DNA of 42,591 nucleotides from IMG/VR virus record IMGVR_UViG_3300036399_000964, positions 1-42,591 of that record; one strand, 5' to 3'. Positions 1 to 42,591 of this stretch are shown in pieces. The translations under genes and the position numbers were made by a program. The stretch is from a virus. The notes beneath the pieces are model-generated. The model ran no database searches and was not told the origin of the DNA. It saw only the letters and a list, made by a program, of their open reading frames with translations. How positions within the stretch are numbered: position 1 is the first letter of the stretch; every line of letters begins with the position of its first letter.

Positions 1-1347
1 TGCACCACTTGTCCCTGATGAACCACTAACACCGCTTGTTCCCGATGAACCGCTAACACCACTTGTTCCCGATGAACCGCTAACACCAGAACTTCCACTT
101 GCCCCAGAACTACCTGTACCTCCACTTGTCCCTGATGAACCGCTTGTTCCTGATGTGCTTGACGTTCCACTTGTTCCTGATGAACCACTTGTGCCATCCG
201 TTCCGCTTGTGCCAGATGAACCGCTTGTACCAGAACTACCACTTGTACCATCCGTTCCACTTGTTCCAGATGAACCACTCGTACCATATGTTCCGCTTGT
301 ACCAGAACTACCACTTGTACCATCCGTTCCACTTGTTCCACTTGTTCCAGATGAACCACTCGTACCATATGTTCCGCTTGTGCCAGAACTACCACTTGTA
401 CCATCCGTTCCACTTGTTCCCGAACTACCGCTTGTACCATCTGTTCCAGATGAACCACTTGTTCCTGTTGTACCACTACTTCCACTTGTACCTGATGTAG
501 AATCAACGCCACTTGTACCCGATGTACCACTAATAAAAACAACACTATTATATAATTTTAATACATCTGTACTTGTTGGTGGTAACATTCCACTATTTAA
601 AGTTATTGTACTTCCACTAATAGTATAATCACCATTATAAGTCATTAAAACACCATTTATAAAAAATAAATGATTTGTTTCATTAATAACTGTAGATGCA
701 CTATATACTAAATTAATACCATTTTGGCTACCACTTAACACAATTTCAGCAAGTGGATCACCACTTGTTCCTGAACTACCAGATGAGCCACTACTACCAG
801 ATGAACCACTTGCACCAGAACTACCTGTCCCACCACTTGTACCCGAACTACCATCCGTTCCACTTGTTCCTGAACTTCCACTCGTACCATCCGTTCCACT
901 TGTTCCTGATGAACCACTTGCACCAGAACTACCTGTCCCACCACTTGTACCCGAACTTCCACTTGTTCCTGATGAACCACTAAGTCCAGCAAAAACATCA
1001 TATACAATTGGGCTAACACCAATGGTTGTTACATTTGTCTTTAAATAGAATAATTTTTCACCATTTGTGGATCCTGAATATACAAAAACTTGTTGACCTA
1101 TTTTAAAATCAGTTGCTACTTTTGCGCCATTTGCTCTAACCAAATTTGTATCACCAGATACAATATATATACCATTTTCTTCTGGTAATATCTGTTGCCA
1201 AACTAATACCCTATCATTTGTTGTTAAACTAAATCCATCTATGGTTGATATACCTGAAAAAGATATATTTGTTGTTGTTGCAAATTTACAAGCACCCTCA
1301 ATTGGACTTAGTTTAATCTGTGATCCAAAATTAACTCTAGTTGGCAT
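1..1347 (-). CDS. Collagen-like tail fibre protein, N-terminal part (runs off window)
   Basis: An open frame starts with ATG at 1345-1347 and stays open to base 1, so about 449 N-terminal residues are present and the C-terminus is missing. Residues 1-119 form a head domain of a type common at the N-termini of phage tail-fibre proteins (CKFATTTNISFSG, IDGF, DRVLVWQQ, NGIYIVSG, LVRA). It is closely related to the head of the fibre starting at 4468. A Gly-X-Y tract of GSSGTSG type follows, then a small beta-type domain around NHLFFINGVLM (about 525-755) that also occurs three times in the 1694-aa fibre, then a second Gly-X-Y tract to the window edge. I infer a virion-attached trimeric fibre; the receptor-binding tip is not visible. 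It is preceded by its own TATTTATA element and lies downstream of the kelch fibre gene in the same direction. Confidence 0.85.
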   Translation of the reverse strand, partial: MPTRVNFGSQIKLSPIEGACKFATTTNISFSGISTIDGFSLTTNDRVLVWQQILPEENGIYIVSGDTNLVRANGAKVATDFKIGQQVFVYSGSTNGEKLFYLKTNVTTIGVSPIVYDVFAGLSGSSGTSGSSGTSGGTGSSGASGSSGTSGTDGTSGSSGTSGTDGSSGTSGGTGSSGASGSSGSSGSSGSSGTSGDPLAEIVLSGSQNGINLVYSASTVINETNHLFFINGVLMTYNGDYTISGSTITLNSGMLPPTSTDVLKLYNSVVFISGTSGTSGVDSTSGTSGSSGTTGTSGSSGTDGTSGSSGTSGTDGTSGSSGTSGTYGTSGSSGTSGTSGTDGTSGSSGTSGTYGTSGSSGTSGTDGTSGSSGTSGSSGTSGTDGTSGSSGTSGTSSTSGTSGSSGTSGGTGSSGASGSSGVSGSSGTSGVSGSSGTSGVSGSSGTSGA

Positions 1348-1409
1348 ATTATTATTTTATTATATAAATAGTTTTTTATTTAAATTATTATAACAAGCAG
1401 TCAATTATT
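1345..1409. repeat. Duplicated gene-junction segment, copy A (copy B 5114-5178)
   Basis: The 65 bases covering a start codon, the whole intergenic spacer and the last codons of the preceding fibre gene match 5114-5178 except for two bases in one codon. The two segments separate different downstream genes. This suggests that the fibre module, including its expression signals, was duplicated. Confidence 0.8.
1363..1370 (-). promoter_or_regulatory. TATTTATA element upstream of the partial fibre gene
   Basis: On the coding strand the octamer TATTTATA, within ACTATTTATATAATAAAA, ends 15 nt before the ATG at 1347. The same element in the same place precedes nine of ten transcription-unit heads in this window, with a one-base variant at the tenth. 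A promoter or start-site role is inferred from that position. Confidence 0.5.
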
Positions 1410-4400
1410 TGAAATGGTATATTATATTCTTCAGTGCATGATAAATTTGCACCACCAAAACCACCTGCTGCAAGTCCTGCATTTTGTGTTCCTGCTCCTG
1501 CTGGACCATATCTTGCAGTTGCTAACGCACCACCTAATGACCAATTAGTTCCATTATATTCTTCTGTACAAGATACCTCCACATTAGAAAAACCTGATGA
1601 AACAAAACCCCCCATAGCAAGTCCTGCATTTTGTGTTCCTGCCCCTGATAATCTTTTTCTTATTGTTATCAATACACCCCCTGCTGACCAAGACGTACCA
1701 TCATATTCTTCAGTGCATGATACTGATTTTCCAGTTTGAGAAACATAACCTCCTATTGCAAGTCCTACATTCTGTGTACCTGCTCCTGGCGAACTCTGTC
1801 TTGCTGTTATCAATGCACCACCTGTTGACCAACTTGTACCATCATATTCTTCTGTACATGATACACTTCCTCCTACATACCCTCCAATAACAAGTCCTGC
1901 ATTCTGTGTACCTGCTCCTGCTAAACAATATCTTGCTGTTATCAATGCCCCCCCTGCTGACCAAGATGTGCCATTGTATTCTTCTGTACAACCTTGGCCT
2001 CCAAAACCTCCTGCTACAAGTCCTTCATTTTGTGTTCCTGCTCCTGCTAAAAGATCTCTTGCAACTATCAATGCACCTCCTGACGACCAAGACGTGCCAT
2101 TGTATTCTTCTGTACAAGTTACACGTCCATTTGTGATGTAACCCCCTGCTACAAGTCCTGCATCTTGTGTACCCATTCCTGCACCTGATCTTGCTGCTAT
2201 CAAAGCACCACCTACTGACCAAGCACCTTTATATCCATAATAAGACACCATAGGTTTTCTATTCACAGAATCAAACCATATACATAGTCCTGTTTCTGAT
2301 ATATAAGGTCTATCTGGATAGACTGCTGTATTATATGATGAGTCTAAACTACGGTCAACGATTTCGGTTGGTGCGTTGTATTCTTCTGTGCAAGAGACAC
2401 CTCCACCTACATACCCTCCTGCCACAAGTGTTTCATTCTGTGTCCCTGCTCCTGCTAATTGTTGTCTCGCATTTGCCAATGCTCCTCCTGCTAACCAAGT
2501 GGTACCATTGTATTCTTCAGTGCAGGCTACATTATCACTTGTAAACCCTCCTGCCGCAAGTCCTGCATTTTGCGTTCCTACTCCTGCTAAAGATCTTCTT
2601 TCTGCTATCAAAGCACCCCCTGCTGACCAAGATGTGCCATTATATTCTTCGGTACAAGTTACATTTGCACTTGTAAAACCTCCTGCTGCAAGTCCTGCAT
2701 TCTGTGTTCCTGCGCCTGCTAATAATCTTCTTGCAACTATCATTGCCCCCCCTGCTGACCAAGAACCTATCAATAGTGTGCTGCTCTTATAAGATATCAT
2801 AGGTACATTGTTTGCTTTATCATACCACAAACACATTCCTGCATCAACTAAGTTAGGTCTTTCAGAATATTCTGCTGTATTATATGATGAGTCTAAGCTA
2901 CGGTCAACAATTTCTATTGGTGCGTTGTATTCTTCTGTACATGCTCCACCTGCTGTACCTCCTGCTACAAGTCCTGCATTTTGCGTACCTGCTCCTGATA
3001 AAACATATCTTGCAGTTGTTAATGCGCCACCTACTGACCAAGATGTACCATTATACTCTTCTGTACATCCTGTACCTCCAACCCCTCCTGCAACAAGACC
3101 TGCATTCTGTGTCCCTGCTCCTGCTAAATAATATCTTGCAGTTATCAATGCCCCTCCCGCAGACCAACTTGTGCCGTTGTATTCTTCGGTGCATGATAAA
3201 TTTGAACCATTATTACCACCTGCAACAAGACCTGCATTCTGTGTCCCTGCCCCTGCTAAACCATATCTTGCTGTTATCAATGCACCACCTGCTGACCAAG
3301 ATGTGCCATTGTATTCTTCTGTGCAAGAGACACCTCCACCTACATACCCTCCTGCCACAAGTGTTTCATTCTGTGTCCCTGCTCCTGCTAAAATACGTCT
3401 TTCTGTTATCAATGCACCACCTGCTGACCATGATGTGCCATTGTATTCTTCTGTGCAAGAAACATTTCCATTTACATAACCACCTGCTACAAGTCCTGCA
3501 TTTTGTGTTCCTGCACCTGATAACCCAAATCTTCCTGTTATCAATGCACCGCCTGCTGACCAAGATGCTCCATTATATTCTTCTGTACAAGACACAGTAG
3601 CATTTGAATAACCCCCTGTTGCGAGTCCTGCATTTTGTGTTCCTGCTCCTGCTAAATCACTTCTTCCTGTTATCAAAGCACCCCCTGCTGACCAAGAACC
3701 TACTAATGATGTGTTAATACAATAAGAAACCATTGGCATCTTACTTGTGGTGTCAAACCAAATACACATTTTATCCGCATCTATTGGTGCTGGCCTTGAT
3801 TCTGATGATGTTATTAATGCACTTGTTCCAGATGAACCACTTCCACCAGTTACTCCACTACTACCACTACTTCCACTTGTTCCAGATGAACCACTTGCGC
3901 CAGAACTACCCGTACCACCACTTGTTCCAGATGTACCACTTGCTCCAGAACTTCCACTCGTGCCATCTGTTCCGCTTGTTCCTGATGAACCACTTGCTCC
4001 TGAACTTCCTGTCCCACCACTACTTCCACTTGTTCCAGAACTTCCACTCGTACCATCCGTTCCACTTGTACCCGAACTACCGCTCGTTCCAGATGAACCA
4101 CTAAGTCCTGCTAACACATCATATACAATTGAACTAACTCCAATCGTTGTTACATTTGTTGTTAAATAAAATATTTTTTCACCATTTGTGGATCCTGAAT
4201 ATACAAAAACTTGTTGTCCTATTTTAAAATCAGTTGAATTACTCGCATCACTTGCTCTAACCAAATTTGTATTTCCTGACACAATATATATTCCATTTTG
4301 TTCTGGTAATGATTGTTGCCAAACTAATATTCTATCATTATTAACCAAACCAACGCCATCTATGGTTGTAATTCCACTAAAAGATATGTTTGTTGTTGTT

Positions 4401-4468
4401 GCAACTTTGCATACTCCTTGTGTTGGGCTCAATTTAACTTGAGATTCAAAATTAATTTTAGTTAGCAT
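1388..4468 (-). CDS. Collagen-like/kelch-repeat tail fibre, 6+3+6 blades
   Basis: This 1026-residue protein probably forms a host-recognition fibre. Residues 1-121 are the phage tail-fibre head domain (CKVATTTNISFSG, DRILVWQQSLPEQNGIYIV), and about 122-213 a Gly-X-Y collagen-like tract of GSSGTSG and GTDGTSG units. The rest is kelch-like repeats of about 42 residues (SWSAGGALITAR, GAGTQNAGL, GG, CTEEYNGT). They come in three blocks of six, three and six, separated by about 50-residue spacers (EIVDRSLDSSYNTA, CLWYD, MISY). Its paralogue at 5157-8552 has 6+6+6, so the middle block has probably lost three blades. The protein ends IIDCLL. No chaperone domain is visible. It follows the 2OG oxygenase gene after a 60-nt gap carrying a TATTTATA element. 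Carbohydrate binding is plausible for such propellers but not shown. Confidence 0.88.
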   Translation of the reverse strand: MLTKINFESQVKLSPTQGVCKVATTTNISFSGITTIDGVGLVNNDRILVWQQSLPEQNGIYIVSGNTNLVRASDASNSTDFKIGQQVFVYSGSTNGEKIFYLTTNVTTIGVSSIVYDVLAGLSGSSGTSGSSGTSGTDGTSGSSGTSGSSGGTGSSGASGSSGTSGTDGTSGSSGASGTSGTSGGTGSSGASGSSGTSGSSGSSGVTGGSGSSGTSALITSSESRPAPIDADKMCIWFDTTSKMPMVSYCINTSLVGSWSAGGALITGRSDLAGAGTQNAGLATGGYSNATVSCTEEYNGASWSAGGALITGRFGLSGAGTQNAGLVAGGYVNGNVSCTEEYNGTSWSAGGALITERRILAGAGTQNETLVAGGYVGGGVSCTEEYNGTSWSAGGALITARYGLAGAGTQNAGLVAGGNNGSNLSCTEEYNGTSWSAGGALITARYYLAGAGTQNAGLVAGGVGGTGCTEEYNGTSWSVGGALTTARYVLSGAGTQNAGLVAGGTAGGACTEEYNAPIEIVDRSLDSSYNTAEYSERPNLVDAGMCLWYDKANNVPMISYKSSTLLIGSWSAGGAMIVARRLLAGAGTQNAGLAAGGFTSANVTCTEEYNGTSWSAGGALIAERRSLAGVGTQNAGLAAGGFTSDNVACTEEYNGTTWLAGGALANARQQLAGAGTQNETLVAGGYVGGGVSCTEEYNAPTEIVDRSLDSSYNTAVYPDRPYISETGLCIWFDSVNRKPMVSYYGYKGAWSVGGALIAARSGAGMGTQDAGLVAGGYITNGRVTCTEEYNGTSWSSGGALIVARDLLAGAGTQNEGLVAGGFGGQGCTEEYNGTSWSAGGALITARYCLAGAGTQNAGLVIGGYVGGSVSCTEEYDGTSWSTGGALITARQSSPGAGTQNVGLAIGGYVSQTGKSVSCTEEYDGTSWSAGGVLITIRKRLSGAGTQNAGLAMGGFVSSGFSNVEVSCTEEYNGTNWSLGGALATARYGPAGAGTQNAGLAAGGFGGANLSCTEEYNIPFQIIDCLL
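2376..2458. repeat. 83-bp exact direct repeat within the kelch fibre gene (partner 3309-3391)
   Basis: These 83 bases are identical to 3309-3391, 933 bp away. They encode the same NETLVAGGYVGGGVSCTEEY blade segment in block 1 (third blade) and block 2 (third blade). Surrounding blades differ, so this is a recent copy or the scar of recombination, not general blade similarity. Confidence 0.9.
2520..2579. repeat. 60-bp exact repeat shared with the paralogous fibre (7084-7143)
   Basis: These 60 bases are identical to 7084-7143 and encode GLAAGGFTSDNVACTEE in both genes. The blade sits second in block 2 here but sixth in block 1 of the paralogue. The different blade register argues for recombination between non-equivalent blades. 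Confidence 0.88.
2817..2935. repeat. 119-bp exact repeat shared with the paralogous fibre (6964-7082)
   Basis: These 119 bases are identical to 6964-7082 (offset 4147). They encode the spacer between kelch blocks 1 and 2 (EIVDRSLDSSYNTAEYSERP and following) in both fibre genes. The flanking blades differ, which suggests gene conversion or strong constraint on this spacer. Confidence 0.9.
3309..3391. repeat. Partner of the 83-bp repeat at 2376-2458
   Basis: This is an exact copy of 2376-2458, lying in the third blade of the first kelch block of the same gene. Confidence 0.9.
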
Positions 4469-4483
4469 AGTAATATTTTATTA

Positions 4484-4491
4484 TATAAATA
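4484..4491 (-). promoter_or_regulatory. TATTTATA element upstream of the 6+3+6 kelch fibre
   Basis: The coding-strand TATTTATA ends 15 nt before the ATG at 4468, in the same ACTATTTATATAATAAAA context as at 1363 and 5132. Confidence 0.5.
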
Positions 4492-4528
4492 GTTTTTTAT
4501 TTAAATTTGATTATATATAACCATATAA

Positions 4529-5116
4529 TTATTTATATGATGAACCGCCTAACCAAAGAACCAAAGATTTTCTAGTACCAGATTCAACAGGTGTAACACG
4601 ATGTAATGCAAATGATGGGAAAATAACCACTCGACCCTTATCTTTTGGTACAAATGTATCATTTTTACCATATTTTAAAATCAAATCTCCCCCAGAATAA
4701 TCATTAGGACCTGTAAGTTGCACTGTTATAGATATTTTTCTAAAACAAGATGGTGACGAATCACCACAATCAATATGCCAATCATACATTCCAGCATCTG
4801 AACTATCATATATGGTATATTGAATTTTCTCCAAATTGTCTCCAATGTTGAATTTCCACATAACATTATTTGCTTCTTCTGCGTAATTGAATAATTTCTC
4901 ATATATCCAAGCATATTCCCCATCATTGGGTAGCCATTTAATTGTACTCCTTCTATAATCATTAACATTATTAGGAGACCCTAAAACAGATGCATTTTCA
5001 GATTGTATTTTATCTGCTAATTTTTCAATTGCTTCTAATTCAATATCAGAAAACCCTGTTGCGAACGTGTAGTAATTTGTTAAATTTGGAACAAATTGCT
5101 TAAAACCTATTGCCAT
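4529..5116 (-). CDS. 2OG-Fe(II) oxygenase, prolyl-hydroxylase/PKHD-like
   Basis: This 195-residue protein has the double-stranded beta-helix signature of Fe(II)/2-oxoglutarate dioxygenases. His114 and Asp116 (DWHIDCGD) and His172 (FALHRVTPVESG) are the expected iron ligands. Arg182 (GTRKSLVLWLGG), ten residues after the distal His, is the expected 2-oxoglutarate anchor. The spacing resembles PKHD/PiuC-type and prolyl-4-hydroxylase-type enzymes, and the length is normal for single-domain members. Such enzymes hydroxylate protein or small-molecule substrates using O2 and 2-oxoglutarate. The gene lies between two collagen-like fibre genes and has its own TATTTATA element, so a fibre protein is an attractive substrate. 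The Gly-X-Y tracts are Ser/Thr-rich with almost no proline, so classical collagen proline hydroxylation is not supported. Family assignment is firm; the substrate is unknown. Confidence 0.9.
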   Translation of the reverse strand: MAIGFKQFVPNLTNYYTFATGFSDIELEAIEKLADKIQSENASVLGSPNNVNDYRRSTIKWLPNDGEYAWIYEKLFNYAEEANNVMWKFNIGDNLEKIQYTIYDSSDAGMYDWHIDCGDSSPSCFRKISITVQLTGPNDYSGGDLILKYGKNDTFVPKDKGRVVIFPSFALHRVTPVESGTRKSLVLWLGGSSYK

Positions 5117-5178
5117 ATTATTATTTTATTATATAAATAGTTTTTTATTTAAATTATTATAAGCAGCAGTCAATTATT
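5114..5178. repeat. Duplicated gene-junction segment, copy B (copy A 1345-1409)
   Basis: This segment covers the oxygenase start codon, the 40-bp spacer and the last codons of the 6+6+6 fibre gene. It matches 1345-1409 except for the two bases that make the penultimate codon Cys rather than Leu. Confidence 0.8.
5132..5139 (-). promoter_or_regulatory. TATTTATA element upstream of the 2OG oxygenase
   Basis: The coding-strand TATTTATA ends 15 nt before the ATG at 5116. The surrounding 40 bases are the same as upstream of the partial fibre at 1347. Confidence 0.5.
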
Positions 5179-8100
5179 GCTAATGCTTTGTTGTATTCTT
5201 CTGTGAAAGAACGAGTAACTCCACCTGAAAAACCTCCTGCTGCAAGTCCTGCATTTTGTGTTCCTGCACCTGCAAGTGGGCCGTATCTTGAATTTGACAT
5301 TGCTCCACCTGCTGACCAAGATGTGCCGTTGTACTCTTCAGTACAAGTTTCCTTTGTATATGATGCAAAAGCAATACCTTCGTTTTGTGTTCCTGCTGCT
5401 GCCAAATAAAATTTTGAAACTGTCATTGCTCCCCCTACTGACCAAGATGTACCGTTGTATTCTTCTGTGCAAGTAAGGGCTGTCCCCGCACCTGTGTCAC
5501 CTCCCATAGCAAGACCTGCATTCTGTGTTCCCGCTCCTGCTAATAATCTTCTTGCAGTTATCAACGCACCTCCTGCTGACCAAGATGTGCCATTGTATTC
5601 TTCTGTACATGAACAATATGCACCCCCCATAACAAGTCCTTCATTCTGCGTTCCTGCTCCTGCTAAAGCACTTCTTGCTGTTATCAACGCACCGCCTGCT
5701 GACCAAGATGTGCCATTATATTCTTCTGCACAGGTTAAGGCTGCATTTATAACACCTCCTGCCGCAAGTCCTGCATTTTGTGTTCCTGCTCCTGCTAATT
5801 CTTGTCTTGCTATTATCATTGCACCACCTGCTGACCATGTTGTGCCATTATATTCTTCGGTACAAGAAACTACACCTCCTGCTGTACCTCCTGCTGCAAG
5901 TCCTGCATTTTGTGTCCCTGCTCCTGTTAAATAACCTCTTGCCGTTATTAGTGCACCCCCTGCTGACCATGAACCAACACCTCCAAACCCATAGTAAGAT
6001 ACCATTGGTTTTCTATTAACAGAGTCAAACCACATACACATTCCTGTTTGTGCTATATAAGGTCTATCTGGATATTGTGCTGTATTATATGATGAATCTA
6101 AACTACGGTCAACGATTTCAGTTGGTGCGTTGTATTCTTCAGTGCAAGTTCTAGCAACACCACCTGCTGCACCTCCTGCTGCAAGACCTGCATTTTGTGT
6201 TCCTGCTCCTGCAAGTGGGCCATACCTTGCTGTAGCTAATGCCCCTCCTACTGACCAAGATGTGCCATTGTATTCTTCAGTGCAAGACATACTCACACCC
6301 GTATACCCCCCAAAAACAAGTCCTTCATTTTGTGTCCCTGCTCCTGTTAAATACGGTCTTGCTGTTATCAATGCACCTCCTGCTGACCAACTTGTACCAT
6401 TGTATTCTTCTGTGCAGGAAATAACCGTATTATATGTACCTCCCATAGCAAGTCCTGCATTTTGTGTTCCCGCACCTGCTAATAGTTGTCTTGCGTTTAT
6501 CATTACACCACCTACTGACCAAGATGTGCCATTGTATTCTTCTGTACATAATGCAGGAGAAGGAGTTCCTCCCATAGTAAGACCTGCATTTTGCGTACCT
6601 GCTCCTGCACAAAAATATTTTCCTGTTATAACTGCACCACCTGATGACCAACTTGTGCCATTGTATTCTTCTGTGCATAGTACTGCTACAGTTGTAAAAC
6701 CACCTGCTGCAAGACCTTCGTTTTGTGTTCCTGCTCCTGCCAAAGCATATCTTGCTGTTATCATTGCACCCCCTGCTGACCAACTTGTACCATTGTATTC
6801 TTCAGTACAAGTTAATAGATTAGTCCCACCAAAAGCAAGTCCTGCATTTTGTGTTCCTGCTCCTGCTAAATAACCTCTTGCTGTTATCAAAGCACCTCCT
6901 GCTGACCATGAACCCACTAATGATGTGCTGCTCTTGTAGGAAATCATTGGTATATTGTTTGTCTTATCATACCACAAACACATTCCTGCATCAACTAAGT
7001 TAGGTCTTTCAGAATATTCTGCTGTATTATATGATGAGTCTAAGCTACGGTCAACAATTTCTATTGGTGCGTTGTATTCTTCGGTGCAGGCTACATTATC
7101 ACTTGTAAACCCTCCTGCCGCAAGTCCTGCATTTTGCGTTCCTGCTCCTGCTAATGTATCTCTTGCCGTTATCAATGCACCCCCTGCTGACCAAGATGTG
7201 CCATTGTATTCCTCTGTATTAGATACACCAACACTTGTAAAACCTCCTGCCACAAGTCCTGCATTTTGTGTTCCTGCTACTGCTAAAGAGCTTCTTCCTG
7301 TTATTAACGCACCCCCTGCTGACCAAGATGTGCCGTTGTATTCTTCGGTGCAGGATAGAGATGTAGAGCCTCCTGCTACAAGTCCTTCATTCTGTGTTCC
7401 TGCCCCTGCAAAACTTCTTCTTCCCGTTATCAATCCACCACCTGCTGACCAAGATGTACCATCATATTCTTCTGTACATGATACACCTGCATTTACATAG
7501 CCTCCTGCTGCAAGTCCTGCATTTTGCGTTCCTGCTCCTGCTAAAGCTCTTCTTGCTGTTATCAATGCACCCCCTGCTGACCATGATGTGCCATTGTATT
7601 CTTCTGTGCAAGTTACATTATCACTTGTAAACCCTCCTGCCGCAAGTCCTGCATTTTGCGTTCCTGCTCCTGCTAAATTTCTTCTTGCTGTTATTAGTCC
7701 ACCTCCTGCTGACCAAGACGCACCATTGTATTCTTCTGTGCAAGTTACATTATCACTTGTAAACCCTCCTGCCACAAGTCCTGCATTTTGCGTTCCTGCT
7801 CCTACTAATAATCTTCTTCCACTTATCAACGCACCACCTGATGACCAAGAACCTACTAATGATGTGTTAATACAATAAGAAACCATTGGCATCTTACTTG
7901 TGGTGTCAAACCAAATACACATTTTATCCGCATCTATTGGTGCTGGTCTTGATTCTGACGATGTTATTAATGCACTTGTTCCAGATGAACCACTTCCACC
8001 AGTTACTCCACTACTACCACTACTTCCACTTGTACCCGAACTACCAGATGAACCACTTGCACCCGTGTTACCACTTGTTCCTGATGAACCGCTTGCTCCT

Positions 8101-8552
8101 GAACTACCCGTTCCCCCACTTGTGCCTGATGAACCACTACTCCCACTTGTGCCAGAACTTCCTGATGAACCACTTGTCCCATTTTGACCAGCAAGTACAC
8201 TAAATGATAATGAACTACTACCAATTGTTATATTGCCACTTGTGGTTAAATAAAATGTTTTACCAGAATAAGTTAATCCTGATAGTACCAAAACTTCAAT
8301 CCCAGCATAAACATCTTCATTAATATTCATATCATAATCACGAACCAAAGATGAACTTTCAACTCTATATATACCGTTATCTTGTTGTAGTGATTGATTC
8401 CAAACCAATATTCTATCGCCATAACTAACAGAAATACCATCAATACTTATTGGTAATGATGATAATGATACATCTAACGTTGTTGCAACTTTACATGGGC
8501 GTTTTTTTGTTACAGAAATATTCTGCCCATATAAATCAATTCTTGTTGGCAT
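5157..8552 (-). CDS. Collagen-like/kelch-repeat tail fibre, 6+6+6 blades
   Basis: This 1131-residue protein is a paralogue of the fibre at 1388-4468. Residues 1-121 form a diverged tail-fibre head domain (PCKVATTLDVSLSS, DRILVWNQSLQQDNGIYRV). About 121-192 is a GSSGTSG collagen-like tract. The next segment (ESRPAPIDADKMCIWFD) is nearly base-for-base identical to the paralogue. Three blocks of six kelch-like repeats follow (about residues 234-488, 542-800 and 857-1120), separated by spacers with DRSLDSSYNTA. This fits three complete six-bladed beta-propellers in series. The chain ends IIDCCL. Known kelch propellers bind proteins or glycans; here receptor binding is inferred. The gene precedes the 2OG oxygenase with a 40-nt gap. 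The start is supported by the upstream TATTTATA element and by alignment with the paralogous heads. Confidence 0.88.
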   Translation of the reverse strand: MPTRIDLYGQNISVTKKRPCKVATTLDVSLSSLPISIDGISVSYGDRILVWNQSLQQDNGIYRVESSSLVRDYDMNINEDVYAGIEVLVLSGLTYSGKTFYLTTSGNITIGSSSLSFSVLAGQNGTSGSSGSSGTSGSSGSSGTSGGTGSSGASGSSGTSGNTGASGSSGSSGTSGSSGSSGVTGGSGSSGTSALITSSESRPAPIDADKMCIWFDTTSKMPMVSYCINTSLVGSWSSGGALISGRRLLVGAGTQNAGLVAGGFTSDNVTCTEEYNGASWSAGGGLITARRNLAGAGTQNAGLAAGGFTSDNVTCTEEYNGTSWSAGGALITARRALAGAGTQNAGLAAGGYVNAGVSCTEEYDGTSWSAGGGLITGRRSFAGAGTQNEGLVAGGSTSLSCTEEYNGTSWSAGGALITGRSSLAVAGTQNAGLVAGGFTSVGVSNTEEYNGTSWSAGGALITARDTLAGAGTQNAGLAAGGFTSDNVACTEEYNAPIEIVDRSLDSSYNTAEYSERPNLVDAGMCLWYDKTNNIPMISYKSSTSLVGSWSAGGALITARGYLAGAGTQNAGLAFGGTNLLTCTEEYNGTSWSAGGAMITARYALAGAGTQNEGLAAGGFTTVAVLCTEEYNGTSWSSGGAVITGKYFCAGAGTQNAGLTMGGTPSPALCTEEYNGTSWSVGGVMINARQLLAGAGTQNAGLAMGGTYNTVISCTEEYNGTSWSAGGALITARPYLTGAGTQNEGLVFGGYTGVSMSCTEEYNGTSWSVGGALATARYGPLAGAGTQNAGLAAGGAAGGVARTCTEEYNAPTEIVDRSLDSSYNTAQYPDRPYIAQTGMCMWFDSVNRKPMVSYYGFGGVGSWSAGGALITARGYLTGAGTQNAGLAAGGTAGGVVSCTEEYNGTTWSAGGAMIIARQELAGAGTQNAGLAAGGVINAALTCAEEYNGTSWSAGGALITARSALAGAGTQNEGLVMGGAYCSCTEEYNGTSWSAGGALITARRLLAGAGTQNAGLAMGGDTGAGTALTCTEEYNGTSWSVGGAMTVSKFYLAAAGTQNEGIAFASYTKETCTEEYNGTSWSAGGAMSNSRYGPLAGAGTQNAGLAAGGFSGGVTRSFTEEYNKALAIIDCCL
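6964..7082. repeat. Partner of the 119-bp repeat at 2817-2935
   Basis: This is the identical spacer-coding segment, here in the 6+6+6 fibre gene. Confidence 0.9.
7084..7143. repeat. Partner of the 60-bp repeat at 2520-2579
   Basis: This is an exact 60-base match to a blade of the neighbouring kelch fibre gene. Similar copies of the same blade sequence, one or a few bases different, occur near 7610-7670 and 7740-7800 in this gene. Confidence 0.88.
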
Positions 8553-8564
8553 ATATAATTTTTA

Positions 8565-8572
8565 TATAAATA
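8565..8572 (-). promoter_or_regulatory. TATTTATA element upstream of the 6+6+6 kelch fibre
   Basis: The coding-strand TATTTATA, preceded by AAAC, ends 12 nt before the ATG at 8552. It lies just after the stop codon of the 1694-aa fibre gene. Confidence 0.5.
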
Positions 8573-8574
8573 GT

Positions 8575-11500
8575 TTAATTGTTTTCTAATGCTTTTAATC
8601 TTGATTCCATATTGGTTATTAATTGTTTTTGCTCTTGTATTAATTGGTTTTGCTCTTGTATTGATTTTATTAACAATGGTACAAATTGGTCGTATCTTAA
8701 ACCTTTTATATCAGTTTCTGTATCATGGATGAATCCACCAAAATCTTTACCATCTAATAAGGTTTCAACTTCTTGAGCAATTAAACCATAATGTGTTCTT
8801 ATACCTTCTCTTGGTGTAATAACTTGTTTAGATTCTTCTTCACCATTCTCATTTATTATTGTTTCACTTGTTACTACATTTTGACCAACCTTCCATTTAA
8901 ATGATACAGGTCTTAATTTATTTATAAAATCTAAACCTAAATCGGAATCAACAATATCTTTCTTTTCTCTTTCATCAGATGTTTGTATTGTTCCAGTTGC
9001 TGCCCATACTGCTGACCACCTTATACCACTAGCACCTAATGAATATGCATTATCTGTACCTGGTTGAGTGTTACCCCCATTTGTAATGCGCATTCTTTCA
9101 ACAGAAGGCCCATTTGGTCTTGTATAAAAAACAAGTTCACCAAAAGCACCAGTGCCATTAACATTTACCGCACCTATAAGTCCAAGTTCAACATTATCCT
9201 GCCCTGTCATAGACCCATGAAACTTAATGGCTGGACCAAAACCAGCGGCAAAAGTTCCTGTGGTTTTTGCATTAACAAGTATTGTACTCACAATCGCATT
9301 TGTGGTTGAACTAGAGGTTAATACTTCCAATATTGACTGGGGTGATGTAGTTCCTATTCCGACGTTACCACTCTCTAATATAGTCATTTTTGCTGTTGCC
9401 GGAGAACCATTATAAAATTGTATTGGAGAAACACCTGCCCCAACACCCAACGCTAATGCACTGGACAGTTGCCCTGTATAATTAGGTGTGCTTAATCCCT
9501 GATTATTAGTTAGATACGCAGTTTTATTTGCGTTTCTAACCGCTATACTTGATGAAAACGCACCTTGATTATTAAACCATCCAACTATTTCATTTGCTGT
9601 GCCAGACCCCTCCACATGCAATTTATAAGCAGGAGACGTTGTTCCAATTCCAACGTTGCGATTTGATAATATAGTAAGAGCAGGAGTACTAAATGTACTT
9701 CCACCTGCTGTTGTTGAAGGTGTTATTTCTAAAGCATTATCTACATTCTGTTGAGATGCAATCATAAAGTTGTACTTGGTAGTACCACCTGTAAAATATA
9801 ATATTTTACCACCACCATCAGTACCTAATATTGATAATAAATTTCTTGCCGTAACACTACTACTAAATGTAGCTTCTCCTATTGAAGAAAAATTAAATAT
9901 ATCTCCTGCGGTTGTGTTTCCAGCATATAAACTTCCATTGCTATAAGAATTAAAATACCAACTTCTACCTGTTGTTGCCGTAGTATTATTAAGAAACAAT
10001 CTTAAATTTGAAGTTGTTTTTGATATTGTTATATCATCTCCTGCCGTTACACTACTAGAGAATGTAGCTGCTCCTGTGTTGTTTATTTGAAAATCAACAG
10101 TACCTGAAGTAACTGCACCTGCATTTCCTAAAGATGGGTCGGTAGTTGAATCAACCGACCTTATAATTGCAAAAGTAGTATTATTAACTGCATTAGTAAT
10201 CAGCCATCTTTTTGCTGCTGAAGTCCAAGAACTATCAGCGTTAAAAATTAATTTACCATAATCTCCATATCTATTTGAAACATCATAGTAATTAGAGTAC
10301 CCTTTTAATCTTGTAAGAGAAAGAGATGATTGAGTATTTGGACTACCACCTATTGTTAAATCTACACTAAACCTTCCTGTACCACTTACATCAAGTTTAA
10401 AACCACCAGTTGCAGTATTACCAATCCCAACATTTGTACCATCATCATATATAATACTATTACCAAGATTTGTTGTCCCTGTGAACTTTGGTATGTAATT
10501 ACTTGTTCCACTTCCAGATATTTGACTTACTGGGCTTGTTCCAGATGTTCCACTACTACCTGATGAACCACTTGTTGCGCTAGTACCCGAACTGCCAGAT
10601 GAACCACTACTTCCACTTGTCCCCAAACTACCACTTGTACCACTAGAACCGCTTGCACCCAAACTACCACTTGTTCCAGATGAACCACTTGTTGCACTAG
10701 TACCCGAACTTCCACTTGTTCCAGATGAACCATTATTACCTATAATAACACCACCATATATTTTTAATATACAATTGGGTGTTGGTGGCAAATTAGAACT
10801 ATTTATTACTAATGTTGTACCTGATAAAATTTCATAATCAATACTATATTGTTGTAATTGACCATTATAAAAAAACAAATGACTATTTGTTTCAACAAAT
10901 GATGATATTGTAAAAGTTCTATTACTATTATTTTGTGTTCCAGATATTGATAATTCAGTTAAAGGTGATGCACTAGTTCCACTACTACCACTTGTCCCAC
11001 TTGTACTTGATGTACCACTACTACCACTTACCCCCGAACTACCTGATGTACCATTAACACCAATAACTATACCCCCAAATACCTTTAATATATAATTATT
11101 TGTTGGTGCACGATTCACTGAACTAATTGTTAACTGATTTCCAGATATTGTATAATCAACACCATAATCTTGCAATTGTCCATTTATGAAAAATAAATGT
11201 GCCCCTTCATCAACTAATGAATCTAATGTATAAACTCTATTTGCCCCATCTTTGGCACCAGTTACACCAACTTCAGTTATTGGTGTAGGGCTAACCCCAC
11301 TTGTTCCTGAACTACCTGACGCACCAGAACTGCCTGTACCACCACTTGTTCCTGAACTACCTGATGTACCATCTGTTCCACTTGTTCCTGAACTACCTGA
11401 CGCACCAGAACTGCCTGTACCACCGCTTGTACCAGATGAACCACTACTCCCACTTGTACCAGAACTTCCAGACGCACCAGAACTTCCAGTGCCACCACTA

Positions 11501-13659
11501 CTGCCTGATGTCCCACTCGTACCAGACGAACCAGCAATCGCACCAACTGATGTTAATACAAATGAATAATATGATGTACCTTCTGTATAATATTTAATAT
11601 TATGATTTGTGCTATCTAAATTACTAACATATATCCTGACAATCATTCTATTTGTTGGGTCAATAGTTGTTGTTGGTAATACCAAATCCAAATTTGTTTC
11701 AATGGGAGTTACAGAATCGACCCAACCAATTAATGCTGTATTTGTTGGTATTGATGGGCCAATTGTCCCACCTGAAAAATTGGTTAATTGAATTTGAGCA
11801 TATGTTTCTAAATGATCATTACTTGCTGGTTTTAAGAAGTGTAAATGGAATCTTTGCGTACCCCCAGGTATAACAGCAAATCCCAATTGTGGTGTAATAT
11901 AATCAGAAATTAGTATATTATTTGTATTACCATTAATTAATGTTGTTATAATTGTTTGTGCCGCACCTGATGGTTCTACTGATAAAACTTTAAACCCACT
12001 AACATCTGAATTCTGACTTTCATTTAAATAATATGATTGACCTGCTGATATACCACTCACTCCACTTGAGCCTGCTGTACCGCTACTACCACTTGTCCCC
12101 GAACTACCAGATGTACCACTACTTCCACTTGTCCCCGAACTACCACTTGTTCCCTCTGTACCACTTGTACCTGTTGTACCGCTACTTCCACTTGTCCCCG
12201 AACTACCACTTGTTCCATCCGTTCCACTTGTTCCTGAACTACCTGATGTACCCTCTGTACCGCTTGTTCCTGACGAACCAGAACTTCCGCTTGAGCCTGA
12301 TGAACCAGAACTACCACTTGTCCCCGAACTGCCTGACGTACCCTCTGTACCACTCGTTCCCGAACTGCCTGACGTACCCTCTGTACCGCTTGTTCCTGAC
12401 GAACCAGAACTTCCGCTTGTTCCTGACGAACCACTACTTCCACTTGTCCCCGAACTACCTGACGTACCTTCTGTACCGCTTGTTCCAGAACTACCTGATG
12501 ACCCCGAACTACCGCTAGTGCCACTAATAAATGTCACACTATTATATAATTTTAAAATATCTGTACTTATTGGTGGTGATAAATAATTAATTAAAGTAAT
12601 TTCATCGCCATCAATAGTATAATCTTCATTATAATTCATCAACACACCATTTATAAAAAATAAATGATTCAACTCATTAATAATTGTCGATGCTGTGTAT
12701 GTAATATTTATACCATTCTTATCCCCAACCAAACTAATTTCTGCTAAAGGCGTGCCACTTGTTCCTGATGAACCACTTGCACCTGAACTACCCGTTCCCC
12801 CACTTGTACCTGATGTACCACTGCTACCTGTTTGACCTGAACTACCTTGACCTCCACTTGTACCTGATGTGCCACTGCTACCAGTTTCTCCAGAACTACC
12901 TTGTCCACCACTTGTGCCTGAACTCCCAGAACTACCACTCGTACCATCCGTTCCGCTTGTGCCAGAACTTCCACTCGTACCATTTACACCACTTGTTCCA
13001 CTTGTCCCTGACGACCCAGTTGCACCACTTACATTAACGCTAAAACCCGATATTGAAATAGTGTTACCTGAATTATCATAAAGATATAACATAGTTGTCC
13101 CTGAATTATATGTTCCACCTGTTACATATACTTCAGGATTAAACTCAATCCAATTTGCATTACCTCTTGTTACACCAGATATACCTTCAATTGTTGACCC
13201 AGTCCAAGCGTTCAATAATAATTTACCCTCATTAGTATTATCCAAACATTGATACCCAAAATCAATGTTAATTACCGAACCAACATTTAATGCATCATTA
13301 AATAATGTTTCATAATTTGGTATTTGATATTGATATGTTTTATTATTTTCATAAACGTATGCAACCATTCCAAGTTTTCTTCTACCAGAAGAAATACCAT
13401 CAGAATATAAATTTATAACGTTTGGTGCGCCATTTGGCGTATTATAACTAAAATCAATTGGAATTGTGTTGGCTGAATATAAAATTGTTCCAGTCGCACC
13501 AGTTGGTATTGTGAAATTTAAATCACTTAATGAAAAAACATCATAAAACCCCCCAACTTGGAATGAACTAAAATTGGATCCTGTATTTGACTCTAGTGGG
13601 ACACTATTTGGTCCAGCTAATACAACAGAAGATTTTGGATTTTTATAATTAAAACTCAT
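8575..13659 (-). CDS. Giant collagen-like tail fibre with C-terminal S74 chaperone
   Basis: This is a 1694-residue fibre. Residues 1-209 form a unique N-terminal domain, probably the virion attachment. Five Gly-X-Y tracts (about 210-305, 378-536, 705-790, 868-895 and 975-1043) alternate with three copies of a roughly 75-residue beta-type domain marked HLFFINGVLM, HLFFINGQLQ and HLFFYNGQLQ. After about residue 1050 come repeats typical of S74-dependent fibres (NVGIGTTSPAYKLHVEGSG, NVGIGTTSPQSILEV). The C-terminus is an intramolecular chaperone of the Peptidase_S74 family: TSDEREKKDI carries the Ser1561/Lys1566 pair at the endosialidase spacing. It is followed by LGLDFINKLRPVSFKW, GLIAQEVE and a terminal coiled coil. 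By analogy the chaperone trimerises the fibre and cleaves itself before Ser1561, releasing about 134 residues. It heads the fibre island and is preceded by a TATTTATA element. Confidence 0.92.
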   Translation of the reverse strand: MSFNYKNPKSSVVLAGPNSVPLESNTGSNFSSFQVGGFYDVFSLSDLNFTIPTGATGTILYSANTIPIDFSYNTPNGAPNVINLYSDGISSGRRKLGMVAYVYENNKTYQYQIPNYETLFNDALNVGSVINIDFGYQCLDNTNEGKLLLNAWTGSTIEGISGVTRGNANWIEFNPEVYVTGGTYNSGTTMLYLYDNSGNTISISGFSVNVSGATGSSGTSGTSGVNGTSGSSGTSGTDGTSGSSGSSGTSGGQGSSGETGSSGTSGTSGGQGSSGQTGSSGTSGTSGGTGSSGASGSSGTSGTPLAEISLVGDKNGINITYTASTIINELNHLFFINGVLMNYNEDYTIDGDEITLINYLSPPISTDILKLYNSVTFISGTSGSSGSSGSSGTSGTEGTSGSSGTSGSSGSSGTSGSSGSSGTSGTEGTSGSSGTSGTEGTSGSSGTSGSSGSSGSSGSSGSSGTSGTEGTSGSSGTSGTDGTSGSSGTSGSSGTTGTSGTEGTSGSSGTSGSSGTSGSSGTSGSSGTAGSSGVSGISAGQSYYLNESQNSDVSGFKVLSVEPSGAAQTIITTLINGNTNNILISDYITPQLGFAVIPGGTQRFHLHFLKPASNDHLETYAQIQLTNFSGGTIGPSIPTNTALIGWVDSVTPIETNLDLVLPTTTIDPTNRMIVRIYVSNLDSTNHNIKYYTEGTSYYSFVLTSVGAIAGSSGTSGTSGSSGGTGSSGASGSSGTSGSSGSSGTSGGTGSSGASGSSGTSGTDGTSGSSGTSGGTGSSGASGSSGTSGVSPTPITEVGVTGAKDGANRVYTLDSLVDEGAHLFFINGQLQDYGVDYTISGNQLTISSVNRAPTNNYILKVFGGIVIGVNGTSGSSGVSGSSGTSSTSGTSGSSGTSASPLTELSISGTQNNSNRTFTISSFVETNSHLFFYNGQLQQYSIDYEILSGTTLVINSSNLPPTPNCILKIYGGVIIGNNGSSGTSGSSGTSATSGSSGTSGSLGASGSSGTSGSLGTSGSSGSSGSSGTSATSGSSGSSGTSGTSPVSQISGSGTSNYIPKFTGTTNLGNSIIYDDGTNVGIGNTATGGFKLDVSGTGRFSVDLTIGGSPNTQSSLSLTRLKGYSNYYDVSNRYGDYGKLIFNADSSWTSAAKRWLITNAVNNTTFAIIRSVDSTTDPSLGNAGAVTSGTVDFQINNTGAATFSSSVTAGDDITISKTTSNLRLFLNNTTATTGRSWYFNSYSNGSLYAGNTTAGDIFNFSSIGEATFSSSVTARNLLSILGTDGGGKILYFTGGTTKYNFMIASQQNVDNALEITPSTTAGGSTFSTPALTILSNRNVGIGTTSPAYKLHVEGSGTANEIVGWFNNQGAFSSSIAVRNANKTAYLTNNQGLSTPNYTGQLSSALALGVGAGVSPIQFYNGSPATAKMTILESGNVGIGTTSPQSILEVLTSSSTTNAIVSTILVNAKTTGTFAAGFGPAIKFHGSMTGQDNVELGLIGAVNVNGTGAFGELVFYTRPNGPSVERMRITNGGNTQPGTDNAYSLGASGIRWSAVWAATGTIQTSDEREKKDIVDSDLGLDFINKLRPVSFKWKVGQNVVTSETIINENGEEESKQVITPREGIRTHYGLIAQEVETLLDGKDFGGFIHDTETDIKGLRYDQFVPLLIKSIQEQNQLIQEQKQLITNMESRLKALENN

Positions 13660-13677
13660 TAATTAACTTATTATTTA

Positions 13678-13685
13678 TATAAATA
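13678..13685 (-). promoter_or_regulatory. TATTTATA element upstream of the 1694-aa fibre
   Basis: The coding-strand TATTTATA ends 18 nt before the ATG at 13659, in the 74-nt gap after the 1420-aa gene. Confidence 0.5.
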
Positions 13686-13733
13686 TACAAAATCTATTTT
13701 TTACATTCATTAATATTATATGTAGTTCACATT

Positions 13734-16700
13734 TTAAGAACAACCTCCATAATTAATTGTCATCGCACCATTAGAAGCGACCCCATACCTAAAACCACTA
13801 TCTGTATGGTAGAAATACAAGGAATAATTATTCCAGTCATCAATATTGTTTTGACAATTAGATAAAGTACGGTAGAATTTACCTCCAGCATCAAGAGAAC
13901 CAAGTGTTATTGTCCCTTTATAATAAAAAGTACTTGTTGTACCCGTACATGCACAAACAAGCGCACCTAAACCACAACCTATAATTGCATTACAAGTCGA
14001 ACCTATTGGTGTTTGTGATGGTGTTGGTGTAACGGTATTTGTTGGAGTAACGGTATTTGTTGGCGTATTAGTTGGAGTGTTTGTTGCTGTTTTAGTTGGA
14101 GTATTTGATGTTGTTGGTGTATTTGTTGGTGTATTTGTAGGTGTATTTGATGCTGTTGGTGTAATTGTATTTGTTGGTGTATTTGTATTTGAGGGAGTAT
14201 TTGTTGGTGTTGTTGTTTGTGTTGGTGTTATAGTTGGTGTTGGTGTTGGTGAAAGGCATATTGTATTACCTGTTATAGTACCTAAAGAATTAAACCCATA
14301 ACAAATACCATCTTTACCAAAAATTCTTTCCCCTCCCCAAGTTGAGGCATCACTAGTTTCACAAGAATTTTGGAATTTATAATATGTAGAACCATTTGCA
14401 CCATTAAACGTTGAATATCTTCCCCATATAAATGCATTTGGTGTGTTACAAACTGTTGAACAATCATTTAACTCACTAATATCTCTGCGAACTGAAAAAA
14501 GTTTACATAATGGTAATGTAGGTGTGACTGTTGCTGTTGGTGTTGCTGTATTAGTTGGTGTTATTGATGGTGTAGGCTGAACAACACAACTAACACTTTG
14601 TGATATTTGTATAATACCATTACTACACATAAATGAATAAGAACTTAATGTATCTGAAATTGATTTTGCATTATAATAAATAGAACCAGTTAAATAATCA
14701 CATGATGAAGGTGATGTTTCAACATTTGATATATTTTGTTTACACATTGTTTCACCATATGAAGGGACACTAATATTGAAATAAATATTATCATTTGTAG
14801 TTAATGGAGTTCCAGATGGGACTCTAACATAACCTGTAAATGTATTACCAGTTATTGGACAATTATTATTATAAGTTAGATTTGAGGCTGTAAATGTCCT
14901 AGCATAACAAAAAACTGTTGTTGGTGTGACTGTTTGTGTTGAGGTAACTGTTTTTGTTGGCGTTATTGAAGGTGTGTTAGATGGTGTTGATGTTGGTGTA
15001 ATTGAAGGTGTGTTAGATGGTGTGTTAGATGGTGTTGATGTTGGTGTAATTGTTGGTAGTGGTGTGACACCAGTACATGGAATTGCAGCATATGACCCTT
15101 GAAGGGGTAAATAATGCCTCCAAGGTGTAGGACTTGAAAAGTCAGTAAAAAAGCTAATAAATGTATAACAAATTCCATTTAATATTGCTTTAAATGGTTC
15201 ATTTGTGAACCCACTTGTACCAAAAGAATCAACACCACTTGGTCCATTACTTAAACAAGCTGAATTAGTTTCATAAATTTCTATATTATTAAGTGTACCA
15301 CTTAAATTTGCAAATGCACTATAAATTGTAAATGTTGTTGGTGATCCACCATTACAAGCATCTGTACAACCTGTCCAAGATGTATAATAATTACCAGTAT
15401 TTGCTTTGCTAAATGTATGGGCATAACAAAATGGTGTTACTGTTGGTGTTATAGTATTTGTTGGTGTGTTTGTTGGTGTTATAGTATTTGTTGGTGTATT
15501 TGTTAGTGTTATAGTATTTGTTGGTGTGTTTGTTGGTGTTATAGTTATTGTTGGTGTTATAGTTCTTGTTGGTGTTATTGTGTTTGTTGGAGTATTTGTT
15601 GGGGTATTTGTTGAAGTAATTGTTGGTGTTGGTGTTGGCAAAATAGTTGGGCAAGATAACACCATTTCAAAAACCCCTCCAATTTCTTGACTGACTACTT
15701 GAACATTAACAACTGTTGGGTAATTTAATGTCTTTGTGAATCCAGAGGAAACATAACCATTAAAAGTATTTGAACTAATAACAGTTGATGAATTCCAAAC
15801 CACATTAAAACTTGCATTAGTATTTGTAACAATATCTATAACAATAGGACCAGTATTAACACCAACATCAAATGTGTAATTATAATTTGCTTTTTGACCA
15901 ATATTATTTACAATATTTGTATCACAATTTGCAGTAAAACTATAATTACCATAACTTGTTGGTGTTTGTGTATTCGTTGGTGTTTGCGTGTTAGTTGGTG
16001 TTTGGGTGTTAGTTGGTGTATTTGTTGGTGTTGGTGTATTTGTTGGTGTTGGTGTATTTGTTGGCGTAGATGTATTAGTTGGTGTAGATGTATTAGTTGG
16101 TGTAATAGTGCTAGTTGGCGTATTTGTTGGTGTTTCACTATTGGTTGGGGTAATTGTGTTAGTAGGTGTATTAGTAGGCGTAACCGTATTTGTTGGTGTA
16201 TTTGTTGGTGTTGGTGTATTTGTTGGCGTAGATGTATTAGTTGGTGTAGATGTATTAGTTGGTGTAATAGTGCTAGTTGGCGTATTTGTTGGTGTTTCAC
16301 TATTGGTTGGGGTAATTGTGTTAGTAGGCGTATTAGTAGGTGTAACCGTATTTGTTGGTGTATTTGTTGGTGTCTCAGTAGGTGTAGGAGTATTTGTCGG
16401 TGTTTCAGTAGGTGTAGGTGTGTTTGTTGGTGTCTCGGTATTTGTCGGAGTAATCGTATTTGTCGGAGTAATCGTATTTGTCGGAGTAATGGTATTAGTT
16501 GGTGTATTTGTCGGTGTTGATGTGTTAGTTGGTGTTGTCGTATTAGTTGGTGTTTGAGTATTTGTAGGTGTATTTGTGCTTGTAGGTGTAGGTGTGTTTG
16601 TTTTTGTAGGAGTATTTGTTGGCGTAACCGTATTTGTTGGTGTATTTGTATTTGTTGGTGTGTTCGTATTTGTAGGCGTTGGCGTCTTTGTTGGAGTTGC

Positions 16701-17996
16701 AGTATTTGTTGGTGTTGGTGTTGGTGTAACACATAAAGTTTTACCTGTTATAACCCCAAGCGAATTTGTGGCATAGCAGTAATCATCTTTACTAAAGTTC
16801 TTTGCTTCTACCCAATTACTATCATTATTATTCAAACATGATTCAAAATCAATATAATATTTTTGGCCAATTTCACCGTTAAATAAATTTGTTTTTCCGC
16901 ATATTTCGGTATTTGATGGTAATCCACAAACACCATAACAAGATAATGTAGCTGGGCTTGATGAATCTAAATAGACATCAAAACAATTGCAATTATTTAT
17001 ATCTGGAATTAATGAATTACCTCTAAAATATAACTTATTATTATTATTCATTAATCTAAAATTCGTATTGCTAAATGTTGTATAAACATGATAATAATCT
17101 TGTGGAATTGTAAGTCCACTATATATTACAGTTAAGCCAGCATATAATAAATTTGTGGCTACTGGTACTAATGCAGCAGGATCACTATATTCATTAACAC
17201 CAATATTACTAACAAGATTATTGTTTGTATTTAATTTAGGTATAACCCAAGTGTACCAAGAATATCCAGTTGTTAAATATGCTGGCACTTCATGTGTCTT
17301 AAACAAATATGCTTGAATTAAATTACCATAATCATCAAATCCACCACTAGTTTGTGATATTTTTGCTGTTCTAACTTGTGGAGCATTTACCCCCCAACCA
17401 GAAAATGATATATATCTATTAAGTTGACTACTAAATGTATCACCGCTTGTTGATGGTCCAATACCATTTGAAAATCCCCTAAATAAACTACCTCCAGATG
17501 ACATCCAAGAATTAAATTCCAAATTCAAACTGACTGGCTCAATAAATAAATAAGCATCATATTCTTCTGGTGATGTTGGAGTAACTGTTGGCGTTATGGT
17601 CGGTGTTGAAGTGTTTGTCTTTGTTGGAGTTAAAGTTGGTGTTTGTGTATTAGTTGATGTTATTGATGGCGTTGGCGTCTTTGTTGGCGTCTTTGTTGGT
17701 GTCTTTGTTATAGTTGGTGTTATGCTTATAGTTGGTGTTATAGTTGGTGTTGGAGTTGGAGTTGTACATAATATTTCAACTGTTACACCAAATAAAAATT
17801 CATCTCTTGTTATATTAGTATATATTGGCACACTATTAATTGTATCCAAATATACATCAAATGGACCTTTTGAATGTGATGATGAATTTAATTGTAAGAA
17901 ATACCTTGAACAAGAAGTAACACCTGTTATGATGTTCTCAATGCTATTTTCGCATATTGGATCAGTATTTATTACAATTAATTTATATGTTGCCAT
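13734..17996 (-). CDS. Thr-Pro-linker beads-on-a-string structural protein
   Basis: This 1420-residue protein alternates globular, often Cys-containing domains with low-complexity Thr-Pro linkers of TPTNTPTNT type. Linkers fall at about residues 78-140, 421-680, 784-858, 977-1024, 1139-1162 and 1250-1332, giving seven globular beads. Several beads begin alike ([23 protein letters not shown]) and contain paired cysteines; the last one, [19 protein letters not shown] onward, ends YGGCS. The longest linker contains an exact-type 162-bp tandem duplication. Thr-Pro linkers resemble secreted mucin-like or bacterial surface linkers and could be O-glycosylated, but I see no glycosyltransferase here. 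The stop codon of the 183-aa gene abuts this start, so it is the last gene of the operon that starts at 24577. I infer a surface-exposed tail or fibre protein; no named family is recognised. Confidence 0.85.
16030..16373. repeat. 162-bp tandem duplication in the Thr-Pro linker
   Basis: Two copies of a 162-bp unit lie head to tail (about 16030-16191 and 16192-16353, with partial extension to 16373). They differ at two silent-type C/T positions within the block read. Each encodes 54 residues of TPTNT-type linker including the markers [13 protein letters not shown] and [11 protein letters not shown]. The length is a multiple of three, so frame is kept. Confidence 0.88.
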
Positions 17997-18548
17997 TTAA
18001 CAATTTATTATTTTGAAAAAACTACAAGAATCCACATCTTTTATGGTAACAATAACTTGATTTGACCCAGAAAATCTATTAGGTACATCAATACTCACGG
18101 GTAATATTCCTGTATTCGTTATTGTTGCAACATAAGTTTCATAATTCCCATTTATGTCTGATACATAAATACCAAATGGTGGCGTTCCTGTTATACTTGT
18201 TAAAGTTATTTTATTATTTGATGTTGCAATTGGAATATATCCAGGTGTTGAAGATGGAGTTGGTGTTGGAGTTGGTGTTATTGATGTTATATTTGTTATA
18301 CTATAAACAATATCGCAATCTATATAACAATTTAATTTCTTTGTTGTTCTGCACCCCTCACTATCTTGAATAATAATGGTAACTTGTGGAGATGAATTAA
18401 ATATAATAGGTAAACTATATGTTATATTACCAACCAAAGGCAATGATGTTACTTGACCCAGATAGGTCTCATTACCCCCAAATGCATCAGATACATATAT
18501 ATTTAAAGGCGTTGTTCCACTTATACTACTAATGATGATGTTTGTCAT
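17997..18548 (-). CDS. Two-domain structural protein with Thr-Pro hinge
   Basis: This 183-residue protein consists of two similar beta-rich repeats of about 75 residues. The first has TTPLNIYVSDAFGGNETYLG, the second TPPFGIYVSDINGNYETYVA. They are joined by a short [15 protein letters not shown] hinge at about residues 92-106. Each repeat ends in a QVTIIIQDSEGC or QVIVTIKDVDSC motif, like the end of the SprB-like repeats in the neighbouring 719-aa protein. The start overlaps the upstream stop by four bases (ATGA), and the stop abuts the next start, so it is translationally coupled on both sides. I infer a small tail adhesion or adaptor protein; the exact role is unknown. Confidence 0.8.
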   Translation of the reverse strand: MTNIIISSISGTTPLNIYVSDAFGGNETYLGQVTSLPLVGNITYSLPIIFNSSPQVTIIIQDSEGCRTTKKLNCYIDCDIVYSITNITSITPTPTPTPSSTPGYIPIATSNNKITLTSITGTPPFGIYVSDINGNYETYVATITNTGILPVSIDVPNRFSGSNQVIVTIKDVDSCSFFKIINC

Positions 18549-20704
18549 ACGGAACAGCTAATATTATATATTATTTTTAAGTTTATGGTTAAAACTTGCG
18601 ATGTTATGCTATTATTAGGTTCGGCAATTATATTTAATTTATTCGTAACCAAATCATATGAAACACTATCAATACCAGATATTGCCTCAACCAATGTTTT
18701 TATTGCATCAACATAAACTGAATCTGTCGGAACATCTGTTCTAGTATAACCAGTAAAAAATGAATTACTATTTGTTAAACCACTTGGCTGCAATGTATAT
18801 TCTACCTTAAATATTGCAGAATTTAATGAACATTTAGGATCCAGTATTGTGGTTGATCCACTAAATTCAGCATTAACTAAATCAGAGAACCCCTCATTTA
18901 GGAAATCCAATAATCCGAAATTATTTAAAGGTTGTAATACAAATGTCTGTGAATTAACTATATATGTTTGGTATGACGTGGTAACTGTAAAGCAATTTAT
19001 TGCTGTTTCTCTTGTTAATGTACAACCATTGGAATCCGCTATCGTTAAACTATAATTACCACTAGTTAATCCACTTGCTATTATTGATTGCGGATTACCA
19101 CTCACATTACTTGACCAGTTAAATGTAAAAGGGGGAATCCCTTTTGTTATCAATGCCGTAATTACAGCGTCATTACCGTTCACACAAGATGTTGGGTATA
19201 ATGAAAAATCAACACCATTGCTCGATGTTACTTGAATATTCTTTGTTTGCTCGCAGCCTGTTGAATCAATAACCCTTAAAAGATATTGACCCTCTGTTAA
19301 GTTTTGGAATGTTACCCCAGTTAAATTTGTATCAATAATTGATGTTGTATCCAAATAGTAATCAAAGGGTGGTGTAGCGCCTGTGCTAACGTAAGCAAAT
19401 AAACTGCCGTTATTTGATGCACAAGTTGTCCCACTTAATGAATGATTTAATGTGAATTTATTCTCTGCAATTATTATAATTTCACTATCATAATAACATC
19501 CAGCAGAATCCTCCATATATGCCGTATACGTACCACTACTTAAATTCTCAAAAATATAATTTGTTGATGTTGTGGTAATAATTGTTGTATCACCACTTGA
19601 TTTTATCAAACCATAATTATATGGTCCCGTTCCACCAACAACGCTAATATTTATTAAACCATCTGATGCCGAACAAGTTGAGTTAGTCCCATCTATTGAA
19701 ACTGATGTAACCCCATTATCATTATTTAATGATGCGGTAAAATCTAATGTACATAACCCAGCATCAATAACTGAAATATCATAATTACCAGAAGTCAATC
19801 CAGTCATTACAAAATTTCTATCATAAGTTATATCATAATACCCAGTATTGGCTGAATAATAGAAGGGGGCTGTGCCACCACTTATGGTAATATCTAATTT
19901 ACCAGTTGCGGTAAAACAAGTTGGTTGCGTTAAAATAATTTGTACAACACCTAATGAAGCGGTATCAGTCACTTCAATATTTTTAATTTTTGAATTACCT
20001 TGTCCATCTGTAACTTGTACAGAATATACTCCAGCAGTTAAACCAGTTAATGTACTGCCTGTTGTATTGTCAACCCAAAGATAAGAATATGGTCCAGGAT
20101 TTGTTTGACCCGTTACAAATATTTTACCTGTTGGTGTTGAATAACAAGATGAATTATTAATAACATATAAACCAAAATCAAAAGCATTTGATGTATTAAT
20201 AATAAAACTTTCTGTTTTTGCCGTACAACCACCAAAATCATTAGCCGTTAAATAATATGTTCCAGCACTCAAACTTCCAAATTCAACTAAATCTGAATTA
20301 TTTGTTTGATTATATACTAAATTACCATTAGTAGAATAAAGATTATATTCAACAGCAGAAAATTCAGATGTTGTTGATACTGAAACTGAACCATTATTTT
20401 CCGCATTATTTGTATTAACTGTAGATTGAATTGACGCACAACAACCGCTAGAAACTGGTATATTTATATAAAATTCTAAATTCTGGTCTAATGTCGAATC
20501 ATTAACCCTAACACCATATGTTGCACCAGATAACCCGGTTTTATATATCGGAAATACTTCAGTTGTTATACTTACCCCCAAAGGTGGGTCAACCCACTCA
20601 ATTGTATATGGTGCAGTTCCACCAGTTAATGATAAAGATATAGCACCAACATTTATGTTTGAACAATCCCCAGTTACGCTTAAAAAATAATCAAATGCTG
20701 CCAT
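18545..20704 (-). CDS. SprB-like repeat adhesin-type structural protein
   Basis: This 719-residue protein is built from about seven consecutive repeats of 75-95 residues with the pattern GG-TAPY/PFTFNW, then TGLTSGNY or SLSAGTY, then V-D-GCT. This is the signature of SprB-type repeats found in Bacteroidota surface adhesins, including gliding-motility adhesins. No signal peptide or sorting domain is present, which fits a virion protein rather than a secreted one. The last 110 residues form a different domain (DVPTDSVYVDAI, VLTINLKIIYNISC) that resembles the C-terminus of the adjacent 991-aa protein. It sits in the operon 24577-13734, four bases after the 991-aa gene and overlapping the next start. 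Binding to the host surface is inferred; the repeat family assignment is from motif recognition. Confidence 0.85.
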   Translation of the reverse strand: MAAFDYFLSVTGDCSNINVGAISLSLTGGTAPYTIEWVDPPLGVSITTEVFPIYKTGLSGATYGVRVNDSTLDQNLEFYINIPVSSGCCASIQSTVNTNNAENNGSVSVSTTSEFSAVEYNLYSTNGNLVYNQTNNSDLVEFGSLSAGTYYLTANDFGGCTAKTESFIINTSNAFDFGLYVINNSSCYSTPTGKIFVTGQTNPGPYSYLWVDNTTGSTLTGLTAGVYSVQVTDGQGNSKIKNIEVTDTASLGVVQIILTQPTCFTATGKLDITISGGTAPFYYSANTGYYDITYDRNFVMTGLTSGNYDISVIDAGLCTLDFTASLNNDNGVTSVSIDGTNSTCSASDGLINISVVGGTGPYNYGLIKSSGDTTIITTTSTNYIFENLSSGTYTAYMEDSAGCYYDSEIIIIAENKFTLNHSLSGTTCASNNGSLFAYVSTGATPPFDYYLDTTSIIDTNLTGVTFQNLTEGQYLLRVIDSTGCEQTKNIQVTSSNGVDFSLYPTSCVNGNDAVITALITKGIPPFTFNWSSNVSGNPQSIIASGLTSGNYSLTIADSNGCTLTRETAINCFTVTTSYQTYIVNSQTFVLQPLNNFGLLDFLNEGFSDLVNAEFSGSTTILDPKCSLNSAIFKVEYTLQPSGLTNSNSFFTGYTRTDVPTDSVYVDAIKTLVEAISGIDSVSYDLVTNKLNIIAEPNNSITSQVLTINLKIIYNISCSV

Positions 20705-20708
20705 TTTT

Positions 20709-23684
20709 TTAACAAATTATATTTACATCAACCCCAACATTTATAGTTAATAACTTATTTGATGCAATATCATCAACACAATCCAAATCAATAAAATTAA
20801 CCACACCATCTGATGGGTTATTATAATTTATATCATAATACTCCAAATTAGATAAAGCACTAATTAACGCATTACCCCATTGCGCATTTGTTGGTACATC
20901 ATTATTCCCAATACCATCATAAAACTTAATTTTTGAAACAATTTTTGAATTTAAAATTATTTCACTATACCAAGTAGTCAATACATTACTACCATCACAA
21001 GATAAATTATATTCAGTTAATGCACCATTGATTACATTACCCAAAATAACACTAAATGAATCAGTTGGGGTAGCAATCATAGTAATCCCATTCTTTATAC
21101 ATATATCTGAAAATATTGGTGAAGTAATGTAATCATCCCCACTCGTTATTGCAGTTAAAGAACTTATACTATAATTAGTTGTATCACTTAATGCTTTAGG
21201 CTTTGTGCCAAAAACATTTTGCATAAGTCGCTTATAAACATATTTTTGTTTGTGGAATATAGAATTCTCAAACTTAATACCCCCCATCCAAAGTGTTGTG
21301 GCTGGTATCATTTGTTCAACCATTTTAATCCAATAAGGATTAATCCCTTCAACAAACTTAATTAAATTCTCATATGTATATTTATTTGTTGGTATTCCAA
21401 CCGCATATGGTGCTTCAATGTATTTCCAAAATATTGATTGTAATGTAGGGTAACCCCCTGTCTTACCATCAGTTATGTACATCCTATTACGAACATTAAT
21501 CATATTCTTCGTAAATGTTGATGCAAATTCAAAAAACGATTTTGATTTTGGTTGTGGATTTATAATTGTTGAATCAGTACCCCCAGTTGTCGGATACGGG
21601 AACGTTAAGCCACTTTGTGGTATGGGGTAATCATAATCCTTAGATTGAACCCAAACGTCATACAGAAGCCCTTGTGCAGGATTTAAGAATAAACTAATAT
21701 TCTTCACATTTAATAATAATCTTTCATCGTTTACAAAATAATAAGCATTATAATTACCATCAACCGATACTCTCATCAATGTATTATCTCTTGACCAAGA
21801 TTTTTTGTTATCAACATATTTGGATAATGTAAAACCTTCATCAATGTAGGGGAATTTCCTAAATATATCCAAATACTTATTACCATAAGTGAATGGTTGA
21901 AATTCAGTACCATATTCAGCACTCGCCCCTGTCCCAACTTTTGTTGTTATTTCTAAACTCTTATGTTTTGACGTTAATTGATACCAACCAGCACCCATCT
22001 GGAAAAATAGTTGACTACTTTTCTTTGGTTGTGGATAGCCTGTTTCTCTATCCAATGGATAATTTTCAGTATTGAAATTTACATTTATTAAACTTGTATT
22101 TTCAGTTACGGAAGAATACGTTATACCATTAAATTTATAAGTACTAACTGTTGTAATTGGGTCAATATCAATATATGTCCCAGTTTGTAATTTTGTTAAT
22201 TCTGTATTAAATTTTATTAAATTTATTTTCTGGTCAGCCAAATATATATGCTCGTTAAATTCAATTAATGCCTCTGGCGCACCAAATAATCTAAGAATAA
22301 ATTCAATTGACCTTCTAGTTCCTTTTGACTTAAATAAATAAAAAGAATTAATAACCAAATTCCTATAAAAAGAATAATTTAATTCCAAAGGTGTTTGCGA
22401 ACGGTTATATGCTGGATATTTGAAATCGCTATTATTTCCAAAAATGGATTCCATTAATGTCTGATCCGTTAAGAATTGGAAATTCTCCTCCCACCCCAAT
22501 GTTTGCCCCAAATTTAATAATAATTGAGATGGGATATCATTCTTTGGTGTGTAATTAACCGAATTCATATGTGCCAAAGAATCAATGAACTTTTTAACCT
22601 CATCAAAACTTCTTCCATATATTTGCAACATGCTTTCAATTCTCCTATCAAATGTATCAAACTCTTTTAACGAATCTGAAACAAAAAATCTGGATATTAA
22701 ATTTGTTCTTGCATTATCAAAATATGTCGCAATATCTTGAACATCATTTAAATATTTTGTAAATTGTTCCGATAATATATCAATATTCCAAATTCCATCT
22801 AATGGAAATGATAAATTTGTATTAACCAAAGTGAATTGCCCATTATCATTTTCTTGAGGAACTTGTAATGTCATTGTGTAAATAGGTGATGATAATGTAT
22901 TTAAAATATATTGCTCTAATTCATCAAAATTGCTTTTTAAAATTAAATTATATAAGAAATTACTAGGTCTAATTATAAATGAATCTACACTAAATGAGCT
23001 TGACGTGCCAAATGGTGAACCAGAAACTGTTATATTTAAAATCCCCTCATTTAAACTATCACTTGCATTTAAAATAACTAAAGGATATGAAACACCACTT
23101 ATAGATAAAATATAATCAGCATAATATTGCGTCAAATTTCTATATTCAGATACCTTAATCTCTTTTGTCATTAAATTAGTATCAGAATTAACACTAAAAT
23201 CAACCCCAAGTGGATTATGTATTTTAGATACATCAATGTCAAAAGTTGTATCATCCGTTATCGAATCATAAACAATATTTGTTGCTGTATACCCTGTGAT
23301 TAAATCATTGTCATAGAAATTAACATCAATAGATGCTGGGAAATTATTTATAATTTTAGTTATTGATACAGATAATCTTTTAGATAATGAACCATACATA
23401 ACAAAACTCATTACTTGAGTTATATCATAATTGGGATAAACATCAAACTCCTTGGATAATACCGTTCTGACATCCCCAATATCACTAATACCCAAACTCT
23501 CCAAGTTAATGCCCGCATCAAAAACATTTGTATAAAATTTACGAGGAATTCTTTCACTTATATAGGGGGTAAATTCAAAAGTACTAGAAGTTAAACCCCC
23601 ACCAGTAACAAGCTGATATCCAACTAAATTATCAAATACACCACCACCACTACCAGGGCTATTTTTAATGTAAATTTTTGGCAT
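20709..23684 (-). CDS. Large tail/baseplate-associated structural protein
   Basis: This 991-residue protein has no named family I can assign with confidence. A central segment (YLFKSKGTRRSIEFILRLFG, about residues 450-475) resembles the KGT-type segment of phage tail protein I/baseplate connector proteins. A later segment (INPYWIKMVEQMIPATTLWM, then ENSIFHKQKYVYKR, about 785-830) recurs, as I recall, in structural proteins of large uncultured tailed phages. The last about 110 residues (DVPTNAQWGNAL, KLLTINVGVDVNIIC) resemble the C-terminus of the downstream 719-aa protein. Its start overlaps the previous stop by one base (TAATG). Its place between a tail protein and the SprB-like adhesin suggests a role connecting baseplate and fibres. 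Function is inferred from context. Confidence 0.82.
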   Translation of the reverse strand: MPKIYIKNSPGSGGGVFDNLVGYQLVTGGGLTSSTFEFTPYISERIPRKFYTNVFDAGINLESLGISDIGDVRTVLSKEFDVYPNYDITQVMSFVMYGSLSKRLSVSITKIINNFPASIDVNFYDNDLITGYTATNIVYDSITDDTTFDIDVSKIHNPLGVDFSVNSDTNLMTKEIKVSEYRNLTQYYADYILSISGVSYPLVILNASDSLNEGILNITVSGSPFGTSSSFSVDSFIIRPSNFLYNLILKSNFDELEQYILNTLSSPIYTMTLQVPQENDNGQFTLVNTNLSFPLDGIWNIDILSEQFTKYLNDVQDIATYFDNARTNLISRFFVSDSLKEFDTFDRRIESMLQIYGRSFDEVKKFIDSLAHMNSVNYTPKNDIPSQLLLNLGQTLGWEENFQFLTDQTLMESIFGNNSDFKYPAYNRSQTPLELNYSFYRNLVINSFYLFKSKGTRRSIEFILRLFGAPEALIEFNEHIYLADQKINLIKFNTELTKLQTGTYIDIDPITTVSTYKFNGITYSSVTENTSLINVNFNTENYPLDRETGYPQPKKSSQLFFQMGAGWYQLTSKHKSLEITTKVGTGASAEYGTEFQPFTYGNKYLDIFRKFPYIDEGFTLSKYVDNKKSWSRDNTLMRVSVDGNYNAYYFVNDERLLLNVKNISLFLNPAQGLLYDVWVQSKDYDYPIPQSGLTFPYPTTGGTDSTIINPQPKSKSFFEFASTFTKNMINVRNRMYITDGKTGGYPTLQSIFWKYIEAPYAVGIPTNKYTYENLIKFVEGINPYWIKMVEQMIPATTLWMGGIKFENSIFHKQKYVYKRLMQNVFGTKPKALSDTTNYSISSLTAITSGDDYITSPIFSDICIKNGITMIATPTDSFSVILGNVINGALTEYNLSCDGSNVLTTWYSEIILNSKIVSKIKFYDGIGNNDVPTNAQWGNALISALSNLEYYDINYNNPSDGVVNFIDLDCVDDIASNKLLTINVGVDVNIIC

Positions 23685-24577
23685 TATTCTATTATATTAT
23701 CAAAGTTTTTGCTTATATCAATATCATCATTTCTATCCTCCCTAACCTCATACAATAATTCATTAAATTGATTTCTAACCTCAAATAAATTATATTGTCT
23801 GTATATATTATTAGATGGATCGTATAAGGTATAAACCCCATCCTCAACAGATTTAGTCTGATTACCAAATATTCCAATTGCTAATGTGGAGATGTCATGT
23901 TCAGCAATCTCAATCTCCAAAGTTGTTGGGTTGAAATAAGTATTACTTATAATAATGCTTTGATTCGGCTGTCCAATAAATGGAGTTGCATTTGTCTTAT
24001 TAGAAGGAGAACTACTCGGACTCAAAGTTAGAAAAACCAAGTTTGTATTATTATCAACATAACGATAACGAATTGATTTTTGACTAGTATTAACCTCATT
24101 TGTAACAATCGGCTCACAAAAAAATGATGATGTGATTATTCTAAAAAAATTAGGAACTTTTTGGCTATTATTTAAGTATTCCACACGATATCCAACCAAT
24201 TCTTGGGGTACTTCAAATTTATTCCTAAAATCATCTGGAACGTCATCTAAATTAACCACAATACCTTTAACATTTGGTAACGCACTTAAAACACCACAAT
24301 CATTTATTTTTGTTCTTATTTGCGCTGGTCTTAAATATAATGTATAATAACCAAGTGAGATAAATTCTGACGCTGGTAATGTTAAATTATATAATCCACC
24401 TAAAATTTCAGTAGGATATTCACTATCAAAATAAGGTTTTAATATGGTTGTTGCATCCAATCTTTTTTGAGAAATCAAATCAGTCTGATCCCTAGTTGGC
24501 GCATATACCATAACTATCTCCACATCTTCTGGACTAACATCACTAGGTCTAACTGTTCCATATGTACCAATTGCCAT
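23684..24577 (-). CDS. Virion structural protein, first gene of the fibre-connector operon
   Basis: This 297-residue protein has no recognised catalytic motif. It starts MAIGTYGTVRPSDVSPEDVE and contains a soluble, probably beta-rich core (GYYTLYLRPAQIRTKINDCG, FFRIITSSFFCEPIV). The end is acidic (REDRNDDIDISKNFDNIIE). There are no membrane segments or signal peptide. It heads the operon that runs to 13734 and is preceded by a TATTTATA element. Its position between baseplate-type and fibre-type genes suggests a baseplate or fibre-adaptor component. No family is identified. Confidence 0.8.
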   Translation of the reverse strand: MAIGTYGTVRPSDVSPEDVEIVMVYAPTRDQTDLISQKRLDATTILKPYFDSEYPTEILGGLYNLTLPASEFISLGYYTLYLRPAQIRTKINDCGVLSALPNVKGIVVNLDDVPDDFRNKFEVPQELVGYRVEYLNNSQKVPNFFRIITSSFFCEPIVTNEVNTSQKSIRYRYVDNNTNLVFLTLSPSSSPSNKTNATPFIGQPNQSIIISNTYFNPTTLEIEIAEHDISTLAIGIFGNQTKSVEDGVYTLYDPSNNIYRQYNLFEVRNQFNELLYEVREDRNDDIDISKNFDNIIE

Positions 24578-24593
24578 AATATCGTATTTTTAT

Positions 24594-24601
24594 TATAAAT
24601 A
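24594..24601 (-). promoter_or_regulatory. TATTTATA element heading the 24577-13734 operon
   Basis: The coding-strand TATTTATA, within AACTATTTATAATAAAAA, ends 16 nt before the ATG at 24577. The four genes downstream are tightly coupled and none has the element before its start. Confidence 0.55.
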
Positions 24602-24611
24602 GTTTATTTCT

Positions 24612-25658
24612 TTATTTATTTGTGAATTTGAAATACCCATATCCATATTTTTCCATATCTTGTAATGTCTTAACTTCCCCAAGCCTCTGAACTTTCTCAT
24701 AACCTGAATTTTTTCCCCTCTCCACAAATACATTTGAAAAAATCTGAACATCCGAAACTGACTTCATTAATGCTTCATTCTTTGTTATTGGTTTTAGTTG
24801 TGTTGAATCCTCAGTTAACCCTTCGCTATTAGCCTCAAAAGTCGTTATACCTAAAGGATAATCAACATACTTAATGTCTTGTATTGTATAGGCTGTAAAA
24901 CTATTATTTATATTTGTAACCCTACCATAAGGAACACCATCTTTAAAGACATCAACACCAACCAAATAACGCTTATTACCGTATAACGATAATTCCAATA
25001 AATTAGATTTTGTATATCCCGTAACCTTAACATTACCTTCATATAAATAATCTTCAATATCAATACCAGTATCCCCAGTGAAAATATAATCATAACTCAA
25101 AGGAGTATTCCTCCACGCACCGCCACTAGGGGTGAATGTCGCAGTACCACTTGGATTACCATCTTTCTTATTTTTATCGAAAGGTATTGTTATTGTTTTG
25201 CTAATAATATTTGTACCAAAATTATTCTTTTGAGTTAATTTTATCCCATAACTACTACTTGTTTTTTGATAGGTATGACATTTACTGACCGTATTCATAA
25301 CTTCACTAGCACTTTGATCCCCCCAATACACCTTATACTCAGAATCTTTGGTATATGCCGTTCTAACTGATGTATTATATATGCAATACTCATAAGGACT
25401 TTTACCAGAAAAAACAAAATTTAAAACCGTATCTTTTTGCAAAATTGCCCCATCAAATTCTGAATAATATCCAGCATCAACAACATCTTGTGTCAATAAT
25501 ATTGGTATGGTTAATCCAGTTAAGGTTGATGTACCATTAACACCACTAGTTAATAAACTTGTCATCCCAGTATACACACCAAAAGTATTACCACTATAAG
25601 TAACTTCTTTAACTATAGACGATAATGATTCTGGGGATATTTTAATTTTATATATCAT
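24612..25658 (-). CDS. PKD-like-domain structural protein
   Basis: This 348-residue protein carries a PKD-like immunoglobulin-type domain at about residues 76-150. The markers are YKVYWGDQ (WGD 112-114), KCHTYQKTSSSYGIKLTQ and NNFG, in the usual order of PKD repeats. The remainder is beta-rich and unrecognised; the C-terminus reads TLQDMEKYGYGYFKFTNK. PKD domains are common in surface and adhesive proteins. The gene is the last of the operon from 34286 and overlaps the previous stop by one base (TAATG). A peripheral baseplate or tail-spike role is inferred. Confidence 0.82.
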   Translation of the reverse strand: MIYKIKISPESLSSIVKEVTYSGNTFGVYTGMTSLLTSGVNGTSTLTGLTIPILLTQDVVDAGYYSEFDGAILQKDTVLNFVFSGKSPYEYCIYNTSVRTAYTKDSEYKVYWGDQSASEVMNTVSKCHTYQKTSSSYGIKLTQKNNFGTNIISKTITIPFDKNKKDGNPSGTATFTPSGGAWRNTPLSYDYIFTGDTGIDIEDYLYEGNVKVTGYTKSNLLELSLYGNKRYLVGVDVFKDGVPYGRVTNINNSFTAYTIQDIKYVDYPLGITTFEANSEGLTEDSTQLKPITKNEALMKSVSDVQIFSNVFVERGKNSGYEKVQRLGEVKTLQDMEKYGYGYFKFTNK

Positions 25659-26248
25659 TACTTTTTAGTTATGTACTCAAACCAATTCATTGGATTCTTC
25701 TTCACCCCAATTTGGCTACCATTATTAATATCATAATACTCATAAGTATGCGTACCATAATTTAGATTTAATTTATAATAAAAATCAAAAACTTCATTTA
25801 AATTATACTTATCATTTGTAGGTAATTCCGCTTGGCATCTATTTGACATTCTTTTAATTGACCCTGTTTGCCCATTAAAAAATGTCGCACTAACATAAAA
25901 TGTATCAATATTTAATATATTAACATCCTTCAGCCAATAAATAAAAAACCCCTCTGTATTCTCTGTATAATCTAAAAGATATGTTGGAATAATTATATCC
26001 CCAGATTTAACACCATTGCTTGCTTGTAAAATTGTTGTCAAATATAGTTTTTGAGATTTACTAAAAGGCGAATCATAATAATCCAATTTGAAAAAAGAAT
26101 TATTGAAATTATTATTATTAAATTTTATATTATCTGCCAAAAAATCATTGCTTGGGGTTAAATACGTTGAATTCCAATTTAATTTGGAAGACAAATCAAC
26201 CCCATTGTAAAAATTAAAATTTATATTTAAACTATAATCTATCGCCAT
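25658..26248 (-). CDS. Structural operon protein of unknown function (196 aa)
   Basis: This 196-residue, aromatic- and Asn-rich protein (MAIDYSLNINFNFYNG at the start) has no domain I recognise and no signal or membrane segment. It lies four bases after the Fib_succ_major gene and overlaps the PKD-like gene by one base, so it is co-expressed with virion genes. A small virion structural or adaptor protein is likely; alternatives cannot be excluded. Confidence 0.78.
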   Translation of the reverse strand: MAIDYSLNINFNFYNGVDLSSKLNWNSTYLTPSNDFLADNIKFNNNNFNNSFFKLDYYDSPFSKSQKLYLTTILQASNGVKSGDIIIPTYLLDYTENTEGFFIYWLKDVNILNIDTFYVSATFFNGQTGSIKRMSNRCQAELPTNDKYNLNEVFDFYYKLNLNYGTHTYEYYDINNGSQIGVKKNPMNWFEYITKK

Positions 26249-26252
26249 TATA

Positions 26253-27158
26253 TTAATTTTTTATACATCTAATAGAATATCCATTATTCCTATCATCACA
26301 TTGGAAATCCAAATTATCATTGTTATATTTTAATTGAACTATTTTAGCAAAATTACTCCCGCAACCATTAGTAGTACTTGTCCAATATGTAGTGGTCTCC
26401 CCAAAATAAATAAAATCACTGCCATATGCAAATTCTCTTCTACCAGCAGGATAAGCATTAAACCCACTACTATTCGTCGCTCCATCATTTGGTAATTGCC
26501 ACCAAACAGATCCGCTTGTTTTCATCTTCCCACCAGAAACACCATTACCCCCTAAATAATTAGATAACGTTTCAAAATCAGTTAGTGTCGGCACTCTATA
26601 ACCTGTTGGGCATAAACTAATTGCATTACTTACTGAATAAAAATTATACAAATAACCAAAACAACTATCTATACTATTATTATTATACGCACAATAAGCG
26701 CCACTTCTTAATATCTTCCAACTATTATCATTTGTCACATTAGGTATAGGTGTACCATTATCATATCTTGTTGTTCTTAGATTTTCTGTAAACCAAGTTT
26801 GTGTACCAATAGTAGCCGTGCCATAAAAATTACCATCATAATCCCTAACATATGTAGTACCAGAACAAACATTAACATTTGTTAATGTACCTCCAGAATT
26901 AACATTAAATACAACCCCATTTGTGCTACTAACATACCAACCTGCCGCCAATTTAACCCTATTAGTATCATACAAAATATCACCAATCTCAATGGTCTGG
27001 GGCGTTCTTTGTGTTGACACATATAACTTATCGCAATCACCCACACAAGTTGTTGGAGTTGTTACACAAAATATTGATGAACAAGCATCTCCACTAGTAG
27101 CATGATTAAACCAACTTGAACAAGAAGGTGATGGTGCATATATATTAAATTCACTCAT
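26253..27158 (-). CDS. Fib_succ_major (TIGR02145-type) domain protein
   Basis: This 301-residue protein has a C-terminal domain from about residue 98 with the Fib_succ_major signature. It shows RDYDGNFYGTATIGTQTWFT, ENLRTTRYDNGTPIPN, then GYLYNFYSVSNA, CPTGYRVPTLTDFETL, GRREFAYGS, TTYWTSTTNG and the terminal NGYSIRCIKN. The family is typical of surface proteins of Bacteroidota and Fibrobacteres. The N-terminal 97 residues are Cys-rich (SPSCSSWF, CVTTPTTCVGDCDKLYVST). It sits among virion structural genes (one base after the Thr-Pro protein, four before the 196-aa gene), so it is probably displayed on the baseplate or a short spike. Ligand binding is inferred from location; the domain call is strong. 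Confidence 0.88.
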   Translation of the reverse strand: MSEFNIYAPSPSCSSWFNHATSGDACSSIFCVTTPTTCVGDCDKLYVSTQRTPQTIEIGDILYDTNRVKLAAGWYVSSTNGVVFNVNSGGTLTNVNVCSGTTYVRDYDGNFYGTATIGTQTWFTENLRTTRYDNGTPIPNVTNDNSWKILRSGAYCAYNNNSIDSCFGYLYNFYSVSNAISLCPTGYRVPTLTDFETLSNYLGGNGVSGGKMKTSGSVWWQLPNDGATNSSGFNAYPAGRREFAYGSDFIYFGETTTYWTSTTNGCGSNFAKIVQLKYNNDNLDFQCDDRNNGYSIRCIKN

Positions 27159-27159
27159 A

Positions 27160-27717
27160 TTATGTACAATTTTGATTAAATACTATTAAGTTATTAGATG
27201 AATAATACCTTAACTCTGTCGCTGATGGTGTTGGTGTCGGAGTTGGTGTTACACTATTGGTAGGCGTAACTGTTCTTGTTGGTGTTGTAGTTACAGTTAT
27301 AGATGGTGTTATAGAAGCTGTTGGTGTCATAGATGAAGTTATAGATGGAGTTGGCGTATTACTTGAGGTTATTGTCGGTGTGGTTGTTTTAGTTGGTGTT
27401 ATAGTTGGTGTAACCGTACTAGTTGGGGTAACCGTAGGTGCATTAGTTCTAGTTGGAGTTGGGGTAACAGTCTTGGTTGGTGTAGGGGTTGGGGTACTAG
27501 TTTTTGATGGTAGGGGGAAGCCTTCTATTAATCCGCTATGAGAAAACCTAACTACTTCATAATCAATTACTGCGTTGATAGAGTTACTTAATATATCCTC
27601 ACCGTAACTATTTATCGTATCTTGTTGACCAACATTATCAAAATCCATCTTAATGGGTAAACTTATTGTTATATCATTAAGTTTAGGTTGTAGTAATCTA
27701 TATTTATTCACACTCAT
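27160..27717 (-). CDS. Structural protein with long Thr-Pro tail
   Basis: This 185-residue protein has an unrecognised globular N-terminus of about 72 residues. A roughly 95-residue low-complexity Thr-Pro tract follows ([17 protein letters not shown] type, with [15 protein letters not shown]), then a short end [17 protein letters not shown]. The tract is the same kind of linker as in the 1420-aa and 183-aa proteins. The start overlaps the end of the upstream 554-aa gene by 14 bases, which supports coupling. The downstream neighbour carries the Fib_succ_major domain, so this may be a flexible tether for a displayed domain. That role is inference. Confidence 0.8.
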
Positions 27718-29368
27718 CTACCAATGGTTTTACAATTAATGAAGAAGAACTATCCCCAACATTTGTTGATTTATTCACTTTTTGAGTATAATAATCATAC
27801 CCCTCTGGAAACAACTTAAAAACATTATTAACAAATGGATAGAAAGAATTATTTATAAAAGGATAATTAACCCCATTATTATTTTCATCAAAAAACCCAA
27901 CATCATATATATCCCTCCACCTAAATTGCCCATCAACTTTTGAATAGAAAGCATAATTTGGAACATCATAAGCAAATTTAAAATCAACAGTTTCAACATA
28001 ATCTGAAAAAACTTTCAACACCAATTTGTTATGTGGCTTATAATAATATCCAGATTTATTATTATCATAGTTTGAAACTCTAAAAACTTCATCAGAATGT
28101 TTTATTTTATGATATAAATCAGCAATAACTATTTCCTCTTGGGTATATTCATTATATTCACAAAAATCGCCATCAAGATTATCATCACTTAGTTTAAAAT
28201 ACTTAAATTGATTTCTTTTATCATCAAAATAACTCTCAACATTAATATTGGTATTTGAACTTGATGTTGAATCATCCCACCAAGGATTAACTGGTTCTGT
28301 TATATTGAATAACCAACCTTTTTTAATTACATCAAAAAACCCAGAATAACCTTTATATACCATTGTTAAGTATATTTCAGTTAATGGCCTGGTTTGGTTA
28401 TCAACAAGTGTTTCAATATTTAGATCATTATTTGATATAAAATTATATGAAATATTTGATGTCTTTTTTAAGAAAGAAAACTCATCTCCAATAAAACTTA
28501 AAACTTTTGGTTCATCAAATGCACCAGTTTCAAAACCAGCCTTTGTTGGTACAATATCATTTGAATTTTTAATAACTTTATGTTTTCTAACATAATATTC
28601 GGATGTAGTTTCTCCACTATTTCCAATAGAAATAACCCTCCTTAATGTACCTAACTTATTATCAGAAATATTATTATTAACTCTTAATATATTTAAAACA
28701 TATTCATCTGAACCGTATGATCCATCACCAAATGAAAATATTTCATACAATCTAACAATTGAATCAATTTTAATTGCAACCCCATCTGTAGCAGTTAAAT
28801 TGTGGGGTAATGAACATCTAATTCTAATTAAATTAAACCCATCTTCAATAATAACATCAGTAACAAATGGTATTCCTTCTTCTGCCACCCAATCGTAAAA
28901 TCTATTATCTATCTTTATATTTAAATTTTGCTTACTATCACCACTAAATGGATAAGTTATGTAATAATCCCAATTATATTTAAAAGCATTAACTGATTCA
29001 TAACCAAAAGAATTTGGGACGTTTGGTCTAAAGAAATCAAATTCATATCCAGGTAAAAACCCTTTGTCAACATTTGATATTGAAGAGGTATCTTTATTGT
29101 TAATATTATATATTAATTGTGACTTATATTTACTATCAGTTGTACCAGAATAAAAATTATCATATAAATAACTAATTTTAAATGTTGGTCTAATATTATA
29201 TGATTGTGTTTTTTCTTTATTATATAATTCTTTTAAATCAACGGTAATATCTCTATCAAACTGAATAAGTTCTTTCTGGGTATTATCCAAGTTAATAGCC
29301 AATTGTGTGTTGGTTTCATCACCAACTTTATTCTTATATACACTAGGAACAATATTAAATTTATTCAT
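27704..29368 (-). CDS. Virion structural protein (554 aa), baseplate-operon
   Basis: This 554-residue soluble protein is rich in aromatic and Asp/Asn residues and has no recognised domain, signal peptide or membrane segment. The segments [32 protein letters not shown] and EPVNPWWDD look like structural beta-rich regions. It follows the 1641-aa gene with an 8-base overlap and lies in the place where T4-like genomes carry further wedge genes (7, 8) after gene 6. A wedge or tail-peripheral role is plausible, but I see no convincing gp8 similarity. Confidence 0.8.
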
Positions 29369-32300
29369 TTAAATATTTTGTTTTAAACTTATCCAAAGCA
29401 GATGCCCCCTTCTTTATACCAAAATAAAAATAAAATGGCGCACCAACTAAAAACCTATTCTTTTTATTGCCGTATTTAGTTGCTTGGTTTTTGTCATTAT
29501 ATAAATAACCCCTATCATTATTATATGTTAAAACATTTTCATTATTATAAAAATATCTTTCTTTATTATATGGATTTAATCTATTTTTAAGTGACGCCAA
29601 ATCTGGTTTAATCCTATCTAAATTTTGATAATTATCTGTGATTATAGTACTAGTATACCAACTATTATCTTGATTACCAAAGAAAAGATTACCCCCTTTA
29701 GCATCATTTAATTCCCATTGATAAAACGGCACTATTTGTGATTTAATGCCAAAATATTTTGGCTTCAACTCATTATTTAATGCTCTAAAATTAACTCGAC
29801 CTGGTGTTAAATAATCTTTTAATTGTAAATCATCTTGAGATGATGAATAAAATATCCCAATAACTGGATTGTCTTTCTTATCATATTGAATTGATATTTC
29901 TGAATCAGCACTATTAGTCATTGTATAAAATTCAGATGAAAACTTATCAACCCCAAATTCAGAATTTATTGATAATAATTGACTATAATCCCCATCCGTT
30001 TTCTTGTAGTCCCTTGAAAATAAATCATTAATATTTTTTAAATTCCTAATGAAATTACCATTAGTTATTCTACTAATTGCAAATAAATTAAGAATATCTG
30101 AATTATCCCCGTAACTTGTTGGCTCTATTTTATCTAATACAAAAGAATAATATTCAAAATTATCACTATTATATCCATATAATGAATTTTTATAACCCAA
30201 ATCCATTATTGTTGTTGGGAACATTAGATTTTTAACATTTTCTTTATTCATAGTCCTACCAACAAAAGTACTATTACTTTTAGAGAAAGGTGAACTACGA
30301 TAATAAAAATTAGTCGTTTTGGCATCAAAATATATCAAGTCATTACAATATGATTCATCATCAATGATTGCTTGGTTTTTATTATTATATTTAATTTTGG
30401 TTTGTATTGGAAATGCAAATAATGATCCATTTACCCAGTTATTAACAAAAACTTCTGATACAACACCCCTACATAAAGCATAAAAATATCTGAATCTATT
30501 TACCCATTCATTATAAGTCCTTAAATCTTTTGGAATATCTAATATTGCTCTATCTACAAAACTATAACAACCATTTGTCACCGGGTCATTTTCAGCGCAT
30601 TTAGAATCAACCTGAAAACTTGTACCCCTGCCTGTATAACAACCTAAACTAACCATATTATTACAAGTATTAAGTGTTGTTAATAAATTTTCAGTCATAG
30701 TAAATCCAGAGAAATCTTGGGGGGAATACCCTGTGTCACTTGCTGGTATTGGATTATCTGCAAATTGTTCTGACCCAACAATTTCATAAGTTGCAAATCC
30801 TAAATTCTGTTGTAAGGCTGCTGCTTGACCATTATTAATATAATATGTATTAACCGTACTTGACGACCAAGATGAACCATCCAAATAATCTGATGTTGGT
30901 AGTCTATCTGTCCTAAATATTGTTTTATTATTAACAAATAATTCACTAAAATAATTATTATCCCCAAATGAAGCTTGTGTTGTATATGTGTTATTATATG
31001 GTTCTTCCCCTCTCAATAGTCTTTTTATAAAATTACTCCTTTTATTATTTGCAACCATATCTAAACCAAGATAATAAGTTGACATATTTGATAAATTATC
31101 AGATAAATCATACCCATTTGTTGACCGAATACTGCGCGAGTCAATTTTAAATGTTGTTACTCTCTTTAATAAATTACTATCATTAACTTGTAATCCTTGT
31201 AAATTTCCAGAAAAAGAATTTGAAAAACTAAATCCTTTTGGTTTTGACGCCTCACCAATTAGATTGCCAGAATAGTAACCATGCGCATTTGTCCTAAATG
31301 GATATGCTTGATTTGCCCCAAATCCTATACTAGAATTTATGGGTCTTAAAAAATATGAATCAAACATTATTTCATTTGAAACATTTGTTTGTTGGACTGA
31401 ATATGTTTCTAGTGGTTGAATTGGTATATTTAATCTTGTGTTTGTTTTTATACTTATTTGATTAGTATTGGCAAATCCAAATATTTTACCTAAATTATAT
31501 GTATTTTCGTAAAGTGGTGAATATGGATCAACCCCCCTTTGTAATATTAAAACATACTGATTATCAATATCATTAAAATAATTTATAATACCATCATTTT
31601 TTGAAATCTCTGAAAAAATTTCATCTTGCCATCGACTTAAATTTGGATTTTTACCTTCTGCAAAGTCAAAAATTAATTCTGTTGACCTTGGCCTTAGACA
31701 TTGCCAATTAAATGACCCATCAGCCAAGGTTGAATTTTGATTTGATTTACTTTTAAACTCACTTACTGTCATACCAGTTACAACTTGATAAAACTCAATA
31801 TCTGCTGGAAACAAATATTTATTAATATCAACACCGTATGGTAACATATATTTTTTCTCTAATAAACTTTTTGGATTTGATGGGTTAGCGTATTTAACAA
31901 CCACCTCACTATTATTTGTTTCTGCTGATATTTTTGTTGTTGCAGTATAACCAGATATGAAATTAATATCTTTTGATTTATCAAAATTCAAAAATGTTAA
32001 TAATGTACCAGATTCTCTATTTTCACTAGCAACTATAACTAAAACATTATCACTATGTTGTTCTTTATTATTTTTACTAGCAAATGTAACGTCAATCCTT
32101 GTATTACCTTTAAAATAATTCTCCCTACTATTAAATTTATTAATCCTTTCAGCAGGGGGTAACCCAACTGCAACTGCAGCAACTTGTGTTCTGGTTGATG
32201 GCATCAAATAAATATTTGAAAATAAGGCTCTAAATCTATATGGTTTATTAATATCATAAGTTTGACCAATATACGCTTCAGTTGATAATGAAACAATATT

Positions 32301-34286
32301 ATCCAAATCAATCAATAGTTCTTCTTTTAAATTTACCCCAAATGTTGTCTTACTTTTTATTATTGTCTCGACTTTAGATGTTACGGCATCCCTATATAAC
32401 ATAGGATTTGCCAATTGTGCAATTAAACCCCCAGTTGGTATTCCACTATCTGACAACTCCATATCATTATCCCCACAATCACAAAGTTCACAATCTGGAT
32501 ATGTTATCATAGGTAAATTTAATTTTTGGAATTTAAAATTCTTAACTTCTTTAAATGCTTTAAAAAATCTAACTGTTGCTGCCACAACTATACCACCTAA
32601 TGTAGCAAACCCTAATATCAAACCAACTGCTGGGAATGATGTTGCTGCTTGAACAAATAAAAATGCTGATAAAATAGGTAATGCAACAGCAATAGCATAA
32701 GTTAAAGGTACTGCAAATAAATTCCATAAAAATTTAACAAAATGGAATACAATTAAAAGAACTCTACCTGGCGTTGAAAATAAAAGAAATAATATTGAAA
32801 ATAGAAAAAATAAAAAATCAAAATTCCTAACCCCATCATTAACTGGATATTTATTAATTGTAGCATCACATGATGTATCTGCAATTTCTTTAATCCCAAT
32901 AAAATTACCCTTACTACTACCGCCCCTATATTGGTCAATTAAACTTGATACTGTATAAACTTTATTTGATTTAAATTCATAAAAAGTATCCTCACACCTT
33001 ATTGCCGCATCACTATTTGTATAACCAGACCAATCCAATCCAAAATAATATGAACCAGCAAGTTGATTTTTATTATCATTATTGGAATTCATTGGGTCAA
33101 TAGTGCCAAGATTATTCCATCCATATTCTTTAATATTTGGAACAAGAAAATATGCTCTTTTTGTTTGTTCACTTATCTTTGTGGATTGCTCCCATTTAAT
33201 CTTAAATCTATATTTACCTTTTGTTGGTATTCCTATGCTTGGGTCATTTGTTATTATCTTATCTCCATTCTCATTTGTAATAACATATTCTAAATTCATA
33301 GGTAATTCAACAACCCAAGAACCATCTGAATCTATAACATTACCTACTCTATATGTTTCTAATATAGGCAACCCTTTTTCATCTTTATTTAATGTTTGCC
33401 TTATTGCTAATATACTACCTGGACCCGTTTCCAATCCACATAAATTACCAAAATCATCTTTTGGTTTACAATTTGAACGTATTCTTTTATTTGATGCTGT
33501 ACTAAATATTGACCCAATAAATATTGCAGTTGGTTGTATGTCAATATTTACATCATCCCTTAAATCAAAATCAGACCTATTAATAGAAGAATCACAAGTT
33601 TCAGGATCCCCCCACAATGGAGAAATATTAATACCTTTTGATATTGACACAATTTGGGGCAAAGAACTTAAATCTGTTGATTGTTGATATTGATTATTAT
33701 CAAATTGTCCTTCAGTTGCCATACCCATCCTTATCAAATCTTGGGGTGTTAATGAATATTCCCCCATATCTGATAAATCCAAATCCATTAAAATACTATA
33801 ACTACCGATTGGTACACCAAACATCATATAATCCCCACTTGAATTTGTCTTTACAGTATATTTATAATACTTTTCATAAACTTCTATGGCTTGACCATCA
33901 AACATAACATCATCTATTGTGGGGAATGTTCCAGTTGCAACGTGACCAGGATATGATGGTTTATACGGTAATAAATTATACCTATAACCATCTTCATTCT
34001 TTTCTGTTATTGTCTTATATGGGTATATTGATGTGATTAACTCATTATCAGAATCATCATCACTTAATGGAATAAAAATTGATACCCTAGCATTTGGAAT
34101 ACCAAAACCGTTGTTTGCCGTAACCCTCCCAACAACAACACCATAATTAGCGCAGTCTAATGTGTAAACATCAGATTGCCTTATTTTAAAAGATAAAATC
34201 TCAAGGAATTCAATATTTTGATCCAACTGAAAATTGACAATTTTATCTTTACCAATTTCAGTCCTAATTCTAAAATTATTTTGCAT
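29361..34286 (-). CDS. 1641-aa virion protein with internal hydrophobic block
   Basis: This is the longest gene of its operon, next after gp6. Residues about 49-170 contain a carboxypeptidase-regulatory/CNA-B-like module (GVVVGRVTANNGFGIPNARV, then TNSSGDYMMFGVPIGSYSIL). Residues about 485-580 are strongly hydrophobic (FLFFLFSILFLLFSTPGRVL, ALPILSAFLFVQAATSF, AVGLILGFATLGGIVVAA). That is three to four helix-length segments, flanked by charged FKAFKEVKNFKFQK. A CELCDCGD cluster follows. The remaining about 1000 residues are soluble-looking, with many Tyr and Asn. By position it could replace T4 gp7 (about 1030 aa), but no direct similarity was recognised. A membrane-active baseplate protein or a protein with a buried hydrophobic core are both possible. 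Confidence 0.82.
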   Translation of the reverse strand: MQNNFRIRTEIGKDKIVNFQLDQNIEFLEILSFKIRQSDVYTLDCANYGVVVGRVTANNGFGIPNARVSIFIPLSDDDSDNELITSIYPYKTITEKNEDGYRYNLLPYKPSYPGHVATGTFPTIDDVMFDGQAIEVYEKYYKYTVKTNSSGDYMMFGVPIGSYSILMDLDLSDMGEYSLTPQDLIRMGMATEGQFDNNQYQQSTDLSSLPQIVSISKGINISPLWGDPETCDSSINRSDFDLRDDVNIDIQPTAIFIGSIFSTASNKRIRSNCKPKDDFGNLCGLETGPGSILAIRQTLNKDEKGLPILETYRVGNVIDSDGSWVVELPMNLEYVITNENGDKIITNDPSIGIPTKGKYRFKIKWEQSTKISEQTKRAYFLVPNIKEYGWNNLGTIDPMNSNNDNKNQLAGSYYFGLDWSGYTNSDAAIRCEDTFYEFKSNKVYTVSSLIDQYRGGSSKGNFIGIKEIADTSCDATINKYPVNDGVRNFDFLFFLFSILFLLFSTPGRVLLIVFHFVKFLWNLFAVPLTYAIAVALPILSAFLFVQAATSFPAVGLILGFATLGGIVVAATVRFFKAFKEVKNFKFQKLNLPMITYPDCELCDCGDNDMELSDSGIPTGGLIAQLANPMLYRDAVTSKVETIIKSKTTFGVNLKEELLIDLDNIVSLSTEAYIGQTYDINKPYRFRALFSNIYLMPSTRTQVAAVAVGLPPAERINKFNSRENYFKGNTRIDVTFASKNNKEQHSDNVLVIVASENRESGTLLTFLNFDKSKDINFISGYTATTKISAETNNSEVVVKYANPSNPKSLLEKKYMLPYGVDINKYLFPADIEFYQVVTGMTVSEFKSKSNQNSTLADGSFNWQCLRPRSTELIFDFAEGKNPNLSRWQDEIFSEISKNDGIINYFNDIDNQYVLILQRGVDPYSPLYENTYNLGKIFGFANTNQISIKTNTRLNIPIQPLETYSVQQTNVSNEIMFDSYFLRPINSSIGFGANQAYPFRTNAHGYYSGNLIGEASKPKGFSFSNSFSGNLQGLQVNDSNLLKRVTTFKIDSRSIRSTNGYDLSDNLSNMSTYYLGLDMVANNKRSNFIKRLLRGEEPYNNTYTTQASFGDNNYFSELFVNNKTIFRTDRLPTSDYLDGSSWSSSTVNTYYINNGQAAALQQNLGFATYEIVGSEQFADNPIPASDTGYSPQDFSGFTMTENLLTTLNTCNNMVSLGCYTGRGTSFQVDSKCAENDPVTNGCYSFVDRAILDIPKDLRTYNEWVNRFRYFYALCRGVVSEVFVNNWVNGSLFAFPIQTKIKYNNKNQAIIDDESYCNDLIYFDAKTTNFYYRSSPFSKSNSTFVGRTMNKENVKNLMFPTTIMDLGYKNSLYGYNSDNFEYYSFVLDKIEPTSYGDNSDILNLFAISRITNGNFIRNLKNINDLFSRDYKKTDGDYSQLLSINSEFGVDKFSSEFYTMTNSADSEISIQYDKKDNPVIGIFYSSSQDDLQLKDYLTPGRVNFRALNNELKPKYFGIKSQIVPFYQWELNDAKGGNLFFGNQDNSWYTSTIITDNYQNLDRIKPDLASLKNRLNPYNKERYFYNNENVLTYNNDRGYLYNDKNQATKYGNKKNRFLVGAPFYFYFGIKKGASALDKFKTKYLNE

Positions 34287-34287
34287 T

Positions 34288-34346
34288 ATATTCTTTATTG
34301 ATTATAAATATTTTAGTATACATTATTTATAACTTATAAAGAATAT
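34288..34346. repeat. 11-nt inverted repeat in the gp6/1641-aa spacer
   Basis: ATATTCTTTAT at 34288-34298 and ATAAAGAATAT at 34336-34346 are perfect complements, 37 nt apart. They flank the TATTTATA element of the operon head. In such AT-rich DNA this may be chance. Confidence 0.35.
34303..34310 (-). promoter_or_regulatory. TATTTATA element heading the 34286-24612 operon
   Basis: The coding-strand TATTTATA ends 16 nt before the ATG at 34286, in the 78-nt spacer after gp6. The five following genes of the operon overlap or lie within four bases of each other and lack the element. Confidence 0.55.
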
Positions 34347-34364
34347 TGCGGTAAAATAAATAAA

Positions 34365-36197
34365 TTAACCGATTGTTAAACCATTATTTGTTTTCACTTT
34401 AACTCTAATGTCTTTTTCTGGATATCTTATGTGATATATTTCATTTGGTTCAGCAAAAATAGTTTCATCAATAGCAGCAATAGTTCTACTCGATGTATTT
34501 GAATAAGGCATAGATGTTTCACCCCCAGAATAATTTCCACCAACTTGATTGGTGAAAACCAAATCAGATATTGAAATTACCCCATTTAATTTTTGAATAC
34601 TACTCTTTATTTCAGATACGTTAATGTCATTACCCAACTGAATGCTTTGTGGGATAAAATACCCATTAATTGTTGAAATTACATTATTTATAATATCTTT
34701 TGATGTGAAACCTGGGGAAATTGTAATTGATGCCTCAACACTAACATCAATCACTTTTGCTGACGATACAACAATATAATCATTTATCATTCTATAATTT
34801 GATAAATAATTTGCAATATTATCCGTTAAAAATTTTGAATTATCTGAAATTAATTTTCCTTTTGAATCATAAGATAATACAAGAATCTGTATCTTATTAT
34901 CCACCTCTTGAACTGCAACCTTTGCTGGCGATCCAAATTGGGAAGGCATATTTCTAATAATTGCCTCATAATCATTAATTGTTACCGCTCTTTTTTGTGC
35001 AGCAAAATTAAAAGATACAAAATTTCTAACCTCTTCTGTTGTAGGTAATCCAGCGCCACCAATGGCAGGAAATAAATTATTAACCCTTAATGAATTAATA
35101 ACAGAAGATTCTTGTGCTGGATTTCCAGCATTTATTCTAAAAGAATTAACTCCAATTTGATTAATAGTATTTGGTCCTAAATTTGTATTCAAACCACCCC
35201 CAACTCTATATTGAACAAATAAGGTGCTATTAGGTTTTAATGTTCGACCCAATGAAAAGTTATTCAAATAATTTTGCAATGTCGGTAATTGACCTGTTGT
35301 AGTAAATTGGTTTAATTGTTCCAATGCTGTATTAACCCCATTACCAAATGTTATTTTTTTAAATCCCTCTGGGGTAAATTCGCTCACAAATCTATTATCT
35401 GTCTGAATATATTTACCAACCTTTATACTAGCATTTCCCGTATCTTTTGATGGGTCAATGATGAAAACCCTATCCTCTGCCAAAGAATCAACCTCGTACC
35501 ATTTATTGGTATCACTTATAAAGTCAGAATATGGGGGTATTGTATTTATTTGACCATCTTTAAGCAATACACTTGTTATACCCAAAACATTCTTATCTGG
35601 TAAAAATAATTCAAAAAATGGTCTAACATCAGATGAGGTTATAACTCTTTTAAATACTTTTGTAACACCATTGATAACTGGCTCACGTTTTGTTAATGTA
35701 TAATTAATAATAATATTATTTAATTTATTTGGTATAACCGTTCTATTTGGTATTCCTTGCCCATCATAATCAGATGAAAAGTCAATGTCATTTATTGTTT
35801 CAAAAATAATTCCATTACCCAAAACTTGCGCACCCCTTTCAAGAACACCAGCGTATGTTGCATCAGCTTTATCACCAAATACTGGAACAGTTATTGAAAA
35901 ATCACATAAAGTTAAAGATGGTCGTTGTCCAGGTATTTTTAACCCATATGTCCTTGCAATATTATATATTGATGACTTTTGTTGTGCATATTGCAAAACA
36001 GTTTCTTGCAAACTTCTATCAATATGGTAATGCAAATTATCTGCCACCGCAGCATTCAAATCAAGGAATACAGAAAATATTGAAGCATCATTAAAATCAT
36101 TTATTAAATCAGGATAATAAGCCTTAACATAATTTAATAATTCTGTTCTTATACTTTGAAAATCCCTAACACCATATGATATTTTTCTATCTGACAT
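34365..36197 (-). CDS. gp6: Baseplate wedge subunit, T4 gp6-like (baseplate J family)
   Basis: This 610-residue protein matches the gp6/baseplate-J type. The N-terminus RDFQSIRTELLNYVKAYYP, then DLNAAVADNLHYHIDRSLQE, QQKSSIYNIARTYGLKIPGQ and RPSLTLCDFSITVPV follow the pattern of gp6 from T4-like marine phages. The centre (RVGGGLNTNLGPN, VRNFVSFNFAAQKRAVTIND) and the C-terminus with a Ser/Gly-rich loop are as expected. T4 gp6 is about 660 residues, so the length is normal. In T4, gp6 dimers tie the wedges into the ring around the hub and drive the hexagon-to-star switch. The start lies one base after the gp25-like stop, so the pair is an operon. No TATTTATA element precedes it. Confidence 0.9.
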   Translation of the reverse strand: MSDRKISYGVRDFQSIRTELLNYVKAYYPDLINDFNDASIFSVFLDLNAAVADNLHYHIDRSLQETVLQYAQQKSSIYNIARTYGLKIPGQRPSLTLCDFSITVPVFGDKADATYAGVLERGAQVLGNGIIFETINDIDFSSDYDGQGIPNRTVIPNKLNNIIINYTLTKREPVINGVTKVFKRVITSSDVRPFFELFLPDKNVLGITSVLLKDGQINTIPPYSDFISDTNKWYEVDSLAEDRVFIIDPSKDTGNASIKVGKYIQTDNRFVSEFTPEGFKKITFGNGVNTALEQLNQFTTTGQLPTLQNYLNNFSLGRTLKPNSTLFVQYRVGGGLNTNLGPNTINQIGVNSFRINAGNPAQESSVINSLRVNNLFPAIGGAGLPTTEEVRNFVSFNFAAQKRAVTINDYEAIIRNMPSQFGSPAKVAVQEVDNKIQILVLSYDSKGKLISDNSKFLTDNIANYLSNYRMINDYIVVSSAKVIDVSVEASITISPGFTSKDIINNVISTINGYFIPQSIQLGNDINVSEIKSSIQKLNGVISISDLVFTNQVGGNYSGGETSMPYSNTSSRTIAAIDETIFAEPNEIYHIRYPEKDIRVKVKTNNGLTIG

Positions 36198-36198
36198 A

Positions 36199-36675
36199 TT
36201 ATATATTTATTATAACAAATTCACTACCAGCAAAACTATTATTGTTTGTGGTATATTCTATTTTTATTTTTGCAGTATTTTGGTATGTACCATTACCTGG
36301 TGAACGATAAACCTTATCCCTTGATGATAACCCCACATCATCCACACTTAATCTTGTTGATTGAATTTCTTCATCTTGATTTAATGGTTCAATGGTTATT
36401 TTATTTATAACTAAATTTGGTATATATTTGGAAATTGAATCCCTAATATCAGTTTCAATAACATCAAACGAAACTATATCCAATGGTTCAAATAAAAATT
36501 CATACAATCTTGTACCAAAATCTGGTAAATAATATCTGCTACCTTTTCTTGTTAATAGTAAATGTAATAAAGATGCTCTAATCTCATCTGACGCACTCTC
36601 TGTCATTTTAACAGCATCACCCCTTAACGATGTGTCAAAAGGGAAATCAACACCATATGTAAAACCTTCAGCCAT
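36199..36675 (-). CDS. gp25: Baseplate wedge subunit, gp25-like
   Basis: The protein is 158 residues with the start at MAEGFTYGVDFPFDTSLRGD. An in-frame ATG 51 bases further upstream exists, but it would place the TATTTATA element inside the gene, so I prefer the shorter start. The core DEIRASLLHLLLTRKGSRYY, LPDFGTRLYEFLFEPLD and IETDIRDSISKYIPNLVINK is the GPW/gp25 family pattern. gp25-like proteins sit at the baseplate-sheath junction and nucleate sheath polymerisation. The family is also found in contractile injection systems. It forms an operon with gp6 (one-base gap). Its promoter region is shared divergently with the small plus-strand gene. Confidence 0.9.
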   Translation of the reverse strand: MAEGFTYGVDFPFDTSLRGDAVKMTESASDEIRASLLHLLLTRKGSRYYLPDFGTRLYEFLFEPLDIVSFDVIETDIRDSISKYIPNLVINKITIEPLNQDEEIQSTRLSVDDVGLSSRDKVYRSPGNGTYQNTAKIKIEYTTNNNSFAGSEFVIINI

Positions 36676-36690
36676 TATACTTTGTTTGTA

Positions 36691-36698
36691 TATAAATA
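36691..36698 (-). promoter_or_regulatory. TATTTATA element upstream of the gp25-gp6 operon
   Basis: The coding-strand TATTTATA ends 15 nt before the ATG at 36675. Read on the plus strand the same bases are TATAAATA, the T4 late-promoter consensus, 61 nt before the divergent gene at 36760. Either reading is possible for this single site. Elsewhere only the TATTTATA sense has a constant position. Confidence 0.5.
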
Positions 36699-36740
36699 TG
36701 TGTTTTTTTATAAATTTGCAACCCAATTTAATTTATTGTA

Positions 36741-36748
36741 TATTTATA
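36741..36748 (+). promoter_or_regulatory. TATTTATA element upstream of the small plus-strand gene
   Basis: The plus-strand TATTTATA ends 11 nt before the ATG at 36760. This is the only plus-strand gene, and the element is oriented with the gene, which supports a sense-specific signal. Confidence 0.5.
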
Positions 36749-36759
36749 TAAAAAAAATT

Positions 36760-37020
36760 ATGAAAACATTAAGACTATCAGAGGCTGGGTTATCCAGACT
36801 AATTAAAAAAATTGTTGAAGAAAAAGAAAGTGAAGGTCTTTTTATGGACTACCATAAAGAAGGTAAAGCAAAAACTGGCAAAAAAGCACTATCTATGATT
36901 AAAAAAATTATGGATAAACTTTCAACAATGAAAGATAAATTTGAGAATAGTAATTTTGCATTTAGTGAAGCTGATGTAAAAAAACTTGAACGTATTTATG
37001 ACACATTGAGTGGAAAATAA
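36760..37020 (+). CDS. Small charged protein, only plus-strand gene
   Basis: This 86-residue, Lys/Glu-rich, probably helical protein starts MKTLRLSEAGLSRLIKKIVE and ends VKKLERIYDTLSGK. I prefer this start to an upstream in-frame ATG at 36682, because the earlier one would translate through the TATTTATA element and give an aromatic N-terminus unlike the rest. The N-terminal pattern (LRLSEAGLSRLIKKIVEE) resembles a short LTESDL-IVK-type motif that I recall at the start of many small proteins of large Bacteroidota-associated phages; its function is unknown. It is divergent from gp25, convergent with nrdA and followed by a terminator hairpin. No catalytic motif is seen. A DNA-binding or regulatory role would be speculation. 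Confidence 0.78.
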   Translation: MKTLRLSEAGLSRLIKKIVEEKESEGLFMDYHKEGKAKTGKKALSMIKKIMDKLSTMKDKFENSNFAFSEADVKKLERIYDTLSGK

Positions 37021-37029
37021 AAAAAAATG

Positions 37030-37068
37030 AAAACCCCCAATTCTAAATTAATAGGTTGGGGGTTTTTT
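37030..37068. terminator. Bidirectional intrinsic terminator between the small gene and nrdA
   Basis: AAAACCCCCAA (37030-37040) and TTGGGGGTTTT (37056-37066) form an 11-bp stem with a 15-nt loop, followed by a T run to 37068. On the minus strand the hairpin is followed by TTTTCATTTTTTT, so it can also end the nrdB-nrdA transcript arriving from the other side. It is the strongest GC stem seen in an intergenic region here. Confidence 0.85.
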
Positions 37069-37089
37069 ATTTAACAAATTGTATCAAAT

Positions 37090-39840
37090 CTACGATTCAC
37101 AACTCACACACTCATTAATATTTCTTGCAAATGATTGTGCTGAACTCTGGCTAAACTGATAGTAAAGCGTCTTAACCCCCTCTTCATGTGCATATAGATA
37201 TAATTGATTTATATCCTTTGCTGGAACTGATGGGTGTATCATCAAATTTAATGACTGTGATTGGTCAATAAATTTTTGCCTCTGGGCTGCTTGTAATATC
37301 AACTCTTTTGGTGATATTTCAATAAATGATTTAAATACCTCTTTTGTGGGGAAATCCAAATGCTGAACCGATCCATCTTTCTTTAAAATACTTTCCCAGG
37401 TATCTGGTGTATTTAAACCATACTTATCCAATTCAATTTCCAAAAATGGATTCTTATAAATTGTTTTTGATTTAGCCAAATCTTTAATAAAATAATTTGA
37501 TTTGATTGGCTCAATACCCATACTTACTTGCCCTAGAATAAAAGAACTTGACTTGGTTGGGGCAATAGCAATTAATGTTGTGTTGGCATAACCCTCTCTT
37601 AAACATTTATATCCCTTCTCTTCATATAAATATTTTGAAGCTAATTCAGATTTTTCTTTAATTGTTTTAAATATTTGATGATTTAATTGCTTTGCCATCA
37701 AAGATTCAAATTGAATTAATTTAGATTGGAATAATGAATGGTAACCCAAAACCCCCAAACCAATTGCTCTGTGTTGTGATGCAAATCTATTAGCTCTTTT
37801 CATACCAGCCATTTTACCTGACTTCAATATAAATTCATCCATAACTGCATTTAAGAACATTGTATAAACCTCAATTGCATCAGTCTCAATTATCTCATCC
37901 CAATGAAGTAAATTCAATGAACCCAAACAACAAACAAACGAGTTTAATGAATCTGTTGGTAATTGAATTTCTGAACAATTAAAAGTCTTTAGTCCATTTG
38001 ATACAAAAATATGTTCATCATTATATACTGTTGGGCAATAAACTGGCTCATTATCTACTTGTTCAATTGAAACGACTTTTGCTCTTTTCTTAGTATTATC
38101 TCTATACTCCCTATCTTCAATAATAACATTCTTTCTTGTTAAGAACCCAGTTTTTTCTTCAATAATTAAAGCATCATTTTTACTTCCAAAAATTAATCTC
38201 CAACAATCTTTAGATGTATAATATTTATGCCCACCCTTACCATCAGGTAATAAACTTTGACCTTCTTTTCTTAAAAGACGAATAGAACAACTAAGACCTA
38301 AATTAGTACATAAAATTTGTAACTCACTTAAAAATTCTTTATTGATATCAGCATAGGAAATTTGTATTGGTTCACCTTTGCTATCACTCTTAAACACAGT
38401 TCCATCAGCATACAATAAACCTCTTAAATACGCCCAAATAGTATCCTCATTTGATTCCCAAATCCAAGATGGAACATAACCTTTTTCAAAATTTAATGCT
38501 TTTTTAAGTGTTCTTGATGTTAATCTTTTTTTCTTAACAAGAGATTGACTAACTTTTGAATCAAAGAAAGTTGCTGGTTTTCTAGTTCTTGTCCCAACTA
38601 TATCACCTGTCTGATTTTTAACACCATATGTATCACAACCATACTTATAATGTATTTTATTAAATTTTTCTTGGATATCATCAATCAAATCAAAATCATT
38701 CTCCCAAACATCAATCATCAAATTATCCTTATCTTGAGTTCCATCTGATTGATATAAACCCAACAAGTAAGCCTCATCCTGCATATCTAATTCACCAAAC
38801 AAACCTTTATTTGTTTGTAATGCAACATAATCACCAATTTTCAAATCCTTTGCTTCAACTCTTACAATATCTTTTGTAGTGTCATTAAAAACTGGAATTC
38901 CATGATTAAATGTTACCTTTTGGGTCATTCCATTTGAATATGTTATTTTTAGAATTTCAGCATCCTCATTCCTCAATAACATAGGAGTTGATTTAACTTC
39001 CTCTTCACCATTAAACAACACCAATTCATCACCCATCTCATATAACTCTTTTACAGTTAGATATCCTTTTGATGTGACAACTCTTTGGTCTTCTGTTAAA
39101 CATAAATTTGAGGCAGTTATCTCCATACCCAACTCTTTGTAGGGGGAATTGTTATTTGAGTTATCCTTAAACATAATATATGGAAAACCAAACTCATTAC
39201 GTCTTTGAATAATCTTTGCCCAGATTTTTCTCTTGCTTGGGTCACCCCCCTTCATATCATTAATCCAATTATCTGTAACAGTAACACCATATTGTAAATT
39301 CTGGATTGGATTACCTTCTGTTCCAATATCAAGAAACTCCATAATATCCTCATGTTCAACTGGCAACCAAACTGCACATGCACCCCTTCTTGCCTCTGAT
39401 TGTTTGCAAACATCAACTACTGTGTCATACACCCTTGCATAATGAACTGGTCCATCTGCTGTACCACCTGTTGATATTTTAGTTCCCCTTGCTCTAATAT
39501 TACCCAAATAAGCACTAGTTCCACCACCATATTTTGACATCATACCAATCTCCCTTCCAGCATTCAAAATACTGTCCAAAGTATCATCAATATTGGATCC
39601 ATAGCAGGATATGGGCAACCCCTTTTCTTTACCAAAATTAATCCATACTGGTGTAGAAAGGCTATAAAAACCCCTTGCCATATATTCCTCAAACTTAACA
39701 GCAAACCCATCAATTTTTAAATACCCCTCTGCTTTATTAGCAATATCTTTAATCCTTTGCTCGGGGGTTTCACTAATATACCCCCTTGATAAGAAAAGCC
39801 TGCTCTCATCATTTAACCAATAATATTTTTCTTTATTCAT
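37090..39840 (-). CDS. nrdA: Ribonucleotide reductase large subunit NrdA, intein-containing
   Basis: This 916-residue precursor contains a 375-residue intein (residues 247-621) and leaves a spliced enzyme of about 541 residues. Class I NrdA landmarks are present: first redox Cys79 (LPISCYG), GGGTSAYLGNIRARG, RRGACAVWLPVEHEDIMEFL, Asn245, the thiyl-radical Cys622 and Glu624 (CSEI), second redox Cys at 637/638, Tyr893-Tyr894 (TLYYQFSQ) and C-terminal shuttle cysteines 911 and 914 (CVSCES). The enzyme reduces NDPs to dNDPs with NrdB, supplying dNTPs for phage replication. It is about 200 residues shorter than E. coli NrdA, mainly because the N-terminal ATP-cone is absent, so dATP feedback at that site is not expected. 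nrdB lies 12 nt upstream. Transcription ends at the terminator at 37030-37068. Confidence 0.95.
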   Translation of the reverse strand: MNKEKYYWLNDESRLFLSRGYISETPEQRIKDIANKAEGYLKIDGFAVKFEEYMARGFYSLSTPVWINFGKEKGLPISCYGSNIDDTLDSILNAGREIGMMSKYGGGTSAYLGNIRARGTKISTGGTADGPVHYARVYDTVVDVCKQSEARRGACAVWLPVEHEDIMEFLDIGTEGNPIQNLQYGVTVTDNWINDMKGGDPSKRKIWAKIIQRRNEFGFPYIMFKDNSNNNSPYKELGMEITASNLCLTEDQRVVTSKGYLTVKELYEMGDELVLFNGEEEVKSTPMLLRNEDAEILKITYSNGMTQKVTFNHGIPVFNDTTKDIVRVEAKDLKIGDYVALQTNKGLFGELDMQDEAYLLGLYQSDGTQDKDNLMIDVWENDFDLIDDIQEKFNKIHYKYGCDTYGVKNQTGDIVGTRTRKPATFFDSKVSQSLVKKKRLTSRTLKKALNFEKGYVPSWIWESNEDTIWAYLRGLLYADGTVFKSDSKGEPIQISYADINKEFLSELQILCTNLGLSCSIRLLRKEGQSLLPDGKGGHKYYTSKDCWRLIFGSKNDALIIEEKTGFLTRKNVIIEDREYRDNTKKRAKVVSIEQVDNEPVYCPTVYNDEHIFVSNGLKTFNCSEIQLPTDSLNSFVCCLGSLNLLHWDEIIETDAIEVYTMFLNAVMDEFILKSGKMAGMKRANRFASQHRAIGLGVLGYHSLFQSKLIQFESLMAKQLNHQIFKTIKEKSELASKYLYEEKGYKCLREGYANTTLIAIAPTKSSSFILGQVSMGIEPIKSNYFIKDLAKSKTIYKNPFLEIELDKYGLNTPDTWESILKKDGSVQHLDFPTKEVFKSFIEISPKELILQAAQRQKFIDQSQSLNLMIHPSVPAKDINQLYLYAHEEGVKTLYYQFSQSSAQSFARNINECVSCES
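37978..39102 (-). mobile_element. Intein with LAGLIDADG homing endonuclease in nrdA
   Basis: The inserted in-frame element encodes residues 247-621 of the precursor. It begins with Cys247 (CLTEDQRVVTSKGYLTVKEL), has a TxxH-type block B (Thr310, His313 in VTFNHGIPVFN) and ends HIFVSNGLKTFN with Asn621, followed by the extein Cys622. Two LAGLIDADG motifs are intact: AYLLGLYQSDG with Asp366 and AYLRGLLYADG with Asp479. The element should therefore splice and may still home. The residue before the terminal Asn is Phe instead of the usual His. Splicing restores SNL-CSEI, so the first extein residue after the intein is the catalytic thiyl-radical cysteine. Confidence 0.93.
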
Positions 39841-39852
39841 TATATTTGTTTT

Positions 39853-40830
39853 TTAAAATAAATCATCTTCTGTTATGCTCTTACTTTTTTTATTGTAATC
39901 TATACTTTTTTTATAGAAGAAATCCCCCTCCTTTGTTGATAAAATCTCCACATCAAACCATAATGTCTTCTCAATCTCTGTAAAATCAACCTCAAATACT
40001 GGCTTCATTCCAATTCTATTTAATGAATTGTTAAATCTATTCTGAATGAAATGTTTAATTGTATCTTTTGATAAGAAACTTAACTCTCCATGCTCAAATA
40101 TCCAATCCAATATTCCACATTCAGCAGCATATGCTTTATGGCAAGCAGAAACAATCAGTTGCTCAAATTCGTCATCAAACCATTCTGGATTTTCTTCCTT
40201 AATAATATTGATAAGTTCTGATCCAAAATTACCGTGAATTTCTTCTTCCTTTGAAGTTGCCTCAACCACATTTGAAATACCCTTGAATAAATTCTTCTCC
40301 TTGTTAAAGGACATCATAATCAAGAACTGGCTAAATAAACTCACATGTTCAATAAACAATGAAAATAATAATACAGACTTTGTGTACATTTTATTCTCTT
40401 TGCTCCTTGTTCCATCCAAATATTTTGATAGATAACTAATTCTATTCTTTATGGCAGGAATTTCAATAACTGTCTGAAACTCATTTTCCAACCCAAGAAT
40501 TCTTAATAATTGCGCATAAGCATCCTTATGTCTTACTTCCGACTCGGCAAATGTCATACCAACATCACCAATTTCAGTTATAGGCATTCTCTTATACAAG
40601 TCAGCCCAGAATGTTTTTACATTAACCTCAATTTGTGCAATTGCCAACATTGACCTCTTAATAACTTCCCTCTCCTCATTAGATATTTTTGTCTTATAAT
40701 CATCAATATCTGTTGTGAAATTGAATTCAGAATGTATCCAGTATGAATGTCTTATTGCATCTTTATATGCTAATAATGATGGATATTCATAAGGCAAAAT
40801 ATTTACCCTCTTTTCAAAAATGTTCTTCAT
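39853..40830 (-). CDS. nrdB: Ribonucleotide reductase small subunit NrdB
   Basis: This 325-residue ferritin-like subunit generates and holds the tyrosyl radical for NrdA. Metal ligands are visible: Glu68 (AQIEVNVKTFW, where E. coli has Asp), Glu98 and His101 (ESEVRHKDAY), Glu161 (FIEHVSLFSQF), and Glu196 and His199 (KEEEIHGNFG). Tyr105, four residues after His101, is the expected radical tyrosine. The Glu first ligand and surrounding sequence resemble NrdB of Bacteroidota. The C-terminus SKSITEDDLF should dock into NrdA. Length is close to the usual 320-375 residues. It is the first gene of the nrdB-nrdA operon, with a TATTTATC element 22 nt upstream and an AGGA-like sequence just before the ATG. 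Confidence 0.95.
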   Translation of the reverse strand: MKNIFEKRVNILPYEYPSLLAYKDAIRHSYWIHSEFNFTTDIDDYKTKISNEEREVIKRSMLAIAQIEVNVKTFWADLYKRMPITEIGDVGMTFAESEVRHKDAYAQLLRILGLENEFQTVIEIPAIKNRISYLSKYLDGTRSKENKMYTKSVLLFSLFIEHVSLFSQFLIMMSFNKEKNLFKGISNVVEATSKEEEIHGNFGSELINIIKEENPEWFDDEFEQLIVSACHKAYAAECGILDWIFEHGELSFLSKDTIKHFIQNRFNNSLNRIGMKPVFEVDFTEIEKTLWFDVEILSTKEGDFFYKKSIDYNKKSKSITEDDLF

Positions 40831-40852
40831 ATTCCTTTTTTTATTTGGTTAA

Positions 40853-40860
40853 GATAAATA
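40853..40860 (-). promoter_or_regulatory. Variant TATTTATC element upstream of nrdB
   Basis: The coding-strand TATTTATC ends 22 nt before the ATG at 40830. It differs from the structural-gene element by its last base and by its longer spacing, which could mark a different (for example earlier) expression class. Confidence 0.35.
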
Positions 40861-40908
40861 TAAAACCAGAAAATAAAAGTATTCAATTTTAATTATAAAA
40901 TCAAATTT

Positions 40909-42282
40909 TTATAAAAAATTATCATTGCTATTTTTCTTAACCAATAACTCCTTAATCCTTTCTTTCTTACGTTCAACTTGTTGTTCTTCAAATCCAAGGA
41001 ATGTTGCGGTTGTATCTGTATCAATTTCAAGCATTTCATTATCAAACTTGCAATTCTCAAATACTATACCATCTTTTCCAATCCTTGATTTGGTAATGGC
41101 AACTGTGGCCAAATTCATCTCCTTTTGCTGAAGACTTTTTGCTATACTAATAATAACATGTCCAACTTGTGCTTTCTTTATTGAACCCCCCATCTGGTCA
41201 TTTGTTACCACTTGTGAAGATATTGATGACCTATTACCTTGTGTACCAAGCCATCCAGCAATATTTAACTCATGGCACATTGCCTCAAAATGACGTATAA
41301 CTGATCCCTCATTTTTCCACTCATCATTACCTTGTCTATCAGGTACAACACAATCAATATAATCCAAAACAACCAAATCAAGTTTAATACCATCAGCAAT
41401 AACCTTTCTAATTTGATTCTTAATCTGATTCATTGTTAAAGTATCAGATGGCAATTTCTTTAATATTAATTTATTTGTGTGGGTTTCTTTTATATTATTA
41501 ACAGTTTCTAATACTATTTCTTTGTTATTAGGCAGTTCATCTGGGGATATTTTAGTCCAAAGAGTCAAATGCTTTCTTTGTATAATCTTGGGATTATCCT
41601 CAAAGAATATATGCAAAACATTATAGTTATTATTGAAAGCTGTGTTTGCAACCAAGGTCAATAGAGTTGATTTGCCAATACCTGGGCCTGCAAATATAAT
41701 ACCAACCTCACCCTTGGCTAAACCCCCCTTTAAGAGAACGTCTATACCCTTCACGCCCATTGGTATGGGGTGTCTATAATCCTCATCTAATACACCAATC
41801 AAATCATTGAAAACTTCAAAACCATTTGTTTCTTTAACCCCAACTTGAAGGGCATATCTTAATAATTCTTCAAGTTGATCATAAGATTCAAAATCACCCT
41901 CATTGATAACTTTTTGTGCTCTTTCCAAGACAATCTTAACCTCTTCTTGTTTACAGAATTTAAGCGCCTTTTCTTGGACAAGTTCAACACCATCAAGTGG
42001 TGCTGAACTAATCTTACTTATGGTATCAATAACAATTTTTAAAGCCAATTCTTGTGATATTTCAGACTTTGCAACAACTTCCAATGTTTGAAAGTTGGGG
42101 GCAGCATCATATTTCTTATGATACTCCTTAATCATTTGAATGATTAATTTGAAATACTTATTCTCAAAATAAGATATCTTAATAAAGTCCAATATTGCCC
42201 TAGCAAATTCCTTATCTAATATAATCTGATTGATTAATTGTAGTTGGAACGTCTGCCCCAAATAATCAAAATTCTTTGACAT
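40909..42282 (-). CDS. gp41: Replicative DNA helicase, T4 gp41/DnaB-like
   Basis: This 457-residue RecA-fold helicase has an N-terminal helical domain (about 1-150). Walker A is AGPGIGKST at residues 198-206 (Lys204), and Walker B is LDLVVLDYID around Asp307 and Asp310. The following motifs GTQGNRSS, QMGGSIKKAQVGHVIISIAK and KSRIGKDG are as in DnaB/gp41 motifs 3 and 4. T4 gp41 is 475 residues, so the length is normal. It would form a hexamer on the lagging strand and unwind the fork with a primase encoded elsewhere. It follows the small gene at 42293 by 10 nt, so the two are probably co-transcribed. No TATTTATA element precedes it. The 78-nt gap to nrdB shows no clear terminator. Confidence 0.92.
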   Translation of the reverse strand: MSKNFDYLGQTFQLQLINQIILDKEFARAILDFIKISYFENKYFKLIIQMIKEYHKKYDAAPNFQTLEVVAKSEISQELALKIVIDTISKISSAPLDGVELVQEKALKFCKQEEVKIVLERAQKVINEGDFESYDQLEELLRYALQVGVKETNGFEVFNDLIGVLDEDYRHPIPMGVKGIDVLLKGGLAKGEVGIIFAGPGIGKSTLLTLVANTAFNNNYNVLHIFFEDNPKIIQRKHLTLWTKISPDELPNNKEIVLETVNNIKETHTNKLILKKLPSDTLTMNQIKNQIRKVIADGIKLDLVVLDYIDCVVPDRQGNDEWKNEGSVIRHFEAMCHELNIAGWLGTQGNRSSISSQVVTNDQMGGSIKKAQVGHVIISIAKSLQQKEMNLATVAITKSRIGKDGIVFENCKFDNEMLEIDTDTTATFLGFEEQQVERKKERIKELLVKKNSNDNFL

Positions 42283-42292
42283 AAAAAAATTA

Positions 42293-42583
42293 TTAATAGT
42301 TAGACAATAAATTCTTTTCTAAATACTCGTGTGTTAAATTTTGACTAATTAAAATGTTTGTTAATTCTTTTAATGTTTCCTTAATAAAATTACGAATATC
42401 AACTGTGTATCTTACCTTTGGTGGATAAAGTTTACCATCAATTATCCTGTGAGAAATAACTTGGTCAGAAATTTTAACATAAATATTAAAAAATTCAGCC
42501 TCCTCTGTTGATGATGTTTCCATTATTGTGGGGTCATACAAAATATTATCTTTGTTGTCCACCAAATAGCCAATTGATTTCAT
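42293..42583 (-). CDS. Hypothetical protein upstream of the helicase
   Basis: This 96-residue acidic protein (MKSIGYLVDNKDNILYDPTI at the start, then RYTVDIRNFIKETLKELTNI) has no recognised domain and no membrane segment. It is mainly alpha-helical in its second half. It starts eight bases from the window edge, so its upstream region cannot be judged, and a longer start outside the window is possible. Its place directly before the gp41-like helicase hints at a replication-related role, but nothing in the sequence shows one. Confidence 0.68.
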   Translation of the reverse strand: MKSIGYLVDNKDNILYDPTIMETSSTEEAEFFNIYVKISDQVISHRIIDGKLYPPKVRYTVDIRNFIKETLKELTNILISQNLTHEYLEKNLLSNY

Positions 42584-42591
42584 CTTTAAAT

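What the first reader, a model, noticed from the sequence alone, without database searches (positions are those of the whole stretch)
4529..5116. A 2OG-Fe(II) hydroxylase gene embedded between collagen-like fibre genes
The protein keeps all expected ligands (His114, Asp116, His172, Arg182) and lies between two fibres with long Gly-X-Y tracts. Family knowledge: relatives include prolyl hydroxylases acting on collagen-like or other proteins. The Gly-X-Y tracts here are Ser/Thr-based with almost no Pro, so the modified residue may be a different one, or the Thr-Pro-rich linkers of the 1420-, 185- and 183-aa proteins may be targets, since they are dense in Pro. A phage that hydroxylates its own adhesion proteins would be a new virion-maturation step.
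Basis: partly seen in the sequence, partly recalled or inferred. Interest (0 to 1): 0.75.

Follow-up and report, generated by a model that had tools for sequence, protein, structure and literature searches.

The report
Phage oxygenase paired with collagen-like fibres
This phage gene encodes an iron-dependent hydroxylase whose relatives in other uncultivated phages almost always sit beside collagen-like fibre genes, often together with relatives of the animal enzymes that hydroxylate and sugar-coat collagen lysines, so these phages probably modify their own fibres.

Summary
ORF 4529-5116(-) ("OX") is an intact 2OG-Fe(II) oxygenase under strong purifying selection, with His114, Asp116, His172 and Arg182 invariant. 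It lies between two fibre genes with uninterrupted Gly-X-Y runs of 32 and 24 triplets. The window's tracts have no Lys and one Pro in 194 triplets.

The survey proposed as a refutation supports the link instead. Of 73 phage loci whose OX is 45-52% identical, 68 have a collagen-like gene directly adjacent, against 2 of 80 more distant phage relatives and 0 of 79 bacterial ones. Among phages sharing the next structural gene, 20/20 with OX have a collagen fibre just upstream; 0/26 without OX do.

Many of these operons also encode a fusion of a glycosyltransferase, sometimes a COLGALT1-like domain (E 2e-13), and a human LH3/PLOD3-like lysyl hydroxylase (E 6e-34). Lys at position Y is at least 6.5% in 16 of 18 fusion-bearing genomes and at most 2% in 12 where no fusion was found.

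Limits: in the closest relatives (74-83%) OX lies tens of kb from the fibres. The window has no LH fusion. OX's target residue is unknown: not Lys, nor generally Pro, and the Thr-Pro linkers are lineage-specific. Activity is untested.

The parts
4529..5116 (-). 2OG-Fe(II) oxygenase (OX), PKHD-like, 195 aa; Fe ligands His114, Asp116, His172; 2OG-binding Arg182
1388..4468 (-). collagen-like fibre gene downstream of OX (1026 aa), 32 uninterrupted Gly-X-Y triplets, then about 50-aa repeats
5157..8552 (-). collagen-like fibre gene upstream of OX (1131 aa), 24 uninterrupted Gly-X-Y triplets; paralogue of 1388-4468
8575..13659 (-). third collagen-like fibre gene (1694 aa), runs up to 53 triplets, many PHROG tail-fibre matches
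1..1347 (-). fourth collagen-like fibre gene, cut by the window end (449 aa present), run of 37 triplets
5122..5141 (-). AT-rich spacer ACTATTTATATAATAAAATA upstream of OX; same 20-mer before the two downstream fibre genes (4474-4493, 1353-1372) and nowhere else in the window; possible shared promoter, function not tested
   Evidence: 3 matches, 0.21 expected
13734..17996 (-).
27160..27717 (-).

Best explanation
OX is a phage-encoded, PKHD-type 2-oxoglutarate/Fe(II) hydroxylase that belongs to a fibre-maturation set. It most likely hydroxylates the phage's own collagen-like tail-fibre chains in the host cytoplasm before or during virion assembly. Shown by computation: the fold, the conserved catalytic residues, purifying selection, and the subfamily's association with collagen-like genes. 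Inferred: the reaction, the substrate and the timing. In many relatives the same set contains an LH3/PLOD-type lysyl hydroxylase fused to glycosyltransferase domains, whose presence tracks Lys at position Y; that second enzyme probably makes (glycosylated) hydroxylysine. OX is present with and without it, so OX should act on something else. In this phage that cannot be Lys in the tracts and is unlikely to be Pro; Thr is the only residue found at an appreciable level in the tracts of every OX phage examined, but a site outside the tracts is equally possible.
For: Adjacency to a Gly-X-Y gene: 68/73 phage loci (21 of 23 oxygenase clusters at 90% identity) against 2/80 distant phage relatives and 0/79 bacterial relatives. 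Sister-phage control with the same downstream structural gene: 20/20 with OX have collagen directly upstream, 0/26 without OX do; five OX-less contigs of 34-162 kb have no collagen match at all. Several different gene orders keep the pairing: fibre-OX-GT2-fusion, fibre-OX-sheath, fibre-OX-fibre, and Thr/Pro protein-OX-fibre. The gene has moved: 98.3% DNA identity to L002 against about 70% for the shared structural genes upstream, and a match to L003-L009 limited to the gene itself, yet in window and L002 it sits beside collagen genes. The 735-kb phage LR756501 (OX 40% identical) is also rich in collagen-like genes, while pelagiphage, cyanophage and roseophage records at 30-36% have none. True collagen-enzyme homologues occur in the relatives' operons: LH3 E 5.9e-34, mimivirus L230 E 1.8e-19, COLGALT1 E 1.8e-13. 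Model of OX matches PKHD and prolyl-hydroxylase structures, among them viral collagen prolyl hydroxylase 5c5t at rank 45.
Against: In L003-L009 the gene is tens of kb from collagen genes, next to a subtilase gene. L075 has OX but no collagen match in a 93-kb contig. Microcystis phage Mel-JY01 has Ser/Thr collagen-like genes and neither OX nor the fusion, so such fibres do not require OX. Adjacency counts are not independent of shared ancestry. No single residue in the tracts is an established 2OG-hydroxylase target across all OX phages. No biochemical data.
Confidence: 0.6

Rival explanations
1. OX is a mobile accessory gene with a host or metabolic substrate (for example host EF-Tu or ribosomal protein, as for known prolyl hydroxylases of this fold), and the tail-fibre region is only an insertion hot spot.
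For: Gene-sized transfer between unlike phages; a different neighbourhood in L003-L009; structural match to Pseudomonas prolyl hydroxylase in complex with EF-Tu, 4iw3; 2OG oxygenases are common in hypervariable regions of marine T4-like phages and were given metabolic or DNA-repair roles (PMC3037559).
Against: A hot spot does not explain why other phage PKHD relatives are not beside collagen genes (2/80), nor why loss of OX coincides with absence of collagen genes in sister phages.
Confidence: 0.2
2. OX acts with the neighbouring glycosyltransferases on a glycan (on the fibre or on the host envelope), hydroxylating a sugar or lipid rather than a peptide.
For: GT2 and GT fusion genes directly downstream in most related operons; glycosyltransferases in the host-recognition region of pelagimyophages were read as envelope modifiers (PMC7029224).
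Against: No glycosyltransferase adjoins OX in the window, L072, L089 or L090; the fusion's nearest solved relatives are collagen enzymes, not envelope enzymes; no sugar- or lipid-hydroxylating enzyme is among the top structural matches listed.
Confidence: 0.12
3. In this lineage OX hydroxylates Pro in the Thr-Pro-rich linkers of the 1420-aa and 185-aa proteins.
For: The linkers are Pro-dense, and in L002 the gene upstream of OX is related to the N-terminus of the 1420-aa protein.
Against: Thr/Pro runs are absent or negligible in the fibre regions of the other OX phages examined, and phages related to LR756501, L089 and L099 keep OX without them.
Confidence: 0.06

Closest known systems
PKHD-type hydroxylases (Sbal_3634/3dkq, PiuC 9ghl) and PF13640
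   Same: Sequence match over the catalytic core (E 4e-9 and 2e-6), same fold and ligands
   Different: Bacterial members are chromosomal; sampled bacterial relatives of OX are not beside collagen genes
2OG-Fe(II) oxygenases of T4-like cyanophages and pelagiphages (T4-GC 412 and others, phrog_61)
   Same: Same broad family (30-36% identical), also near baseplate and fibre genes
   Different: The records checked lack collagen-like genes; published roles are nitrogen/2OG metabolism or DNA repair (PMC3037559)
Mimivirus L230 (collagen lysyl hydroxylase-glycosyltransferase) and animal LH3/PLOD3 with COLGALT1
   Same: Works like: a virus-encoded 2OG hydroxylase plus glycosyltransferase acting on virus collagen; the fusion in related phages is a direct homologue
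   Different: OX itself is not an LH-type enzyme; no LH homologue in the window or L002
PBCV-1 viral collagen prolyl hydroxylase vCPH (5c5t)
   Same: Virus-encoded hydroxylase of similar fold (rank 45, 22% identity)
   Different: Window tracts hold almost no Pro, so the same substrate is unlikely
Collagen-like proteins of E. coli prophages (PMC3368898)
   Same: Gly-X-Y tail proteins in phage genomes
   Different: No hydroxylase cassette was reported in what was read here (abstract only)

Membership tests
2OG-Fe(II) oxygenase superfamily (PF13640) | Profile match above the curated cutoff | tested here: met
   49.8 bits, cutoff 27
2OG-Fe(II) oxygenase superfamily (PF13640) | HxD...H metal triad and Arg for 2OG | tested here: met
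   H114, D116, H172, R182 invariant
2OG-Fe(II) oxygenase superfamily (PF13640) | Double-stranded beta-helix fold | tested here: met
   AlphaFold2 pLDDT 84, pTM 0.83; 485 PDB matches at E <= 0.001, led by 6n1f, 3dkq and 4iw3
Collagen prolyl 4-hydroxylase | Pro in Gly-X-Y tracts of the substrate | tested here: not met
   1 Pro in 194 triplets in the window; about 1% or less in several OX phages
Collagen prolyl 4-hydroxylase | Hydroxylase activity on peptidyl proline | not testable with these tools
   needs an enzyme assay
Collagen lysyl hydroxylase (LH/PLOD) | OX matches LH-type sequences | tested here: not met
   phmmer of OX against PDB sequences returns PKHD enzymes and one P4H, no LH
Collagen lysyl hydroxylase (LH/PLOD) | Lys at position Y in the partner collagen | tested here: not met
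   0 Lys in 194 triplets; no LH homologue in window or L002
Collagen-like proteins (PF01391) | Gly-X-Y repeats above the Pfam cutoff in the flanking fibres | tested here: met
   40.4 and 31.6 bits, cutoff 27.2
Collagen-like proteins (PF01391) | Triple-helical trimer | not testable with these tools
   Pro-free Ser/Thr tracts may need modification, cold or a different fold; needs circular dichroism or microscopy

The most novel reading that the evidence does not exclude
Uncultivated phages run a collagen-modification pathway on their own fibres, with two hydroxylases (the PKHD-type OX and an LH3/PLOD-type enzyme) and collagen-type glycosyltransferases homologous to the animal enzymes. OX is the more widespread component, and it works on Pro- and Lys-free Ser/Thr collagen in the window phage, that is, on a residue not known to be hydroxylated in collagen.
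Probability: 0.4. Interest if true: 0.88.

Novelty: new variant of a known kind. Interest (0 to 1): 0.75.

Why it matters
Hydroxylation and glycosylation of collagen are usually treated as features of animals and a few large eukaryotic viruses. If phages carry working homologues beside their own collagen-like fibres, virion maturation gains an oxygen-, iron- and 2-oxoglutarate-dependent step. The many unexplained 2OG oxygenases in phage fibre regions would then have a testable candidate substrate, and the evolutionary history of PLOD and COLGALT enzymes would need another look. Small, possibly soluble phage enzymes could also help in making modified recombinant collagen.

Tried and rejected
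Lys as OX target: rejected, because OX occurs in many phages with no Lys in the tracts. Pro in the tracts as the general target: rejected for this phage and for others such as L032. Thr-Pro linkers as a general target: rejected. A universal residue in the tracts: only Thr is never scarce (minimum 7.7% of triplets), which is suggestive at most. Strict conservation of OX-fibre adjacency: rejected by L003-L009. Lys enrichment as a by-product of composition: rejected, background Lys is 6.0% with the fusion and 5.4% without (p 0.09). GT2 against tract composition: looked at by eye, no clear pattern. A first blastn script returned nothing because the file names were wrong and was repeated. Literature: ten searches in the open-access library held here found no paper on phage-encoded collagen hydroxylation; subscription papers and preprints were not covered, so novelty in the literature is not proven.

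Full report
What is there. ORF 4529-5116 on the minus strand (195 aa, here called OX) matches PF13640 at 49.8 bits (cutoff 27) and phrog_61 at E 7e-32. The gene is functional by its pattern of change: against L002 there are 10 DNA differences, all silent; against L003, L006 and L007 dN is 0.09-0.16 and dS about 1.6-1.8. AlphaFold2 gives pLDDT 84 and pTM 0.83; the best PDB matches are PKHD-type enzymes, the Pseudomonas prolyl hydroxylase bound to EF-Tu, HIF prolyl hydroxylases and, at rank 45, the chlorella-virus collagen prolyl hydroxylase. Its flanks are two paralogous fibre genes with 24 and 32 uninterrupted Gly-X-Y triplets, far above shuffled sequence (maximum 8), and two more collagen-like genes lie close by. 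The tracts are Ser/Thr based, with no Lys and one Pro in 194 triplets.

Viral contigs (IMG/VR) were searched with the protein and then with an alignment. In 73 loci with 45-52% identity to OX, 71 have a collagen-like gene in the locus and 68 have it directly next to OX, nearly always upstream, on the same strand and about 40-50 bp away. By oxygenase clusters at 90% identity this is 22 of 23 in the locus and 21 of 23 adjacent. The search patterns came from the oxygenase only, so they do not favour collagen neighbours. Controls: of 80 more distant phage relatives 6 have a collagen gene in the locus and 2 adjacent; of 79 bacterial relatives, mostly Bacteroidota, 2 and 0. Among contigs that share the 387-aa structural gene that follows the cassette, all 20 with OX have the collagen gene immediately upstream, and none of 26 without OX has one in the stretch seen (some stretches are short). 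Five long contigs of the second kind have no collagen match anywhere. These counts are not phylogenetically independent; the pairing does recur in several different gene orders.

Where the pairing fails. In L003-L009, whose OX is 74-83% identical, OX sits in another part of the genome beside a subtilase gene. Collagen-like genes are nevertheless present tens of kb away in four of the contigs. L075 shows none in 93 kb. Microcystis phage Mel-JY01 has a Ser/Thr collagen-like gene but neither OX nor the lysyl-hydroxylase fusion.

OX moves. Window and L002 share about 70% DNA identity in the aligned structural genes upstream of the fibres, but OX is 98.3% identical. Between the window and L003-L009 the only DNA match is the gene itself with 5 bp before and about 12 bp after it. 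After moving, it lies beside collagen genes in window and L002. This is suggestive of functional coupling, but a shared origin of window and L002 makes it one observation, not two.

The related operons carry collagen-modifying enzymes. In the marine T4-like contigs the order is usually collagen-like fibre, OX, a family 2 glycosyltransferase, and a fusion protein. The fusion's C-terminal domain matches human LH3/PLOD3 (E 5.9e-34) and mimivirus L230 (E 1.8e-19) with the HxD...H...R residues kept; the longer versions have a middle domain that matches procollagen galactosyltransferase 1 (E 1.8e-13); the N-terminal part is GT4-like. The contigs of L003, L006 and L008 also carry such a fusion about 10-14 kb from a collagen-like gene. 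None was found in the window or in the 72-kb contig of L002, and both may be incomplete.

A test of the fusion's substrate. If the fusion modifies Gly-X-Lys, Lys at Y should depend on it. Using one genome per oxygenase cluster plus added cases, Lys at Y is at least 6.5% in 16 of 18 with the fusion and at most 1.9% in all 12 in which no fusion was found. The exceptions are L059 (19 triplets) and the truncated fibre of the L008 contig (94 triplets). LR756501 (2340 triplets, no fusion, Lys 0) was predicted before it was measured. Background Lys does not differ. Of all residues at X or Y, Lys at Y separates the groups best. On the tree, four independent pairs on well supported branches go the same way or do not differ, and none goes the opposite way; that is too few for significance by itself, and the tree has long-branch warnings among its outgroup rows. 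'No fusion' in short contigs means not at the usual place; it could lie elsewhere.

What this says about OX. The sister enzyme makes it likely that these cassettes modify collagen-like fibres, and OX is the more widespread component. OX's own residue stays unknown: Lys and Pro are missing from the tracts of several OX phages, and Thr is the only residue never scarce. No protein threonyl hydroxylase of this family is known to the author, so this is a pointer, not a claim. The Thr-Pro linkers are confined to the lineage of window and L002.

Verdict. Observation confirmed; interpretation partly supported. OX is a member of a known enzyme superfamily in a setting that appears undescribed in the open-access literature searched. 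The strongest part of the finding lies next door to the window: phage homologues of animal collagen lysyl hydroxylase and galactosyltransferase beside phage collagen, with Lys content that follows them. Nothing here shows activity.

Noticed in passing
L060:11850-13526, L062:11854-14220, L364:17175-19457 (and G005, G007): Phage genes fusing GT4-like, in some COLGALT1-like (GT25), and LH3/PLOD-like lysyl hydroxylase domains, near collagen-like genes with Lys at Y.
   Followed up: yes
L002:14321-17649: Behind the collagen-like gene of L002: three further 2OG oxygenase genes (PF13640, PF13759 twice) and a sulfotransferase gene.
   Followed up: partly
window 1388-4468 and 5157-8552; L002:17686-20569: About 50-aa repeats (GAGTQNAGLAAGG...CTEEYNGTSWS) behind the Gly-X-Y tracts, matching phrog_27227 of unknown function; similar repeats in three tandem 312-323 aa genes of L002.
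   Followed up: no
window 37090-39840: The ribonucleotide reductase large-subunit frame has a middle part (340-518) matching phrog_4645 endonuclease between reductase parts, which suggests an intein or similar insert.
   Followed up: no
window 1353-1372, 4474-4493, 5122-5141: Identical 20-bp AT-rich spacer before OX and the two following fibre genes, nowhere else in the window.
   Followed up: partly
LR756501.1 (L100, L370, L371): A 735-kb phage record carries very large Ser/Thr collagen-like genes (open frames up to 3488 aa) together with an OX homologue.
   Followed up: partly
L060:2891-6154: Some marine collagen-like fibres start with a region weakly like an intein splicing domain (PF14890, E 0.0014, below cutoff).
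   Followed up: no
L124 (Chromatiales MAG MDLA01000162) and its genome: A bacterial bin has an OX relative two genes from a Gly-X-Y frame, and elsewhere an LH homologue 61% identical to the phage one; perhaps a viral contig in the bin.
   Followed up: no
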